Origin: Candidatus Nitronereus thalassa | GTDB lineage: Bacteria; Nitrospirota; Nitrospiria; Nitrospirales; UBA8639 | Length of the DNA: 64,000 bases | Assembly: GCF_032191465.1 (NCBI RefSeq) | Contig: NZ_JAQOUE010000002.1 | Location: 186,001 to 250,000 of the forward strand | Direction: 5' to 3' | Shown: positions 1-64,000 of the stretch, piece after piece | Position numbering within the stretch: the stretch's first letter is position 1 | Layout of the letters: each line of letters begins with the position of its first letter | The notes under the pieces: model-generated | The model's input: only the letters and a program-made list of their open reading frames with translations | The model's database searches: none | Told to the model about the DNA's origin: nothing | Program-made: the position numbers and the translations under genes

Positions 1-180
1 AAAGTGAAGCTCTACAAAGGGAAGGCCGAGGTTGTCGCTATGGAATCACCCCACTCCCTATTTGATAGCAACTTGGCGACCTTTAATAAGGATGCAAGTT
101 TCAACCAGAATGCGTCCGCGGGTTTTATTGAAATTTACAATTTGGCGCAAAAAACCTATCGACGATTACATCAAAAATAA
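1..180 (+). CDS. argG: argininosuccinate synthase, C-terminal fragment
   Basis: Only the last 59 codons are inside the window; the gene starts upstream of base 1. The visible residues KVKLYKGKAEVVAMESPHSL followed by a DSNLATF segment and AGFIEIYN resemble the C-terminal tail of argininosuccinate synthase, where KLYKG, SPxSLYD, LATF and GFI are typical. The enzyme joins citrulline and aspartate with ATP in arginine biosynthesis, in the cytoplasm. The stop codon at 178-180 is followed by a strong hairpin terminator, so this is the last gene of its transcript. The assignment rests on the tail alone, because the ATP-binding N-terminal domain is not visible. Confidence 0.82.
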   Translation, partial: KVKLYKGKAEVVAMESPHSLFDSNLATFNKDASFNQNASAGFIEIYNLAQKTYRRLHQK

Positions 181-212
181 GCGAACTTCTGAAGAGGGTT
201 GAGCAAACAAGG

Positions 213-249
213 AAGGCCCTGACGAAAAAAGTCAGGGCCTTCTTATTTT
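213..249 (+). terminator. rho-independent terminator after argG
   Basis: An 11-bp perfect stem (AAGGCCCTGAC with GTCAGGGCCTT) around a GAAAAAA loop is followed by TCTTATTTT. It ends the argG transcript. It lies between the converging argG and hppA genes and may also slow transcripts from the hppA side. Confidence 0.9.
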
Positions 250-281
250 AAGAAGCGATGTTCACTAAAGGAGCCGGTTTG

Positions 282-2423
282 TTATCGAACGAGCAACCCA
301 CCATACTGGACGAAAAATGGGACGAAGACCAAAGACAGAATCGCTGAAAGTTTGATCAGAATATTCAACGAAGGACCGGAAGTATCTTTCAACGGATCGC
401 CAACGGTATCCCCGACTACCGCGGCCTTGTGAACTTCCGTCCCCTTGCCGCCAAGATTTCCGGCTTCAATATATTTCTTTGCATTATCCCACGCACCTCC
501 ACTATTGGAGGAAGAAATGGCAATGACTCCACCCGCCACCAGAGATCCGGCGAGTACGCCCGCCACAGCTTGAATATCGAAAAGGAATCCGACAAGCAGC
601 GGAGTCCCCATGATCAAAATCCCTGGGGCAATCATTTCCTTCAACGCGGCTTGCGTGGAAATTGCCACACATTGTTCGTAATCCGCTTCGGCCTTTCCCT
701 CCATCAGCCCAGGAATGGATTTGAACTGACGTCGCACTTCTTCAATCATTTTATACGCCGCAGAGCCCACGGACTTCATGGTCATGGCGGAGAAATAGGC
801 GGGAAGAACCGCACCAATAAATAAACCCGTATAAACCAAAGGATCTAGGAGATTGATGCTGCCTAACAGATCATACTGTGGCCCGTTTTGTTCCTTCAGT
901 AATAAATCTGCTCGAGTCAAAAATGCGGCAAAGAGAGCCAAAGATGTCAGGATAGCGGCCCCAATAGCAAACCCCTTCCCGATAGCGGCAGTCGTATTCC
1001 CAGCGGCGTCGAGTACATCGGTCCGTTTGCGCACATGTTCCGGCATACCAGCCATTTCCGCAATCCCCCCAGCATTATCAGACACTGGACCATAGGCATC
1101 GATCGTAAGCGCGATCACCAGCGTTCCTAACATTCCAAGGGATGCGATGGCCACGCCATACATTCCCGCTAACATCCAGGGAAAATAAATGGCCAGCGCA
1201 ATCGCGAGATAGGGGCCTACTGCGCTCTTATAGCCTAGGGCCAAGCCAAAAATAATATTCGTGGCAGCCCCGGTTTCGCACGATTGCGCGACTTCCCTCA
1301 CTGGGGCATATTCATGAGCCGTGTAGTATTCGGTCATCAAACCCACCGCCAGTCCGGCAACGAGTCCAGCTAAGAAACAAAAATACACGCCGACGCTCGT
1401 ATAGGTTTCACCCGCAATGAGAAAAGTTTCAGGAATCATCAACTTGGTAACAAAAAACATTGCAACCGCAGTCAAGCCACTGGAGATGATCAGCATCTTT
1501 TTGAGCGCTGGCCCAACCTGTTCTTCGGTATTCACTTTAATCAACATCAAAGTCAAAAGGCTAATAGGAATGCCGACTGCTGAGATGACAATTGGATACA
1601 ACAGGGCATCAACCATGCCAGAGAATGCCACCGCGCTAATCACCATGGCTGCGCAAGTACTTTCCGCGCAGGAGCCAAAGAGGTCGGCTCCCATACCAGC
1701 CACATCGCCAACATTATCGCCTACGTTATCTGCAATCACTGCAGGATTACGTGGATCATCTTCCGGAATACCGGCTTCGACTTTACCGACGAGATCAGCT
1801 CCCACATCCGCCGCTTTGGTGAAAATGCCACCACCCACCCGCGCAAACAAGGCAATGGAAGACCCACCTAGACCAAAGCCCGCGATGACCTCCATGAGAA
1901 TATGCGTCGGAAGTTGTTCAGGCATAATACTTTTCAGCAGAAGATAAATCAGGAGCATTCCCAAAGTGGCCAAACTCACCAATCCAAACCCCATGACCGC
2001 CCCTGAATGCAACGCCACATTAAAGGCAGCGGACAGTGACTTATTGGCAGAGACCGTAGTCCGAACATTGCCTTGCGTGGCAATTTTCATCCCGATGAAA
2101 CCCGAGGCGATGGAAATGATCGATCCAAAAATAAAGGCAACGGCTGTGTAAACCCCTTCATTGACATAGTCCGTATGATGATCATCAATGAGCAACGCAA
2201 TCACCGCCGCAAAGACCACCATAAAGATGGCCATGAATTTATATTCCTGTTTGAGGAAAGCCATGGCACCAGTGGCAATGGCTGAGTGGATTTTCTTTAA
2301 ACGTTGTCTGGTATCCGCATCATCCACCCCCATATCAATGGGAATTTTTTGGACTGACGAAGAATAAAAAAACGCAATGACAAGTCCAAGAAGGGACAGG
2401 GCCAAAATTGTTGTTACCGCCAT
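282..2423 (-). CDS. hppA: membrane-bound K+-dependent H+-translocating pyrophosphatase
   Basis: This 713-residue integral membrane enzyme hydrolyses cytoplasmic pyrophosphate and pumps protons out. The family signature [11 protein letters not shown] is at residues 206-216, followed by the acidic substrate/Mg loop DNVGDNVGD at 232-240. The segment [10 protein letters not shown] (475-484) has Ala at the first diagnostic position and Gly at the second, the pattern of the K+-dependent subfamily; K+-independent enzymes carry Lys and Thr there. The segment after the DVAGMG motif reads DLFGSCAES, with the glutamate placed as in plant H+-pumps rather than as in the DLFES pattern of Na+ pumps. Length and about 16 hydrophobic segments fit the family. 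The ATG at 2423 has a GGAGAG ribosome site 6-7 bases upstream. Ion specificity is inferred from motifs. Confidence 0.96.
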
Positions 2424-2879
2424 GATTAGTTTCTCTCCATGATGTATGTAAGGCTTTATTTAGATTCGAACTCGCCGACTGAGCTCAGCGAACCTTCTTC
2501 TCTATCTCTCAATCATATTTTTCCTAAGCCGCAACCCTCAAAATTAAACAAACCCTGCTTTCCATTGTCGGGGAAGATAACAGGTTGGGAGGATGAGACT
2601 TTGACCCAAGAAAACTCTGCAAAATCTTTCGAGCCGAACTTTTCCTGACGACTGTTTCTTGGGTTCCTGATAGAAAACAACAGGAAAGAGGGCTATTTTA
2701 TCGATGACGACCCTAATGATCAAGAATAATTTCGAACCATGGGCCAAGACTACGTTATATAGCAAACATTAACCCATAGTCATCACGAACAAAGGTTGAC
2801 ATCACAAATCCATTCTCCAATGGCATGGCACCACAGCCAGTCAATGAAGGACTTAGACATTCGAGAACCATTATGAACT
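2424..2879. other. 456-nt intergenic region, no convincing gene
   Basis: This stretch separates the divergent-facing start of hppA from the 3' end of the pseudouridine synthase gene. The short open frames in it have no ribosome site and no recognisable residues. It should hold the hppA promoter, which reads leftward. I do not see a clear promoter motif, hairpin or repeat. Confidence 0.6.
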
Positions 2880-3479
2880 TTAGAATCCTGTGAATAATGT
2901 CTTCATTTCGTCTTTGGTCACCTCTCGATATTCCCCAGGCATTAAGTCCCCGAGTTTCAGCCCACCAATGGCGATCCGAATGATCCGCAATGTCGGATTT
3001 CCTACCGCTGCAGTCATTCGGCGGATTTGACGATTCATGCCTTCTGTAATTGTCATTTCCAACCATGAAGTCGGTACGGATTTTCGAAACCGGATGGGAA
3101 CAGGTCGATCCCAAAAATTCGGTGGTTCCTCTAAAAGCTGAATATGAGCCGGACGAGTTGTTCGGCCTCGAATGACCACACCATTCCGAAGTTGATCCAA
3201 GGCCGTCGCGTCTGGAATGCGTTCGACTTGAACAAGATACACTTTGGGAAGCTTATGTTCAGGGTCGGTTAATCGATGCGCCAGCATGCCATCAGCCGTG
3301 AGAAGAAGAAGGCCTTCGCTATCCAAATCCAACCGCCCAGCGGCATACACGTCTGGCACGGAAATATATTCAGCCAACGTGGGACGCCTCAGCTCATCGG
3401 TAAAACACGACAACACGCCATAGGGTTTATTCAGGATCAATGTTGGCTTTGTTGTCATCGCTGAAAGTTTCTCGCTCAT
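2880..3479 (-). CDS. rluE: 23S rRNA pseudouridine synthase, RluE type (RsuA family)
   Basis: The product, 199 aa, converts a uridine of 23S rRNA to pseudouridine in the cytoplasm. It lacks an S4 domain and begins almost directly with the catalytic fold, as RluE does. Visible motifs are LNKPYGVLSCFTDE near residue 16, the catalytic-aspartate loop AAGRLDLDSEGLLLLT near 46-61, IPTSW-like VPTSWLEMTI, and NRQIRRMTAAVG near 150. RluE modifies U2457 in E. coli; that target is transferred by family and not tested here. Two starts are possible, ATG 3479 or ATG 3458 (MTTKPTL); neither has a strong ribosome site. It seems to be a single-gene unit, divergent from hflK. Confidence 0.88.
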   Translation of the reverse strand: MSEKLSAMTTKPTLILNKPYGVLSCFTDELRRPTLAEYISVPDVYAAGRLDLDSEGLLLLTADGMLAHRLTDPEHKLPKVYLVQVERIPDATALDQLRNGVVIRGRTTRPAHIQLLEEPPNFWDRPVPIRFRKSVPTSWLEMTITEGMNRQIRRMTAAVGNPTLRIIRIAIGGLKLGDLMPGEYREVTKDEMKTLFTGF

Positions 3480-3630
3480 GCATCTTAAGACCGCAAGGCT
3501 ATCAAACGTACAAGAAAAATTCGTTTGCCCTTTTAATGTCTTAGGTTGCCCCTACTCACTATTTCTGTTAACGTAAAGGTCAATTACTTACGCACTAGCA
3601 CTAGTACCCAAATCCACAACGGAGAAATAA

Positions 3631-4668
3631 ATGTCCTGGGAACCTAAAGATCCGTGGGGACAACAAGGCGGTTCAGACCCGTTAGATGATGTCCTCAAAA
3701 AAGCTCAAGACCAATGGCAGAGAATGATGCCCAACAAGGGCATGAAAACTATCATTCTCATAGTCGTGGCCGTTCTTGCACTTTCGCAAGCGGTGTTTAA
3801 GGTCGAACCCGACGAAGAAGGTCTGGTGAAACGGTTTGGAGACGTGGTTCGGACCGTTGGACCAGGGCCACATCTTAAAGTCCCATTTATTGAAACCGTG
3901 GTCACCCCCAAAGTCGAAAAACTTCACCGGATAGAAGTGGGATTTCGCACCAACGATCGCGGCCGCACACAAATCGTACCCCAAGAAGCATTAATGTTGA
4001 CCGGAGATATGAATATTCTGTCTGTGGAATTCATTATCCAATACAAAATCAGCAAAGCCAGGGACTATCTTTTCAATGTCGCTGACATAGAAGAAACCAT
4101 ACGCAAGGCCGCAGAAGCCTCCATGCGGGAAGTCGTTGGCAAAAACAAGATCGATGAAGTCCTCACCGTCGGAAAAGCGGAAATTCAACAAAAGACCCAA
4201 GACCTGCTTCAAGGAATACTCGATCAATATGAAGGTGGAACACAGATTGCCTCAGTTCAGCTCTTGGATGTAAATCCGCCTCAAAAAGTTGCCAAGTTCT
4301 TTAAAGATGTGGCCAGTGCGAAAGAAGAGCGAGAACAGCTCATCAATCAAGCCCACGGCTATCGAAACGATATTATTCCGAAAGCCAAAGGGCAAGCTGC
4401 ACAAGACATTAACCAAGCCAAGGGATTTGCACAATCCCGCCTCGCACGTGCCGAAGGTGAAGCCAATCACTTTTTGCAAACATTGGAAGAATACCGAAAA
4501 GGCAAAAACGTCATTGGGAAACGCGTCTATATCGAAACCATGGAAGAAGTGCTCTCCAATGTCGATAAAATTATTCTGGACTCCAAGGCATCTGGCAATG
4601 TGTTGCCGTATTTGCCATTGGATCGGATGAAAAGATTTCCAAAATCTAATTCACAGGCGACACCATAA
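3631..4668 (+). CDS. hflK: FtsH protease modulator HflK (SPFH/band 7 protein)
   Basis: This 345-aa protein is one half of the HflKC complex that surrounds and modulates the FtsH membrane protease. The N-terminus has the HflK-like Gly/Trp-containing stretch (DPWGQQGG), then one membrane segment near residues 39-58, then the SPFH domain starting at EPDEEGLVKRFGDVV and a C-terminal Ala/Glu-rich helical region (QAKGFAQSRLARAEGEAN). It is shorter than E. coli HflK (about 419 aa), mostly at the termini. The ATG at 3631 follows CGGAGAAATAA, a usable ribosome site. The stop overlaps the hflC start by one base (TAATG), indicating translational coupling. Confidence 0.93.
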   Translation: MSWEPKDPWGQQGGSDPLDDVLKKAQDQWQRMMPNKGMKTIILIVVAVLALSQAVFKVEPDEEGLVKRFGDVVRTVGPGPHLKVPFIETVVTPKVEKLHRIEVGFRTNDRGRTQIVPQEALMLTGDMNILSVEFIIQYKISKARDYLFNVADIEETIRKAAEASMREVVGKNKIDEVLTVGKAEIQQKTQDLLQGILDQYEGGTQIASVQLLDVNPPQKVAKFFKDVASAKEEREQLINQAHGYRNDIIPKAKGQAAQDINQAKGFAQSRLARAEGEANHFLQTLEEYRKGKNVIGKRVYIETMEEVLSNVDKIILDSKASGNVLPYLPLDRMKRFPKSNSQATP

Positions 4669-5525
4669 TGAAACAAAATCTTATTCTCGGCATATTAGGG
4701 GTTATCGTTCTCCTCATCATGATGGGGGCTTCTCCGTTCTTCATTTTAGACCTCACACAAACGGCCATTGTCGTGCAGTTGGGAGAACCTAAGCGTACAG
4801 TCACGGAACCCGGGCTCAAATTCAAAATTCCTTTTGTCCAAGAGGTCACGTATTTTGACAAACGGCTTCTCGACTACGATGCCTCTGCACGAGAGGTTAT
4901 CACCCAAGACAAAAAAACCATTCTCATCGATAATTTCGCTAAATGGAAAATCGTTGACGCACTCCGCGTGTACCAAGCTTTTCAAACACAACGCGGGGCC
5001 TTGCAACGTTTAGACGATATCATCTATTCCGAACTTCGCGTGGAATTGGGACGGCATGAACTCTTAGAAATCGTCTCCGCCAACCGCTTAATGATTATGG
5101 CTGTTGTCGCCGAACGAGCCAATAAAAAAGCCTCTGAATACGGGCTAGAGGTAACGGATGTTCGCATCAAACGCGCAGACCTGCCTGAACAAAATGCCAA
5201 GGCCGTCTTTGATCGGATGCAAGCTGAGCGAGAACGGATCGCAAAACAATACAAAGCCGAAGGCGCAGAAGAAGCGCAGAAAATTCGATCAGAGGCGGAA
5301 AAAGATCGTGAAATTATTTTGGCCGAGGCCTACAAAGAGGCCCAAGAAATTCGCGGTGAAGGCGAAGCCAAAGCCTTCAAAATTTATGCGGATGCTTATC
5401 GGCAAGATCCAAAATACTTTGAATTTGTCCGATCGATGGAAGCCTATCGAAAGGTGTTCGCCAAAGACACCACCATGGTGCTCAGTCCCGATTCCGAGTT
5501 TTTACGCTTCCTCAAAAAACAGTAA
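4668..5525 (+). CDS. hflC: FtsH protease modulator HflC
   Basis: HflC is the partner of HflK in the periplasm-facing SPFH complex on FtsH. The 285-aa product has an N-terminal membrane segment (residues about 4-26), the band 7 domain beginning QTAIVVQLGEPKRTVTEPGL, the RLDDIIYSELR segment, and the Ala/Glu-rich helix with IRSEAEKDREIILAEAYKEA. The C-terminus DTTMVLSPDSEFLRFLKK is typical of HflC. It is translated from an ATG that overlaps the hflK stop, so the two form one operon. The next gene starts about 90 nt downstream and may be on the same transcript. Confidence 0.94.
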   Translation: MKQNLILGILGVIVLLIMMGASPFFILDLTQTAIVVQLGEPKRTVTEPGLKFKIPFVQEVTYFDKRLLDYDASAREVITQDKKTILIDNFAKWKIVDALRVYQAFQTQRGALQRLDDIIYSELRVELGRHELLEIVSANRLMIMAVVAERANKKASEYGLEVTDVRIKRADLPEQNAKAVFDRMQAERERIAKQYKAEGAEEAQKIRSEAEKDREIILAEAYKEAQEIRGEGEAKAFKIYADAYRQDPKYFEFVRSMEAYRKVFAKDTTMVLSPDSEFLRFLKKQ

Positions 5526-5615
5526 TTTCGTCATTCCAAGCAGCAGGCAATCTCTTAACCAATTGCTTGCCCCATATCCTTGCCTTCGAGTCTCTTGCCG
5601 CGCTACAACAGCAGC

Positions 5616-6266
5616 ATGGCAAATCAAGAACATCTTGACCTGGTCCTCAAAGGACTGGAAGTCTGGAATAAATTTCGGCGTACACAGCCGGACATCCTTC
5701 CCGACCTCAGTGGCGCGGATCTCTCGGGCTACGATTTCACAAGAATGGATTTTACGAAGGTGAATTTTTCTGGGACGGACCTTTCTGATGCGTATTTGCT
5801 TCAAGCCAATCTCGAAGAAGCCAATTTGACCGACGCGAATCTCACCGAAGCCGATATCCTTGAAGCCAATCTCATCAAAGCTATCCTCACCAATGCCACA
5901 CTCCAAATGACCGACCTCAGTGGGACGGGCATGGTTCGCGCAAACCTCACAGGAGCCAACCTCTCCCAAGCAAACATGACTCGAACTGCTCTGCCTTGGG
6001 GTATTTTGCGTGGCTGCACACTTACCAAGGCCAATCTAAAAATGGCCGACCTTCGTGAAGCCGACCTCACCGAAGCTGATCTTTCCCATGCCAATCTTCA
6101 AGACGCCTCACTCACTGGCACGATCTTTCAACGCGCAAATCTCCAATCCGCCAAAAATTTAATCGTAGAACTACTGGGAAAATCAAAAACACTCCACCAA
6201 GCCCATCTGGATCCCGAGATCAAAGATGAAATTGAAAAAAACTTTTCCTACTTGCTTTGCGAATAG
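5616..6266 (+). CDS. pentapeptide-repeat protein
   Basis: A 216-aa protein with about 25 tandem A(D/N)LxX-type pentapeptides from residue 27 to about 185 (ANLEEANLTDANLTEADI and similar). This sequence folds into a right-handed quadrilateral beta helix. It has no signal peptide or membrane helix, so it is probably cytoplasmic. The short N-terminal helix (EHLDLVLKGLEVWNKFRRTQ) resembles the leader of many pentapeptide proteins of unknown function. A TTG start 36 nt upstream is possible, but ATG 5616 removes a non-conserved tail. The cellular role is unknown; similarity to DNA-mimic Qnr proteins is only of fold. Confidence 0.85.
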   Translation: MANQEHLDLVLKGLEVWNKFRRTQPDILPDLSGADLSGYDFTRMDFTKVNFSGTDLSDAYLLQANLEEANLTDANLTEADILEANLIKAILTNATLQMTDLSGTGMVRANLTGANLSQANMTRTALPWGILRGCTLTKANLKMADLREADLTEADLSHANLQDASLTGTIFQRANLQSAKNLIVELLGKSKTLHQAHLDPEIKDEIEKNFSYLLCE

Positions 6267-6341
6267 TAATTTTCATCTGTCGTAGAACTATAATTACTGC
6301 CTCGGGTTTCAGCGGCAGCTAAGGTAATGTAGAATAGTCGC

Positions 6342-7223
6342 ATGAGCAGTCAGTCATTTAGTCATATTGTCACAGCTCTGCTTATTACCTTGGCAGTCGG
6401 TCTGCTCTCCCCCACCTTCATACAAGCCCAAGCTCAACAAGAACTTAAAAAGACCTATACTCCTGAAGAAAAAGATAACCTCAAGGCCATTCACACGATT
6501 TTGCTTGGTGGAAAAGTCACGACCTGGTTAGATTATGAGTATCCGATTTATGATCCCGTTTCAAATTTGAAAGGGAGACTGGAGGAAGTCGGATTCCACA
6601 TTGTCTTCGATCCAGAAGAACCCCATGATGCCATCTTGTTTCTTGAATATACAGAAACACCCAGTGGCACTTTCCGTGCATTGGAACAAGGAACAGCGGT
6701 GACGTTCAACACCACCGTCTATCACCCGAAGGTCGGCATCATCGCTTCGAATCATTTCGAAGCCGAACCAAGCGAAGTTCCAATTGGGGGCCTCTATTGG
6801 GATACCATTGGTAACCTCGAAGGAGACCCGTTGTTCTTTTTTCAGGCCCAAATTCTGAAAGCTTGGCTCACCAACCAAACAGATGCTGGCACGGTCCTCA
6901 TGAAAATGGTGCGTCGTCCGTATACTGACACGAACTTTGAACAACCCTACGAGCAGCCGGGACCAGCCTTTGTGCGAAGGGTCGCACGGATTAACGCCAT
7001 ACGGGCAATAGGTGCTCTTGAAGATCCCCAGGCGCAAAAAACGCTATGGGAATTGACGAAGGTTGCGACGCCAGAGGAACGATCAGTGGCCGTGCAAGTG
7101 CTAGGCAGCATTGGCAACGCCTCGTTTGTTCCAAAACTCTCGCTCCTCGCGGAAAGGGACCTGGATCTTAATGTGCAAAATGCCGCACAAGAAGCTATTC
7201 GGAATATTGAAACAGGCCAATAA
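6342..7223 (+). CDS. secreted protein with C-terminal HEAT-like repeats
   Basis: The 293-aa product has a signal peptide (hydrophobic core residues 9-26, cleavage after AQA near 32). The central 150 residues match no family I know. The C-terminal part, from about residue 205, reads RVARINAIRAIGALEDPQAQKTL and SVAVQVLGSIGNASFVPKL, two or three HEAT/PBS-lyase-like helical repeats usual in protein binding. It is therefore probably periplasmic or outer-membrane associated. It follows the pentapeptide gene by 75 nt and converges with the CobW-family gene. I do not assign a function. Confidence 0.75.
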   Translation: MSSQSFSHIVTALLITLAVGLLSPTFIQAQAQQELKKTYTPEEKDNLKAIHTILLGGKVTTWLDYEYPIYDPVSNLKGRLEEVGFHIVFDPEEPHDAILFLEYTETPSGTFRALEQGTAVTFNTTVYHPKVGIIASNHFEAEPSEVPIGGLYWDTIGNLEGDPLFFFQAQILKAWLTNQTDAGTVLMKMVRRPYTDTNFEQPYEQPGPAFVRRVARINAIRAIGALEDPQAQKTLWELTKVATPEERSVAVQVLGSIGNASFVPKLSLLAERDLDLNVQNAAQEAIRNIETGQ

Positions 7224-7263
7224 TAGAGAGGCTACTTCTTATTTTTTCAATCTGTAGACCGGG

Positions 7264-8178
7264 CTAGTGTATTGAGTTTGGCTTATGGCTTCGTCGAATA
7301 ACGATGATGCGCCCAAGCAGGTGATCAGGAGGATCGATGGGAGATTCGATTAAATCAATTCGGGTCCCCACGCCCTGAAGTAAGCGAAGGCCTTGAGAAG
7401 TCTGGACAAAGCCTTTAGCGCGCAGGGCTTTGTGAGAAACAATCTGGCTAATGATTGAGTCAGGATGAGCTCCAGGTTCCAATTGAACTTCTTCAGATTC
7501 AAAAGCTTCGTGCGTATGAGGTCCATGTCCATCAACGTTCCGCTTAGCATTCATATCATTGTCTGGTGTAAACAATACCTCGGGTGAGACACTTGCATTA
7601 GTTGCATGAATGATTGGTATGCCGGGAGCCAAGTGATCTAACCGTGCTTCAATTCGCCCAAGATGATCAGTTCCCACAAGATCCACTTTATTAAGAATCA
7701 ATAAATCCGCCGACGACACCTGCTGTTCAAAGGTGCCCTCTAAATCGCGCTCGTCGGCCACTTGTTCGGCATTGACCACCACGACCGCAATACAATCGCC
7801 CACCCAATTGGAGACAGGTTCCCGCCAAAAATTGAGGAGTGTATCGAAGGGCAACGCCACCCCGGAGGTTTCGACAACGATACGGTCTGGCCGAACTTCT
7901 ATCCACAACTGCTGCAATGTGTTGACCAATTCATCTGACAATTTGCAGCAAACGCACCCCCCTTCGAGTTCGACATAAGCATTCGACCCTTGGGCTCCAA
8001 GAAGGGCCTGATCAATGCCTAGGGCGCCGAATTCGTTCGAGACTACTGCCAACCGCAAGCCTTTTTGCTGAGCATCTTTTAGAAGATGCTGCACAAGAGT
8101 TGTTTTACCTGAGCCTAAAAACCCCGACACCACGAGAGCTGGAATGCCTGTTAGAGGTACTGGAAACGGGTCACTCAT
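7264..8178 (-). CDS. CobW/COG0523-family GTP-binding metallochaperone
   Basis: This 304-aa cytoplasmic P-loop GTPase belongs to the CobW/ZigA/YjiA family that delivers metal, often zinc or cobalt, to client enzymes. The Walker A motif GFLGSGKTT is at residues 19-27. The metal-binding CVCC motif follows at 75-78 (GGCVCCKL), and the guanine-specificity motif NKVD lies near 160. A histidine-rich stretch (DGHGPHTHE) around residue 216 and a CobW C-terminal domain complete the family pattern. No zinc-regulated gene neighbour or Zur box is evident, so the metal is not determined. It converges with the HEAT-like gene and sits downstream of the SIMPL gene. Confidence 0.9.
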   Translation of the reverse strand: MSDPFPVPLTGIPALVVSGFLGSGKTTLVQHLLKDAQQKGLRLAVVSNEFGALGIDQALLGAQGSNAYVELEGGCVCCKLSDELVNTLQQLWIEVRPDRIVVETSGVALPFDTLLNFWREPVSNWVGDCIAVVVVNAEQVADERDLEGTFEQQVSSADLLILNKVDLVGTDHLGRIEARLDHLAPGIPIIHATNASVSPEVLFTPDNDMNAKRNVDGHGPHTHEAFESEEVQLEPGAHPDSIISQIVSHKALRAKGFVQTSQGLRLLQGVGTRIDLIESPIDPPDHLLGRIIVIRRSHKPNSIH

Positions 8179-8250
8179 AGTTTTGTTTCATCAAAGAAGG
8201 TGGAAGGTGGCCCCTAAGACAACAATACTTAGCACAAGCAAACGTTCTTT

Positions 8251-8320
8251 TGTCATCCTGAATGAAATGAAGGATCTGTCTCTCATGATGGAGAGATTCT
8301 TCACTAGGCTCAGAATGACA
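8251..8320. repeat. imperfect palindromic intergenic repeat (REP-like)
   Basis: The outer arms TGTCATCCTGA and TCAGAATGACA are inverted copies, and the inner parts ATGAAGGATCT and AGATTCTTCA continue the symmetry up to a centre near 8286. Elements of this form (TGTCAT-CTGAG ... GAAGRATCT) are dispersed between genes in many environmental bacteria. The copy lies between the CobW-family and SIMPL genes, both read leftward. I found only this copy in the window. Confidence 0.7.
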
Positions 8321-8358
8321 AATCCTGCAGATTTCCACCTATTCAAATACCAAACCAT

Positions 8359-9123
8359 CTATGGCACATCGGTCATCCCTTGGGTAGGACCAATTTTATA
8401 TAACAGAGTCACCTGGGCTTCGACTTTGATTTCACCTGGCGACATGGGGACCGAGGATTCTGCTCCCCCATCAGCCATCAACATACTCGCTTTGGCATAG
8501 GACCGTCGTAGTTCCGGAACCGATATCCCACCTTCTTGCACCGTCAATAGTCCTACCAGTTGAACGTCTAAAGACTGTGCAAGGATTTTTGCTTTTTCCT
8601 TGGCCTTCTTGGCCGCTTGGGCTAAGGCCTGGAGGTACACGGGATGTTGATCACGCACGATCCATTGGATTCCATTAAAATGATTCGCTCCAGCTTTTAA
8701 GGCCCGATCAGCCACGGCCCCCACCTTGACCAAATCTCGCACTTCAGCCTTGAGTCCATTCCGCGCAGTATAGCCAAGAATTTTGGGTGGCTCATATTTG
8801 ATAGGCTCATCAGACCGACGCCGAGGGGGTGGGGCATATTGGGGGGTAATATCAAATGAAGTAGTTTGAATACGCTCTTCAGGTATACCCAGAGCAATAA
8901 GCGCCGCCATTACCCGTTCCATACGATCCCGATTATCACTCACAACTTGTTCAAAGGACTCTCCCGCAGTTTCGACAGAAAAATTGACAATGGCGGTGTC
9001 GGGTGCCAACTGAATCGTTCCTCGGGCCGAGACATTCAAGATGGAAGGGTCAACGTGTGCATCATTCCCCCAGGCAAATGGCACGGACATCATGACCATT
9101 AGAATCGTGGCCGGAAGTTTCAT
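8359..9123 (-). CDS. SIMPL domain (DUF541) secreted protein
   Basis: The 254-aa product has a signal peptide (about residues 1-19, ending FAWGND) and a SIMPL/DUF541 domain. Family features are the opening VSARGTIQLAPDTAIVNFSV, the helix with RVMAALIALGIPEERIQTTSFDI near residue 70, and the Ala/Lys-rich helix QALAQAAKKAKEKAKILAQS near 180. SIMPL proteins are exported; E. coli YggE is linked to lower oxidative stress, but a molecular function is unknown. The ATG at 9123 has an AGGAGG-type site just upstream (CCTCCT on the plus strand). Confidence 0.9.
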   Translation of the reverse strand: MKLPATILMVMMSVPFAWGNDAHVDPSILNVSARGTIQLAPDTAIVNFSVETAGESFEQVVSDNRDRMERVMAALIALGIPEERIQTTSFDITPQYAPPPRRRSDEPIKYEPPKILGYTARNGLKAEVRDLVKVGAVADRALKAGANHFNGIQWIVRDQHPVYLQALAQAAKKAKEKAKILAQSLDVQLVGLLTVQEGGISVPELRRSYAKASMLMADGGAESSVPMSPGEIKVEAQVTLLYKIGPTQGMTDVP

Positions 9124-9222
9124 GGGACCTCCTTTATGTTGGCCTTCATTAGACCGGAACGATTGAATGACAAATCTCCCCTCTCGTTGACAACCAAGGC
9201 CCGGCTTTACGAGAATGCCACT

Positions 9223-9399
9223 ATGTCAACGCCTTCCCCCGATTCACTCGCAATGACCCCGGGATCCGAATTGCCCGACCGACAATGTGCGTGGTGCAAA
9301 ATTAACATGAATAAGCGCCTGGTCGGAGAAGACCGCTTTATTCATTACACATGCCCTGCCTGTATTTTTCAACATACCTCGAAACGGGAAGCTTCGTAA
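9223..9399 (+). CDS. small zinc-ribbon-like protein
   Basis: A 58-aa product with two CxxC pairs, CAWC and CPAC, about 22 residues apart, which is the spacing of a zinc ribbon. The rest is short and polar. A TTG or in-frame upstream start is possible but the ATG at 9223 gives the compact domain. There is no clear ribosome site. Divergent from the SIMPL gene and convergent with the TraB-family gene. The function is unknown; it could bind zinc and nucleic acid or protein. Confidence 0.55.
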   Translation: MSTPSPDSLAMTPGSELPDRQCAWCKINMNKRLVGEDRFIHYTCPACIFQHTSKREAS

Positions 9400-9450
9400 T
9401 ACGTGATGCGTTCATAAAACGATCCCCCCTCGCTTTACGCTTCACGTATT

Positions 9451-10677
9451 TTAGAACAGGTTCGAGACGATTCGAGTTCCGCCCACCCACGTGCCAATGA
9501 CGCTTCCAAGGGTCGGCAACAAAAAGGCGAGAAAAATCCTGAGGAGCCGACTTTGCCACCATCGTCGAGGAATCGCAATATCTTCCGCAACGGTTTGAAA
9601 TTCCCGGACGACCGGTGGCTGCATATAGGCTTGCACAAAGGCGGTCACGTACCCCACGCCAATCACAGGCGTCAGACTCGTAATCGGAGCGCCCGCAAAT
9701 GCCACTAAAATTGTCAAAGGGTGAGCAAAGGCAATGATCGCGCCAAGGCCACTGGGAATGCCATTTGCGAGAATCCAAAACATGGCATTTTCGCCAGCCG
9801 CCGCCAACCCCTTTTGATACCCAATCATGGCAATTGATCCGACGATGATTGCGGGAATACTCCACCCCACCCATTTCCATACTGGTGAAACGGGAGGAAT
9901 GACATCGAGCGCGGAAAGGTCTGAACGCCCAGATTGTTGCAACACCGATTTCATGCCCTCGACATGACCAGCACCCACCACAGCCACCACTTTCTCGCCA
10001 TCGGCTTGTAAAATTTTTTCCGCAAGATATTGATCTCGTTCATCTATGAGCACTTCTTTAAGCGTGGGCACTTCGGTGCCAAGTTCCCGCATCATTTCCG
10101 ATAACACGTCCTGTTTTTTTAAATCCGACAAGGACTCTTCCGTCACTGGTTCAGTATCAAATACACTTAACATGAGAGACGAAACCAACATGCTTTTTTT
10201 AAGGAATGGTGTGGAGCGCCAGGCGCGCCGCATGGTCACCCGGACATCGCGATCACACAAGAAAATAGGAATGTCATGTTTTTTAGATATGGTAATCGCT
10301 TCCAGCATTTCGGTTCCCGGCAAAACACCCAGCTGATCACCCAGCCGTTTTTGATAGGATGCCAAGAGCAAATTGACCAACAGAGTACTCAGTTGTTTAT
10401 TGCGAATGACCTCTTTGAGGTCAAGCGACTCCCATTTATGCTGCTGCGAGAGGGCCTCCAATCGACGAGCATCAAGCTCGACACACACACCATTGGGCTT
10501 TTCCTCTTCGATGACTCCCCGAACTAAATCTGCCGATTCACGAGAGACATGGACCGTCCCGACAAGGATAATCGTTTTCTCCCCTACCTTCAGCACATGC
10601 ACATCAGCAGAAGATCGAAGGCCGGAAGGCCCAGATTCCTGCGCTTGTATCGACTCAGGTGATTCAGAAGATTCCAT
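9451..10677 (-). CDS. TraB/PrgY family membrane protein
   Basis: The 408-aa product starts, on my choice, at ATG 10677 (MESSESPES); a GTG at 10785 would add 36 residues that do not look like the family. The TraB domain begins DVHVLKVGEKTIILVGTVHVS near residue 25, with the conserved GTVHVS, VELDARR and VVAVVGAGHVEGM motifs. The C-terminal third has about four hydrophobic helices. Family members include the Enterococcus pheromone-shutdown protein PrgY/TraB and many proteins of unknown function. A proteolytic fold related to Tiki/GumN is suspected for the family. No pheromone or plasmid genes are nearby, so the role here is open. Confidence 0.85.
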   Translation of the reverse strand: MESSESPESIQAQESGPSGLRSSADVHVLKVGEKTIILVGTVHVSRESADLVRGVIEEEKPNGVCVELDARRLEALSQQHKWESLDLKEVIRNKQLSTLLVNLLLASYQKRLGDQLGVLPGTEMLEAITISKKHDIPIFLCDRDVRVTMRRAWRSTPFLKKSMLVSSLMLSVFDTEPVTEESLSDLKKQDVLSEMMRELGTEVPTLKEVLIDERDQYLAEKILQADGEKVVAVVGAGHVEGMKSVLQQSGRSDLSALDVIPPVSPVWKWVGWSIPAIIVGSIAMIGYQKGLAAAGENAMFWILANGIPSGLGAIIAFAHPLTILVAFAGAPITSLTPVIGVGYVTAFVQAYMQPPVVREFQTVAEDIAIPRRWWQSRLLRIFLAFLLPTLGSVIGTWVGGTRIVSNLF

Positions 10678-10802
10678 AAACACACCATGAACAAAAATTT
10701 TCGATATTGTCAAGAAACGAAAGACGTGGACGTTTCTCCATGCTACAATGGCAACCTTAGAACGAGGGAAGTATCTCTTATCCACATCAACATCCCCCGG
10801 CC

Positions 10803-10994
10803 ATGAGCAAAATTCGCATCGCCAAACGAATATGGTTTTGGATCCACCAAGATGGTAGCCGATGGAAAGTGGCCAAAACAGATGAAGGTTTTTGGTTTTG
10901 CCCGCTTGGTTCTGCAGGGAAGCATCGAGGCCCTTGGAAGGCTGGCTTTCCGCCGGGATTGGAAGATTTTACTCCTTGGCTTAAGCACCATTAA
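10803..10994 (+). CDS. small Trp-rich hypothetical protein
   Basis: A 63-aa open frame rich in aromatic residues (IWFWIHQDGSRWKVAKT, GFWFCPLG). It begins 126 nt from the TraB start in the divergent direction. There is no good ribosome site and no known domain. The composition looks protein-like, so I list it with low confidence. It could be in one transcript with the next small gene, which begins 17 nt after it. Confidence 0.45.
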   Translation: MSKIRIAKRIWFWIHQDGSRWKVAKTDEGFWFCPLGSAGKHRGPWKAGFPPGLEDFTPWLKHH

Positions 10995-11011
10995 GCGGTA
11001 TCGTTATTCTC

Positions 11012-11329
11012 ATGACCCGTCTACTTAAAATCTCCAGTTATCGGTTGGCCTTTTGGCATGCATCAAAACGTGCACGCCACGAAGAAGCCGAAATCATGGA
11101 CTGCATATTTTGCCAATATAGCGAAGGAGTCGCCAGAATGCGTGACGTAGCCGGGTACTTTCATCGACGAGGATTCACCATCGCCGACTGCGATGACCGG
11201 TCTGTGACTATTTTGCTAGAAGAACCATCAGGAACGTCCGACAAGATGCGTTCTCGCAGCAAGGCCGACCTATTGCGGATGATATCGGGGCAACGATCCT
11301 TTTCCGTTCATTCTTCGCATTTTGAATAA
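11012..11329 (+). CDS. hypothetical protein, Cys-containing N-terminal motif
   Basis: An open frame of 105 codons. An internal ATG at 11096 would give a 77-aa product beginning MDCIFCQYSEG, with a CxxC pair, then a short alpha/beta-like segment (VAGYFHRRGFTIADCDD). The longer form adds a basic N-terminus. I recognise no family. The following 108 nt before endQ contain no feature that I can name. Confidence 0.45.
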   Translation: MTRLLKISSYRLAFWHASKRARHEEAEIMDCIFCQYSEGVARMRDVAGYFHRRGFTIADCDDRSVTILLEEPSGTSDKMRSRSKADLLRMISGQRSFSVHSSHFE

Positions 11330-11437
11330 CGCTCACTTTTCCAAACATTGATCATATTCCCTACAATTGTTTCGCTCCCAGGACTCCCATCATGGACAAG
11401 TAAATTCTTGCATGATCTTTATCAATGAATGGGACGT

Positions 11438-12700
11438 CTAATCTCGATCTTCAGGACTCAACATCCGCACCCGGCCAAACTCCCCGTCATAACCAGGATC
11501 GATCCTGGCATGCCCCTCACGCAAAAGTTGGACAGAGAGGGCCAACAACCGCCCACCATTTTCTTCGATATCCGCTAAAGGAATTTCCCTGAGGATGAAA
11601 AGTTCTGGACCCAATCTTGCGAGCATATGGTGATATGCTTCTTGCACTCCCTTGGTATTTACTCCCGCGCCTCTTACTTCCGCGAGGAGTTCAACCAACG
11701 GGACAAGACTCCAATAGGGCAAGCCCTTTTCTGGACGATAGCCGATAGGCTGGTCAGACAAGGCTTCGGTGCGGTGCAACACGCCAACGGTAACCATTTT
11801 TCCGCATTCAGGACACATCCCTTGATGCGCACGTGTTTCCTCGGGCGTGAGACGGATTTGGCAGTTTCGGTGCCCATCATAATAGTACTTCCCTTCCGCC
11901 GGAAAAAATTCAATTGTCCCCAGAAATTGTGGAGAAAAACCATTCGTAAAGGCCTGCTTGATACCCTCGAACGACAGATCGCAATTCAGCACGTTGCATT
12001 CCCGGCCTAGTTTACTCGGAGAATGCGCATCGGAATTGGAAATAAGCGTTATGCCTTCTAACTGGCTAAGTCGCCAATTCATCGGAGGATCCGAGGACAG
12101 CCCAGTTTCGATAACCTTAATATGTGGCGTGAGTTCTCCAAAGCATTCTTCCAAGGAATCAAATCCCGAGTTAGCTCCGAACACCGAAAAGTGCGGGGTC
12201 CAAGCATGCGCCGGCACAAACAAAGACTGGGGGGACAGTTCTAACATAATGCGCAACAATTCTTCGCTGTCTAACCCTAATATCGGCCGTCCATCGGAAC
12301 GAATATTTCCAATCTGTGCTAACTTGTCATTGAGGTTCGAAACCTCCGTAAAGCTTGACGCATAAATCATATTATGCACTTTGCGCGTGCGCCCATACCG
12401 CTTATAGATACTGCTAATTTCCGAGGTAAGAAGGAACCGAACTTCCCCTCGACACGATTCAGGAATTTCGGCATCGACTTTTTTGGCAAGTTCAGGTTTG
12501 AGACGATACAAACCTGGTTCTGCTGGTTCGATTTTCTCCTGAAGCTCAAGACACCAGCCAGGGTGGGTAAAATCTCCAGTCCCTAGAACACTAATTCCTT
12601 TAAGTTGTGCCCACCGATATAAGTTCTCGGGGACCATGTCTTTACTCACCGCCCGTGAAAACCGCGAATGGATATGCAAATCTGCAATAAATGGCTTCAT
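11438..12700 (-). CDS. endonuclease Q (PHP-domain DNA repair nuclease)
   Basis: The 420-aa product begins with a PHP metal-binding motif, FIADLHIHSRFSR (residues 4-16), and carries the further PHP residues GTGDFTHPGW and NSDAHSPSKLG. A zinc-finger-like CPECGK lies near residue 297 with partner cysteine and histidine residues in QIRLT..HQGMCPEC. This matches the endonuclease Q family, found mainly in archaea and some bacteria, which nicks DNA 5' of deaminated bases (uracil, hypoxanthine, xanthine) and abasic sites. Older annotation calls these UvrD-like or PHP proteins. It stands alone, with no repair genes adjacent, and its ATG lies 170 nt from the divergent DsrE-like gene. Confidence 0.82.
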   Translation of the reverse strand: MKPFIADLHIHSRFSRAVSKDMVPENLYRWAQLKGISVLGTGDFTHPGWCLELQEKIEPAEPGLYRLKPELAKKVDAEIPESCRGEVRFLLTSEISSIYKRYGRTRKVHNMIYASSFTEVSNLNDKLAQIGNIRSDGRPILGLDSEELLRIMLELSPQSLFVPAHAWTPHFSVFGANSGFDSLEECFGELTPHIKVIETGLSSDPPMNWRLSQLEGITLISNSDAHSPSKLGRECNVLNCDLSFEGIKQAFTNGFSPQFLGTIEFFPAEGKYYYDGHRNCQIRLTPEETRAHQGMCPECGKMVTVGVLHRTEALSDQPIGYRPEKGLPYWSLVPLVELLAEVRGAGVNTKGVQEAYHHMLARLGPELFILREIPLADIEENGGRLLALSVQLLREGHARIDPGYDGEFGRVRMLSPEDRD

Positions 12701-12869
12701 AGGTCCTTTGCCACCCTAACGAGGCATCATAAAGAAGTCATAACATCCAAAGTCTGCTCCTTCGGCAATCTCCAAAATACCCTAGCTCATAGCTATTTTT
12801 TCCACCCATTGCGATAATGAAATAACCTTTTGAATAAAGGTATCTCATTCATTCACCCTGGAGGGCTCC

Positions 12870-13337
12870 ATGTCCAAAACCTTAAAAACGTGTTTCACCT
12901 CTTCACTCATTTTCGCCGCCGCCTTAACATTGTCTATTGGACTCCCAATGGGACACGATGTCGCTTGGGCCAAAGAAAAGGTCAAGGTGTTATACCACGT
13001 AGACGGCAAAGACATTGCCACCGCGACCTATGCCTTGGCTCTCATTAATAAACACATCGAAGCCGAGGGGGGGCCGGACAACATTGATGTCAAACTGATC
13101 GTTCATGGACCAGCTCTTGAACTCTTCAAAGAAGAAAGTGTTGACCCTGAACTCAAAGCGAAATTGAAAGCCGCTATGGATAAAGGTGCGGATGCGGAAA
13201 TGTGCCAAGTATCCATGAAATTGTTTGGGACGCCCCTTGAAAAACTCGTGGCGGGATTTCAGCCGACCGAACATCCTGTTGCGGTAAAACGCATTGCCGA
13301 TCTTCAACAACAAGGCTATATCTATATCAAACCGTAA
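12870..13337 (+). CDS. secreted DsrE-like (COG1416) protein
   Basis: The 155-aa product has a signal peptide (hydrophobic residues 11-31, cleavage near AWA-KE) followed by a DsrE/DsrF-like fold: KVKVLYHVDGKDIATATYAL, IDVKLIVHGPALELF, ADAEMCQVSMKLFG. One cysteine (in EMCQVS) is where related proteins place theirs. DsrE-type proteins act in sulfur relay in the cytoplasm, but exported COG1416 members have no settled function. A GGAGGG ribosome site precedes the ATG, and a strong terminator follows, so it is monocistronic. Confidence 0.8.
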   Translation: MSKTLKTCFTSSLIFAAALTLSIGLPMGHDVAWAKEKVKVLYHVDGKDIATATYALALINKHIEAEGGPDNIDVKLIVHGPALELFKEESVDPELKAKLKAAMDKGADAEMCQVSMKLFGTPLEKLVAGFQPTEHPVAVKRIADLQQQGYIYIKP

Positions 13338-13359
13338 TTTCTCTTTCCTTTTTTTTCGG

Positions 13360-13391
13360 AGGAGCAAGGGCCGCCTTGCTCCTCTTTTTTT
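13360..13391 (+). terminator. rho-independent terminator after the DsrE-like gene
   Basis: A 10-bp perfect stem, AGGAGCAAGG with CCTTGCTCCT, encloses a 4-nt loop and is followed by a run of T residues (CTTTTTTTT). Confidence 0.9.
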
Positions 13392-13683
13392 GAAGCGTTG
13401 CAGTTCATTACCACATTCAAGTCATCATCTGGGAGGAAAAAATTTCCCACTTCTCAGAGGAATATTCCCCTCTTGGCGACTCCTCAACCTCCAGCCCTTG
13501 AAACCTTGGTCCTTTAATTACCATGTAACGAATCAAGATCTCGCCACAACATACCGAAACAACGGATACTAGACAGCGTTCAACACAAATCACCAAATTC
13601 ATTCAACATTTTAAAAAATATTCCCGGGCAAACAACAATCTGGAATAAAGCTTGCATGATCTGAAAGAAGCATTCAAAAACCC

Positions 13684-15099
13684 TTGAACGAAAAACCAAA
13701 AAAGAACCAGACCTTGAACCCTCTAAAACCTATCGACACCCCTATGCCTATAGCAGGGATCTCTTCCTTATATAAATGGTTGATAGCCCTAGGCATAATG
13801 GCCTTTTGGATACATCTGTGTGCAGATTTTGCCACAGCCCTTCCCCCTTCCATCACAACCTCTTCTACAACCACCACCGTTTTTGAATCCATGACCAATC
13901 TTGATGCTAGAACATTGTTACCTGCTGATTTATTAAAAAGTGCTCACCATACCGTGATGGACCAGGTTGAACCGTTTCGACTCACCAACCATTTCACTAT
14001 CACTTCCCCCTTCGGACAATTTGAGGCGTACGGGCAAGACATGCTGCGAATTCGCATTCAAGAGATCCACGCCTTAGCCAAATTGCAAGAAGAAGGGTCC
14101 CTTGACCAACTTTCGGCTTTTGGACATGGCGTGGCCCATGCCGCTTTGAGTCCCTTGAAGTTTGTCGTCAACCTGTTCAGCGACCCAGTCAATACGGCGA
14201 CTCAAGTCCCGAAAGGCCTCTGGCGTGCCACAACCCGCTTGAAAGAAATGGTCACCGGTGAACGAGGACAATTAGAGGGCCCGGCAAGCAAAGAAATCAT
14301 TGGATTTTCGATGGTGAAACGAAAAATAGCCGACAAGTTGGGAGTCGATGTTTACTCATCCAACTCTGTACTGCAGAAAACTCTGAATAGGTTAAGTTGG
14401 GCCGGTTATGCGGGAGATACCGGCGTTCGGTTGCTCACTATTCCCGTGGCCGGTCCTGCCGGCGCCATCCTGACCGGTACCACGCTGAGCAGCGCCGTGG
14501 GCGACCTACTCCGAGACTATGCACCGGAAGACCTTCGCCGCCTGAATCGTGACAAACTGGAAGCCATGGGCATTGATGAATCTGTCATTGAAGACTTTCT
14601 TAGCCATGTCTGGTATTCGCCTCGACACGAAACCGTCATTGTCCAGGCCCTCTCGGAAATGCAGTCGGTGGCAAACCGCGGACGATTCCTTGAAGTGGCC
14701 ATGTCAGCACAATTTGAAGAAGACGCACTGTTTTTTCAGCGGCTCTCTGAGATGCTGGTGGCTTTTCATCTGAATATCCGCCCACTGAACGATATTGTCG
14801 CCATTAACAATCAACTTGTTGCAGGATATGCGAACAATCATACGCTCATCGCGATGATTCCCACTGATCGACTCACCTGGCAAAGAGAGGTGGAAGAAGC
14901 AGCCCAACATATACGACGCTGGAAGAACCCTGAACATCCAACTCAAAAAGTAGAAGTGTGGATTTCCGGCAAACCGACTCCCCTTGCCGAAAAAAACCTC
15001 AAGGCGATGGGGCTTATCGTCAAACACAACGCACGCGACGTGTTGCGTTGGGCAGCGACCACCAGTCAAGGCGAATCAATAATGACCTCGTTTCGGTAA
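13684..15099 (+). CDS. hypothetical protein with N-terminal membrane segment
   Basis: A 471-aa product that I do not recognise. Translation is shown from TTG 13684; ATG 13744 (MPIAGISSL) is the likely alternative and directly precedes a hydrophobic segment that looks like a signal peptide or anchor (YKWLIALGIMAFWIHLCADF). A Ser/Thr-rich stretch follows (about residues 55-66), then a mixed helical region including a hydrophobic Gly/Ala-rich stretch (GVRLLTIPVAGPAGAILTGT) near 260. The rest is rich in charged helices. No ribosome site clearly decides the start. It is probably exported or anchored. It stands alone, with 280-290 nt free on each side; the A+T-rich leader at 15270-15320 probably serves the following gene. 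Confidence 0.7.
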   Translation: MNEKPKKNQTLNPLKPIDTPMPIAGISSLYKWLIALGIMAFWIHLCADFATALPPSITTSSTTTTVFESMTNLDARTLLPADLLKSAHHTVMDQVEPFRLTNHFTITSPFGQFEAYGQDMLRIRIQEIHALAKLQEEGSLDQLSAFGHGVAHAALSPLKFVVNLFSDPVNTATQVPKGLWRATTRLKEMVTGERGQLEGPASKEIIGFSMVKRKIADKLGVDVYSSNSVLQKTLNRLSWAGYAGDTGVRLLTIPVAGPAGAILTGTTLSSAVGDLLRDYAPEDLRRLNRDKLEAMGIDESVIEDFLSHVWYSPRHETVIVQALSEMQSVANRGRFLEVAMSAQFEEDALFFQRLSEMLVAFHLNIRPLNDIVAINNQLVAGYANNHTLIAMIPTDRLTWQREVEEAAQHIRRWKNPEHPTQKVEVWISGKPTPLAEKNLKAMGLIVKHNARDVLRWAATTSQGESIMTSFR

Positions 15100-15391
15100 T
15101 CCATACATCTTCCTCACCGACCTCCTCCCTCATTCAAAACATTAACCATAGTAGGTCTTGAAGCATTCTCTAGCCTATGAGAGTATGGCCATCCTCTCCA
15201 TCAACGACATATCGTTTCTCTTAAAATAATAATGCCATCACAACGAAATATCGACGAATCCGCTACGGCTAAAAATATATAATATTTTTATTTTTCAACA
15301 ACTTATAAAATATTCAAATTGGCATGATTTGTGAAATCCCATATTAGTGGAAGTTACTCTTATTAATAAAAAACACAAATTCAAGGTAAAT

Positions 15392-15790
15392 ATGGAAAAC
15401 CATAGCATGACGTTAACGGAACAAAACTTTCATGAGATCGTAAAACATAGCGACAAACCAGTCCTTGTTGACTTTTGGGCGCCCTGGTGCGGACCCTGCC
15501 GAGCGATGAATCCCATCATTGCAGAACTAGCTTTGGAACTGGTGGATTACATTACCATTGGAAAAGTGAATGTGGATCATCAACCGCAACTGGCTGCAGA
15601 ATATCACATCCAATCCATACCGACGTTTCTTATATTCCAAAACGGGAAGGTCGAAGCAACGGTCGTGGGTTCAATACCGAAGCAAGTACTGGCTGAAAAA
15701 AATTCTGACACAATCACAAATGAGTCGATCATAATCAGGAGGAACCCTCATGGCGCATATTATTCAGAACCTCAAACCGCCTCGATATGA
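15392..15790 (+). CDS. thioredoxin, with frame-suspect C-terminus
   Basis: The product carries the thioredoxin active site WAPWCGPCRAM and the cis-proline loop SIPTFLIFQNGK, so it is a cytoplasmic disulfide reductase. ATG 15392 (MENHSMTLTEQNF) gives the normal N-terminus; the open frame extends 15 codons further upstream. After VGSIPKQVLAEK the frame runs on for about 28 residues that do not look like thioredoxin and overlaps the next gene by 41 nt. A run of seven A residues sits exactly at this point (15696-15702). Reading one base fewer would give a short end, AEKILTQSQMSRS, stopping at 15734 just before the next ribosome site. Either a sequence error or a real extension. Confidence 0.85.
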   Translation: MENHSMTLTEQNFHEIVKHSDKPVLVDFWAPWCGPCRAMNPIIAELALELVDYITIGKVNVDHQPQLAAEYHIQSIPTFLIFQNGKVEATVVGSIPKQVLAEKNSDTITNESIIIRRNPHGAYYSEPQTASI

Positions 15791-16346
15791 TACACAGTCC
15801 AAGGATCGCCATATGGAAACGCACATGAAAAACACCGGCAATTGGGTTGAGAACTTGCAACACCTATACGACGAAGCTGTCACGCGTTACCAGAATGGCC
15901 TTCGCGGACGAGATCATGTCATTCCTCAAACAAGTCTTGAGTTTCTGGAGTCGATCGGGGCATCCCCACAGGAAATTTACGATTTTGTTGAAGACTGGGT
16001 AGAAGACTGCGAGCCCTCGTTTTCAACGATCGCAGACATCACCGCAATAAGGCGTGATTTCTTCTTGCACGTTCAAAAAGGATACGCATCAACCCATGTG
16101 ACTGACACTTCTACCCTACCCTCCGGTCATGAGGAATTGGGAGGCCACCGCTGGCTCCCACGCATTATTGCCAAAGCACGAGCAAAACTCCGGGGAGAAA
16201 TGTCACCCGACATTATGTATGGCTGCGGAGCAGATCGACCATTCTTGCACAAGATCGGAATTGAACCTGCGGAGTTTCTGCGAATCGTTTGGAAAGCCGA
16301 TGGCGACGAACAAGCGGTGCTTGACACCATAAAAAAACATGTGTGA
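15750..16346 (+). CDS. DUF5069-like protein
   Basis: A 198-aa cytoplasmic protein whose C-terminal half (RWLPRIIAKARAKLRGEMSP, then a Cys-Gly-x-Asp motif and FLHKIGIEPAEFL) matches the pattern I know as DUF5069. The N-terminal half (LYDEAVTRYQNGLRGRDHVI, EIYDFVEDWVEDCEPSF) may be a diverged second copy, but that needs alignment. The function is unknown. The ribosome site AGGAGG at 15737-15742 is strong, with proper spacing to ATG 15750. It overlaps the tail of the thioredoxin frame. Confidence 0.62.
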   Translation: MAHIIQNLKPPRYDTQSKDRHMETHMKNTGNWVENLQHLYDEAVTRYQNGLRGRDHVIPQTSLEFLESIGASPQEIYDFVEDWVEDCEPSFSTIADITAIRRDFFLHVQKGYASTHVTDTSTLPSGHEELGGHRWLPRIIAKARAKLRGEMSPDIMYGCGADRPFLHKIGIEPAEFLRIVWKADGDEQAVLDTIKKHV

Positions 16347-16565
16347 GCTTTATTGTCCTTACTTTTGAGGAGGAGCTATTACCTTCATAAAGCCCACCGT
16401 TTCCCCCCCTCTTCTACAGCCTTCACAGCATTAGATTCGCCATCCTTGGCTCTTCCTAGATGCATCAGTTAGTATCTTTCTCTGAACTTATCGGAATTCG
16501 AGATTCAGAAAATATTGATTGTGCTTGAGCATTAGAGAAACAGAGAGAAAGGAAGGATGGCACGG

Positions 16566-16964
16566 ATGGCAGACAAGATTCAAAAATCCGATGATGAATG
16601 GAGGCAACATCTCACGCCAGAACAGTTTCATGTGGCGAGAGAGCACGGTACCGAACCCGCATTCAGTGGATGCTACTACAATCACAAAGGGGAGGGCACC
16701 TATCAATGTATTTGCTGTGGAACCCCGTTGTTTCAGTCAGATGATAAATTTGATTCGGGAACTGGTTGGCCAAGTTTCACACAACCCCTATCGGCCTCTG
16801 TAATTTCCACCCACGCGGATCATAGTTATGGCATGACGAGAGTCGAGGTACTCTGCTCAGCATGCGATGCTCATCTTGGACATGTATTCCCCGATGGCCC
16901 AGCACCAACAGGGCAACGATATTGTATAAATTCCGCTTCGTTAGATTTTAAAGAAAGCAAGTAG
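16566..16964 (+). CDS. msrB: peptide-methionine (R)-S-oxide reductase
   Basis: MsrB repairs the R-epimer of methionine sulfoxide in proteins. The 132-aa product has the zinc-binding CxxC pairs (CICC and CSAC), the conserved GTGWPSF motif, the [10 protein letters not shown] motif, and the catalytic cysteine in [12 protein letters not shown] 16566 fits the ribosome site AGGAAGG better than ATG 16557, which is directly against it. It is a compact MsrB without MsrA fusion. The neighbours are a DUF5069 gene upstream (219 nt gap) and a convergent receiver gene. Confidence 0.95.
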
Positions 16965-17072
16965 AATCAAAAGACGGAATTTTAGGGGGATTTTATAATG
17001 AGTGGAGAGCCTGTCACACGTGGTAGGGACCATGGAAAATTTTGACAACCAACCTGTTTGAACCAGCGATAG

Positions 17073-17441
17073 TTAACTCCCCAATAATTGACGGACGCTT
17101 TTAACAAGGTCTTGCACATCAAAGGGTTTTGACAACACACTATGGGCTCCCAAACGCTTCGCAAGTTCCAAAACATCGACGCCACTTTTCGTGAGCCCAC
17201 CTGAAATAGCCAATATTTTGGTATGAGGAAAACGTTGGCGCATCTCTCGAATTGTCTCTAAACCCTCTTTGTCAGGCATAAGCACATCAGTGATGACCAA
17301 ATCCACCTTTGTAGTCTCTAAATGTTGGAGCCCCTCAATGGCTCTTTGCGCTGTGATAACCTGAAATCCTTCAAACTCTAAAACATCTTGTAGCAATGCA
17401 TTAATCTGTGGATCGTCGTCAATCACTAAAATTGGTGCCAT
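17073..17441 (-). CDS. stand-alone response-regulator receiver
   Basis: A 122-aa receiver domain with no output domain. It begins MAPILVIDDDPQINALLQ, with the acidic pair for Mg2+. The phosphoacceptor Asp lies in LVITDVLMPDKEG, the Thr/Ser switch position in ILAISGG, and the Lys in LSKPF. All catalytic residues are present, so phosphotransfer is likely. ATG 17441 is chosen because the longer frame from 17480 (MSSWASYSPDVEC) is not receiver-like. No kinase gene is adjacent. The 365 nt upstream contains tandem inverted repeats. Confidence 0.88.
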   Translation of the reverse strand: MAPILVIDDDPQINALLQDVLEFEGFQVITAQRAIEGLQHLETTKVDLVITDVLMPDKEGLETIREMRQRFPHTKILAISGGLTKSGVDVLELAKRLGAHSVLSKPFDVQDLVKSVRQLLGS

Positions 17442-17606
17442 ACACTCAACATCTGGTGAATAAGAAGCCCAAGACGACATTTGGATTAAATAGAGCAGAT
17501 CTCATGCCAAAATTTACGTCACGATAACTTTGCGGCGAAAATCATATAACCTATTGATTTTAAACACATATTTTTATTTTCATTCAAATGGTCCGAATTT
17601 TTAAAA

Positions 17607-17666
17607 GATACAGATTTACGAATGTTGTATCCAATCAGATACGACATTGTATCTGTTTAGATACGA
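17607..17666. promoter_or_regulatory. tandem inverted repeats, candidate operator
   Basis: Two copies of GTATC-N6-GATAC occur at 17627-17642 and 17649-17664; their centres are 22 bp apart, two helical turns. An extra half-site GATAC lies at 17607-17611. Both full sites begin TGTATC and end GATACGA. They sit about 185 nt upstream of the start of the receiver gene at 17441, in an otherwise gene-free 365-nt gap. The pattern looks like an operator for a dimeric regulator, but I cannot name the regulator. Confidence 0.55.
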
Positions 17667-17845
17667 ATGAAAAAAATTAAAACCTAAAACGATATTTATT
17701 CTGAAGAAAGAAGATGGCGTGTCATAGAGAAACAAAACAGGAGGGGGGGCACTGAAAACTACAATCAACTTTTCGTGACAACTACAGATCCAATTATCCC
17801 TAGTCTAATCGTCCAATAATTTTCAAATATTTTAAAAGGTAAAAA

Positions 17846-18253
17846 TCACCGTGGAATCTCAATGGCGCTTCGCATCACATCCAATAATCCTCCCACTTCA
17901 AACGGATCATTTAAGACACGAACGACACCAGGTTGATTGGCCACGGCCTGTCGATCGTCTGGATTTTCATCTTGGCCAGAAAACAATGCGATAATTTTAG
18001 CCTGGGGAGCTGATTCATGCACATGCCGTAAAGTTTCCAGACGAGTATCAGTTGGACCGGTCATGAAATCGGTAATGACCAGCGAGGGGGAGGATTCGGT
18101 GGAGGCAAAACAGGTAACTGACTCTGGGCTAGCCAAAACCACATCGTGACCAGCTTTTTCAAGAATTCTTTGTAGCATGGGACCAATTGGAGAATTCCCC
18201 TGAACCACCAGAATTTTCGTCAGGGAGGTATCTTTTTCGAGTGTCACAGTCAC
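17846..18253 (-). CDS. degenerate receiver-domain protein
   Basis: A 135-aa receiver-like protein: TKILVVQGNSPIGPMLQRIL, LVITDFMTGPTDTR and a C-terminal VVRVLNDPFEVGGLL. The acidic pair that binds Mg2+ is replaced by Gln-Gly, and the Lys near the C-terminus is Asn. The phosphoacceptor Asp in VITDF is kept. It probably cannot be phosphorylated in the usual way and may act as a pseudo-receiver. It has no output domain. ATG at 18253 is preceded by GTAAGGTAGGTGACTG. The neighbouring receiver at 17073-17441 is intact, in the same orientation but separated by 404 nt. Confidence 0.72.
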   Translation of the reverse strand: MTVTLEKDTSLTKILVVQGNSPIGPMLQRILEKAGHDVVLASPESVTCFASTESSPSLVITDFMTGPTDTRLETLRHVHESAPQAKIIALFSGQDENPDDRQAVANQPGVVRVLNDPFEVGGLLDVMRSAIEIPR

Positions 18254-18553
18254 CTACCTTACCCTAACTTTTTAGTTGACGGTTCGTAATCCAGAGAAAA
18301 CCTTGGACACAATCGGGAATTCAGCATATGATCACCTCATAAGGTATTTGTAAACTTTATAATGGGGGGAAATCCCAAGCTCGTCCTTGAGCCGCAATGA
18401 CTTTTGCCAGCGAAAAAGCCTCGACCATCTCGATTGCGGGGATATTCCCCCTTTTCTAAATTTTTAAAGACCCAACTCCCTAAGTTTTGGGCAAACATAA
18501 ATTCGTCAATCTCTAGGGTAGAAGATCCTAACGAAAGACAACAGCAAACAGCG

Positions 18554-18590
18554 GTGATTTCTATCACTCCAACTCCGTGATCTTCATCAC
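18554..18590. promoter_or_regulatory. paired GTGAT-N4-ATCAC palindromes, candidate Crp/Fnr-type sites
   Basis: The sequences GTGATTTCTATCAC (18554-18567) and GTGATCTTCATCAC (18577-18590) are two perfect 14-bp palindromes with centres 23 bp apart. The form resembles the FNR consensus TTGAT-N4-ATCAA with GC ends. They lie in the 627-nt gene-free region between the degenerate receiver (start 18253, leftward) and the lytic transglycosylase (start 18881, rightward), about 320 and 290 nt from each start. I see no convincing gene in this region. Confidence 0.55.
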
Positions 18591-18880
18591 GCCCTTTTCC
18601 ATCGTTGAAATTTCTCCACTTTCCCACACTACAATTTTGGCTACAGGCGAAAGGGAAAGCCCACACCATTCAAAACAATTGCACTAAGAGAATAAGAGGG
18701 GTACCGTAAACACAAAGGAGTTCAGAGAAAGATCGAAGGAGACTCTCGACCATTGTCTTAAGAACTTCAAGGGGAGAGAGTAGGTGGTATTGAAAACATC
18801 TACGATGAAGTTGCCCATGCACACGATTTTCAGGATCACAGCATCAGGAGCAACCGTTTTCCAATGTAGATAGTGAAAAA

Positions 18881-19744
18881 ATGATATTATTCCTAAAATG
18901 GGTTGGCAGTCTCATATTGATATTTTTCCTCATGGGCGTCCACGTTGTGTTTTCGAAGGTTGCGGAAAAAACCTCCGAACGCCTTTCCGCAATAAAATCT
19001 TCGATCGCAACCCCCGGCCTTCATTCGTTGACCCGTCCTCAAATTACTGCACCCGTACCAGTTCGAAAAATACTCCCCGCCTATGACCGAAAAATGTTTT
19101 TCAAACATCTCAGAACACGATTCCCTCGGTATCAAGAACATTTCCAAAACGCCGCAGAGAAATATAACCTCCCTTGGAAACTTCTTGCCTCACAAGCCTA
19201 TCAGGAATCTCATTGGAATCGCCGCGCTAAAAGCCCAACGGGTGTACGTGGGATCATGATGTTAACTCGCCGTACCGCGGCATCCCTTGGAATCCGGAAT
19301 CGGCTTGACCCTGAAAAAAGTATTTATGGTGGCGCACGATTTCTTGCACGAATGCAACAGAGAATTCCTACCTCCGTTCCGATGCCCGACCGAAGGTTTT
19401 TTGCCCTGGCGGCCTACAACGTAGGCCTGGGTCATATGGAAGATGCAAGAGAGTTGGCTCAACGAATCAAGAAAAATCCTGACCACTGGCAAGACATGAC
19501 GGAAGTGCTCCCCCTTCTCAGTCAAAAAAAATATTATCGTACTCTTCGGTATGGAAAGGCCCGGGGACATGAACCAGTGATTTATGTTCGACGAATTCGA
19601 GCCTATCAGGTGTTATTCGATCAAGTCCCATCGGAGAATTCCTACGTGACGAAAAGGAATAAAAATGGCAATATGAAAGCCTCCATTAGCCAACGATTCC
19701 TGCGCCCCCATTTGAACCGGCTAGAAAGAAACTCAGGAGCCTGA
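18881..19744 (+). CDS. membrane-bound lytic transglycosylase (SLT domain, MltF-like)
   Basis: The 287-aa product has an N-terminal hydrophobic segment (residues 4-24) and a soluble-lytic-transglycosylase domain from about 88 to 250. The catalytic Glu is E109 in QAYQESHWN, followed by SPTGVRGIMMLT, the YGGARFLARM segment and LAAYNVGLGHMEDA. This is the C-terminal module of MltF without the substrate-binding N-terminal domain. It cleaves peptidoglycan glycan strands at the periplasmic face. The gene ends 3 nt before the MscS-like gene, indicating one operon. Confidence 0.9.
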   Translation: MILFLKWVGSLILIFFLMGVHVVFSKVAEKTSERLSAIKSSIATPGLHSLTRPQITAPVPVRKILPAYDRKMFFKHLRTRFPRYQEHFQNAAEKYNLPWKLLASQAYQESHWNRRAKSPTGVRGIMMLTRRTAASLGIRNRLDPEKSIYGGARFLARMQQRIPTSVPMPDRRFFALAAYNVGLGHMEDARELAQRIKKNPDHWQDMTEVLPLLSQKKYYRTLRYGKARGHEPVIYVRRIRAYQVLFDQVPSENSYVTKRNKNGNMKASISQRFLRPHLNRLERNSGA

Positions 19745-19747
19745 TAC

Positions 19748-20581
19748 ATGAATGAATCTCCCCTAATCCTCCCTCTTCAAGAATCGCTCTATGATAGTTT
19801 GGACATGATCATTACTTTCCTTCCAAATATCGTGGGAGCCTTAGTCCTCCTGACTATCGGTATCATCGTGGGTCGCCTTGTGAGCAGCGCCATGCGCCGC
19901 ATCATGGCATTTGCCAACATGGATCGACACTTGGACAACTGGGGGATTACGCAATTTTTTCAGCAATTCGGCATCCAGCAACCTGGGGCGACTTTGGTAG
20001 GGGCTTTATCTTTTTGGTTTATTGTGCTGCTCTTTCTCATTTCGGCTGCCCGGACTTTGGAGCTCGATGTCATCACCGAAGCCTTAATTTCTCTCGCGTA
20101 CGCATTACCGGATCTCGTTCTCGCGATCCTTATTGTGCTCGTGGGCCTATTCGGCGCCAAAGCTTTACGCACATTGGTGACCACCCTCTTTGACACCACA
20201 GGCCTCCCAGCGGCCAGGATGGCTGGGAACCTCGTCTATGCCTTGTGTGCGCTGGTCGTGGGAATTATGGCGGCGGCGAAACTAGGATTTGATACGAGCT
20301 TCTTAGGCTCATTCATCCTGATTCTTGCCGCTGGCTCTGTGGCAACATTGGCCTTATCCATCGGTCTTGGCGCGGGGCCCGCCATTCGAAACCTCATCGG
20401 CACATATTCCGTTCGCCACTTCATTCAAGTCGGACAGCAAGTTCAAGTTGGCGACATGACTGGAACGGTGCTCGATCTCACCTCCATGGTCATCGTTCTC
20501 GAGGTCAATGGCAAGAAAGTCGTGATTCCCGCCTCGCGATTAAATGACAACCCCACCACAATCAATCCACAACAATCATAG
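19748..20581 (+). CDS. MscS-like mechanosensitive channel protein
   Basis: The 277-aa product has four or five hydrophobic helices (about residues 28-50, 80-100, 117-137, 165-185, 195-215) and a small beta domain with VGQQVQVGDMTGTVLDLTS and KVVIPASRLND, as in MscS-family proteins. A gating-type pore helix GVR is not clearly seen. Such channels release solutes on sudden drops in osmolarity. It starts 3 nt after the transglycosylase gene with GGAG as the ribosome site. Coupling of a cell-wall cleavage enzyme with a tension channel suggests turgor or envelope-growth control. Confidence 0.84.
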   Translation: MNESPLILPLQESLYDSLDMIITFLPNIVGALVLLTIGIIVGRLVSSAMRRIMAFANMDRHLDNWGITQFFQQFGIQQPGATLVGALSFWFIVLLFLISAARTLELDVITEALISLAYALPDLVLAILIVLVGLFGAKALRTLVTTLFDTTGLPAARMAGNLVYALCALVVGIMAAAKLGFDTSFLGSFILILAAGSVATLALSIGLGAGPAIRNLIGTYSVRHFIQVGQQVQVGDMTGTVLDLTSMVIVLEVNGKKVVIPASRLNDNPTTINPQQS

Positions 20582-20717
20582 CCCATCCTCTTAACAGGCA
20601 TAGTTGCCAGAAGAGGCGACCCCGGCACAAACCGCTGTAACACGCCACCTTGGCTTCGCCATTCTTGTATGACTCCCCAACATGGAGTTCTCAGAAAAAT
20701 TCAGGTAGCATCACGTT

Positions 20718-21764
20718 ATGGCACCCAAACGATCCCGTCAATTATTGGAAAGCGTCCTGGTCATGCCAGAGGACTTATCCCCCTGGCGAACCATCGCCAT
20801 TCGAATCGGCGTCATTATCCTTCTCGTTGTTTTTTTGATTACCTATCTATGGATCGATCGGGAGGGACTGAAGGATCATGCGGATGGAGTCATTACCATT
20901 CCCGATGTCATCTATTTTACCATGGTCACTATTACCACAGTGGGCTATGGGGATATCGTACCCATCACCCCGCAATCCAGACTCTTTGACGCCTTCGTGA
21001 TCACTCCAATTCGTATGTTTATCTGGATGCTTTTTCTCGGAACCGCCTACCAATTGGCACTTAAACAATTTGCAGAGGGTTATCGCATGGCAAAAGTGAG
21101 AGCAAGCTTAGAACAACACGTGGTGGTATGCGGCATCGGATATACGGGGTTAGCCACCATTAAAGAATTACTCGCGAAGGGGACGAACCCCGAACAAATT
21201 TTGGCCATCGATATGCGAGACGAACGTGTTCGGGCTGCTGTGGAGTTAGGCGTGTATGCGATCCGTGGAGATGCCTCAAAGGAAGCGACCCTCCGAGATG
21301 CCGTCCTCGAAAAAGCCAAAGCCATCATCATTACCTCTGGGCGCGATGATACCAATGCTCTCACGCTCCTCACCGTGCGGAATATTTGTCCATCTCTTCG
21401 AGCCTTAGTGAGTGCCAAGGAAGAGGAAAACGTCAAATTATTGCGGCAGGCCGGTGCCAACACCATCATTACCCCTGCGACCTTTGGGGGATCGATGTTG
21501 GCCTCTGCTGTCAACCAAACTCATCTGGCTCGATATATGGAGGACCTGCTCACCTCAGGAGGGCGGGTGGATCTGATTGAGGAAAAGGTTCGACAGGAGG
21601 ACGTCGGGAAATCGACCCTTGACTTCCTTCCCAATGTGGTGCTGAGGATCTATCGAAACGGGAAAATGTTATCACTTGATGAATTCCGAAAAAACGAACC
21701 TGTCAAAGAGGGAGATATCGTTATGCTTCTTAAACATCATCATGCTGAAGAATCTTCTACGTAA
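20718..21764 (+). CDS. 2TM potassium channel with RCK (TrkA-N/TrkA-C) domain
   Basis: The 348-aa product has a first membrane helix (residues about 26-45), the pore with selectivity filter TVGYGD (74-79), a second helix (about 92-110), then a TrkA-N Rossmann domain (VVVCGIGYTGLATIKELL, IDMRDERVRA, RGDASKEATL) and a C-terminal TrkA-C-like domain (about 265-345, IYRNGKMLSLDEFRKNEPVK). This is a regulated inner-membrane potassium channel; the ligand of the RCK domain cannot be read from sequence. The glycine motif is GIGYTG rather than the usual GxGxxG. It follows the MscS-like gene by 136 nt and converges with the phosphatase gene. Confidence 0.93.
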   Translation: MAPKRSRQLLESVLVMPEDLSPWRTIAIRIGVIILLVVFLITYLWIDREGLKDHADGVITIPDVIYFTMVTITTVGYGDIVPITPQSRLFDAFVITPIRMFIWMLFLGTAYQLALKQFAEGYRMAKVRASLEQHVVVCGIGYTGLATIKELLAKGTNPEQILAIDMRDERVRAAVELGVYAIRGDASKEATLRDAVLEKAKAIIITSGRDDTNALTLLTVRNICPSLRALVSAKEEENVKLLRQAGANTIITPATFGGSMLASAVNQTHLARYMEDLLTSGGRVDLIEEKVRQEDVGKSTLDFLPNVVLRIYRNGKMLSLDEFRKNEPVKEGDIVMLLKHHHAEESST

Positions 21765-21791
21765 TGTCCACAAAAGACCAAGAAATATTCA

Positions 21792-22607
21792 TTACACTTC
21801 ACCTAATTGCTGAATACATTTGGCCCATCCGATCGGCCCAACACCTTCCACTCGAATGAGCTGCTTAAAAGCAATCCCACTTTGGTAACCTCCACCTCTT
21901 TGCTCAACCAAAAAAGGATAATCTGCCTGCTCCAACATGGGAATATCATTTAAACTGTCTCCAATGGCTGCAATTTTGATGGATCCCCAATGCTTTCGGA
22001 ATAAATCCAGAAGAGTGCGACAAGCTGGCCCCTTATGTGTCCCCCCAACCAAATGCGCAAAGCGACCAGCCAGCACGACTAACAGCCCCAACTGACCGGC
22101 TTCATGTCGAATTTCAAACATCTTGGAAGGATCGTTAACGAGGAACGGTTCATCATATTCTCGTTTTTGGGCGGCCATGGCTTGTATGGGAGACAAGCCT
22201 GTCGTGGCCACCACATCATCGAGACTCATATCACCAAATCCCTTTAACCGAATCCCAAGTTTTTGTTCTATTGTCCGTAATCCTTCGCGAAGCTTCGCAT
22301 ACGGAACCCCGAATTCAATGACATGGTACCCATCCCGCACAACACTATTTTCCGGCACTTGAGGAAAATATCCCTCGGGGACATACACCGCTCCCCCATT
22401 TTCCACGATAAACGGATCCACATTCTTCATTTCCAGACGCAGGGGTTCTACTTCGGCAAATGTCTTGCTGCTTGAAAACATGACGGGAACGCCCCTGGCC
22501 TGCAAATCTTCGAGCGCCGACCGGGCAGGCTCATACCCATAGGTATCATAATCCAGCAAGGACCCATCTAAATCTGTCATAATAATAAGGCGCGACTCTG
22601 GCTCCAT
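21792..22607 (-). CDS. mannosyl-3-phosphoglycerate phosphatase (HAD-IIB)
   Basis: A 271-aa cytoplasmic HAD-family phosphatase with the nucleophile motif DLDGSLLD (residues 12-19), the SSSKTFAEVEPL segment that marks mannosyl-3-phosphoglycerate phosphatases, IVENGGAVYVP, and the motif-IV segment AIGDSLNDIPML. It dephosphorylates mannosyl- (or glucosyl-) 3-phosphoglycerate in the synthesis of the compatible solute mannosylglycerate (or glucosylglycerate). The matching synthase is not in this window. It lies beside the K+ channel and 45 nt from malQ, in the same leftward direction as malQ. The sugar specificity cannot be decided from the residues. Confidence 0.85.
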   Translation of the reverse strand: MEPESRLIIMTDLDGSLLDYDTYGYEPARSALEDLQARGVPVMFSSSKTFAEVEPLRLEMKNVDPFIVENGGAVYVPEGYFPQVPENSVVRDGYHVIEFGVPYAKLREGLRTIEQKLGIRLKGFGDMSLDDVVATTGLSPIQAMAAQKREYDEPFLVNDPSKMFEIRHEAGQLGLLVVLAGRFAHLVGGTHKGPACRTLLDLFRKHWGSIKIAAIGDSLNDIPMLEQADYPFLVEQRGGGYQSGIAFKQLIRVEGVGPIGWAKCIQQLGEV

Positions 22608-22652
22608 ATTCGTCCACTTTCTTTGTTAAGGGTCTTCGGAGTGAAAGAAATT

Positions 22653-24926
22653 TTAGGAAGAGAACGCTGCCCGCTCGCGATGGACAGCTGCGGCGAACTC
22701 AAGCAGACCTGGATCATTCTGCCATTCTTCGAAGGGTCGGCTCAACTTTTTTTGCCACACCGGATACGCACCTTCTGGTGCACCAGGTATATTTGGCGTA
22801 TCCACCTCTCCCAATAAATCTTCCAAAGAGGTCGCCACTATGCGGCAGGGAGTCCGAGCCAGATAGGCATATGTAGCCTGACACAAATCATCCGACAAGT
22901 TAGGCAGATCTTCAGCCAAAGCGGACGTCCCATGAGGTAACAGATTTTCCTTACCCAAAGCGTGGAGCAGGGCTTGCCGATCTCGGATACGCGTCACTCG
23001 ATCTTCATCCATATGAGCCAGTGAGGGGTATAACCCAATTTGGTCCTTGGTCTCAATATCCCGACCCACCCAAAATCCCCGAAGGGTTGGCAAATCGTGC
23101 GTATTGACGGATGCCAAGGCGAGTTCAGGGTACATATTGGGGGCTCGATACCGTTGACCGGAACCCTTTTCAAACATCAGCAATCGATACGACAACAACC
23201 CCGCCTGAGCAAACTTTCGTCGAATCGTTGGGGTCACAGTTCCCAAATCCTCCGCCACAACCATCACCTGATGCCGAACACTTTCCAACGCCAAGATGGC
23301 TAATAACTCGTCAACCGGAAACCGAACATAGGCCCCCTCACTGCCAGACTTGCCGTCGGGGATCCAATACAATCGAAACAGTCCAAGCGCATGATCAATC
23401 CGCAACATGCCCCCAAATTCCATATTATGAGAGAGCGTTTCTCGAAAATATTGAAAGGCATGTGATCTCAGACGACTGGGAATTGGGGACTGTAAGCCCC
23501 AATTTTGTCCGGATAAATTAAAGGTATCAGGCGGGGCGCCAATGGAAACCCCGCGTGCCAGCTGGTCTTGAAATATCCAGGCATCAGCCCCCCCGGCATC
23601 AATACCCACGGCCAGATCATGGTACAGCCCAAAAGAGACCCCAGCCTTCTTCGCAGCCACGTTTAGCTGATGAAGTTGCTCCACACATTGCCACTGCACA
23701 TATTGAAAAAATTGGAGTCGTTCGAAATTTCGATGGGAAAATTCTTCAACCGCTACCGAGGTGGGATCTTGATATTCTCTTGGCCAGTGTCGCCAATACA
23801 CTTGCGGATACTGTTCCTGTAACACCTGGAAGAGGGCAAATCTGAATAAGGCTATGCCTTGTTGTTTGACAAAACGCTCAAAGGCCTGAGCACGATCAGA
23901 ACCTGCGGCAACATGACGTTGGCAAAACGCGCCATATAAAGATTCCAGTATCGGCAACTTGATACCACGGATGCTTTCGTAATCAACCGTAGGATTTTTC
24001 CTCAGTCGTTCTAAACGCTCTTGAAATGGCTGGTTGTAGACCTGGTCACGTACAGTATGCGCCTCTTGAAATTCAGGAATGGCCTCAATATCAAGATATA
24101 AAGGATTAAAAAATAATCGGCTTGACGGAGAATAGGGGCTGATTGATTGGGGAGACAAAGCGTGAAGTGGGTTAATACCAATGGTTGAAGCGCCGAGGCG
24201 ATGCCCTGCCCAAGTGGCCAACCTTGAAAGGTCCGTAAAGTCCCCAATGCCCCAGTTGCGGCCACTAGCCAACCCATATAACTGAACGGTTAGGCCCCAC
24301 GATCGAGAAGGCTGATCAGGAAGGTAACATTGCCGCGGGGCCACAACCACGAACGCATTCCCACTGATCTTACTAGGCAATCCTGAGACACTCACCGAAA
24401 GACGATAATATCCTAGGGGTAACTGGTCAGGAAACGGCACTCCCAATCGGCAATAGTCCGTTCCATGAATTGTCCGCGAGGCCAACAGTGCAAGAGAATC
24501 CCCTGACCGCTCACCACTAAACTCTCGACCATGCTCATCAATCAGTTGCCACCACACGGTCAAATGCGAAAGCGCTGAAGGTTTCAGAGGAAGAGTCAAT
24601 TGCCAAAGGGAAGTAGCCTCGCTTTCCCACACGACAAAAACTTCATCAAGTACTGAAGTCCATCGCCGATGACGAACGGCCTTCAGAGACTGGCGAGCCT
24701 CATCCTCAGTCCCCACCTTCACCCCCATCGCATGCAACAATGAATGAAGGGCGGAAGACGGGACTACCCGGTCCATGCCCGTGCCATCGCGATATCGCAA
24801 TTCGATACCATGAAGACGCGCAAGGGCCTGTAGGGCTTTTTCATGTTTGAGGGTCAACAGCATCTGATCCAGATCGCAAAGGTTGAGTGGTGGATGGCGA
24901 ATCAAGGGGAAGCGAATCCCCTTCAT
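22653..24926 (-). CDS. malQ: 4-alpha-glucanotransferase (GH77)
   Basis: A long MalQ-type enzyme (757 aa from ATG 24926; ATG 24863, MLLTLKHEK, is an alternative). An N-terminal extension of about 200 residues contains beta-sandwich-like sequence, then the catalytic TIM barrel. Conserved sites are the nucleophile in LRIDHALGLFR, the acid/base Glu in VVAEDLGTVTP and the third carboxylate in VNTHDLPTLRGFW. It transfers 1,4-alpha-glucan segments in glycogen and maltodextrin metabolism. The start overlaps the end of the upstream gene by 86 nt. The neighbouring osmolyte phosphatase shares the direction. Confidence 0.95.
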   Translation of the reverse strand: MKGIRFPLIRHPPLNLCDLDQMLLTLKHEKALQALARLHGIELRYRDGTGMDRVVPSSALHSLLHAMGVKVGTEDEARQSLKAVRHRRWTSVLDEVFVVWESEATSLWQLTLPLKPSALSHLTVWWQLIDEHGREFSGERSGDSLALLASRTIHGTDYCRLGVPFPDQLPLGYYRLSVSVSGLPSKISGNAFVVVAPRQCYLPDQPSRSWGLTVQLYGLASGRNWGIGDFTDLSRLATWAGHRLGASTIGINPLHALSPQSISPYSPSSRLFFNPLYLDIEAIPEFQEAHTVRDQVYNQPFQERLERLRKNPTVDYESIRGIKLPILESLYGAFCQRHVAAGSDRAQAFERFVKQQGIALFRFALFQVLQEQYPQVYWRHWPREYQDPTSVAVEEFSHRNFERLQFFQYVQWQCVEQLHQLNVAAKKAGVSFGLYHDLAVGIDAGGADAWIFQDQLARGVSIGAPPDTFNLSGQNWGLQSPIPSRLRSHAFQYFRETLSHNMEFGGMLRIDHALGLFRLYWIPDGKSGSEGAYVRFPVDELLAILALESVRHQVMVVAEDLGTVTPTIRRKFAQAGLLSYRLLMFEKGSGQRYRAPNMYPELALASVNTHDLPTLRGFWVGRDIETKDQIGLYPSLAHMDEDRVTRIRDRQALLHALGKENLLPHGTSALAEDLPNLSDDLCQATYAYLARTPCRIVATSLEDLLGEVDTPNIPGAPEGAYPVWQKKLSRPFEEWQNDPGLLEFAAAVHRERAAFSS

Positions 24927-25299
24927 CAGGCATCAAGTCTTCTTTTAAATGCTCTCCAAAGTGATCGGGTTTCATCACCCCTCGAATCGAAGGATCATGA
25001 ACGAAGGGAGCATACTGAGCAAGGCCCAAGGTAATTTCATCCCCCTCTTCAACTAGCAAATTGATCTCTGGAATTTGACGGGTAAACGTCCCCAGTAAGG
25101 CTCCTCGGGAAGTGGATACGGTCAAAAGTAAACGTTCCTTGTCCTGGTGTTTTCGCACCACGGTGCCTTTGACAATTTCGCTCTGCGCTTGAAGCGCCAC
25201 CGGCATATATGAGGAGAAGGTAGGAGGAATAAATTGCGTACCCACGGCACCTGTCCCCACACCCACCACAAAAAGACTTAATCCCACCCAAGCTTTCAT
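24841..25299 (-). CDS. secreted hypothetical protein
   Basis: A 152-aa product with a signal peptide (residues 1-21, hydrophobic VGLSLFVVGVGTGAVG). The remainder has a short beta-rich segment (IVKGTVVRKHQDKERLLLTV, GALLGTFTRQIPEINLLVEE) that looks like an OB or small barrel fold, and a polar C-terminus. No family is recognised. It overlaps the malQ start by 86 nt, so the two are probably translationally linked. Its start is 47 nt downstream of the YtxH gene end. Confidence 0.68.
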   Translation of the reverse strand: MKAWVGLSLFVVGVGTGAVGTQFIPPTFSSYMPVALQAQSEIVKGTVVRKHQDKERLLLTVSTSRGALLGTFTRQIPEINLLVEEGDEITLGLAQYAPFVHDPSIRGVMKPDHFGEHLKEDLMPDEGDSLPLDSPSTTQPLRSGSDAVDPQT

Positions 25300-25345
25300 C
25301 TAGGACTCCACGACAAGATTATTTTGTTGATTTGGCACCGTGACC

Positions 25346-25579
25346 TCAGGAATGACGGCCTAGGTTTTTTCCGCGATCAACCATATCGTTCATGGTTTCC
25401 TTGGCATCATCCACCCATTCACCGGCACGCTCGCCCATATCTTCCATCATGCTGCGGAGATGTCGACGGGTCCGACTCCCGGATTGAGGAGCTAGTAATA
25501 CCCCCATTCCTATCCCGAGGATTAATCCAGAAAAAAATGTCAAACCAGCCACCATCAAACAACGTGCTTCGGAATCCAT
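25346..25579 (-). CDS. YtxH domain protein
   Basis: A 77-aa product with one transmembrane helix, LTFFSGLILGIGMGVLLAPQ, and the YtxH pattern APQSGSRTRRHLRS followed by an amphipathic helix (MGERAGEWVDDAKETMNDMV). YtxH proteins are small envelope proteins of stress regulons with no defined function. The ATG at 25579 has a strong AGGAGGAG ribosome site; a longer frame to 25612 starts earlier without one. It lies upstream of the secreted protein-malQ unit. Confidence 0.82.
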   Translation of the reverse strand: MDSEARCLMVAGLTFFSGLILGIGMGVLLAPQSGSRTRRHLRSMMEDMGERAGEWVDDAKETMNDMVDRGKNLGRHS

Positions 25580-26034
25580 ATACTCCTCCTTTTCATTATA
25601 CGAGCCTGTCACTCATTTCACTCTCGACCGGGCAACCGATCGCCTTTCCCCCATCCACGATAAAAGAAAATATCGACCCAGAAAGAGGAGCGAAAGCACC
25701 TCTCCACAACATTGAATTCGACCCGACCACAAGTAAAAACAACGACTATATTCTATTCGGTTTCACATAACTTAAACTGAGTGTAATGCCGGAAAAAAAA
25801 GAATGGGACGTTGAATCCCCATTGCTATTCGGAAATTTAATTTCATAAATCTGGGGTCAAAACTATTCATTTCCTTAAATGGTGAAACATAGCCCCTCAC
25901 TCTCTTTAAACTCTCTGCTAAGTCACATTCCAGTTTCTCACCTGGTTTAATTCCATTGTCTCTTATCTCACGCCTTTCGTCCATGGGGTCAAAGGAAATT
26001 CAAATCTATTTCCATGCCATGGCCCCTTCCCCTC
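25580..26034. other. 455-nt intergenic region
   Basis: This region lies between the YtxH start and the PEP-CTERM terminator, and it should hold the YtxH promoter. One open frame of 70 codons (25772-25984, leftward) is present without a ribosome site; I do not think it is a gene. No further structure seen. Confidence 0.55.
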
Positions 26035-26072
26035 AAAAAAAACGAGCCCCACTCCTTACGGAATGAGGCTCG
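26035..26072 (-). terminator. rho-independent terminator of the PEP-CTERM gene
   Basis: Read leftward, CGAGCC pairs with GGCTCG, with an inner stem CATTCC/GGAGTG around GTAA, followed by eight T residues (plus-strand A at 26035-26042). Confidence 0.85.
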
Positions 26073-26104
26073 AAGTTTTAGCCCCCAGGAAAGCAGTACT
26101 CAAA

Positions 26105-26701
26105 CTACGCTTGAGCCTTCCGGTAGCGCCATCCAACTAAGCCGACAAGGCCTGAACCAAAAAGAATCATGGTGCTGGGTTCCGGTACTGGCTTCGGGGA
26201 GATATTGGCACGGAAATCCATGCCGATAGAGTTTGACACATCTCCGCCCCATAGCTGCACTGTCGTTTCGGTTAAGAAATTGGCACTTTGGGTATTCAAG
26301 AAGTTAAAGGTTCCAGTGTAACCATCCTTGGGACCTCCACTGATAGTGTAATCAAAATAGCCGTGGGCATACTCTGAACCACCATCATGAAGCCATCCAT
26401 TCGAAATGGTCACGGTGCTCCCCAGATACGATCCTCTGTTATCTGTCATCACCCCCATAATGTTGGAAAGCCTCCAACCCCCAGACCAATAATCTAGATC
26501 TCCCATCAAGGTTCCTACTAAAGGATTGTAAATGGGGGATCCACCTGCAGTAGAGTTGTTATGAACAAAGGTTGCGATAAATCCTGGGAAATTTCCGCTT
26601 TGTACTGTTATGTTGACTGGCGCGGCCCAGCTTGGTGCTGCAGCAACCACGGTCATGATACAGGCAAACAAACCCTTTCGGATGGTGGATTGTACATTCA
26701 T
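26105..26701 (-). CDS. PEP-CTERM sorting-domain protein
   Basis: The 198-aa product has a signal peptide (residues about 5-26, ending SWA-AP) and a C-terminal PEP-CTERM signal, VPEPSTMILFGSGLVGLVGW followed by RYRKA. The region between is beta-rich and Gly/Ser/Asn-rich and matches no catalytic family. Exosortase/EpsH systems remove PEP-CTERM tails and attach or release proteins at the envelope, often with exopolysaccharide. ATG 26701 has a perfect AAGGAGG site. No exosortase gene is in the window. The gene is monocistronic, with its own terminator. Confidence 0.9.
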   Translation of the reverse strand: MNVQSTIRKGLFACIMTVVAAAPSWAAPVNITVQSGNFPGFIATFVHNNSTAGGSPIYNPLVGTLMGDLDYWSGGWRLSNIMGVMTDNRGSYLGSTVTISNGWLHDGGSEYAHGYFDYTISGGPKDGYTGTFNFLNTQSANFLTETTVQLWGGDVSNSIGMDFRANISPKPVPEPSTMILFGSGLVGLVGWRYRKAQA

Positions 26702-27437
26702 GGCATTCCTCCTTTTATTGCCCTCCGCATTCCAGGATGGGAGGAACAAGTAGTGGTTATTTTTCACCCCGGCGCAGGGGTAAAGATATTTTCAGTTTCA
26801 GGAGTAAAAGCAGAATCCATACCACGACCAAATAAACACTCAAAGCCGTTTGAATTCAATGGGTTGAGAATATCAACCAAATAGTCCAGGCCATAAGAAC
26901 CAGCATATTCGCAAAAAATTCCGACGGTCCTAAGATAGTTGATAAATGAAAAGAAAAGTCCCCTAATGAGAAGTGATTGAAACTAACGATACCAATTTAA
27001 CCAAGGCAAAGATCCCGACGGGAAAAAATTAAAATGATGTCGACTGGATCACAAGTAGAACCTAGAGAGCAGAACGAAGAAAAAGATTGGTTTGGAAGGT
27101 CTGAAAAAAATTCCGACAGAGGGTGGAAATACTATTAGGGAAGAATGAGCAAAAATAAAAAAACAGACTGTAACAACAGTCATATGGACAATCAGACATT
27201 CGCACCGACCAAAGAAAGGAAGAGTTTTTAAATTGAGGAAAATTGGAGTCAGGAGGTAGGTCAACTCAGCCGGAGGGAATCCCAGAAGTGAGTGAGTGTT
27301 TCTTTACTAACGGGACTATCCGACTGACAAGGCTGAAATACAATCGTAATTATTCTAGCCCGAAAATGGGGTTGAAAGGAATCCATATCTGAATTCAAAT
27401 AAATGTGAAATCACCAAATGGTTCTCAAGTATTTTTC
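26702..27437. other. 736-nt A+T-rich intergenic region
   Basis: No convincing gene was found between the PEP-CTERM start (leftward) and the 3' end of secA. Short open frames exist on both strands but lack ribosome sites and look like chance frames. The region should contain the PEP-CTERM promoter. I see no repeat or strong hairpin. Confidence 0.5.
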
Positions 27438-30140
27438 TTACGCGCCATGGCATTTTTTATATTTCTTACCGCTACCGCAAGGGCAGGGGTCATTGCGGCC
27501 AACTTTATCTTCGGCTCGGTGTACGGTTTTAGGAGCGGCAGCTTCCCCACGATTGAAGCTCATCTGTCTGGGTTGGTCCACTTCTTTGACTTCTTGAGGT
27601 TTCTCGCCCTGTACGACCTGGACTTTGAATAAACGCTCCAAGGCATCGGACTTAATCAAGTCCATCATCCCCGAAAACATGTCATAGCCCTCCCGCTTAT
27701 ATTCCGCGAGAGGGTCTTTTTGACCATAGCCACGAAGACCGATCCCATCGCGCAATTGATCCATGCCTAATAAATGTTCTTTCCAATGATGATCGATCAC
27801 CTGCAGAACGAGTGCTCGTTCAAGCTGATGGCGCACCTCAGGACCAATATGCTGGTCGCGCTCCTTTTGTCTTTGTTCAAACAGGGCCCGCATTCGCTCC
27901 AGCAGTTCCTCCCGAAGACCATCACGTCCCATGTCCTTCATCTCATCTACTGTGATAAGTTCGGCGCCACATTGTCCATGCACAACGTCCCGCAGGCCCT
28001 CCAGATTCCATGCTTCGGCGTACTCCTCTTCAGGACAATGCGTCGCAAGGAGCGAGTCCACAACATCTTCCATCCAATCGCGAACATCTTCCTCTAAGGA
28101 AGACCCAGATAACACAGCCCCTCGATGAGCATAGATGATCTCTCGTTGCTTATTCATGACATCATCATACTCCAGAAGCTGCTTACGAATTTCGAAATTG
28201 TGGGCCTCCACCTTCTTTTGTGCATTTTCAATGGATTTGGTCACCATCCCATGTTCAATAGGCACCCCTTCTTCCATGCCCAATTTAAGCATGAGATTGG
28301 AGACACGCTCCGAGGCAAAAATCCGCATTAAATCATCTTGGAGGGAGAGAAAGAATCGTGTGGACCCCGGGTCCCCTTGCCGCCCCGCCCGTCCACGCAG
28401 CTGATTATCGATCCGACGGCTCTCGTGACGTTCGGTTCCAACAATGTGCAGGCCACCAAGCGTTAAAACCTCTTCTTTTTCCTTTTCGCATTGCACTTTT
28501 ATTTTTTCAAAGGCCGCTTGTTTTTGTTCATCCGTGAGATCTTCTCCGCGATACACGACCTGTTGTTTATATAAGGCTTCGGGGCTGCCCCCCAGCACAA
28601 TATCCGTCCCACGACCTGCCATATTCGTCGCCAACGTCACCGCGCCCTTTTGACCGGCAAGGGCAATAATCTCGGCTTCTTTCTCATGGAATTTGGCATT
28701 CAACACATGATGTTTTACGCCCTGGTGTTTCAACATGGCAGAGAGCCGCTCGGACTTTTCGATGGAAATAGTCCCGACTAACACGGGCTGCCCACGTTCG
28801 TGATATTCTTTGATTTCCTCGGCAATCGCCGTGAATTTTTCTTTTTCCGTACGATAGACCACATCGGGATGATCGATCCGAATCATCGGACGATTGGTAG
28901 GAATGACGTTCACATCCAGATTGTAGATTTTGGCGAACTCCGCGGCTTCGGTATCAGCCGTCCCTGTCATGCCGGCGAGTTTTTCATACATGCGAAAAAA
29001 GTTTTGAAAGGTGACCGACGCCAAGGTTTGATTTTCATTGGCAATCTTTACCCCTTCCTTGGCCTCGACCGCTTGGTGCAAGCCATCTCCCCACCGACGC
29101 CCGGGCATGAGCCTCCCAGTGAATTCATCGACAATCTGGACTTCCCCATCTTTGACGACATAATCCACGTCCCGCTTATAAATCGCATGGGCTGATAAGG
29201 CTTTCACTACATGGTGAACCAGATTGAGATTCCGCATGTCGTAGAGGTTATCCACGCCCAAAAGTTTTTCCACCTTAGCGTTGCCTTCTTCAGTCAACGT
29301 GGCGGTCTTGGATTTTTCTTCGATGGTATAGTCTTCTTCTGGCTTTAATTGGGGAATGATCCGATTGATTTGGTTATACAAATCCGTATTCTGCTCAGTC
29401 GGACCTGAAATAATCAGCGGTGTTCGGGCTTCATCAATCAGAATGCTATCGACTTCGTCGACAATGGCATAGTGCAATTCTCGTTGGACACGCTGCCGAA
29501 GGTCCGTCACCACCAAATTGTCGCGTAGGTAATCGAATCCAAATTCATTGTTGGTGCCATAGGTAATATCCGCCCGATATGCCTCCGGACGGGTACAGGG
29601 ACGCAAATTATTCAGCCGCTTGTCAGCAGCTTCGTAATGGGGGTCATATAAAAATGAGGATTCGTGTTGAATCACGCCGACAGAGCATCCGAGGGAATGA
29701 TACACCGCACCCATCCATTGGGCATCGCGTTTGGCCAAGTAATCATTGACCGTTACGAGATGCACACCCTTTCCGGTGAGCGAATTGAGATACACCGGCA
29801 GGGTCGCCATCAAGGTTTTCCCTTCACCGGTTTTCATTTCCGAAATTTTCCCCTGATTGAGAACCATGCCACCTAAAAGCTGCACATCAAAATGGCGCAT
29901 GCCTAAAATTCGACGGGAAGCCTCACGACACACGGCAAAGGCTTCGGGCAAAATGTCGTCTACGGTTTCTCCAGCTTCAATGCGCTTTTTAAAGGTTTGG
30001 GTTTTATCGGCCAAGGCTTCCAGGGAGAGATTCTGGAGAGGGGGTTCCATTTCATTGATCTGAGCCACAAGAGGCTGCAAGGCCTTGAGCTCACGATCAT
30101 TTTTGCTACCAAAGATCAGGTTCAGGAGGCGGACAAACAT
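27438..30140 (-). CDS. secA: preprotein translocase ATPase SecA
   Basis: The 900-aa motor protein drives export of preproteins through SecYEG. It has the Walker A segment [14 protein letters not shown], the DEAD motif in [19 protein letters not shown], the helicase-like [33 protein letters not shown], and the C-terminal zinc-binding tail [17 protein letters not shown], which binds SecB and lipids. Length agrees with typical SecA. Its ATG is at 30140. It reads away from the TonB-locus with a 335-nt gap between the divergent starts, and ends with a 736-nt empty stretch. Confidence 0.98.
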
Positions 30141-30475
30141 AGATTTTCCACGGGGTTCAGTTTAGAAATGAGAAATTAGGAACATGTCTCGTGCATATCG
30201 TCTCAGAGTAGTATACCTGAATGGATTCTGGAATCAACCGGTGGAAAGGTATGGCAAGAGTCATATTTTCGCAAGAATTCTGGATGATCCTGTCACATCA
30301 GTAGGCGTTGATGGGTTTATCAATCTATCCAGATTATGCTAGTGTTTAAAGGTTTTGAGGTCTAGGCCTTTCCATTGAACATGTCAAGATAACAGACGCT
30401 ATCCTTAGAACACGACCAATTTCCATATTTTGAACAGCCAAGAGGCTTTTGGTTCCCGAGGCAGTCTATAGTAAT
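30141..30475. other. 335-nt divergent promoter region, secA / TonB locus
   Basis: The divergent starts of secA (30140) and the first TonB-domain gene (30476) lie on each side, so both promoters should be here. I do not see a Fur box or other known metal-regulator box with confidence. No RNA gene is apparent. Confidence 0.55.
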
Positions 30476-31072
30476 ATGATATATCCAAATTTTTGGCGGC
30501 TTTCTCAAACTGTTACAACCCTATGTTTCACATTAACCACCTTCGTCTTCGGCACTCCAGAAGTGCGGGGAGAAGACTACCCCGAGGAACCAGTGGCCAT
30601 ACTCGATACCATCGAAGTTCCAGCCACGTTTGTCATCCAAGAGGAACGAAAAATTTCGATCCCGCTTCCTGAAATGAACGACTTTACTCCCCTACCTATA
30701 GGACCTTTGGTGCAGGCGAGCCTGCCCCCCCCATCCACGGCGACTATGGATTCGGTCAAAGTGACTCGAGATCCCATTGCAGATATTAAAGGAAAACGAA
30801 CCCCAGTCCGGCCAGCCAAGGCTGAACGCCCACCCTATCCACAATTCGCCCGGGAACAAGGTTGGGAAGGCACCGTGATACTGAGAATTCGAGTTAACCA
30901 ACAAGGTTTGGTAGATTCTGTGCAAACTCAAAAAAGTTCTGGATTTCCGATTCTTGATGTCAGTGCTTTGCAATCCGTCAAATCCTGGAGGTTCGAACCT
31001 GCCAAGGACGGAGAATTTCTTCTCGCGGCCACCGTTGATCTTCCCATTCGCTTTGACCTTGATGAACCGTAA
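30476..31072 (+). CDS. TonB C-terminal domain protein, first copy
   Basis: A 198-aa protein with an N-terminal hydrophobic segment (about residues 8-30), ending in a sequence that looks signal-peptidase-cleavable (VRGEDY), then a middle region with some proline, and a TonB-C domain at the end: PPYPQFAREQGWEGTVILRI, SSGFPILDVSALQSVKSWRF. It is close in sequence to the C-terminus of the second TonB protein (32164-33105). The linker of about 90 residues is short. ATG 30476 is chosen because GAGG precedes it; a TTG 27 nt upstream is the alternative. Predicted to pass energy to an outer-membrane receptor, or to bind a receptor without the motor if it is cleaved. Confidence 0.8.
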   Translation: MIYPNFWRLSQTVTTLCFTLTTFVFGTPEVRGEDYPEEPVAILDTIEVPATFVIQEERKISIPLPEMNDFTPLPIGPLVQASLPPPSTATMDSVKVTRDPIADIKGKRTPVRPAKAERPPYPQFAREQGWEGTVILRIRVNQQGLVDSVQTQKSSGFPILDVSALQSVKSWRFEPAKDGEFLLAATVDLPIRFDLDEP

Positions 31073-31108
31073 CCCGTATTTTTCAATGACTCCATCACCT
31101 GAGGAATT

Positions 31109-32167
31109 ATGAGCCCACGATTACTTGTTTTTGACACTATTCGTATCGGTGTGTTTTCCCTCCTGCTCAGCCTTGGCAGTCCACTCCAATGCTGGGCTGA
31201 TCAGGCACAGGATTTGTACAATCAAGCCTTGTCTCATGTTCAACGGCAAGACTTTTCACAAGCCTCCCAAACCTTGCAACAAGCCCTCCAGGTTTTTCCT
31301 CGATTCGCCGCTGCCCACCATTTGTTGGGCGTCGTGCTGTTTAATGGATTGCATCAACCAGAAAAGGCGATTCAGCATTTAGAACATGCAGTAAACCTGC
31401 ACCCAAATTTTGCCCGCGCCTACCTCGACCTTGGTTTGGTGTATCAACATGCCGGCAATATGCCGAAAGCCAAGCAGGCCTTAGAAAAAGCCATGGAGAT
31501 CTATCCCCGCTATGCCGAGGCCCAACTCAATTTGGCGTTCGTGTTTGACCAAATGCATTCAACGGAAAAAGCCATTGAGGCCTATTTGGCCGCCCTGAAG
31601 CTGAACCCCAACCATCCCACGGCACTGTATAACCTGGCCACGTTGTATGATAGCCAAGGACATCCTGATCAGGCCAAACAATATTTGGAAAAATTGACCA
31701 AAATTGATCCAAACCATGCCAATGCCTGGTTAATACTTGCCCAATTGGCCGAAAAACAGAATCAAACGAACCAGGCCATTCAATCATACAAACGGGCCCT
31801 GCAGATCGATAATAATTTACTGGAAGCGCATTACGCCTTGGGATTTCTGTTGCAAGCCAAAGAACAATCACAACAAGCTGCGGAACATTTTCAACAAGTC
31901 ATCCGCCTTAATCCCAAACATGCTGAAGCCCACTTAAACCTTGGGGTTCTTTATGCAAATCTCAACAAACTCGACCAAGCCGAGCAGGAATATCAATCCG
32001 CGATTTCGCTGAACCCTCAACTCGTGGAAGCCTACTATAACCTCGGAGTTTTTTATGAGTTTTATCGGAAAGATACAGGGCGAGCATTGGCACAATACAA
32101 AAAATACGCTGAGCTTGGTGGAAAAGACGAACGGGTGGGCAACCTACTGAAAAAAACCGGTCAATGA
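31109..32167 (+). CDS. TPR-repeat protein with signal peptide
   Basis: A 352-aa exported protein: signal peptide (residues 8-30), then about nine tetratricopeptide repeats to the C-terminus, each with the pattern A-x-A-x-x-x-L-x-x-A-L-x-L-x-P (LYNLATLYDSQGHPDQAKQY, HLNLGVLYANLNKLDQAEQE). It should be a periplasmic scaffold. The ATG at 31109 has GAGGAATT upstream. The stop overlaps the next start as ATGA, so the gene is translationally coupled with the tonB gene. TPR proteins beside TonB systems are known in other bacteria; the partner here is not known. Confidence 0.9.
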   Translation: MSPRLLVFDTIRIGVFSLLLSLGSPLQCWADQAQDLYNQALSHVQRQDFSQASQTLQQALQVFPRFAAAHHLLGVVLFNGLHQPEKAIQHLEHAVNLHPNFARAYLDLGLVYQHAGNMPKAKQALEKAMEIYPRYAEAQLNLAFVFDQMHSTEKAIEAYLAALKLNPNHPTALYNLATLYDSQGHPDQAKQYLEKLTKIDPNHANAWLILAQLAEKQNQTNQAIQSYKRALQIDNNLLEAHYALGFLLQAKEQSQQAAEHFQQVIRLNPKHAEAHLNLGVLYANLNKLDQAEQEYQSAISLNPQLVEAYYNLGVFYEFYRKDTGRALAQYKKYAELGGKDERVGNLLKKTGQ

Positions 32168-33105
32168 GTTTTGCCTTTGCCGCCACGGCCCCCATGAAAT
32201 CGCTCTCTTCCGAACCACCATTTTTGCCCTTTTGGGCATGGTCGGGACTGCTCCATCTTGGAATCCTCGCTCTATTAAGCTTGACGCAAGTCACAAGCCA
32301 ACTCGAAAAGACACCGTCCGTGGTAAAGGTCACCTTAATTGAAGCCGCCACTCCCAGCACCGCCCCTTCAACAACCCAGAAAACAAAAAATAAGGAAGCA
32401 ACGCCTCAGCCACCGGCCATGTTGAAGGCGCAACGCTCGGTTTTACCAACTCCACCGCCGCCCCCAAAGGTTGCCAAACCTCTTACGACGCCAACGGCTC
32501 CTCTTACCATGGCTCAAGTCGCTGTCCCTCAGAATTCTCGGGAACGCGCCCAGCCGATAGAACGATCTCCGCTACGAGATTCCCGTGCGGATAACCAGGT
32601 GGAATTTAAAAACTTTTTAAAAGTAACTCAACGAATGCCAGTATCGCGCTCTTATTCCCTACCCACCACACCTGAACTCAATCCCTCCACTTCTGCCACG
32701 CAGATTCCAACCCACATCCCTTCTCCTCACATTGAGGCCATAACCACAAGAGACAGTCCGGAGTCCATTCGATCGGTCACACCAAATGTTCTCAAGGCCA
32801 TGGCACCAGGCGTTGGCACTATTGGCAAATCAAAGGTGGGTTTGGGACGCACCCTTCCCCCTGTCTATCCTCGGATTGCCCGAGAAGCCGGCTGGGAGGG
32901 CACCGTGGTTGTGCGCGTCGCTGTTCAACCAGATGGCCATCCCGAGAAGATAGAAATTCGTAAAAGCAGTGGATACCCAGTGCTCGATGAAGCTGCGGTA
33001 GAAGCCGTCAAAAAATGGCAATTCTCCCCGGCCAAAGATGGCAATATCCCCATTCGCAGCATTGTGGAAATCCCCATCAATTTCGACTTGAGAAAACAAG
33101 GTTAA
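32164..33105 (+). CDS. tonB: energy transducer TonB
   Basis: A 313-aa TonB with a typical plan: N-terminal membrane helix (about residues 22-42, PFWAWSGLLHLGILALLSL), a long Pro/Ser/Thr-rich periplasmic linker (about 50-230, including PPPPPKVAKPLTTP), and a TonB-C domain from about 235 (PPVYPRIAREAGWEGTVVVR, SSGYPVLDEAAVEAVKKWQF). It carries proton-motive energy from ExbBD to outer-membrane receptors. The start overlaps the TPR stop, and exbB follows in 28 nt. Confidence 0.92.
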   Translation: MSFAFAATAPMKSLSSEPPFLPFWAWSGLLHLGILALLSLTQVTSQLEKTPSVVKVTLIEAATPSTAPSTTQKTKNKEATPQPPAMLKAQRSVLPTPPPPPKVAKPLTTPTAPLTMAQVAVPQNSRERAQPIERSPLRDSRADNQVEFKNFLKVTQRMPVSRSYSLPTTPELNPSTSATQIPTHIPSPHIEAITTRDSPESIRSVTPNVLKAMAPGVGTIGKSKVGLGRTLPPVYPRIAREAGWEGTVVVRVAVQPDGHPEKIEIRKSSGYPVLDEAAVEAVKKWQFSPAKDGNIPIRSIVEIPINFDLRKQG

Positions 33106-33133
33106 TCAACATATTCACCAAGGATACACGCCA

Positions 33134-33775
33134 ATGATACAAATGTTTATGGCCGGCGGATGGATGATGATCCCTATTGTCATCAGCTCGCTCGTGGCCG
33201 TCGCCATCGTCTTAGAACGAGGATGGTGGTTTTACCACATGCCACCCAACGACCATGCCGATCGTCTGATCAACCTTGTGACCCAAGGGAAGTTGACCGA
33301 TGCCCTTGCCTTCAATGATCGCGAGCCACATTTCATGCTCCGCGTTTTAAAAGCTGGACTTCAAGCCAGAACCGCCGCTCCGGAAAAAGCCATGGAGGCG
33401 GCAGCCATTGCTGAACTCTCCCGAATGAAACGCGGGATGCCAGCTCTGGATACGATCATTACCCTCGCCCCCCTTCTCGGACTTCTAGGAACGATTATTG
33501 GAATGATCGATTCATTTGGAGTAATGGCAGATCAAGGGATAGGCCAACCTCATGCCGTAACCGGAGGAGTGGCCGAAGCCTTAATTTGCACCGCAGCAGG
33601 CATTTTTGTCGCCGTGATTGCCTTGGTCCCCTACAACTACTTTCAAGCCAGGATTGAACAATACACTGAACTTATTGAATATTACGCCACTCGCCTGGAG
33701 TCGGCATTACAAGAAACACTGGAGAAAACCCCGCGTGAGACTCCCAGCCGTCCCAAAAAAGAAAGCCCGAATTGA
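33134..33775 (+). CDS. exbB: ExbB/MotA/TolQ family proton channel subunit
   Basis: A 213-aa inner-membrane protein with three helices (about residues 8-28, 110-135, 155-178) and the conserved LAPLLGLLGTIIGMI and GVAEALICTAAGIFVAVIAL segments of the ExbB/TolQ family. It forms the pentameric proton channel that energises TonB. It has a short N-terminal periplasmic part and a charged C-terminal tail. ATG 33134 follows TGGTT-free sequence with weak ribosome site GGATACACGCCA. The gene overlaps exbD by 41 nt. Confidence 0.93.
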   Translation: MIQMFMAGGWMMIPIVISSLVAVAIVLERGWWFYHMPPNDHADRLINLVTQGKLTDALAFNDREPHFMLRVLKAGLQARTAAPEKAMEAAAIAELSRMKRGMPALDTIITLAPLLGLLGTIIGMIDSFGVMADQGIGQPHAVTGGVAEALICTAAGIFVAVIALVPYNYFQARIEQYTELIEYYATRLESALQETLEKTPRETPSRPKKESPN

Positions 33776-34139
33776 GATCATCCCCATGATCGACACCATG
33801 TTCTTTTTATTGGTGTTTTTCATGATCGCCACACTTTCAATGACCTTACAAAAAGGGATGCCGGTCAATCTTCCCACCGCTGGCTCAGCCACCGATGATG
33901 TACCGGAGCAGGTCTCGCTGACACTCACGAAAAAAGGGGAATTGTTCTTTAACAAAGAGCCGATCGTGATCCAGGAACTTGAATCCCGTTTACAAAGTTT
34001 GTTAGATACAAGTGAACCATCGGTCGTTATCAATGCTGACACCGCGGTTCCTCACGGACGCGTCATTGAAGTGATGGATGCGATCCGAAAAACGGGAATC
34101 TCCAATATGGCGATTGCAACAAAACCACTTTCCCCCTGA
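33735..34139 (+). CDS. exbD: ExbD/TolR family protein
   Basis: A 134-aa protein from a GTG start at 33735, which has GGAGAAAA at the right distance upstream. The N-terminus (RLPAVPKKKARIEIIPMIDT) leads into one membrane helix, with the key Asp of the proton path in PMIDTMFFLLVFFMIA, followed by the periplasmic ExbD domain (SLTLTKKGELFFNKEPIV, VVINADTAVPHGRVIEVMDA). A longer open frame upstream is only exbB in another phase. The overlap of 41 nt with exbB indicates co-translation. Together with ExbB and TonB it forms the energy module for the receptor at 39.06 kb. Confidence 0.92.
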   Translation: MRLPAVPKKKARIEIIPMIDTMFFLLVFFMIATLSMTLQKGMPVNLPTAGSATDDVPEQVSLTLTKKGELFFNKEPIVIQELESRLQSLLDTSEPSVVINADTAVPHGRVIEVMDAIRKTGISNMAIATKPLSP

Positions 34140-34149
34140 CAATTACTCG

Positions 34150-34482
34150 ATGATTCCTTTCCCCAAAACAAAAACAGCCTTAACCGCAACGGCCTCCTTG
34201 GTCGGCGGGATCTATCTTGTTTTGGTCATTGCGTCTCTATTTTGCGCAACAACCCATGCCTCAAATCATAGTCATACCAGTAACCACTCTCCTCTTTGTG
34301 CTTGGGCTTGTCAGACTAATAATTCCGAAACTTATGCTTCTGTCAATTCATCGGTACGTCCTCTCTTGTTAGCCATTTCGCTTTCTTCATTCACCTTTAT
34401 TCCAACGCCATCTACCCACCGAATTCAACTCTCCTCTCGCGGTCCTCCTATGATCAATTTGTTCCCAACGTTCAAAGTCTAA
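34150..34482 (+). CDS. His/Cys-rich two-helix membrane protein 1 (DUF2946-like)
   Basis: A 110-aa protein that starts 11 nt after exbD. Membrane segment about residues 13-33; a periplasmic loop with HASNHSHTSNHSPLCAWACQ; a second helix about 70-86; and a C-terminal SSRGPP. Three further proteins in the window (34891-35208, 38594-38965, 56055-56417) share this plan: one helix, a His-rich loop with Cys, one helix, and R-x-P-P. I assign it to the DUF2946-like family, whose members often sit beside copper-type TonB receptors in other bacteria. The His and Cys residues make metal binding likely; direct evidence is absent. Confidence 0.68.
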   Translation: MIPFPKTKTALTATASLVGGIYLVLVIASLFCATTHASNHSHTSNHSPLCAWACQTNNSETYASVNSSVRPLLLAISLSSFTFIPTPSTHRIQLSSRGPPMINLFPTFKV

Positions 34483-34610
34483 GTAGGTTGTGCCCCTGGG
34501 CATCACAGAATGGTGTACCTGGGCTAATTCAACCTCCTGACATAACGGGACGTCTTGCATTGGCATCCCCATGTCAAATCATTTTTGGGAATTTTTAAGG
34601 AGAGACCATC

Positions 34611-34814
34611 ATGACACAGCCCCTTTTACGCGTCAGTGAAGCTGCCGAAGCCTTAAATGTCAGCCGATGGACCATTTATCGATGGATTGATGAAGGACGC
34701 CTGGAGGCGACGAAAATTGGCAGAGGTAGCCTTCGAGTGTTTGGCTCATCGGTCCAGGCCTTAGTTGAAGGCAATCGCAAAGAACGGATGTGGCTGGAAC
34801 CAACAACCGTATAA
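34611..34814 (+). CDS. excisionase/MerR-type helix-turn-helix protein
   Basis: A 67-aa protein of the HTH_17/excisionase type: LLRVSEAAEALNVSRWTIYR then WIDEGRLEATKIGRGSLRVF. It has a strong AAGGAGAG ribosome site. Such single-domain proteins act as transcription regulators or recombination cofactors. No integrase is nearby, so a regulatory role is more likely; it sits inside the TonB locus between two His-rich membrane protein genes. Confidence 0.82.
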   Translation: MTQPLLRVSEAAEALNVSRWTIYRWIDEGRLEATKIGRGSLRVFGSSVQALVEGNRKERMWLEPTTV

Positions 34815-34890
34815 AATTTTTCGCAAATTGTTGCACCGGCAAGTAACTGTTTGTAGACAGCCTTGCCTTAAAGGCTTACATTTTAGGCCT

Positions 34891-35208
34891 ATGATTTCCG
34901 GGAAAAATCAGAAAATACTTGGGGTTGGGTTAGCGTTTTGCTTTTTCTTCGTGAGCAGTCTGCTGACCACTGCAATCGCCAAGCACGCCACCCATGTCGG
35001 CCATGATCACAGCACCCATCAACAAACTTGGTGTGGTTGGTTGTGTGCCGCAGGAAAAGCGATTCAAACCCCATCACTTGAACCAGACCCGACCTTTTCG
35101 TTTTTAGCAAACACCGAACCTTTTCTTCTTTTGCGCACCCTAGTTCTCTTCTCCAAAGCCCCACCATCACGAGCTCCGCCCATCCCTTTTTCTAAGATTT
35201 CCCACTAA
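34891..35208 (+). CDS. His/Cys-rich two-helix membrane protein 2 (DUF2946-like)
   Basis: A 105-aa protein with the plan of the other DUF2946-like proteins here. A first helix (about residues 9-29), the loop HATHVGHDHSTHQQTWCGWL followed by CAAG, a second hydrophobic segment (about 68-82), and PPSRAPP near the C-terminus. ATG 34891 is chosen over an in-frame upstream start because it begins the hydrophobic segment; an inverted repeat AGGC-TTACATTTTA-GCCT stands directly upstream. The Cys pair is CxxxC. Function is inferred only from its shared plan and context. Confidence 0.62.
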   Translation: MISGKNQKILGVGLAFCFFFVSSLLTTAIAKHATHVGHDHSTHQQTWCGWLCAAGKAIQTPSLEPDPTFSFLANTEPFLLLRTLVLFSKAPPSRAPPIPFSKISH

Positions 35209-35523
35209 TCAAAACATGAAACAACAACCAGCGTATTAGGTTGTTGAGTCAAAACCTCGTGAATGTTTTCACCCTAGGAAAATCGCTTCCTGTTTTCCAG
35301 GATGCAAGGCATCCGATCTGAGCGAATACTAGGTTGTTCTCCTAATAAAGAACTTCACGATGCTTTGAGTCATGAGGAATATCGGGTTCCCAACACACCT
35401 TGGCATGCCATTCAAAAACCGTTTTAAGGGAATAATGATATAAAAGTTTACTCGAATACATGCTTATATCCAGCCCTTCCAGCCTTTGCGCTTATTTTCT
35501 TTTTCATTGCCGCCAATACATCT

Positions 35524-36189
35524 TTGGCACAATCGGCATCCGAAAAAGTTTTTGCCCTACACTTGAGAACACAACCCTTCAGTTCCATCATGTGTAGAAA
35601 AATTCGACCAGACGAAAACATCCAGGTCAGAATCGCTCGCCACCGAGATTTGGTTTTGCGAAAAGTGACAAACCAATTTATTCCCCCTCAATTTGAGGAT
35701 GCTCGAAAAAAATCCTATGTACATGAACTGACTCTTCAAGATTTAACCAATGGAGTCATTCACAAAGGAGCTATTGCCTTTAACACCAACCATGCGGTCA
35801 TTTTTTCTGATTCCCACCCTCGAGGGATTTCCCGTGAGGAATTCCTGTCCCAATTACCTCCGGGAATACGTTCCATTGCCCAGCAAGCACTGGACACATT
35901 CCTCCGATTGCACCCTATTTTGAATGCCGCGGTTGATGGATGTCGTCCCTATCCCAGTCAAGTCACTTATGGCACAGATGATGAATTCGATAAAATTGAA
36001 ATGGGCAGAATAACCTATCGTGATCTGGCGAATCAGTTTAACAATACGCCTAATCCTTCCAGCCCCCTGATTAGACACACAAACGGAAAATCTGGTGGGT
36101 ACTACGATCCTCGGACCGAAGGCAAACAAGTCAGTTATCATGCCATCAACCCGCTAAATTTCTTCGAAGCCGGATCAGTAAATCCATGA
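35524..36189 (+). CDS. secreted hypothetical protein, start codon unclear
   Basis: From TTG 35524 the product has 221 residues. The same reading frame continues upstream without a stop to 35428 and encodes CLYPALPAFALIFFFIAANT followed by SLAQ, a clear signal peptide, but no ATG, GTG or TTG precedes it. An ATG at 35435 (ATGATATAA) is in another frame and stops at once; ATA at 35440 sits after an AAGGG site. A one-base sequence difference or an unusual start would restore a normal secreted protein of about 240 aa. The mature part has no family I know; it has KSYVHELTLQDLTNGVIHKG and a Cys in DGCRPYP. Confidence 0.62.
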   Translation: MAQSASEKVFALHLRTQPFSSIMCRKIRPDENIQVRIARHRDLVLRKVTNQFIPPQFEDARKKSYVHELTLQDLTNGVIHKGAIAFNTNHAVIFSDSHPRGISREEFLSQLPPGIRSIAQQALDTFLRLHPILNAAVDGCRPYPSQVTYGTDDEFDKIEMGRITYRDLANQFNNTPNPSSPLIRHTNGKSGGYYDPRTEGKQVSYHAINPLNFFEAGSVNP

Positions 36190-36590
36190 TTTCACCTTCA
36201 CCAAAGATTTTATATCTTTTGATTGGCCTGGATAGATAATTGGAAAAAACAAAGTCCTACGCATTAAGCGACGGTTTACCCAAGTGAATCGGAATCTTGT
36301 TCTACCAAAATTTTTGTTTCCAAGGTTTAGGCTCTCCTCCTGACCTTGGATTTGGGAGTGGGAAAGCTCGATTGTTGCAACCTCCCGAGCTTTCCCCCTA
36401 CCCCCCATTAATTTGCAAACTTGCCATTTCGGTCTGCTTCAAGAGCAGGAAGGATTTTATAAATAAAACTGTTGCAAGGGGTAGCATCTGTTGGCAAGCT
36501 CCCGTAGACAGTCCAAAACCACAATCTCTATTTTATGTTGGTAGAGTCTTTGGAATACCGGTTGTTCATCCTACAAAATAGAGTGAGTAT
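36190..36590. other. 401-nt intergenic region with an inverted repeat
   Basis: Upstream of the beta-propeller gene. A perfect 11-bp inverted repeat, GGGAAAGCTCG (36360-36370) and CGAGCTTTCCC (36386-36396), encloses a 15-nt loop; no T run follows, so it is not a standard terminator. An open frame of 94 codons at 36297-36581 crosses it, with no ribosome site. The region probably contains the promoter of the propeller gene and possibly a leader structure. Confidence 0.5.
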
Positions 36591-37862
36591 ATGATCCTGC
36601 TCTCAAAAACATTCCTATTGTTCCTTGTACCTTGGTTGATCGTTAATCTCATTTCACCGTCCCCTGGCCTGTCATCGTCTCCCCAAATTCCTGGCCTGGA
36701 GTTTGGCATACCATTGAATCTTAATCATGGCTCCAAACGTATATCTGGACCGGCATTGAAAATTGACAACCAAGGAACACTACATCTGGCATGGTTTGAA
36801 GCAGGGAAAGCTCGCAACGAAATTTTTTACGCAACAGCGCCCCATCAAGCCATGGGCGTTACTCTGCCCATTCATGTCAACAAAGACGGGGATCCCGTAT
36901 CTTCACTCCATCAACCTCCTGCTCTCGCATTGGGACCAGATCAATCGGTGTATATCACCTGGTCAACACCCCATCCCCAAGGAAAAAGCAATCCATTTGC
37001 GAGCCTTCTAAAGGCAAGTCGCTGGGCCCCTGCCATAGGCACGTTTACCCCTCCAGTCACCGTAAATGATGATGCAGCCCCAACCAGTCATAGCTTTGAC
37101 AATCTCTGTGTCAGCCCATCAGGCACGCTTCATGTGTCTTGGATCGACGAACGGCTGGGGCATGGACAACCCAAAACGATGACCACACGATCGGACACGA
37201 AGGGATTGAGTTTTAAAAAAAACCTCGCACTGGAGGGAATGACCTGTGTCTGTTGTCGAACCGCAATGACCACAGCTCCAGACGGGACAATTTATGTTTC
37301 CTGGCGACAGACTCTTGAGGGCAACGTGAGAGAAACCGTGGTGGCTCGTTCAACGGATAACGGGCGTTCCTATTCATCGCCCGTTATCGTGGGTCACGAC
37401 CAATGGGTTTTTCCTGCATGTCCGCATCGACCATCCTCGATAGGGGTCGACGGTCAAGGAAGACTGTATGTGGTTTGGTATACCGAAGGCCCTGATGAAA
37501 CACCGGGGATCTATTTCGCAATGTCTGACAATCAAGGACAAACCTTTTCACCACGTCGTATGCTTAATCGTTCAAAAGGCACTTTTCCGGATAAGCCACA
37601 TATGGCCGTAGATCCACAAGGACGAATCCTCGTGGTGTGGGAAGAACTCTCGCCGGTTCGACATGAGGTATTTCTGAGTTATTCGGAAGATCGAGGAAAC
37701 ACGTTCACGACCCCTCAACGCCTGAATCAAGCCAAAGGAGAGGGGCCAGTCGTCAGCCTCAATACTCGAGGCCAAGGGAGCATTGCTTGGAACGAACATG
37801 CCTTTCCCAATAATGTGTTGATTGTACAACCCGTCACGATATCGACCCCTCACTCACACTAA
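36591..37862 (+). CDS. exported beta-propeller (sialidase/BNR-like) with CxCC motif
   Basis: A 423-aa protein with a signal peptide (residues 5-22) and a series of BNR/Asp-box-like blades (STDNGRSYSSPVIV near 254, SDNQGQTFSPRRM, SEDRGNTFTTPQRL), so a six-bladed propeller of the sialidase-like fold. It has a CVCC cluster at residues 219-222 (MTCVCCRTA) and a CPH at 277-279 (FPACPHRP), two conserved-looking sites that ordinary sialidases lack. I see no FRIP or Arg-triad catalytic pattern of a true sialidase. The cysteine arrangement suggests metal or heme-copper-related binding. It is followed after 6 nt by a TlpA-type thioredoxin gene, so the two are probably co-expressed. Confidence 0.75.
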   Translation: MILLSKTFLLFLVPWLIVNLISPSPGLSSSPQIPGLEFGIPLNLNHGSKRISGPALKIDNQGTLHLAWFEAGKARNEIFYATAPHQAMGVTLPIHVNKDGDPVSSLHQPPALALGPDQSVYITWSTPHPQGKSNPFASLLKASRWAPAIGTFTPPVTVNDDAAPTSHSFDNLCVSPSGTLHVSWIDERLGHGQPKTMTTRSDTKGLSFKKNLALEGMTCVCCRTAMTTAPDGTIYVSWRQTLEGNVRETVVARSTDNGRSYSSPVIVGHDQWVFPACPHRPSSIGVDGQGRLYVVWYTEGPDETPGIYFAMSDNQGQTFSPRRMLNRSKGTFPDKPHMAVDPQGRILVVWEELSPVRHEVFLSYSEDRGNTFTTPQRLNQAKGEGPVVSLNTRGQGSIAWNEHAFPNNVLIVQPVTISTPHSH

Positions 37863-37868
37863 ACCGTA

Positions 37869-38426
37869 ATGCTCCAGGTCATCGTTTTCCTCCTCTTCGG
37901 GTTGCCCATACCACTCCTACCCCATACGGTCTCCGGGCATTCGGTTTGGGCAAATGATACGTTGTCTTCCCTACAAATAGTTCCCCCCATTCCTCCAGCC
38001 CAAGCCCCGCACTTCCGCATTGTAACCCTTGAGGGAATACCCGTGGATTCTCAGCAACTGTTGGGGAAAGTCGTCCTTTTAAATTTTTGGGCAACCTGGT
38101 GTGGACCGTGCAAAGAAGAAATGCCTGCTCTAAATCGACTGCAAGAACATTTCCCGCGAGACAAGTTTAAAATTCTGGCTGTCACTACAGATATTCAGCC
38201 CAAGGCCATTCAGGCCTTTTGGAACCTCCTTCACTTGAACATGGAAGTTCTGCTCGATGAAACCCAAGAAGTGTCTCAACAATTTTTTGTTCGGGGATTA
38301 CCCACGACCATCTTGATTGGAAGCGATGGAACCATTCTTGGCCGGGCTATGGGCCCGCGAGACTGGGACAGCCAGGACGCCATCGCGTTTATCCGAACTT
38401 TGGTAAACCCTGAGTCCATTGAATGA
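37869..38426 (+). CDS. TlpA-family thiol-disulfide oxidoreductase
   Basis: A 185-aa exported thioredoxin with a signal peptide (hydrophobic residues 1-20) and active site WCGPC at 77-81 in LNFWATWCGPCKEEM, the TlpA/ResA pattern, plus GLPTTILIGSDGTILG at about 141. TlpA proteins keep periplasmic cysteine pairs reduced, in copper centre or cytochrome c maturation. The gene begins 6 nt after the CxCC propeller gene, which is a likely client. Confidence 0.9.
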   Translation: MLQVIVFLLFGLPIPLLPHTVSGHSVWANDTLSSLQIVPPIPPAQAPHFRIVTLEGIPVDSQQLLGKVVLLNFWATWCGPCKEEMPALNRLQEHFPRDKFKILAVTTDIQPKAIQAFWNLLHLNMEVLLDETQEVSQQFFVRGLPTTILIGSDGTILGRAMGPRDWDSQDAIAFIRTLVNPESIE

Positions 38427-38593
38427 ATTTTGAATCCGGAAAAGATTTGCTAATCGTCGAAAAACCTAATTTTTATGGAGGCATAGATCAGGACTAAACA
38501 GAATCAGTGAGGAACTGCGAAACTGAGAGACTCTTGCTTCACGTAATTTACACAAATCTCCAAGCATGCGCCCTTACGTTAATTAGGTTCAGC

Positions 38594-38965
38594 ATGGACT
38601 CTTATTCAATGATGCGTATACCTAGTAAGACCGTGATGACACCTCGTATGAAATTTTTGGTGCGACATTTCACGCTGTTTTTGGTCATTCTCTATCTTGG
38701 GCTCGCCAGCGTTTCAACTTATTGTACGGTCAACCATTTCAACCCACATGCAGCTTCACACCAACATAAAAATACATCTCATTCCCACTCACCGTTATGT
38801 TTTTGGGCCTGTCAGGTAAGCGCACAGCCTTCAAACACCCAGCCTGCCTCGCCTCAACTCCTGCTGGTCCTCTTCATAGTCGGTGTTTTGGTTGCCCCTT
38901 TTCTCTTTTACCCAATCTTGTCACCCAACTTTTTTAGGGCTCGCCCGCCTCCCTTAGATTTTTAG
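38594..38965 (+). CDS. His/Cys-rich two-helix membrane protein 3 (DUF2946-like)
   Basis: A 123-aa protein from ATG 38594 (starts at 38609 or 38648 are also possible). First helix about residues 25-45, loop with HAASHQHKNTSHSHSPLCFW followed by ACQ, second helix about 90-110, and ending FRARPPP. It is closest to protein 1 (SHSPLCFWACQ against NHSPLCAWACQ). It ends 93 nt before the TonB-dependent receptor gene, so it is probably the receptor's partner. Confidence 0.66.
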   Translation: MDSYSMMRIPSKTVMTPRMKFLVRHFTLFLVILYLGLASVSTYCTVNHFNPHAASHQHKNTSHSHSPLCFWACQVSAQPSNTQPASPQLLLVLFIVGVLVAPFLFYPILSPNFFRARPPPLDF

Positions 38966-39058
38966 TTTTCATTCAATCGTTTTTCTTCAACAGCATTGCT
39001 TCCTAGGCAATCTTTGGCTGCACCCAAGATTTGCGTCTCCATAAGAAAGGAACTTTCT

Positions 39059-41281
39059 ATGTACCAGGGCCTACCTTGCACTCATTTCAAATTTTATCGG
39101 TCTATGATCGTTATCATGTGGTTTTCCCTATTTGGACTTTCTCCAACATTTGCTGATACCCCTCCAACGACTATCACCGACACTGACATTGAAACTCTTC
39201 CCACATATTTAGTAGAGGGCAAAAAAATCGAAAATATTGACATCATCAAAGAAGAACTTTCGCGTCGGCCTGCGAGCACGGCGTTGATTGAAGAAAAAGA
39301 GATTAAACAATCACGCGGTTTGAACTTGAATGATGTGTTGCAGTTCGTTCCGGGAGTCCGGTTTCAATCCCGCTTTGGTGCAGACGAGGGCCAATTTCAA
39401 ATTCGAGGCACTTCCCTACGGAACAATTTTCATCATCGAGGAATTACGATCTTAATCAACGGTATTCCGTTCGGAGATGCCGATGGATTTTCCGACTTTG
39501 AATCTATCGAATTGCTGGCCTATGAACGAATCGAAGTGTACAAAGGAACCAATGCCTTAAGGTATGGCGCCAACACCATTGGTGGAGCCATCAATTTCGT
39601 GCCACGGACGGGATATAATGCTTCGATGTTGCAAGTGCGTGCCCAAGGTGGAAGCTTTGGGTTGTATATGGGCCAAGTTTCTAGTGGCCGTGTTTCCAAA
39701 CCTATGAAGCTTGGCTTCATGGATGTCATTGCCGACTACTATATTAGCGTCTCCGGAAATCATCAGGACGGCTTCCAGGATCACAGCCAACAAGACCGGC
39801 AGCGGCTCAATGCAAATTTCGGATTTAAGCTTGGCACCCACCAAGAAATTCGGGCATATCTCTTAGGCGGCAACGTGGCTGAACGGATTCCTGGTTCCCT
39901 CACACTGGGACAAATGGAGGCCAATCCTCAACAGTCCAGTTCTTTGGGTGGAATCAGCCTGTTTGCTTGTGTCCCCAACCAGGTCTGTAACTATGGGCGA
40001 TTTTACAACCTGTGGCGAGCAGGTGTGGCTTATCGAAATGAATTTTCTCCTCAACAATTTATCGAAATCATACCTTTTTATTCTTATCAATACCTCGATC
40101 ACCCGATTTTTCAAACGATCGTTCAGGATAATCATAACGTCGGTGCGGAACTTCGGTATCATAATTCGAAGCCGCTCTTTGGGCATGACAATGCATTTCT
40201 TATCGGACATCAGCCTCGTTACGGCGATCAACACCAACGCCGATTCAGCAATGTTCTTGGCAATCGCGGGCCACAGACGCAGAACTTGAATACCAGAACC
40301 ACCAATTTTGGAACCTACATTGAAAACCAATTTAACATATCAGATGGGTTGGTCCTGATTATTGGGGGGAGATGGGATTATAGTGTTCGGCAAGCCCGCA
40401 ACGAATTAATCAGTCCATTTTCCGGGCTCGTGACGAGTAGCAGAAGTGACCTTCGACAATTCAATGCGATTACGCCAAAGGCGGGGGTTGTCTATCACAC
40501 GTCGTCGACTTCTCAAATTTTTGGAAATATCAGCCGTGGCTACGAACCGCCTCTCAATTTAGAGTTGACCTCAGCAATAAATCCAGATGGCTCGACACCG
40601 ACATCAGCGTTTCTTTCCTTGGACGCTCAGCGTGCCTGGCAATTCGAAATCGGTACGCGGGGCACAACCGCTAACCAGCGATTTTCGTGGGACTTCACGG
40701 TGTATAATTTAGAAATGGAAAAGGAAATTTTGGCTTCTGTTATTGGAGGCACGAGCACCTTTCAAAATGCGAATGGGACTCGTCATACCGGCATTGAGGC
40801 AGGCGGAAGCCTTCTTGTCCTCACAGGCCTCCTGGCCCCTGGCACACCAGCCCAACAGGATCGACTGATTGTTCGGACCGCTTATACATGGTCGTTGTTT
40901 CAATTTACCGATGATGTGTTTGGAGGGAGTACGCTTATTGCGGCTGATGGGAATCGCGTCCCTGGCGCTCCGGAACATAATCTGGCTGGAGAATTACGTT
41001 ATGATCACCCAAGTGGATTCTGGATTGCCCCGAATTTTGAATGGTCAATCAAAGGATTCCATGTGGATAATCTCAATACCGTGAAAAATCCAGCCTATTT
41101 TGTTGTCCACATGAAAGGTGGATATAATATCCGCAAAAATCTCGTAATTTTTGCCGAAGGCCGGAATCTGACGAATCAAACTTATGCCGGGGCAGTAGTG
41201 GTGAACGATAATATGGGAAGATTCTTTAATCCGGCTCCAGGAATCAGTGGATTTGCGGGAATGGAATGGACGTTTAATTAG
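39059..41281 (+). CDS. TonB-dependent outer-membrane receptor 1
   Basis: A 740-aa outer-membrane receptor. It has a signal peptide (about residues 14-32, ending FADT), a TonB-box-like ETLPTYLVEG near 44-53, a plug domain (LNLNDVLQFVPGVRFQSRFG, QFQIRGTSLRNNFHHRGITI, ERIEVYKGTNALRYGANTIG, GGAINFVPRTG) and a beta-barrel to the C-terminal aromatic residue (MEWTFN). ATG 39059 follows AAAGGAAC. The substrate is not read from sequence; context points to a metal or metal complex. It follows the third DUF2946-like gene and precedes a cytochrome c gene. Confidence 0.93.
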   Translation: MYQGLPCTHFKFYRSMIVIMWFSLFGLSPTFADTPPTTITDTDIETLPTYLVEGKKIENIDIIKEELSRRPASTALIEEKEIKQSRGLNLNDVLQFVPGVRFQSRFGADEGQFQIRGTSLRNNFHHRGITILINGIPFGDADGFSDFESIELLAYERIEVYKGTNALRYGANTIGGAINFVPRTGYNASMLQVRAQGGSFGLYMGQVSSGRVSKPMKLGFMDVIADYYISVSGNHQDGFQDHSQQDRQRLNANFGFKLGTHQEIRAYLLGGNVAERIPGSLTLGQMEANPQQSSSLGGISLFACVPNQVCNYGRFYNLWRAGVAYRNEFSPQQFIEIIPFYSYQYLDHPIFQTIVQDNHNVGAELRYHNSKPLFGHDNAFLIGHQPRYGDQHQRRFSNVLGNRGPQTQNLNTRTTNFGTYIENQFNISDGLVLIIGGRWDYSVRQARNELISPFSGLVTSSRSDLRQFNAITPKAGVVYHTSSTSQIFGNISRGYEPPLNLELTSAINPDGSTPTSAFLSLDAQRAWQFEIGTRGTTANQRFSWDFTVYNLEMEKEILASVIGGTSTFQNANGTRHTGIEAGGSLLVLTGLLAPGTPAQQDRLIVRTAYTWSLFQFTDDVFGGSTLIAADGNRVPGAPEHNLAGELRYDHPSGFWIAPNFEWSIKGFHVDNLNTVKNPAYFVVHMKGGYNIRKNLVIFAEGRNLTNQTYAGAVVVNDNMGRFFNPAPGISGFAGMEWTFN

Positions 41282-41614
41282 CAAGAAAGCACCGATTATC
41301 TATGGGGGAATAGATACTATTTATTATTTTCGGAATGACTCTCCTGATGGCATCGTAAGAAAAATAATATTCCCTTCTGGGAAGGGTTAAAAACATACAT
41401 CGAGGACGGATTTTTTACCAAAAGAAGCCGTCCTCGTCCAACCACAATTCACCGTTCATTTTGAACTTCCTACCAAATTTCTTTCATCTGGAAATACCAG
41501 ACGTCATAATGGAAGCAACAAATTCAGCTGAATTCTAGCTTTCGAATGGGAAAGGGTGCATAATAAAAAGTATTGTAGCCTTTATCCACATCATGGACTG
41601 CAGTTGACTAAAAA
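41282..41614. other. 333-nt intergenic region with 9-bp inverted repeat
   Basis: An inverted repeat CGAGGACGG (41401-41409) and CCGTCCTCG (41428-41436) with an 18-nt A/T-rich loop may end the receptor transcript, though no T run follows it on the plus strand; leftward it is followed by TTTTT. No gene seen. Confidence 0.5.
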
Positions 41615-42211
41615 ATGAAAAAACTTCTTGGCATTGGAGCGGTTGCAGTCTTGGGTTTGATCTTAGTTGTGACTTGGCTGTTACCCGGAGCCTTTAGCGC
41701 GAAGGGGAAACCGCCGGAATGGGAAGTCACCATGGCCCGTTTTGCACGCCACCTGGCAACACCAAGTCAATGGCGAGATGCGAAAAACCCTGTAGAAGCT
41801 TCCGCGGAAAACTTAGAAGAGGCACTTCACCATTTTGCCGATCACTGTGCGTCCTGCCATGCGAATGATGGAAGCGGGAAGACCGAAATGGGGCCAAATT
41901 TTTATCCGCCCGTCCCTGATCTCCGCACAGAACCCATTCAATCGATGTCGGATGGAGAATTATTTTATGTGATTCACTTTGGTGTGCGGTTTACCGGCAT
42001 GCCGGCTTGGGGAAGTGGGGATCCGGAGAAAGATATGGGAAGTTGGGCCTTGGTCCATTTCATTCGACATCTACCAAATATTACTCCAGAAGAAATTTCA
42101 CAAATGAAAGAATTAAATCCGAAGACCGCACAGGAACGGGCTGAACAGGAAGCTATGGACGCCTTCTTAGCTGGTGAGGATTTTGTCCCACCATCAGAAC
42201 ATCATCATTAA
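41615..42211 (+). CDS. membrane-anchored c-type cytochrome
   Basis: A 198-aa protein with an N-terminal membrane segment (about residues 4-26) that has no clear cleavage site, and one heme motif CASCH (78-82). The distal Met ligand is probably in RFTGMPAWG (near 126). The C-terminus is charged and ends in HHH. It faces the periplasm and should transfer electrons. The gene is followed after 16 nt by the small His-containing gene. Confidence 0.88.
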   Translation: MKKLLGIGAVAVLGLILVVTWLLPGAFSAKGKPPEWEVTMARFARHLATPSQWRDAKNPVEASAENLEEALHHFADHCASCHANDGSGKTEMGPNFYPPVPDLRTEPIQSMSDGELFYVIHFGVRFTGMPAWGSGDPEKDMGSWALVHFIRHLPNITPEEISQMKELNPKTAQERAEQEAMDAFLAGEDFVPPSEHHH

Positions 42212-42227
42212 ATCAAAAGGAAATGTT

Positions 42228-42539
42228 ATGAAACGATTACTTGCCCTCACCATCCTTCTGTTGCTTCTATCCGCTCCTCTTTTTGTGGGCGCCCATGGGA
42301 ACGCCTCTCACGTCCTCGGCACGGTCACAGAAACGACACAAGATCAGATTACAGTGAAAACACCCAAAGGAAAAGTCGTCACGATACACATCAGCCCTGA
42401 CACCATTTTTCAACACAATGGCATCACCACGAACGACGCACGTCCTCAAGTCGGGAATCGGTTAATTGCAGAGGCGGCAAAGATTGATGACAAATTAGTC
42501 GCCATCGAAATTAAATTTTCTTCACCGAAGTCTAAATAA
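42228..42539 (+). CDS. small exported protein, DUF5666-like
   Basis: A 103-aa protein with a signal peptide (residues 1-22, FVGA) followed by HGNASHVLGTVTETTQDQITV and a short beta-barrel-like C-terminal part. The G-T-V-x-x-x-x-x-x-x-I-x-V pattern resembles DUF5666/OB-like small secreted proteins, some of which are found with copper and nickel genes. Two histidines stand at the N-terminus of the mature protein. ATG 42228 has an AAAAGGAA site; it is probably in one operon with the cytochrome. Confidence 0.65.
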   Translation: MKRLLALTILLLLLSAPLFVGAHGNASHVLGTVTETTQDQITVKTPKGKVVTIHISPDTIFQHNGITTNDARPQVGNRLIAEAAKIDDKLVAIEIKFSSPKSK

Positions 42540-43032
42540 TCCCAAAGACAGGCAAAATAGTTATGTAAACTGATGGTGATTTTTTTCATCATTTTGGATT
42601 CCCCAATTTTGGGGTGTTGGTCAAAAAGTTGCCCCGTATACAAGCCTTTCCCAACTCTTTTCTATTCATCGCTCTCTCAACGATAATTCTTATTCATTCC
42701 GTTTCGCATCTCAGAAAATCCCGAAAGTGTTGCATTGATTAGTACCCATCGGTAGACCAGAGTCGGGCCCCACCCTATACTAACGCCCCATAATTGAAGA
42801 ATCTTGAACCAAGACGACACTCCTAAATCTTGGTTCCCCTGGGTAGGACTCTCAAGGCCATTCCAGACCTATTGCGCTTCCTGCCCATGTCCTGTGGAGA
42901 GCCCTCGGGATAAAGGGAGGTTTGCCTACCTCATCTCTTCATTCCAGGCTCCTCACGGGGTCTGCAACACTAAGAACATACATATTTCAGGAAAATATCA
43001 GCCGTTTTTCTATTATCAACCAAGGAGGCAGT
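42540..43032. other. 493-nt intergenic region
   Basis: It holds the promoter and leader of the next secreted protein. A partial inverted repeat, TGATG at 42570-42574 and CATCA at about 42587-42591, follows the DUF5666-like gene and may be its terminator. An in-frame upward extension of the next gene (from 42922) exists but lacks a ribosome site. Nothing else identified. Confidence 0.5.
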
Positions 43033-43530
43033 ATGATGCGCACGTCTTTCTTCATCCTTTGCTTGGGAGTGTTTTTGATTTTTGGATTGACCGGGTCAGC
43101 CTTCGCCTTACAGTCGGGCGGCGTTGAAATTGGAGATCTCGAGACAGGGTCTGTGGTAGGCCAGCCCTTCAAGGAACTTGATGTGGATATCGCATTCACC
43201 GCTATGAAAGTTGGCAACAAACAAGGATGGTACCCCCCAACCGCGATTTTGAATCTCGTAGCTCAAGGAACCGGTGGCCGCGCGGGTCGCCCAGTTCTTC
43301 TGCAAGTGACAAATAAACTTGAATCGGACTACTCCTTCCACCTTACCGCCGATTCTGCATTTGCCGGCCCAACATCCATGACCGCCAAACTCACCTTAAA
43401 ACCTGGAGAAACCAAGTTCATTGGGATCCCCACTAGCGACTTAACCTACGTTACGGCCAGCAATCTGCTGAATTACACGAACCCTTCGGCGAAGGATGAT
43501 TTAGGCGGCCAGCTGCTTATTCTTCGATAG
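43033..43530 (+). CDS. secreted hypothetical protein
   Basis: A 165-aa protein with a signal peptide (residues about 5-25, ending SAFA-LQ) and a beta-rich body (GWYPPTAILNLVAQGTGG, KLTLKPGETKFIGIPTSDLT) that looks like an immunoglobulin-like or cupredoxin-like fold, without evident copper ligands. ATG 43033 is chosen because AAGGAGG precedes it at a good distance; an upstream in-frame start gives an unlikely N-terminus. A strong terminator follows. Confidence 0.7.
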   Translation: MMRTSFFILCLGVFLIFGLTGSAFALQSGGVEIGDLETGSVVGQPFKELDVDIAFTAMKVGNKQGWYPPTAILNLVAQGTGGRAGRPVLLQVTNKLESDYSFHLTADSAFAGPTSMTAKLTLKPGETKFIGIPTSDLTYVTASNLLNYTNPSAKDDLGGQLLILR

Positions 43531-43558
43531 ACCTGATTCGTTTTTTAGGTCGCACGAC

Positions 43559-43598
43559 AAAAGGCCATCTCCCAAAAAACACGGGAGTTGGCCTTTTT
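43559..43598 (+). terminator. rho-independent terminator (bidirectional)
   Basis: The stem AAGGCCA-T-CTCCC pairs with GGGAG-T-TGGCCTT (a T-T mismatch inside) and is followed by TTTTT; leftward the stem is also followed by TTTT. It lies between convergent genes, the secreted protein and the Crp/Fnr regulator, and can serve both. Confidence 0.85.
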
Positions 43599-43635
43599 GT
43601 GTATCCAAGTCAAATTTCCTTTGTCTGCTTTCCCC

Positions 43636-44352
43636 CTAATGCACGTTGGCTAATCTCGCCTTATCAAGAATTACGATATGTCGATGATCTTGTAGAACAA
43701 GCCCTCGTTTGGAGAACTGACCAAGTAAAGTGCTCACGGTTTCGCGGGACGTTCCAATCAAATTAGCCAGGTTTTGGTGGGTAAGCCGAGACTGAAGACG
43801 AATCCCTCGGTCTTCAGGGCACCCCATGGTTTCCGCCAAATTGAGCAGCATGGTGGCAAGACGGGCGGGTGCACTTTTAAACACCATGTCCCCAACTCGC
43901 GATTCAATCGCGCGAAGCCGCAAGCCCATGAGTTTTATCACTCGGCCGCCCACATGTGGATATTTTTGGAGATATTTTTCAAAATCCTCTCGACGAATCT
44001 CACACACCATGGTTTTTTCCAATGCCTGGACAAGCGTTTCTCGATGCTCTCCAGTGACCGCTTCCGTTTCCCCAAAAATTTCGCCAGGCTCGAGAATTGC
44101 CAATAGTGCCTCCCGACCATCGTCATTTACCTTGGAAATTTTAACTCGCCCCTTTTTAAGCAAAAACACAGCCCCGCTCGGATCTCCCGGGAGATACAAT
44201 AATTGCCCCCTGGCGTAACTCTCCATTTTGGTGATCCGTTGCAAATGACGCATTTCCTTCCAAGAAAGCCCAGCAAAAAGTCTGATTCGCTTCAAATACC
44301 ACAGCTTTTTGCCCTCTTCCGTGGCGGAAACTGTTAAAGACTCTCCCGGCAT
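43636..44352 (-). CDS. Crp/Fnr family transcription regulator
   Basis: A 238-aa regulator with a cyclic-nucleotide-binding-type beta barrel (YLPGDPSGAVFLLKKGRVKI, EPGEIFGETEAVTGE) and a winged HTH (THQNLANLIGTSRETVSTLL). The recognition helix reads R-E-T-V-S-T, like CRP (R-E-T-V-G-R) at the first residues. There is no cysteine cluster at the N-terminus, so it is not an FNR-type iron-sulfur oxygen sensor. Ligand unknown. It is divergent from the metalloprotease-like gene; two palindromes lie in the shared intergenic region. Confidence 0.9.
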   Translation of the reverse strand: MPGESLTVSATEEGKKLWYLKRIRLFAGLSWKEMRHLQRITKMESYARGQLLYLPGDPSGAVFLLKKGRVKISKVNDDGREALLAILEPGEIFGETEAVTGEHRETLVQALEKTMVCEIRREDFEKYLQKYPHVGGRVIKLMGLRLRAIESRVGDMVFKSAPARLATMLLNLAETMGCPEDRGIRLQSRLTHQNLANLIGTSRETVSTLLGQFSKRGLVLQDHRHIVILDKARLANVH

Positions 44353-44445
44353 TTTGCCCTCTTTTTTGAAAATTCGGCCAACTTTTCGTGCGTTCGTTCA
44401 GAAAATCATGAATTTCAGGACGAGCCAAAGTTTTCCGATAGTTTT

Positions 44446-44483
44446 ACCATATAAAATTTTATGGTTTTCTAAGGGTTAACCCT
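44446..44483. promoter_or_regulatory. two palindromes between divergent genes, candidate operators
   Basis: The near-palindrome ACCATATAAAATTTTATGGT (44446-44465) and the perfect 12-bp palindrome AGGGTTAACCCT (44472-44483) lie between the crp/fnr-type gene (start 44352) and the SprA-like gene (ATG 44489). The second is only a few bases ahead of that start codon and may cover its ribosome site. They could control either gene. Confidence 0.5.
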
Positions 44484-44488
44484 ACATT

Positions 44489-45046
44489 ATGCAGGTACAC
44501 TCGCTCAATACCCCTTCTCTTCCAATAGGGCATTTACAAACAACTCCGACAGCGTCCCCAACCTCCTCAACACCAACAAATTCCAAAGAAAAGGGCATTA
44601 CCAGCCCAGTCCATGATCCTGTCCAGCTTTCCGGCCATGATCCGGAATTGGAAAAACTCAAAGCCCGAGATCGAGAGGTTCGTGCCCATGAAGCAGCACA
44701 TGCCGCGGCCGCTGGATCACTCGCCAAAGGAGGACCGTCCTATACGTACCAACGTGGGTCAGACGGTCAACTATATGCCGTTGGAGGAGAGATCAACATT
44801 GATACCAGCGCGGTCTCCGGGGATCCTGAGGCCACCATCCAAAAGGCTCGACAAATTCGAGCCGCTGCGAATGCCCCCGCGAATCCATCTGCTCAAGATC
44901 GTGCCGTGGCAGCACAAGCCACACGGCTAGAAGCCCAAGCTCGAAGAGAGTTGCAACAAGAACGTACGGAAAAAGTTCAGGAACTCCCCTCCTCTGGATC
45001 GAATACACCACCATCAGAACCGAAAATCATTGATCTCTTTGCCTAA
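44489..45046 (+). CDS. putative metalloprotease, SprA-like (CJM1_0395 family)
   Basis: A 185-aa protein that keeps the HEAAH motif (residues 67-71, in VRAHEAAHAAA) of the HExxH zinc metalloproteases, followed by GGPSYTYQRGSDGQLYAVGG and INIDTS. Sequence matches the SprA-related/CJM1_0395 putative metalloprotease family. No signal peptide is seen; the N-terminal 45 residues are disordered, Ser/Thr/Pro-rich. The C-terminus is a helical Gln/Ala/Arg-rich region. The start overlaps the region of a palindrome. Protease activity is inferred from the motif only. Confidence 0.82.
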   Translation: MQVHSLNTPSLPIGHLQTTPTASPTSSTPTNSKEKGITSPVHDPVQLSGHDPELEKLKARDREVRAHEAAHAAAAGSLAKGGPSYTYQRGSDGQLYAVGGEINIDTSAVSGDPEATIQKARQIRAAANAPANPSAQDRAVAAQATRLEAQARRELQQERTEKVQELPSSGSNTPPSEPKIIDLFA

Positions 45047-45384
45047 TTTTTGTGGTGGGTGAAGCACTTGGTTATTGCCAATATGATCGGAGCCTCATCG
45101 GCTGTAAATTGAGCATTTCAGTCGCCCCTTTCCCACTAAACATTGGCAGGCCTTCTTTCCGAGATCCCCTCTCAGCAGATATGATCCCCTTGAAAACTTT
45201 CACAGAATTTTGTTAGCTGACATCAGCAATCAACATTTTTAAAAATTATGTAACATCTGCCCATTTGGAGCCACCAAGTAACCAGGACAGGAGACCAAAT
45301 CTAAAGAAGTCCCGATTAACCTATTTAAAAATCGTCCTCATAATCATGACGAGACGTTAAAAAAAAATTTTCCTACAAACACTG
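45047..45384. other. 338-nt intergenic region
   Basis: No gene or strong hairpin seen between the metalloprotease-like and sulfotransferase genes. A+T-rich in its last part (45230-45384), where a promoter for the sulfotransferase could be. No ribosome site is clear in front of the ATG at 45385. Confidence 0.5.
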
Positions 45385-46608
45385 ATGAACATCCTCCCCT
45401 TTGTCCAATTATTTAATGCCGCGGGGGCTCGGTTGCGTGACCTGGGTCTCCCACTGGTTCCATTCGATTCAAAGTCCTTCATGGCCCAAGCTTCTAAGAA
45501 AACGAAGCTTCAAGATTTTGGCGACTCCTCCTTTCTCGAACCGTTAAACATTCTCTTGGAGGCCTGCGAAAAGGAGGCTCGCCTCTCCATGGTCGGACGC
45601 TTGGCTGTGAAGGGGGAAACCATTCGGCTTCTGGGGAATCGTTTAATTCTGACACAAGATCGAAAAACCTATCCGGAAATTTCTCAGGAACCCATCACCT
45701 CACCTATTTTCATCGTGGGCCTTCCTCGAACTGGATCAACCTTCCTCCACAACCTACTTGCACAAGACCCGGGTCTACGAGCACCTCGTATGTGGGAAAC
45801 CATGTTTCCTTCGCCCCCTCCCGGTCATCCTGACTCGCAGACAGAATCTCCTATTCGGCAGACTGACCAACTCCTCAAAGGTTTTTATTTAGTCGCGCCA
45901 AAATTTAAAATTGTCCACCCGATGACAGCGCAAGATCCGACGGAATGCGTGACGATCATGAGCCACAGCTTTATGAGTGCGCAATTTCAAAGCACCTACC
46001 ACATCCCCTCCTATCAAAAATGGTTGGAAAGCGGGAACCTTCGCCCCACATATGTCGACCACCGCCAATTCCTTCAGCAACTCCAGTGGGGCTCACAACC
46101 CCGGCAATGGATCCTCAAAGCCCCGGCACACATTTTATCCCTGGAATCTTTGTTGGCCGTGTACCCGGATGCGAAGATTGTGCAAACTCATCGATCCCCC
46201 CACGCTGTTTTGGGATCCGTTTCTAGTTTGGACGTCATTCTCCGCCAGGCCTTTAGTCGTTCAGTCGACCCACAAGCGATTGGACAGGAAGCCCTCACTC
46301 AATGGGCCAATGCTGTTCAGCGAGCCATGAATGTTCGCGATGCAGTTAGCACTCAGAGGCACCAATTCTATGATGTGTTGTATAATGCACTCGAACAACA
46401 TCCCATACGGACTATTGAACAGATGTACCAACATTTTGGATTAACGCTTACTAACACCGCGAAAAGTAATATGCAGAACTATTTACTAAGACACCCTAAC
46501 CACAAAAATGGAACCCATCGATACACCCTGTCTCAGTTTGGGCTCACCCAGGAGACCATCTTTTCTCACTTTAAGCCATACATTCTCCGATACAACCTGG
46601 ATACCTGA
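45385..46608 (+). CDS. sulfotransferase family protein
   Basis: A 407-aa protein with the PAPS-binding-type loop PIFIVGLPRTGSTFLHNLLA near residues 110-130 and a later ILKAPAHILSLESLLAVYPD plus AKIVQTHRSP, the usual 5'- and 3'-phosphate loops of Sulfotransfer_3 proteins. It could sulfate a lipid, glycan or protein; the acceptor is not known. It is cytoplasmic. It lies 84 nt upstream of the MlaC-like gene, in the same direction, next to hopanoid/lipid transport genes. Confidence 0.85.
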   Translation: MNILPFVQLFNAAGARLRDLGLPLVPFDSKSFMAQASKKTKLQDFGDSSFLEPLNILLEACEKEARLSMVGRLAVKGETIRLLGNRLILTQDRKTYPEISQEPITSPIFIVGLPRTGSTFLHNLLAQDPGLRAPRMWETMFPSPPPGHPDSQTESPIRQTDQLLKGFYLVAPKFKIVHPMTAQDPTECVTIMSHSFMSAQFQSTYHIPSYQKWLESGNLRPTYVDHRQFLQQLQWGSQPRQWILKAPAHILSLESLLAVYPDAKIVQTHRSPHAVLGSVSSLDVILRQAFSRSVDPQAIGQEALTQWANAVQRAMNVRDAVSTQRHQFYDVLYNALEQHPIRTIEQMYQHFGLTLTNTAKSNMQNYLLRHPNHKNGTHRYTLSQFGLTQETIFSHFKPYILRYNLDT

Positions 46609-46692
46609 ACAGCCCTCAAAAACTAATTTTCGCCAGGAATATGATAACCCTCAAATGTACACACATTCGATAATTGGTAGAATTAAGGAATT

Positions 46693-47310
46693 ATGAAAAA
46701 ATATAAGAGACTCCATCATATTGTGATTTTGAGCTTTTTTTTCATCTTATTAGTTTCAAGCCAATGGGCGTTGGCGGAAGAGGCGAGTACCGCCGTCACT
46801 CACCTACAGGACACCATTCTCAAGATCATGAAGGATGGGGATAAGTTAGGGTATAAAGGCCGCTACGACCTCATCCGACCAGTGGTGACCCAAACTCACG
46901 ACTTACCGGTTATCGCACGGATTGCAATGGGACAATACTGGAGGGAACTGAATGAAAACCAACAGAAGAATTTCACCGATATTTTTGGAGAACTTAGTCA
47001 CTCCACCTATGCTGGCCGATTCAATAGTTTTTCCGGGGAAAAGTTTTCGCTGATTTCGGAGGAATCTCTCAGGAAAAATCGAAAGCTTGTTCAAACCCGA
47101 TTCCAAAAGGCCGATGGAGAGGAAATTCGATTTAATTACATTCTTCATCAAGTCAATGATCAATGGAAAATCATCAATATCATGGTCAATGGCGTCAGCG
47201 ATCTCGCGCTCAAACGGACTGAGTATGGTAGCATTTTAAAAAAGGATGGCTACGATACCCTAATAGAAAAACTACGTACGCAAATCAAGGAAAACGCGGA
47301 TGGACTATAA
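46693..47310 (+). CDS. MlaC-family lipid-binding protein (HpnM-like)
   Basis: A 205-aa protein with a signal peptide (residues 9-28, LILLVSSQWALAEE) and the MlaC/Ttg2D pattern: VIARIAMGQYWRELNENQQK, RKLVQTRFQKADGEEIRFNY, DQWKIINIMVNGVSDLALKR. Such periplasmic proteins carry phospholipid, and the HpnM subset is linked to hopanoid transport. The context of an HpnN-type RND transporter supports that. The gene begins with AATTAAGGAATT before ATG, and the MlaA-like gene follows in 55 nt. Confidence 0.9.
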   Translation: MKKYKRLHHIVILSFFFILLVSSQWALAEEASTAVTHLQDTILKIMKDGDKLGYKGRYDLIRPVVTQTHDLPVIARIAMGQYWRELNENQQKNFTDIFGELSHSTYAGRFNSFSGEKFSLISEESLRKNRKLVQTRFQKADGEEIRFNYILHQVNDQWKIINIMVNGVSDLALKRTEYGSILKKDGYDTLIEKLRTQIKENADGL

Positions 47311-47365
47311 TGTCAATTACTGGTAGGATTATCATTTAGAATCATTCAATCGCTCCCAACCACCG

Positions 47366-48247
47366 ATGTTTATTATGAAACTCTGGTCAAACCAACAACG
47401 CCCATTGGCAATATTTTCTTCACTCCTGGTTTCCCTGGGAGTACTCATGGGGGGCACTGACGCTGTTCTGGCTGCAGGGTCATCCGATGATCCCATTGAA
47501 GTCATTAATCGACCTATCTATCACGCCAATGACATTTTAGATCAGTATGTGGGAGAGCCAATTTCCCGAGTGTACATTGATTACACTCCAGAAATGGTTC
47601 GATCTAGCGTTTCGAATTTTTTCGATAACGTCTCCTATCTGAATGTGATACTCAATGACTTCCTGCAAGGAAAAGGCAAACAAGGGGTTGAAGATTCAAG
47701 CCGATTTCTTATCAATAGTACATTCGGGGCTTTGGGGCTCTTTGATATTGCCACCCCCTTGGGCCTTGAAAAACATAATGAGGACTTTGGACAAACACTC
47801 GCAGTGTGGGGGGTGGGACAGGGCTCTTACCTCGTCCTTCCTTTCCTTGGGCCAAACACGGCACGAGATGTCCCGGACCTTGGGTTCAGCACTGTCACCA
47901 ATATCCTTTTCTATGTCAGCAATCCGGTCGCCGTTCCTGTCGCGGTTTTGGGCTTTATTGACAAACGGTCACGATTTGACCAAGCCATCCAAATCAGAAA
48001 CGAAGTCGCGGTTGAGCCGTACCTCTTCACCCGTGAGGCCTATCTCCAACACCGAAATTTTCTTATTTATGACGGAAACCCGCCAATCGAGGACGAAGAC
48101 TTGTTTTTGGACGAACCCTATGCGGAGCTCGAAAAAGAAGGGCCAGTGGAGATTGAAGACACACCAGAGCAACCTACCCCTAACATCGATCCCCAAGCTC
48201 GCAATACGGACCTCGGCAATGCCTCAGTGACTGTCTCCATTCGCTAA
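47366..48247 (+). CDS. MlaA/VacJ-family protein without a lipobox
   Basis: A 293-aa protein of the MlaA family: INRPIYHANDILDQYVGEPI, FLINSTFGALGLFDIATPLG, FGQTLAVWGVGQGSYLVLPF, GP-N-TARDVPD. E. coli MlaA is an outer-membrane lipoprotein removing phospholipids from the outer leaflet. Here the N-terminus has a signal segment (residues about 12-36, ending LAAGSSDD) with no cysteine at the cleavage site, so it is probably not lipidated. The C-terminus is acidic (residues 245-290). Start at ATG 47366 or 47375 is uncertain. It converges with the hpnN-type gene in 17 nt. Confidence 0.88.
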   Translation: MFIMKLWSNQQRPLAIFSSLLVSLGVLMGGTDAVLAAGSSDDPIEVINRPIYHANDILDQYVGEPISRVYIDYTPEMVRSSVSNFFDNVSYLNVILNDFLQGKGKQGVEDSSRFLINSTFGALGLFDIATPLGLEKHNEDFGQTLAVWGVGQGSYLVLPFLGPNTARDVPDLGFSTVTNILFYVSNPVAVPVAVLGFIDKRSRFDQAIQIRNEVAVEPYLFTREAYLQHRNFLIYDGNPPIEDEDLFLDEPYAELEKEGPVEIEDTPEQPTPNIDPQARNTDLGNASVTVSIR

Positions 48248-48264
48248 CCATCCATTTTCTTGAC

Positions 48265-50925
48265 TCATCCATTTTTCCACCAGCCTCGGACTTCCAATTC
48301 TCCAATTAAAGCCGGCAAAACCACCAGAGCACAGAGCAGGGCCAAAGTTAAGGTCAGCACCAGCAAAATGCCCAAGCTTGCCATCCCTGGATGAGCTGAA
48401 AATCCTAAGGCACCAAAAGAGGCCATTGTCGTGAGCGCGCTGAAAAGTACCGCTTGAGAAGTACTGCTTTGAACAACTTGCGCAATGGACACACCTTCGC
48501 GTTTTCGCAAGACAAGATAAATCCCAAAGGCAATGCCCAATCCCAGGACCAAGGGCAAGGCCACCACATTCGCAAGGTTTAAGCGGACATCAAACAAGAG
48601 CGAAGCCGCAACCGTGAGAATCATCGTCATGAGAAGAGGCAGAAGGACAAGAAGTACCTCGCCTGGCCTCCGAAGTATAACAAACAACAAGACTGTGGAA
48701 GCCAAAATCGCTACAATAGTCGCTTGGATGCACGCATCGATAATGGCCCGCCCACCCTCGACAATCCCAACGGGAGACCCAATGGCGCGTGGATCCACTT
48801 CTTGCACACCTCGAGCGAACTGCCGCAGCTTCGTATTATCGTTCCCATTAAACACAGAAAACACTTCAACCCGTGCGCGACCATCCTTGGCAAGATAATG
48901 GTCTTTCAGGGCCTGGGGCAAGGTTTCAAGTGTTACCGGAGTCGCATTCATCAACCTTCTTAAACGGTCAAGCCATTGAGGGAAATTTCCAACCAGCCTT
49001 TTACGAAGCTCATGTATGGCCTCAGGGTTCCATCCAACACTTGCTCCAAAGTGATCAAAAGATGCCGTCAAGTTTTTTGCGCTGGAAGAAAACTTCTGGG
49101 TCCACAGGGGATTGTTCTGGTCTTCCAACTTTCTTTGAAAGTCCTGAACAGCTCGAATTTCTTCTTCCTCACTTGGAAACGGGAGCGGCTCAACGGGAGT
49201 CAGCACCGGATCCAGCACTAAGGCCATGTCATCAATAATCGCCATTTTCTCCTCTTGGTCTTCTGGCACGTATTTCGACAAGGTAAGAGCACGATCTACC
49301 ACATCCAGTTCTTTTAAACGCGCAGCAAGTTCATCCGCCTTTGTGAGATTCTGAGCCAACAGGTGAATCACATAGGGAGAGGTCCCTGGGTCCTTAAGAA
49401 GCTCAAGAAACGTGGAAACCCCTTCCGTGTTGGGATCCCTAAGGTGAAGAGCATTGAAATCAAACCGAAGTAAGGGAAGCGCCGCGACAGCGGCTAATGT
49501 GAGGGGCACCATCAAAAACAAAATCGGCCTTCGATACCGGAGAACCCAGGGTAAGGTGAAGGAATTATTCGGCGAAGATTGGGGAATAGAGGAAATACGT
49601 TTGGTCCTGGAAATCGGGAAGATCGTTAATAATGCCGGGAAAAAAGTCAGATTAGCGAACAACGCCAAAAACATTCCCCCCCCAGCAATCAATCCAAGTT
49701 CCGCAAATCCCCGGTAGGCCGTTGGCAAAAATGAGAAAAAACTCAATGCGGCGGCGATGGCCGACAGCGTAAGGGCGCCCCCCACCCCACTCGCTGCCTG
49801 ACGAAGGGCTTCCTGATGGACACCCAACCGATCAAACGCTTCCCGATACCGCATCCCAAGTTGAATACCAAAATCCACACCTAGCCCAATAAATAACACC
49901 GGGGCGGTTGCAGAAATAAAATTCAAGGATCCAATCGTGAATACAGCAAAGGCACCGGTCCAAATCAATCCAACGATCAGAGTAAACAGCATGGCGCCGA
50001 CAAGACGGACTGACCGCAACCCAAGCAATAAAATGAGACAGACCAGAGATATCGATAGGACCCCGGCCATTTCCGCACCTTTGGATAGCGTTTCGCGCTC
50101 TTCTGTTTCTATGGGAATGGACCCGGTTAGGCGAACACGAACGCCAAAAGTGTTTTCCAACACCTTTCCTTGCTTACGTATAAATCCAATGGGCCCACCA
50201 GCCCCTTCCAAAGTCGAGTAATCCAAACGGGGTTTTGCGAGAAGGAAGCGGCGCTTGGGATCGCCTTTTGGGGTCACGTCACCAAGCATGGCCTCTTTCC
50301 AAGAAGAAGGATTAGGCTTTCCTGCGATCTGAGCCTCAATGGCCTCACTCAGCAAATCAAACACCTTTGCCAATAGGATTTGTTCATCCGCATTCGGATT
50401 TTCGCCAACCGCCAAAGAAAGCATGGAAAAAAGGCCGCGAAGGCTAGGGTCATGGACCATCGTGCCTAAAAACGGTTGCCATTTACTCAAACGTTCGTCC
50501 AATTTCCAGAGTTCGTCAGGTTTCAGGTACAGCAACCCATAGGTGTCGAAAAATTCACCCTGTGCCGGATCATAGATCGAAGAAAAGAGGGCAGGTTGTT
50601 GAGATAGAGTTCCGGCTAATTGACGAACGGCGTCCCGGGCGGCATCCGAAGTTCCTTGATCAATCACGATCACAATTAAATCGTCGAGTTCCGGAAAGGC
50701 CGCAACAAACTCCTCATCTAATTGTCGGAAGGGAAGATCTGGATCCAGTAAATTGAGAGGATTCGTATCGAGCGTGAGATTGTTCACGGTATAGACCAAG
50801 AGAATACTGGTCAGTATCACAACCCCCATCACCACCCATTTCGCAAAACGACGGCAACCATCCACCAGTTGCACGACCGCTTGCTGAAATGTCACCGCCG
50901 TATGATCAAAAAGAGAACTCATCAT
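48265..50925 (-). CDS. hpnN: RND/MMPL transporter, HpnN-like
   Basis: An 886-aa inner-membrane protein with the RND-type plan: an N-terminal helix, a periplasmic domain, six helices with GAMLFTLIVGLIWTGAFAVF and GLGVDFGIQLGMRYREA, a second periplasmic domain, and a second set of helices ending in VLVLTLTLALLCALVVLP. The GLGxDFG and GLGIAFGIYL motifs fit the MMPL/HpnN group, which in Burkholderia and Rhodopseudomonas moves hopanoids to the outer membrane. The neighbouring MlaC- and MlaA-like genes support this. Hopanoid synthesis genes are not in the window. Confidence 0.88.
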   Translation of the reverse strand: MMSSLFDHTAVTFQQAVVQLVDGCRRFAKWVVMGVVILTSILLVYTVNNLTLDTNPLNLLDPDLPFRQLDEEFVAAFPELDDLIVIVIDQGTSDAARDAVRQLAGTLSQQPALFSSIYDPAQGEFFDTYGLLYLKPDELWKLDERLSKWQPFLGTMVHDPSLRGLFSMLSLAVGENPNADEQILLAKVFDLLSEAIEAQIAGKPNPSSWKEAMLGDVTPKGDPKRRFLLAKPRLDYSTLEGAGGPIGFIRKQGKVLENTFGVRVRLTGSIPIETEERETLSKGAEMAGVLSISLVCLILLLGLRSVRLVGAMLFTLIVGLIWTGAFAVFTIGSLNFISATAPVLFIGLGVDFGIQLGMRYREAFDRLGVHQEALRQAASGVGGALTLSAIAAALSFFSFLPTAYRGFAELGLIAGGGMFLALFANLTFFPALLTIFPISRTKRISSIPQSSPNNSFTLPWVLRYRRPILFLMVPLTLAAVAALPLLRFDFNALHLRDPNTEGVSTFLELLKDPGTSPYVIHLLAQNLTKADELAARLKELDVVDRALTLSKYVPEDQEEKMAIIDDMALVLDPVLTPVEPLPFPSEEEEIRAVQDFQRKLEDQNNPLWTQKFSSSAKNLTASFDHFGASVGWNPEAIHELRKRLVGNFPQWLDRLRRLMNATPVTLETLPQALKDHYLAKDGRARVEVFSVFNGNDNTKLRQFARGVQEVDPRAIGSPVGIVEGGRAIIDACIQATIVAILASTVLLFVILRRPGEVLLVLLPLLMTMILTVAASLLFDVRLNLANVVALPLVLGLGIAFGIYLVLRKREGVSIAQVVQSSTSQAVLFSALTTMASFGALGFSAHPGMASLGILLVLTLTLALLCALVVLPALIGELEVRGWWKNG

Positions 50926-51706
50926 CCTTCAAGTGTTTCTTGAGAAATGAAAAAGGTTGGGCTCAATATCATGGACTGCATTGAAGACCTATCTCTGGAC
51001 ACCAATTCGAACGCAGCCTAAAATTCCCATAATACCAGGGAGAAACTATGACACGACTTTGCCAAAGTAAGACTAAACACATGGACTAAAAAGTTAGAAA
51101 ATGTGAATCGTGAAAGGACTTAACCGGTGAGTAGATGAGGCATGCGATTTCGGATGACCCTATGAATTTCACAGTAATTTGATAGTCTAGAATAAAAATA
51201 CGATTTACTCTTGAAGGAATCAGCCATGATATTTTTCCGGCCTGAGACCATACGATTCGGCTACCTGCCGTGGCAGTGTACCACACAAGGGAGTTTTCCA
51301 CATCTATCTAGCAAAGCAATCCTCATGCGAACATATGCATACTATTTTTTATGCCTCCTACATTCCTAACCTGAGAAAGTAGTCCAAATGCTCCGGAAAG
51401 CATAAAAATCGTTAGTTTATAACCTACCCAAACCTCCCCTTAATATACATATCCCTATTCTTGGCTACGCAGAATCCTGACTATCTTTTGGGAACCAACT
51501 ATGGTAAAAAGGAGTATCTTTTTCCGCCGTGGGTCTGGCAGTCAAAGAATCGTGAATAAGGCCCGTAACCGATGTTGTTTTGCCGAGGAGTCCATTCGGA
51601 AGTCAGCCCAGAGTCGCCTCAAGTTCGCGCCCTCGGACCATACCTTCCAAACATTTGATTCTCCCCAGTCACAAGACAATGTCATGATTTTCAAAGGAGG
51701 AACCAC
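50926..51706. other. 781-nt intergenic region
   Basis: It lies between the divergent hpnN-like and RRM genes. An open frame at 51501-51728 overlaps the RRM start; I regard it as part of the leader. The region should hold both promoters. The length, and that the RRM gene is a cold-shock-type RNA-binding protein, leave room for a regulatory 5' leader, but I see no clear structured element. Confidence 0.5.
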
Positions 51707-52045
51707 ATGGGTTCAAAAGTGTATGTAGGTGGCTTGCCGTATTCCGCGACGGAAGCTGAAGTTGAGGCGTTATTTGCTGAGCATGGGACTGTCGAATCGG
51801 CTCGTGTTATTACTGATAAATACACCGGCCAATCCCGCGGATTTGGATTTGTAGAAATGTCAACTCAAGAAGAAGCTCAAGCGGCCATTAATGCGCTTCA
51901 TTCCAGCGATATGGGTGGGCGCACCTTAACTGTCAATGAAGCCAAACCCATGGCCCCTCGCTCTGGTGGCGGTGGCGGCGGATTTGGTGGTGGCGGTGGT
52001 GGCCGAGGAGGAGATGGAAACCGAGGCAGACGGAGCCGGTTCTAA
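51707..52045 (+). CDS. glycine-rich RRM RNA-binding protein
   Basis: A 112-aa protein: one RNA recognition motif with RNP2 KVYVGGLPY (residues 4-12) and RNP1 SRGFGFVEM (about 44-52), and a Gly/Arg-rich C-terminus (residues 85-112, GGGGGGFGGGGGGRGG). Bacterial proteins of this type are often cold-induced RNA chaperones. The ribosome site AAAGGAGG is strong. A strong terminator follows at 52069, so it is a one-gene transcript. Confidence 0.95.
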   Translation: MGSKVYVGGLPYSATEAEVEALFAEHGTVESARVITDKYTGQSRGFGFVEMSTQEEAQAAINALHSSDMGGRTLTVNEAKPMAPRSGGGGGGFGGGGGGRGGDGNRGRRSRF

Positions 52046-52068
52046 ACATCACCCTGTAATCCATACAT

Positions 52069-52115
52069 AAACGGAGGGGCTTGCATTCTGAGCAGACCCC
52101 TCCGTTTTTATTTTT
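52069..52115 (+). terminator. rho-independent terminator after the RRM gene
   Basis: An 11-bp stem AAACGGAGGGG with CCCCTCCGTTT, then TTTTATTTTT. It also precedes the desaturase start by only 14 nt, so that gene's promoter must be inside or above it. Confidence 0.92.
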
Positions 52116-52128
52116 GAAAGACCCGAAC

Positions 52129-53028
52129 ATGCCCTCGACCACCCTGCCTCCTCTTTCTTCCCGTGGTCTCGATATTGGCAAAATCTTACTGTTTGGAACG
52201 GTCGCCACAGGCGCCCTCATTGGCGTCCCCACCTTTGCCTATTTCTATGACTATCACCCGATCGACTGGATCATGTTTGGCATGCTCTACGCCATCACGG
52301 GATTGGGAATCACCGTAGGATACCATCGCCTCGTAACCCACCGAAGCTTCACCTGCCCCAATTGTGTCAAAGGTCTATTGTTAATTGCCGGTGGCTGGGC
52401 GATAGAAAATTCCGCACTCCGATGGGCTGCCGACCACATGCGGCACCATGCCCAATGCGACCAAGACTCTGACCCTTATAATGCCAAACGGGGGTTTTGG
52501 TTTAGTCACTGCGGCTGGATTTTTTTGAAAGACCCCAATCGAGATAATCGATGGACTTCAAAATTACGACAAGACTCTGTGGTGGTTTGGCAGGATCGGT
52601 ATTACCTCCCCATTGTCCTTTCCGGATTGATGCTACCGTTTGTCGTTGGTCTCATGGCCAATGGATGGATAGGTGGACTAGGATGCTTTCTTTTGGCCGG
52701 ATTAGGACGGACATTTTTTGTCTTGAACTCCACGTTTTGCGTGAATTCCGTTTGCCACTTGTGGGGCCGACAACCCCATGGAAACTCCGATACAAGTCGA
52801 GATAGTTGGTGGGTCTCTCTCCTGACCTTTGGCGAGGGGTACCATAACTACCATCACATGTACCCTGGTGATTACCGAAACGGCATTCATTGGTACAATG
52901 TTGATATTTCAAAATGGCTCATCTATGGCCTTTCCCTCATCGGCATGGCCTCTTCCCTTCGTCGAACCACAGCTCGTCCAAAAGATCGAAAAAAAAAGAA
53001 CCCCTCTAACATTCTCCCCACTCCATAA
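52129..53028 (+). CDS. fatty-acid (acyl) desaturase
   Basis: A 299-aa integral membrane desaturase from ATG 52129. Three histidine boxes hold the di-iron site: HRLVTH (HxxxxH) near residue 66, HMRHHAQ near 104, and GYHNYHHMYP near 242. Four or five hydrophobic stretches are present. It makes unsaturated fatty acids from saturated acyl chains, which adjusts membrane fluidity to cold. An in-frame TTG at 52081 lies inside the terminator and is not preferred. The RRM protein upstream is also cold-type, which may be a shared theme. Confidence 0.93.
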   Translation: MPSTTLPPLSSRGLDIGKILLFGTVATGALIGVPTFAYFYDYHPIDWIMFGMLYAITGLGITVGYHRLVTHRSFTCPNCVKGLLLIAGGWAIENSALRWAADHMRHHAQCDQDSDPYNAKRGFWFSHCGWIFLKDPNRDNRWTSKLRQDSVVVWQDRYYLPIVLSGLMLPFVVGLMANGWIGGLGCFLLAGLGRTFFVLNSTFCVNSVCHLWGRQPHGNSDTSRDSWWVSLLTFGEGYHNYHHMYPGDYRNGIHWYNVDISKWLIYGLSLIGMASSLRRTTARPKDRKKKNPSNILPTP

Positions 53029-53035
53029 CCTTAGG

Positions 53036-53476
53036 TTATTTTGTTCGGAAGTGAATTCGCACCGTCAGCTCACCATCCACAAAATCATCACCATCCATTT
53101 GCGGATCAAAGGTCCATTGCTTAAGGGCATGGAGCCCCTCGAGATTCAATTGACGGTGTTTGGCCGGTTGTAAAACTACAACAGTTGTCTCTGCCGTCTT
53201 ACTCACCAAAATTCTGATTTTCATCCAGTCGTCGATTTCTTTTCCATTTAAGGAAGGCGGCATAGTGGGCCAGGGGGTATATTTTGGTACAGGACCAAGT
53301 TGTTGATCTTTATTGAGCTTGAATCCGTGTACATGAACGGTTTCAAGCACTTCCACATCTTCGTCTTCTAAGTGGTCTGCTTCATGAGTCGATCGATCGG
53401 ATTGGGCCTGCACAACCATGGGCACACTCATCAAGGACAGGCATGCGATTCCTATTGGGACCCAAACGTCTCTCAT
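53036..53476 (-). CDS. exported TonB-C-like protein
   Basis: A 146-aa protein from ATG 53476 (longer frame to 53563 is not supported) with a signal peptide (residues 5-24, ending VQAQ-SD) and an acidic, His-containing stretch (HEADHLEDEDVEVLETVHVHG). The C-terminus (IRILVSKTAETTVVVLQPAK, LNLEGLHALKQWTFDPQMDG) resembles a TonB C-terminal domain but lacks the membrane anchor. It starts 14 nt downstream of the receptor end, so the two genes are in one operon. It might bind or assist the receptor. Confidence 0.65.
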   Translation of the reverse strand: MRDVWVPIGIACLSLMSVPMVVQAQSDRSTHEADHLEDEDVEVLETVHVHGFKLNKDQQLGPVPKYTPWPTMPPSLNGKEIDDWMKIRILVSKTAETTVVVLQPAKHRQLNLEGLHALKQWTFDPQMDGDDFVDGELTVRIHFRTK

Positions 53477-53489
53477 TGGAAAACTCCCT

Positions 53490-55925
53490 TCATGAATCAA
53501 AAAACCATTGTGTTCTGAAGAAAAATGAGCGCGGCATATTCGCATGCGAGACCCCAAGACCAATACTCTGCTCCCCGATATTTAACAATTCTTGTTGATC
53601 GAATACATTGATCATATCAAAACCAAACAACAGCCTCTGCTTACCGGATAATGGAAGAACGTGAGTAAGAGAGAGATTATACGTCGTCACCGAATCAGCG
53701 CTCTGGGAATTGGTTTTCTCACCGGCTGATGCTGTCCGCAAACCAGAGCCAAACAACATTTGCCCGGATACGGTCGTATGCTCCAGTAGTCGATAGGTCA
53801 GAATGGCCGAACTCGTGACTTCTTGCATATGATCACAAAACACTCCTTCGCTCGTTTCAATATCATTAATCTCCTGCTGCTCCAGGAGGAAATGTCCCGA
53901 CTGAAGCCCCTGTCCTTTACATTGCCCCCAAGCGACATTTCCTCGTGCCGAAAGATTGTCCGTGAGTTTCACTTTGATACTGCCTTCGATCCCCCGCTGC
54001 CAACCATTTTTAAAGGCAAAGAAGTTCAGCAACGGCGTGGTGCCAAATTGCCCGGCATCGGATAAATTCTTACTGAGTTTATAATAGCCCGTCAGTTGTA
54101 CCACGGCAATTTGGCCAAACGCATGCGTGGATCCCACCTCAAAATAATGTGACCGCTCCGGCTTGACCGTATTATTCGTCAAATTCTCAGGTTCGGCAGT
54201 GGTGCCAACCGTATTAAGTTGGACAAACCTGATTGCTTCCAGATTCGGCGGAGTAAACAACCGACCATAGAACGCATGAAAGGCATGGTTGTTCGTGGCT
54301 TTAAACGTCGCACCGACTCGTGGGCTGATTTGGGCGGCCTCGATAAATCCGTGAATATTATCCACCCGGACACCAAGATTAAACGTCCATTGATCATTAG
54401 GCGTATATTGATCCTGCACCCAAAATTCTTCCCGATAGCCAATCAACCGACTATCCGCCCGACGCATCAAGACACTCCCCATTGGGGCTCCACCCACACG
54501 ATTGAAGGCGAATAATTCCGTCTTGTTGACCGCCTGCGTTCGATCAAATTGAAACCCAGCTTTAACAAGGTGCTCGCTATTCAAGACATTCGTATAGTCC
54601 AATCGCACCCCGTTGGAATAGGCAAATCGATCCTGATCGCCAGCAGAGAATGGCTCGTCCGTATCGCCAGTATAGGCCAAGACATTTAAAGGATCAGTTT
54701 CAAACGTGGCTCGTGTATGACGCAAATATCCAGCTAGACTAAAGAATTGACTAGCATTGACATCATGTCGCCACACCAAATGGGCATACTGGTTAGTCTC
54801 TTTTTGGGATTCATCAATGTCTTGTGAAATTACTGGGTTAAACCCAGGATTGTTCGCCTGGATCAACCCAACGATTGTTCCATTGGCTATTTGATTGGGC
54901 GTATTGGGAATTTGAAACTTCGCAATCGAGTTCAGAAATAACAGCGTAAAGTTATTGTTATTGTTAAGTTGATAATCGCCACGTATGAAAGTCTGATTTC
55001 TGTCACTTTCGTTATGAAAACCTGAATCACCTAACGTCGGTGGATCAATCCCACGACTCGTTGTGGTATAACTGTTTAATACGTAATACCGAAACTTGTC
55101 TCCTGCCGTCCCACCATATTCGAATGAAGGTATCACGGTTTCATTCGACCCCCCAAACAATTGAATAGATCCAAATCCTGGCTTGGTTCCGCTTTTGCTC
55201 GTAATATCAATGACCGCAGCTGTTCGATTGCCAAACTGTGCTTCCATCCCACCGAGAATAATATCTGCCCGTTCCCAGGCACGGGGGGAAATCACATCCG
55301 TGAAGGTGGAAGAAACCGTATCCGGAATCGGCACACCGTCGATCCGTACCTGAAAATTTGCATGATCCTGGCGAATGTGAACTTGCTTGAGGCTCCCGTT
55401 CACCGCACCGGGAATAGTCAACAATGCATCATTGAATTCAATGTTACTCCCAAACGGCAGGGCCTCGATTTCCGTTCGACTCAGTGAGTAGGTTTCGCTG
55501 GACGACTTAGGTTGAATTGGGAGTAAGGGAGCCACTACTTCCAACGCAATTTCTTGTGTAACAGTCATCGTCAACACGACTGGACCTACCTCCTCATTAC
55601 CAACTTCGACAATCTTATATTCGCTTCGATACGTCTCTTGAATCGCCCGTATAGAAAATACTCCAGTTCCTGGAGCAACCAAAATAAACTCTCCGGCATC
55701 ATCAGTTGACTCGGATGTGACCAGTGCGCCCTCCTGATCTCGCAATTCCACTGTGGCTTGAGCCACACGCCGCAAATCCACATTTTGCACATGCCCTGCA
55801 ATCTTTTGCCCTCCTGAAACAGCATACGAATCCTCCAAAAATCCAAATATAAACGTAAAGGCCAAACCCAAGAACAACCATTTCAGATGGTTAGTTTTTT
55901 TTAAATCTTTATCAAGATATGACAT
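53490..55925 (-). CDS. TonB-dependent outer-membrane receptor 2
   Basis: An 811-aa receptor with a signal peptide, an N-terminal carboxypeptidase-regulatory-like domain (about 38-120, KIAGHVQNVDLRRVAQATVE, GEFILVAPGTGVFSIRAIQE), a plug domain (GSNIEFNDALLTIPGAVNGS, HANFQVRIDGVPIPDTVSST) and a C-terminal barrel ending FFFRTQWFFDS. The regulatory-like domain makes it different from receptor 1. ATG 55925 is preceded by GAGGGGCT. A DUF2946-like gene lies upstream and a TonB-C-like gene downstream. Confidence 0.92.
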   Translation of the reverse strand: MSYLDKDLKKTNHLKWLFLGLAFTFIFGFLEDSYAVSGGQKIAGHVQNVDLRRVAQATVELRDQEGALVTSESTDDAGEFILVAPGTGVFSIRAIQETYRSEYKIVEVGNEEVGPVVLTMTVTQEIALEVVAPLLPIQPKSSSETYSLSRTEIEALPFGSNIEFNDALLTIPGAVNGSLKQVHIRQDHANFQVRIDGVPIPDTVSSTFTDVISPRAWERADIILGGMEAQFGNRTAAVIDITSKSGTKPGFGSIQLFGGSNETVIPSFEYGGTAGDKFRYYVLNSYTTTSRGIDPPTLGDSGFHNESDRNQTFIRGDYQLNNNNNFTLLFLNSIAKFQIPNTPNQIANGTIVGLIQANNPGFNPVISQDIDESQKETNQYAHLVWRHDVNASQFFSLAGYLRHTRATFETDPLNVLAYTGDTDEPFSAGDQDRFAYSNGVRLDYTNVLNSEHLVKAGFQFDRTQAVNKTELFAFNRVGGAPMGSVLMRRADSRLIGYREEFWVQDQYTPNDQWTFNLGVRVDNIHGFIEAAQISPRVGATFKATNNHAFHAFYGRLFTPPNLEAIRFVQLNTVGTTAEPENLTNNTVKPERSHYFEVGSTHAFGQIAVVQLTGYYKLSKNLSDAGQFGTTPLLNFFAFKNGWQRGIEGSIKVKLTDNLSARGNVAWGQCKGQGLQSGHFLLEQQEINDIETSEGVFCDHMQEVTSSAILTYRLLEHTTVSGQMLFGSGLRTASAGEKTNSQSADSVTTYNLSLTHVLPLSGKQRLLFGFDMINVFDQQELLNIGEQSIGLGVSHANMPRSFFFRTQWFFDS

Positions 55926-56054
55926 AGCCCCTCTTTCTCAAAGATCAAAATAATTCAAGAAGTTCACCAGAAATTACACAGGCGTCAACTTATTCCCGAG
56001 GAAAAGGAATAGGACGTCCCATATAACCCTGACAAGAAATGAATTTCGACTGAT

Positions 56055-56417
56055 CTAGAGGAAAAGAGGAGGACCGCGGGATTCTTGGGAAGTGAGGGCT
56101 TTCGAAGAAAAAACAATTTCTGACGTATGCCATTGTTCATGTTCGACCTGAAGCGGGATTCCAAGATTTCCATGATCGAGATCAACGGACCCACTCCCAT
56201 GGGCTTGCACCCATTGGCAGAGGTCAAAATCTGAATGCTCATGACCATCATGATCCACTTCCGCAAAAATATGGTGAACTTCTAGAGCACTCGCAAAAGG
56301 AAGAAGACAGAGGACCAGCAGAACGACCGTGGCCGCAACCGTGGCTTGAGAACGAGGTGAAAAATTGAATGATCGGAAACGGGCTATCATATGAGGCAAC
56401 CTTAGCAACACCATCAA
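56055..56417 (-). CDS. His-rich membrane protein 4 (DUF2946-like)
   Basis: A 120-aa protein with the shared plan: hydrophobic helix about residues 27-45 (ATVAATVVLLVLCLLPFASA), a His-rich loop HHIFAEVDHDGHEHSDFDLC, then a Cys-less continuation QWVQAHG, and a C-terminal SQESRGPP. Only one Cys is kept in the LCxW motif. The start at 56417 or ATG 56390 is not decided. It is transcribed toward receptor 2 from 130 nt upstream, like proteins 1-3 near receptor 1. Confidence 0.66.
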   Translation of the reverse strand: MMVLLRLPHMIARFRSFNFSPRSQATVAATVVLLVLCLLPFASALEVHHIFAEVDHDGHEHSDFDLCQWVQAHGSGSVDLDHGNLGIPLQVEHEQWHTSEIVFSSKALTSQESRGPPLFL

Positions 56418-56492
56418 GGCGAGTCAATAGTTGCAAGGCAGTTGCAATAAGAAAATTAGCCACCCGATTAGCCAACCAGGAGCCAGGGAGGA

Positions 56493-56906
56493 TTATGGGT
56501 CTAAACAAGAAGCAATAGAACGAGCCAAGTCGGCACCAGAATTCAAAGCGGTAGGTTTCCATCCAATACCCAGCCCCGCGCCATTCTCTTCTTTTGGAAT
56601 AATGTGATAATGAACATGAAAGACCGCCTGGTGAGCCGGAGCTCCATTGTTTTGGAGAATGTTATAGTCCCTTGCACCGGTGGCCTTCAGGACTGCTCGA
56701 CACAAACGGGGAAGTACTCGTCCAATCGCCGCCGAAGATTCGTCGGACAATTGATCCAAGGTTTCCGCGGGCTCTTTAGGAATCACCAAGGTATGGCCCT
56801 TGGAGAGGGGATTAATATCCAAAAATGCAAGGACCTGCTCGTCTTCATAAACTTTATGACAAGGAATCTCGCCACTAAGAATTTTTTTAAAAATCGTGTC
56901 AGCCAT
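56493..56906 (-). CDS. HIT-family nucleotide hydrolase/transferase
   Basis: A 137-aa cytoplasmic protein with the histidine triad HVHYHIIPK (HxHxH) near residue 98 and the segment IPCHKVYEDEQVLAFLDINP near the N-terminus. HIT proteins act on AMP-lysine, dinucleoside or similar phosphoramidates. ATG 56906 (MADTIFKK) is the usual start; the longer frame from 56990 is not. It is upstream of the DUF2946-like and receptor genes, but its function is probably unrelated. Confidence 0.92.
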   Translation of the reverse strand: MADTIFKKILSGEIPCHKVYEDEQVLAFLDINPLSKGHTLVIPKEPAETLDQLSDESSAAIGRVLPRLCRAVLKATGARDYNILQNNGAPAHQAVFHVHYHIIPKEENGAGLGIGWKPTALNSGADLARSIASCLDP

Positions 56907-57117
56907 GGATGAAAGAATAAGCAAAATATCGAACAATGACAAGAGGGGGGAAATGTTGATTCCTGACTTGAGACCATAGGCCATTACCACTCATTTCTTC
57001 GCTTTATTCTCGTTCTTATTAAATCTCTGTCCCCTTATTAACCCGACATAGAAATTAGGCCGATACATAGGCTAGAGGGTTAAGATATTGAGTTTTCTTT
57101 TCTTGCTAATAAAAGAT

Positions 57118-57198
57118 CCCCGCCGCAAGCAGCGGGGTATTCAGGGGAATACATGATCATACCTTCTATAATGAGACCCGCGTAGCAGAGCTACGGGG
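57118..57198. repeat. three-hairpin intergenic element
   Basis: Three hairpins in 80 nt upstream of the retropepsin-like gene: CCCCGC-C-GC-AA-GC-A-GCGGGG (57118-57137), TATTC-AGGG-GAATA (57138-57151) and CGTAGC-AGA-GCTACG (57181-57195), the last flanked by CCC/GGG. The first and third end in GGGG. The form resembles a dispersed intergenic element. No T runs follow, so a terminator role is unlikely. Confidence 0.55.
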
Positions 57199-57223
57199 AA
57201 TAACCAGATTCAAGTAGAATCCT

Positions 57224-57841
57224 ATGCAAAAATCTTCTTTCAGTGGAATTGTCATCGGTATTGCCATCGGAATCTCTTCCATTACTGCCATTTTTGGTTT
57301 TGGTCTCTTTTCTATTGGCAAGCAAATCGACAACCCACAAACGGTAGAAATTGTTCGTGAAGCTATTCATGACGAACTTGATCGTACGAGTCTTTTAGAC
57401 ATGCTCCTCGGCAACAACACCTCTCAAAATGTTTCTGAGCCAATTTTCGATGATGAAATAATTATTCCGGCGGTCCGATCAGGCAACCACCTTTATGTGG
57501 ATGTAGAAATAAACGACTATCAGACGGTGACACTACTGGTGGATACTGGCGCTACGGACATTATGTTAAAAGCTGAAGTAGCTTACGAACTAGGCCTTTC
57601 AGAATCAGACGCCATTGAAGCCACCTATAATACAGCCAATGGTCCGACTCAACAGTTCATTACCATGCTGGAGTTAGTTCGAATTGGGGAAGCCGAACAG
57701 AGCAAAGTACGAGCTTCTTTTGGTAGGGGAATGACAGACGGATTTGAAGATGGCCTTTTAGGGATGAGTTTCTTAAAACACTATCATGTTGACATTGATT
57801 TGAAACGCGAAGAACTTCACCTTCGTCCCCGCGAAAAGTAA
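57224..57841 (+). CDS. retropepsin-like clan AA aspartic protease
   Basis: A 205-aa protein with an N-terminal membrane helix (residues 8-32) and a periplasmic aspartic-protease domain with the catalytic LLVDTGATDIM (Asp near 107), a TANG-like AT-YNTANGP segment and DGLLGMSFLKHYHVDID. This is the TIGR02281/retropepsin-like single-domain type, which works as a dimer. The substrate is unknown. An in-frame ATG at 57224 has a weak ribosome site (TTCAAGTAGAATCCT). Confidence 0.87.
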   Translation: MQKSSFSGIVIGIAIGISSITAIFGFGLFSIGKQIDNPQTVEIVREAIHDELDRTSLLDMLLGNNTSQNVSEPIFDDEIIIPAVRSGNHLYVDVEINDYQTVTLLVDTGATDIMLKAEVAYELGLSESDAIEATYNTANGPTQQFITMLELVRIGEAEQSKVRASFGRGMTDGFEDGLLGMSFLKHYHVDIDLKREELHLRPREK

Positions 57842-58049
57842 AAGCTTAAATAAAAATTTTCAAACCTTCTCCCCCAAACACACTAGTACCATATCTCGTG
57901 ATTTGAAGTTTGTTTTTCCCCAAGCCCCCTCAAATGAATACAAAGGGTCCATGGCCAATAGGGTCCTTGCTTAAGCACAGACTTTTTCACTACGCTGTCT
58001 TCATTATTTCAGAAAACTTTCTGGCTCATCCTGCAAGGCAAACACCCGT

Positions 58050-58826
58050 ATGAGCTCGCCAAAACAACTAGAAACCTTTCGTCTCTCGCTTCAGACCACT
58101 GTCGGCGAACTCCAGGCGGAAATCTCGGTACCGACAAGTTTTATTCCTATATCAGATATTGTCCCTCTCATGCGCTCATTGGGCGAACAAGCCCTCGCAA
58201 TGGAAGAAGATCACAATCGATTGGCCGGACACCAAATTTCTTGTCATAAAGGATGCGCCGCTTGCTGCCGAATGCTGGTCCCCGTCTCTCCACCTGAAGC
58301 TTTTGCACTCCAACGAAACATCGAACAACTACCAGTCCCTCTACGAGAAAAAATTTTAACTCGTCTGAGTTCTGTCAAAAAGACATTGGAGCAATCGGGC
58401 CTCCTTGGAAAACTTGTGCAGATATCAGAGACCCGATCGCAATTGTCTGATGAGGATATGGAGCCAGTCAATCAAGCATATTATGCCCAGCGATTGCCAT
58501 GTGTGTTTCTTGAGGATGAAGTGTGCAGCATTTATGAATTCCGACCCGCGGCCTGCCGAGAACTTCTTGTCACCTCCCCCAAAGAATTGTGTCAGGATAT
58601 CGCACAAAACCCAGTGGTTCCCCTATCAGCTCCCTTTCGTATTGCCACCGTGTTAAGTCTCATGTGGGCTGAACTCACCAAAGGACCAGCCAAACTCATC
58701 CCCCTTCCGGTCGCATTAGATTGGGCAGATCGCCATGCCAAAGAAAATCAATCCACCCAAACCGGAGAGAGTCTTTTGAAAATGGGGTTGGACAAAATAC
58801 TTGGATTCCTCCGCCAGAATTCTTAA
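58050..58826 (+). CDS. YkgJ-family cysteine-cluster protein
   Basis: A 258-aa protein with a CxxxCxxCC cluster at residues 65-73 (SCHKGCAACCRM) and further cysteines in LPCVFLEDEVCSIYEFRPAA and ACRELL. This is the YkgJ/FliB-type pattern that may bind zinc or an iron-sulfur cluster. No membrane segment seen. Function unknown, though some members methylate lysine. It is a single gene in the local context. Confidence 0.85.
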   Translation: MSSPKQLETFRLSLQTTVGELQAEISVPTSFIPISDIVPLMRSLGEQALAMEEDHNRLAGHQISCHKGCAACCRMLVPVSPPEAFALQRNIEQLPVPLREKILTRLSSVKKTLEQSGLLGKLVQISETRSQLSDEDMEPVNQAYYAQRLPCVFLEDEVCSIYEFRPAACRELLVTSPKELCQDIAQNPVVPLSAPFRIATVLSLMWAELTKGPAKLIPLPVALDWADRHAKENQSTQTGESLLKMGLDKILGFLRQNS

Positions 58827-58941
58827 GCTTCTCTTCCAGTTGGCCTACCGCCCCAAGCCCCACCTTGACAACCCCTCGAAACATTGTGATAGAAATGAGA
58901 GTTTGCTAATGACCTTTATTCGGAAATGAGGCTGCCTGTTC

Positions 58942-59385
58942 ATGCGATTCTTTTTTTATGCTGACAATTTGAATCCAACACAACTAAAACGACGAGCACC
59001 AGAACACAAGTTTTTATTTAAAGCCTATCTCCCGGACCACACCATTGGGTTCCCACGGTTCTCATCTCAATGGCGGTGCGGTTTGGCCAGTGTGATCCCT
59101 TCGCAAGGAGAACGCGTCTGGGGAGGCGTCTTTGAACTCACCGACGAAGATGTGAAAATTTTGGACCAATTTGATGGTGAAGTTCCGGAAGGGGCGTACC
59201 GGCATCTCGAAGCCAATGTCTACACGGAAGATGAACAAAAAGAATTGGTCACGACACACACGTCACAGGTCATTGGGAAATTCAAACCCAAAGAGCATTA
59301 TTTGGACTTCGTGGTAAAAGGACTCAAGCATTGGAGCATGCCTGAGGAATGCCTTGAGATGTGGGAATTGTTTCGTCCTCGATAA
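58942..59385 (+). CDS. gamma-glutamylcyclotransferase-like (AIG2/GGCT) protein
   Basis: A 147-aa protein starting MRFFFYADNLNPTQLKRRAP, which matches the YGSNLN start of the GGCT/AIG2 family, and having VWGGVFELTDEDVKILDQFD and a glutamate in GEVPEGAYRH in the position expected for the catalytic Glu. Probably acts on gamma-glutamyl peptides or amines, but specificity is not clear. It begins 115 nt after the YkgJ gene. Confidence 0.82.
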   Translation: MRFFFYADNLNPTQLKRRAPEHKFLFKAYLPDHTIGFPRFSSQWRCGLASVIPSQGERVWGGVFELTDEDVKILDQFDGEVPEGAYRHLEANVYTEDEQKELVTTHTSQVIGKFKPKEHYLDFVVKGLKHWSMPEECLEMWELFRPR

Positions 59386-59493
59386 TTTCAAGTATAATAG
59401 CAGGAAGCCAAATCACCCCATCCATCATCCCAGAGCCAACTGTTTGATCTAACATAAAACAACAACCGACTAATCACCTCGAAAGGAGTGATA

Positions 59494-59820
59494 ATGCCAA
59501 AACCCAAGTATCATATTATGGTTTGTACCAATACACGCCCCCCTGGTCATCCGAAACCCTCTTGCGGATCAGCCGGATCCCAAAACCTTTTGATGGCCCT
59601 TAATATGGGACTCATGGAGCGTGGCTTCCAACCGGGTGAGGTCCTGGTAACTGGCAGCTCATGCTTAGGCCCCTGCGAACAAGGACCAACCGTGGTAGTC
59701 TATCCTGATGGCACTTGGTACTCCCAAGTAAAAGATGAGCATGTAGCCTTGATTCTCGACGAACACATCAAGAAGGGCACCCCCGTTGCTCAATTAAACC
59801 CAGATTCTGTGTGGGCGTAA
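59494..59820 (+). CDS. thioredoxin-like [2Fe-2S] ferredoxin
   Basis: A 108-aa protein with the pattern of thioredoxin-like [2Fe-2S] ferredoxins: CTNTRPPGHPKPSC near residues 11-24 and GSSCLGPCEQGPTVVVYPDG near 51-70, giving the four cluster cysteines. Start ATG 59494 has GAAAGGAG upstream. The gene is followed after 30 nt by moaB, and the pair may be co-transcribed. Likely electron carrier in the cytoplasm; the partner is not identified. Confidence 0.9.
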   Translation: MPKPKYHIMVCTNTRPPGHPKPSCGSAGSQNLLMALNMGLMERGFQPGEVLVTGSSCLGPCEQGPTVVVYPDGTWYSQVKDEHVALILDEHIKKGTPVAQLNPDSVWA

Positions 59821-59850
59821 CAGTTCTCACTTAAATCGTCGAACCCTAAC

Positions 59851-60408
59851 ATGGGCACCCAACACGGTTCTCACTCACATGGACCTAGTCATTCGCAGGG
59901 CTCAGCTTCCTCTGCCGAACATAAGGCCCGTGGTCCCTCAACCATCAGTTGCGGAATCATTACCTGTAGCGACACCAGAACTCCCGATACGGACAAGAGC
60001 GGTCAGCTCATTCGAGAATTGCTCACCTCACAGGGACATTGTATTGACGCCTACCATGTGGTGAAGGATGAACCCACCGAAGTACAACTGCTCCTTCAAG
60101 AGTTAGGGACTCATCATTCCCTTGGCGCGATCATCATCAATGGAGGAACGGGAATTTCTCAGAGGGACTCAACGTTCGAGGCTGTGGACGGGTTACTAGA
60201 AAAACACCTGGTGGGGTTCGGCGAAATTTTCCGCTATCTTTCGTATAAAGACATTGGGTCGTCTGCGATTCTCAGCCGCGCCACCGCGGGTCTCTATCGA
60301 GGCAAGGTCATTTTTTCGATTCCCGGATCGAGCGGAGCCGTTCGATTGGCTATGGAATCCTTAATCATTCCTGAACTTCCCCACATTGTAGGTGAAATGC
60401 AGAAATAA
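59851..60408 (+). CDS. moaB: molybdenum cofactor biosynthesis protein MoaB
   Basis: A 185-aa MoaB/Mog-type protein with ISCGIITCSDTRTPDTDKSG, the IINGGTGISQRDSTFEAVDG segment for pterin binding, GEIFRYLSY and KVIFSIPGSSGAVRLAM. MoaB adenylates or binds molybdopterin. An N-terminal extension of about 30 residues is His/Ser/Gly-rich (HGSHSHGPSHSQGSAS), which is not usual in the family. It may bind metal or be disordered. The gene converges with the alcohol dehydrogenase gene. Confidence 0.9.
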   Translation: MGTQHGSHSHGPSHSQGSASSAEHKARGPSTISCGIITCSDTRTPDTDKSGQLIRELLTSQGHCIDAYHVVKDEPTEVQLLLQELGTHHSLGAIIINGGTGISQRDSTFEAVDGLLEKHLVGFGEIFRYLSYKDIGSSAILSRATAGLYRGKVIFSIPGSSGAVRLAMESLIIPELPHIVGEMQK

Positions 60409-60441
60409 AAAACGAACCTCGAGTTTTACACGCTTCTCAGG

Positions 60442-61500
60442 TTATTCCTCACCAGGGTCTGGAAGAAGTACAATCTTTCCAAAATTTTTTCTCTCTAACA
60501 TGCGTTCTTGCGCCACCCGGGCCTCATGCAAAGGAAATGTCGTGTCCAGGATGGGTCGAAGCGTACCCGCCTCAATCAAACGCGTGGCTTCCAAAAGTTC
60601 GTCTCGGGTTCCCATATACGATCCCATAATAGTCAATTGCCGGGAGTATAGATAACGCGCATCAAACTGGTGGGCTCCACCAGAGGTCGCGCCACAGGTA
60701 ACCATGCGACCACCTCGTGACAGGGAATTCAAACAAGAATTCCACACTGCTTGTCCAATATGCTCGATAACCACATCGACTCCCCTATCATTTGTAAGGG
60801 CTGCAACTCGATCCGCCACATTTTCCGTAGAATGATTGATGACATCTTCCGCCCCTAGCAGGTTTGCCTTTCCTTTTTTGTCTTCCGTACCCACCGTGCT
60901 CAGCGCCCTCGCTCCCAATAAATTAACCATTTGAATAGCCATGCTTCCCACGCCACTTCCCGCACCCATCACGAGGACGGATTCTCCCGGTTGCACATTG
61001 GCCAAAGACTTGACCATATGCCATGCCGTAAGCGTCACTAAAGGAAATGCCGCGGCTTGTTCAAATGTGAGATTTTCTGGCATGGGCAGAACATTGACCG
61101 CCGGCACAGCCACGTATTTGGCATATCCACCATTTCGTTGAGCCCCAAGAATCTGAAACTGCGAACAGCGATTCTCCTTCCCAATCAAGCAGTCGTCACA
61201 ATTGCCGCAACTGATTCCCGGCATGACAAACACTCGTTGCCCTGGCGTTAAAGAACCAGAATACGCCGTTCCTACGGTGTCGATCACACCACTGACATCA
61301 CAACCAGAAATATGAGGAAGAGAGATGGAATAATTTGGAATACCCTGACGAATCCAAATATCCAGGTGATTGAGGGCACAGGCTTTGACTCGAACCAATA
61401 CCTCGTCGGGCCCAACCTGGGGAAGAGGAACCTCTTCGTAGATTAATTTTTCCGGACCACCATGTTCATGAAAGGTCACGGCCTTCATGAGAGTTGGCAT
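60442..61500 (-). CDS. zinc-type medium-chain alcohol dehydrogenase
   Basis: A 352-aa MDR-family NAD(P)-dependent oxidoreductase. Structural zinc cysteines in CGNCDDCLIGKENRC (near 99-113), the Rossmann segment VLVMGAGSGVGSMAIQMVNL, and catalytic-side CALNHLDIWIRQGIP. The usual His of the GHE motif appears as GCDVSG, so the catalytic zinc site may be incomplete, as in quinone oxidoreductase-like members. Substrate unknown. The PhzF gene ends 31 nt upstream in the same direction. Confidence 0.88.
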   Translation of the reverse strand: MPTLMKAVTFHEHGGPEKLIYEEVPLPQVGPDEVLVRVKACALNHLDIWIRQGIPNYSISLPHISGCDVSGVIDTVGTAYSGSLTPGQRVFVMPGISCGNCDDCLIGKENRCSQFQILGAQRNGGYAKYVAVPAVNVLPMPENLTFEQAAAFPLVTLTAWHMVKSLANVQPGESVLVMGAGSGVGSMAIQMVNLLGARALSTVGTEDKKGKANLLGAEDVINHSTENVADRVAALTNDRGVDVVIEHIGQAVWNSCLNSLSRGGRMVTCGATSGGAHQFDARYLYSRQLTIMGSYMGTRDELLEATRLIEAGTLRPILDTTFPLHEARVAQERMLERKNFGKIVLLPDPGEE

Positions 61501-61530
61501 AGCCTGCTCCCAATCAAAAGGAGTGCGTCA

Positions 61531-62463
61531 TTAAAAAAGAAGCTTTCCTTCGGCCACCATTACCGCCTGGCCCCCGACTTTTATTTCTTGAATCATGTCA
61601 TCATCGGAGTAGACCTGCACCAGAATTCGAGATGGCCGATCAATCTCATAACCTTGTTCTGTATATATTTCAGTCGTAGGCCCTACATCCACCACCCCAT
61701 TTTTCACTAAGTATCCTCCAAGAGCCCCACTCGCGCTTCCTGTCGCAGGATCTTCGACAATACCAATCGGTGCAGCAAACATACGGGTATGGACCGTGGC
61801 CCAATCCTCCACCGTCATGGTGGTAAATACCATGATACCGTTCACCCCCAGGCGCTCACAGATCGTCATCGTTCCCGTCAGGTCCACCTCGATCGATTTG
61901 ACTGCCGTCAATGTTCGTACAGGAACAATCACCACCGGCAGACCGGTCGACACGACTTCAACGGGAAGCCGCGTGTCGGAAATATTGGCCTTCGTCAATC
62001 CCAAAGCCTGACTGATTTCATACAGATCCTTAATTTCGTCCACCACACCTAAATATTCCGGGGAAGGTTGAGACATGATCACCTGCTGTACCTGATCCTT
62101 CACAACCAATAGTTCGACAGGAAACACGCCAATGTTACACTCAAACATGAATCGGGTAATTGGTTCCTGCAAGGGAAACTTATTCAACAAACTGAGGACA
62201 AAAAAGGTGCCGATGACCGGATGTCCGGCAAAAGGAATTTCTTGGGTTGGAGTAAAAATTCTGAGCTTGGCAATTGCCGCCGGATCAGTCGGAGGAACGA
62301 CAAACACGGTTTCAGAGAGATTCATTTCCCTAGCAATTTGCTGAAATTCCCGATCAGTTAAGTCTTCAGCATCGGGAATGACCGCCACGGGATTTCCACC
62401 AAAAGGCTGATCCGTGAACACATCAGCCTTATAAAACTGCAAGCGTCGAGTTGGAGTTGTCAT
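61531..62463 (-). CDS. PhzF-family isomerase
   Basis: A 310-aa protein of the PhzF family (diaminopimelate-epimerase fold): [20 protein letters not shown], catalytic Glu in [22 protein letters not shown], and [16 protein letters not shown]. PhzF proper isomerises an intermediate of phenazine synthesis, but most homologues outside that cluster have unknown substrates, and no phenazine genes are in the window. It is 30 nt upstream of the alcohol dehydrogenase and probably in the same operon. Confidence 0.92.
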
Positions 62464-62627
62464 AGAATTTTTGATTTAGTAGGAGAGGATAATGGCTTCA
62501 TAAGATTTGGGGAAATAAAATCTTCCGGCCCCCATCGCACCCTACCCAGCAGGCCAATGGACATGGAAACTATTGAATTGGTGCACTTTTTTACCGAAAC
62601 AGAAAATTTGGCAGGTAGTAGAACACG

Positions 62628-63866
62628 TTACGCACTTAAAGGCAAGGCTTCATAGCTGGCGGCGGCGGGATTTCGTACATAGTCCTCAACAAAATTTTTC
62701 AGCGTCCCATTTCGATACAGCCGGGTATTGGCAAATTTCGTATCTATCTTATGGAGCACCTTCACTTTCACACCAGTTTTGTGGATAAACTCCTCTAAGG
62801 TGACTCCCATTATATCCATATTCGTCCCACGCCCAGATTCCATGACGCTTTTTGGAATGTGCAGGCGCTTTTCGTTCGTAAGACATTTCCGTATATCATC
62901 AAAGGTCAGAAGTACCGTGCAATCGGAATCTCCACCCAACATCGCATTGGGTATATGGAGAAAGCGCGCCCTCCCCTTTCGGTACATGTTCAAAATTTTA
63001 TGAACACTCCCGGCCATCACCACCGTATCCTTTTTCTCTAATTCGAGGGCATCGAACGCACTCACAATGCGTTTTCGATTCAAAAATGCGGTCACATAGG
63101 CTTCCGTATGAATCGTGGTCAGATTGGGATATCCCGCATCATATATTCGTTCCGCTTCAAGGGGGAGAAACTTTCTCCCCTGTCGCATCAGATTGGCCGT
63201 ATCTTCCTTTAACCCACGAACCGGGGTCAGGCACCCCATCCACAACACGCATTGTTGATTAACCTTGGCAATCTGTTCGGCATCCTTAGACATCGTATCT
63301 TGGTCAAAGGAATAAAAATTAGCCGAGGACACGGCAGGGCCATCCAACACCTTCATGACGTGCCTCACCGACGGCGCATGGGGCATTAATTTTTCTCGAT
63401 ACTTGCTGAGTGTGATCACCGACAGTTCAAAATTGATCCGGCCCGGATATTGTGCCACCAGCTGATGAATTTTAGGGACATGGACAAAACCAACAGTAAA
63501 AAACTGAATATTCTTATCGGTGTGCTTTAAAAAGTCTTCCACCCACTCCATGCCTTTGGGATGCAGGAATAAATCCGTCCACTCCATATACTCATTCCCT
63601 CCCAAACACCAGAACTGCATGGGATCGGTAGGCTTGGCATTGATATAGTTTAGGATAAACTCCCAATCATCTTGCGATGTTTTCGGCGGATCTTGCGTCT
63701 CGCGATAGGAATGATCCAGCTCGTAACAAAAGTCACATTCCACCGGGCACTTCTTCCCCAAACTCAAGGGAATTTTTCCGGCATCCATTTCACGCTTGAG
63801 CACTTCCCGATACCCCTTGCCTTGGAGAACGAGAGTTGGCTCTAATACCGGCAGGTCTCGCCCCAC
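62628..63866 (-). CDS. radical SAM protein of unknown function
   Basis: A 412-aa protein. A CxxxCxxC cluster (C40, C44, C47 in KKCPVECDFCYEL) would bind the radical-SAM iron-sulfur cluster. Following segments include MQFWCLGGNEYMEW (a GGE-like motif) and VITLSKYREKLMPHA. The C-terminal 150 residues (AYVTAFLNRKRIVSAFDALE, GRARFLHIPNAMLGGDSDCT) form a second domain that resembles DUF512-like regions. The start is GTG 63866 with GAGGGG ahead. I do not know its substrate. Upstream to 64000 no gene seen. Confidence 0.85.
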   Translation of the reverse strand: MGRDLPVLEPTLVLQGKGYREVLKREMDAGKIPLSLGKKCPVECDFCYELDHSYRETQDPPKTSQDDWEFILNYINAKPTDPMQFWCLGGNEYMEWTDLFLHPKGMEWVEDFLKHTDKNIQFFTVGFVHVPKIHQLVAQYPGRINFELSVITLSKYREKLMPHAPSVRHVMKVLDGPAVSSANFYSFDQDTMSKDAEQIAKVNQQCVLWMGCLTPVRGLKEDTANLMRQGRKFLPLEAERIYDAGYPNLTTIHTEAYVTAFLNRKRIVSAFDALELEKKDTVVMAGSVHKILNMYRKGRARFLHIPNAMLGGDSDCTVLLTFDDIRKCLTNEKRLHIPKSVMESGRGTNMDIMGVTLEEFIHKTGVKVKVLHKIDTKFANTRLYRNGTLKNFVEDYVRNPAAASYEALPLSA

Positions 63867-64000
63867 GGTTAACCCCTCACTCCTAGTCGCTCATGACCAT
63901 TCTTGTCTATAAGAACACAATGGCTCGTTGACACCCTCACAAAATTTTTGCCAGACTTTGTACAGTCAAGCCAAGTCTCGATTATCATAATTCCAATTTC

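Follow-up and report, generated by a model that had tools for sequence, protein, structure and literature searches.

A TonB-energised uptake locus of Candidatus Nitronereus thalassa with three putative CruR-type arrest-peptide uORFs and a likely zinc-type counterpart in the same window

Pfam searches of a 64,000-nt stretch of the Candidatus Nitronereus thalassa genome (hereafter the window; all coordinates are positions within it, not within the feature alone) revealed a locus at 30476-42539 with all genes on the plus strand. A previous sequence-only reading had described two TonB-domain proteins, a TPR protein, ExbB, ExbD, an HTH protein, a propeller, TlpA, a receptor, a cytochrome c and a secreted protein running in a single direction, and this set was recovered in order. 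For the uORFs, the list gives the metal motif, its distance to the terminal motif, the terminal motif and the distance to the stop codon.

30476..31072, + strand, TonB-domain protein 1 (PF03544, TonB_C, E 3.3e-21)
31109..32167, + strand, secreted TPR protein (TPR families, E down to 4e-50)
32164..33105, + strand, TonB-domain protein 2 (PF03544, TonB_C, E 4.4e-26)
33134..33775, + strand, ExbB (PF01618, MotA_ExbB, E 8.5e-32)
33735..34139, + strand, ExbD (PF02472, E 5.8e-32; GTG start assigned by comparison with relatives, longest frame opening at 33618)
34150..34482, + strand, putative Cu-type arrest-peptide uORF III (HSPLCAWACQ, 42 residues, RGPP, 10 residues to stop)
34611..34814, + strand, small excisionase-like HTH_17 protein (PF12728, E 9.6e-13)
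34891..35208, + strand, putative Cu-type arrest-peptide uORF IV (TWCGWLCAAGKA, 41 residues, RAPP, 8 residues to stop)
35524..36189, + strand, U221, conserved secreted protein (no Pfam family; start codon tentative, frame open from 35428)
36591..37862, + strand, BNR-like beta-propeller with invariant CxCCR and CPHR (AlphaFold2 pLDDT 85.8)
37869..38426, + strand, TlpA/ResA-type thiol oxidoreductase (redoxin; Pfam)
38594..38965, + strand, putative Cu-type arrest-peptide uORF V (SPLCFWACQ, 43 residues, RPPP, 3 residues to stop)
39059..41281, + strand, TonB-dependent receptor (PF00593 and PF07715, barrel and Plug)
41615..42211, + strand, cbb3-type cytochrome c with His-rich C-terminus (Pfam; same neighbours in relatives)
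42228..42539, + strand, DUF5666-like secreted protein (PF18914, E 1.8e-5, slightly below cut-off)

The gene order proved to be conserved across relatives, and the cytochrome c and DUF5666-like genes may form a separate unit. U221 is conserved in six named relatives (43-49%), and its low-confidence model (pLDDT 66) gave no structural match. The predicted fold of the propeller is clearly of the sialidase/lectin type, and a sequence search for a close solved relative returned none.

Comparison of the receptor with characterised TonB-dependent receptors showed no clustering with siderophore, heme or B12 receptors, the closest solved structure being PqqU (YncD; PMC12124388), aligned over plug and barrel (E 2e-35). 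Assignment to the OprC type was rejected (23.7 bits for TIGR01778, whose cut-off is 472), as were the BtuB and heme types, with scores far under their cut-offs, and PqqU itself, with 176 of the 1200 bits of the NCBIfam cut-off and without the PQQ-contacting R304 and R365; phmmer aligns the PqqU positions aromatic 99, R304 and R365 with F, F and Q of the window receptor, position 365 being uncertain by one residue. The match to the CrtA structure 9RVQ covers the plug only (E 6e-8), leaving the H358 region outside the alignment, and membership of either CrtA or PqqU is not supported by these alignments. The receptor also has no copper-receptor signature, and a search for an invariant histidine among 108 family members found a single well-conserved one, residue 650 of the window receptor (98/108), which is not an obvious ligand-site candidate. 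The sequence-only reading had named tight clustering with siderophore, heme or B12 receptors, or a gene order not conserved in relatives, as findings that would speak against it; since the receptor lies outside these clusters and gene order is conserved, neither was observed. The evidence supports its proposal of TonB-energised metal import, copper being the likeliest metal, and its interpretation as a whole in part.

The three small His/Cys-rich ORFs were confirmed to exist at 34150-34482, 34891-35208 and 38594-38965, and have a common build, namely an export signal-like stretch, His residues, a C-x-W-x-C motif and R-[A/G/P]-P-P near the stop. uORF III begins 11 nt past the exbD stop and was retrieved in an own-genome search (E 5e-23) with a profile that includes its own sequence, while uORF V lies directly upstream of the receptor gene and its RPPP ending also recurs among relatives. 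An extra uORF that relatives carry upstream of TonB1 was sought in the window at 30140-30480 and was not found. These ORFs had been taken for three DUF2946-like membrane proteins. Two of the three do reach the DUF2946 profile, but with 18.7 and 15.1 bits, under the curated cut-off of 23.7; among 27 members from relatives and the window, 13 match PF11162 (DUF2946) at E≤1, the best at 3.9e-5. A hydrophobic N-terminal stretch is likewise present, but it resembles an export signal and there is no sign of a stable membrane protein. Their identity is decided by the common C-terminal R-x-P-P motif, overlooked in the earlier description: judged from sequence, all three are probably CruR-like arrest-peptide uORFs with a regulatory role and not metal carriers.

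The same architecture recurs among relatives. In 76 named Nitrospira/Nitrospirales loci, 188 distinct ORFs with C-terminal R[AG]PP were found, versus nine instances of A[AG]PP, and the distance from CX3C to R was exactly 41, 42 or 44 residues in 181 of the 188. Among 297 non-redundant uORFs, searched at spacings of 40-45 residues, the counts were 144 at 41, 130 at 42, one at 43 and 22 at 44. When ORFs of 60-300 aa in the wide loci of relatives and in the window were considered, 47 had R[AG]PP near the stop, against one with A[AG]PP and at most two with any other residue in place of R. Only C, C, R, P and P are invariant in a 32-sequence alignment, all other positions being free. Every synonymous Pro, Ala and Gly codon and all six Arg codons occur at R-A/G-P-P, and dN/dS is low (median 0.18, with 999 of 999 pairs below 1), which together indicate selection at the protein level.

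Up to five such uORFs occur per locus in relatives, divergent from one another and each preceding a different gene. Examples from Nitrospira moscoviensis and Nitrospira defluvii are the open frames at FP929003.1 599692-600240 and 603161-603628 and at NZ_CP011801.1 523953-524285 and 527282-527629. Across the 76 loci, a uORF lies at most 400 nt upstream of 55 of 83 receptors, compared with 72 of 523 other genes; the genes preceded include TonB-dependent receptors, TonB/ExbBD, a porin and TlpA, as well as CopC-CopD at two loci. The uORFs ahead of CopC (E 2e-20) and CopD (E 4e-17) belong to the C-x-W-x-C class.

In CruR of Bordetella pertussis, copper is sensed by a CXXC motif, and arrest at RAPP is coupled to Rho-dependent termination (PMC9426467); the arrest has been confirmed in vitro (PMC12992588). 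The window uORFs resemble the CruR-CrtA system (bp2923-bfrG-bp2921; PMC9426467, PMC12914433) as short exported ORFs with a metal-ligand Cys pair, a RAPP-type motif near the stop, a spacing of about 41-45 residues and a C>G region, located ahead of copper-homeostasis or TonB-dependent receptor genes, with TonB/ExbBD sometimes in the operon. They differ in having C-x-W-x-C and a His cluster instead of a CXXC about 45 residues ahead, R[AGP]PP as terminal motif and no DUF2946 match above cut-off; moreover, three to five copies occur in one locus, and the window locus has no PepSY_TM and no receptor supported as CrtA type. CutF of Rhodobacter capsulatus (PMC9973294) shares CxxxC, export, a C-terminal Pro-rich motif, a spacing of about 45 residues and the DUF2946 family; its sign is opposite to that of CruR, since copper favours expression of a detoxifying oxidase, whereas the window uORFs sit with import genes and carry R[AG]PP. 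ApdA, ApdP and the Streptomyces set (PMC12992588, PMC10951233) likewise comprise small secretory ORFs with C-terminal RAPP/RGPP upstream of regulated genes. In the text consulted from these two sources, TonB- and Cu-related uORFs are reported as widespread, with no description of copper or zinc classes in Nitrospirota, of a 41/42/44 ruler or of a serial arrangement.

Taken together, we favour, with a probability of roughly 0.65, a copper-starvation-induced TonB-energised uptake system in which three CruR-type arrest-peptide uORFs serve as nascent-chain copper sensors in series, probably via Rho. What the sequences show directly are the ORFs, their protein-level motif conservation, the fixed spacing, the C>G bias, the placement ahead of import genes and the CopC-CopD linkage in relatives; that the ribosome stalls, that copper is the ligand and Rho the effector, that transport is inward and that the relays act in series is inferred. 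Each uORF would be translated first, and the ribosome would stall once R-[A/G/P]-P-P enters the peptidyl-transferase centre; at that point the His/C-x-W-x-C motif, 41-43 residues behind (41-44 in relatives), would lie approximately at or just beyond the tunnel mouth. At low copper, the stalled ribosome would cover the C-rich uORF end against Rho and let RNA polymerase continue, from uORFs III and IV into the HTH, U221, propeller and TlpA genes and from uORF V into the receptor gene. Copper bound to the nascent motif would relieve the stall, the ribosome would depart and Rho would terminate upstream of the import genes, relays in series multiplying the shut-off. Rho is encoded, and the C>G bias in the last 150 nt of uORFs is +0.152, versus -0.001 in 274 control gene ends, and +0.094 versus 0 at four-fold sites, a codon bias that could also come from composition effects other than Rho. 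Against this reading stand the CX3C found here versus the CXXC of CruR, the opposite sign of the CX3C relative CutF, DUF2946 scores that stay below cut-off, a receptor lacking any copper-receptor signature, the position of uORF III, which trails exbD with no obvious promoter ahead, and, for uORF V, the only partly permissive behaviour of RPPP in ApdA.

An unlikely alternative is that the cargo is not copper but an organic cofactor (PQQ or a different one), a chelate of the siderophore type or another metal, the uORFs sensing that metal or the redox state. PqqU as best solved relative, a paralogous receptor in relative L042 that matches PqqU at E 5e-75, the thiol partner TlpA and the Cys pair, which could sense redox, and a V/I-x-W-A-C uORF variant heading a TIGR01783 siderophore receptor and PepSY_TM are all compatible with it; nevertheless, the two PqqU arginines are replaced not only in the window receptor but also in the relative's (N and T), the C-x-W-x-C uORFs head CopC-CopD too, and zinc-linked genes associate with a different sensor motif. 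It is improbable that the stall of the same uORFs acts on translation, melting a hairpin that masks the ribosome-binding site of the next gene in SecM/CutF style, with the metal logic reversed or not. CutF, with CxxxC and a Pro-rich end, is proposed to work through a stem-loop (PMC9973294), and the gap behind uORF IV of the window is more stably folded than its shuffled versions (z -3.2), but the gaps after 120 uORFs are no more structured than control operon gaps (z -1.12 versus -0.91, p 0.09), so that folding in itself speaks neither for nor against a hairpin mechanism and a conserved intergenic hairpin was discarded; the strong C>G bias near the uORF stop is what Rho predicts, and metal should repress import genes, not induce them. 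Least probable by far is the sequence-only view of metal-binding membrane or periplasmic proteins passing metal on, which fits the His and Cys motifs, the hydrophobic N-terminus and the setting among import genes, but leaves unexplained the extreme C-terminal R-[AG]-P-P at fixed distance from the Cys motif and is at odds with the five invariant residues and the divergent copies ahead of different genes, evidence that favours cis-acting nascent-chain regulators.

A fourth uORF of the window was found unexpectedly outside 30476-42539, with C-x-W-V-Q and the same spacing as the other uORFs, in the following minus-strand arrangement.

56055..56414, - strand, putative Zn-type arrest-peptide uORF (HDGHEHSDFDLCQWVQAH, 42 residues, RGPP, 3 residues to stop)
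53490..55925, - strand, second TonB-dependent receptor, preceded by the putative Zn-type uORF (PF00593, E 1e-22)
53036..53563, - strand, small TonB_C-like protein, encoded downstream of that receptor (PF03544, 18 bits, under cut-off)

The adjoining position of the small TonB_C-like protein and the second receptor is conserved in relatives. The zinc type is present in 187 of 247 sampled genomes, and a search of plasmids for it found none. It heads ZnuA (E 3e-60) and ABC-3 (E 2e-35) genes in locus L211 and ZnuA/ZnuB-like genes in L265 and L272, and is flanked by FUR and COG0523 genes in L266 and L273. Because related uORFs stand ahead of ZnuA/ZnuB and COG0523 genes and adjoin Fur-family genes, the uORF at 56055-56414 is likely, by sequence comparison, a zinc version of the switch, for which no precedent was found in the literature searched.

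Extended to the class containing Nitrospira, a more tentative proposal, to which we give somewhat less than an even chance, is that a single chassis for nascent-chain sensing, made up of an export signal, a His cluster, a metal motif, the 41/42/44 ruler and R[AGP]PP, has been adapted to different metals, with C-x-W-x-C for copper, C-x-W-[VL]-[QD]-H for zinc and perhaps x-x-W-A-C for siderophore-type receptors, and that several relays stand in series per uptake locus, the chassis replacing or supplementing metalloregulators class-wide. To our knowledge, little is known about the control of copper and zinc acquisition in nitrite-oxidising Nitrospira. If the proposal is true, small DUF2946-like "membrane proteins" adjoining receptors should be annotated with caution, as regulators, and the metal release of nascent-chain arrest, the origin of the 41-44 residue distance and a zinc nascent-chain switch would become testable questions. 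The zinc type would be the first zinc-responsive arrest peptide, metal specificity would change with a small number of ligand residues while the ruler stays fixed, and ribosome stalling, with several stalls per locus, would control the import of both copper and zinc in one bacterial class.

The TonB locus and the small upstream ORFs (uORFs) are arranged in the window as follows.

30476-42539, +, TonB locus, in the order TonB1, TPR, TonB2, ExbB, ExbD, small ORF III, HTH_17 protein, small ORF IV, unknown secreted protein, CxCC propeller, TlpA, small ORF V and TonB-dependent receptor, with cytochrome c and then a DUF5666-like protein 3' of the receptor
34150-34482, +, small ORF III
34891-35208, +, small ORF IV
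38594-38965, +, small ORF V
53490-55925, -, second TonB-dependent receptor, headed by the zinc-type ORF
56055-56414, -, fourth ORF, zinc-type, HEHSDFDLCQWVQAH...RGPP, spacing 42

In Bordetella pertussis, the nascent chain of CruR (DUF2946) senses copper via CXXC and arrests at RAPP, copper leads to Rho-dependent termination upstream of the receptor gene, and the 45-residue separation of Cys and RAPP is important (PMC9426467). The arrest occurs in vitro, and RAPP/RGPP, depleted in proteomes, are enriched at the C-termini of small secreted ORFs preceding TonB- or copper-related genes (PMC12992588). Small ORFs III-V are probably CruR-like arrest-peptide uORFs, judging by the observed ORFs themselves, their motif, ruler (the fixed residue count between the Cys motif and R-x-P-P), selection, base bias and positions. 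In all three, R-x-P-P (RGPP, RAPP and RPPP in turn) lies within a few residues of the stop codon; the RPPP of ORF V was found again in distant relatives, and in ApdA an Ala-to-Pro change is partly permissive.

The motif was counted in 76 loci found via the propeller in named genomes, with titles all Nitrospira/Nitrospirales, one labelled Nitrosospira. Among their ORFs of 60-300 aa, 190 end in R[AG]PP versus 9 in A[AG]PP, and any other residue in place of R gives at most 16. CX3C lies at ruler distance in 181 of 188 distinct R[AG]PP ORFs, with 41 (87 ORFs), 42 (84) or 44 (10) residues between, and 174 of these 181 have the middle Trp. Because the pattern permitted 38-48, spacings of 38-40, 43 and 45-48 are truly absent from this set; a larger non-redundant set, searched over 40-45, gave 144 ORFs at 41, 130 at 42, one at 43 and 22 at 44. 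As all samples are related genomes, the counts describe a conserved family and not independent events. Spacing also follows the target in the 76 loci: uORFs with 41 residues head porin, TonB, propeller or TlpA genes (receptor 0/87), and those with 42 or 44 head a receptor in 55 of 94 cases. Across 32 aligned sequences, nothing but C, C, R, P and P is invariant. The conserved residues are encoded by freely varying synonymous codons, which places the conservation at the protein level. The median dN/dS is 0.18 and no pair rises above 1; the pairs are not independent and were selected at >55% identity, a choice that biases the ratio downwards.

Over their final 150 nt, the uORFs favour C over G (+0.152; the 274 control gene ends give -0.001), a bias that persists at four-fold sites (+0.094), and the genome encodes Rho; the gaps after uORFs fold no more than control gaps. 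A CruR-like mechanism would comprise ribosome stalling, ligand binding, release, Rho action, series logic and import.

When the phylum was sampled with the profile, 110 of 296 genomes had the family; every one belongs to the class of the window, and the other classes gave none at E 1e-4. The relatives are by name Nitrospirales MAGs (NPIRA, OFTM, UBA8639) and Nitrospira spp. In their wide loci a similar ORF precedes almost every segment, namely TonB1-TPR-TonB2-ExbB, the receptor or an amidohydrolase-receptor pair, the unknown protein and a second receptor, or follows ExbD, and several genomes have four or five such ORFs per 20 kb locus. L206, L209, L210 and L211 have paired uORFs in tandem (C-x-x-A-C first, C-x-W-[MI]-C second) immediately 5' of porin, lipoprotein and TlpA genes. 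Elsewhere in the window's own genome, a further Cu-type uORF (C1:240713-240991, CSWMC...RGPP) heads genes for an outer-membrane-like protein rich in Met and His and for a secreted protein that carries C-x2-H-x2-M.

From sequence, we infer copper as the ligand of the C-x-W-x-C uORFs. A CxWMC-class uORF heads a CopC-CopD pair in one relative, L208 (Pfam E 2e-20, 4e-17), and precedes CopC-CopD in L212, assigned by gene order shared with L208. The TlpA-type thiol carriers and the propeller with invariant CxCC and CPHR are compatible with thiophilic metal handling. In the propeller family (36591-37862), CxCCR and CPHR are invariant, and when 84,980 species genomes were scanned once, the best 80 matches all had titles of Nitrospira/Nitrospirales type. 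The product of 35428-36189, whose start codon is not evident, and its relatives are a conserved secreted protein with two invariant Cys and no assigned family.

The receptor is best called an uncharacterised receptor. Its best solved relative is PqqU (E 2e-35), and CrtA (9RVQ) matches by plug only. An OprC type was rejected, the OprC model scoring far under cut-off, as was PqqU itself, whose R304 and R365, read off the printed alignment, are not conserved. An amidohydrolase gene, absent from the window, lies just 5' of the receptor ortholog or its uORF in L011 (8-1363), L012, L013 and L015-L017. As the genome (4.0 Mb, two contigs) totals six receptors and three ExbD genes, the energising set of the locus may be dedicated.

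In the zinc-type ORF the second Cys is replaced by Gln at the Cu-type spacing of 42. Its profile matches 187 of the 247 genomes sampled from the class, and in 15 of 20 fetched loci it heads the same receptor type; among these 20, it heads ZnuA/ZnuB-like genes in L265 and L272 and lies between Fur-family and COG0523 GTPase genes in L266 and L273 (Pfam assignment covered L211 and L221). These neighbours in relatives make a zinc-responsive arrest peptide likely; no description of one was found in the open-licence papers searched. The CutF study had already suspected a nickel or cobalt role for some relatives (PMC9973294).

Variant uORFs with V/I-x-W-A-C and RGPP, possibly iron sensors, occur in L057 (5345-7612), L073 (1116) and L219 (8857-9264). 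They precede, respectively, a receptor of siderophore type (scoring above the TIGR01783 cut-off) together with PepSY_TM, a 411-aa protein resembling by eye the L057 PepSY_TM, and a receptor-PepSY pair.

The kind of regulator and the wide spread of TonB-related RAPP/RGPP uORFs are already known. As far as the literature covered here shows, four points are new: a C-x-W-x-C class of uORFs in Nitrospirota, the presence of several relays inside one uptake locus, the split of the uORFs into two subclasses by target, and the zinc-type class.
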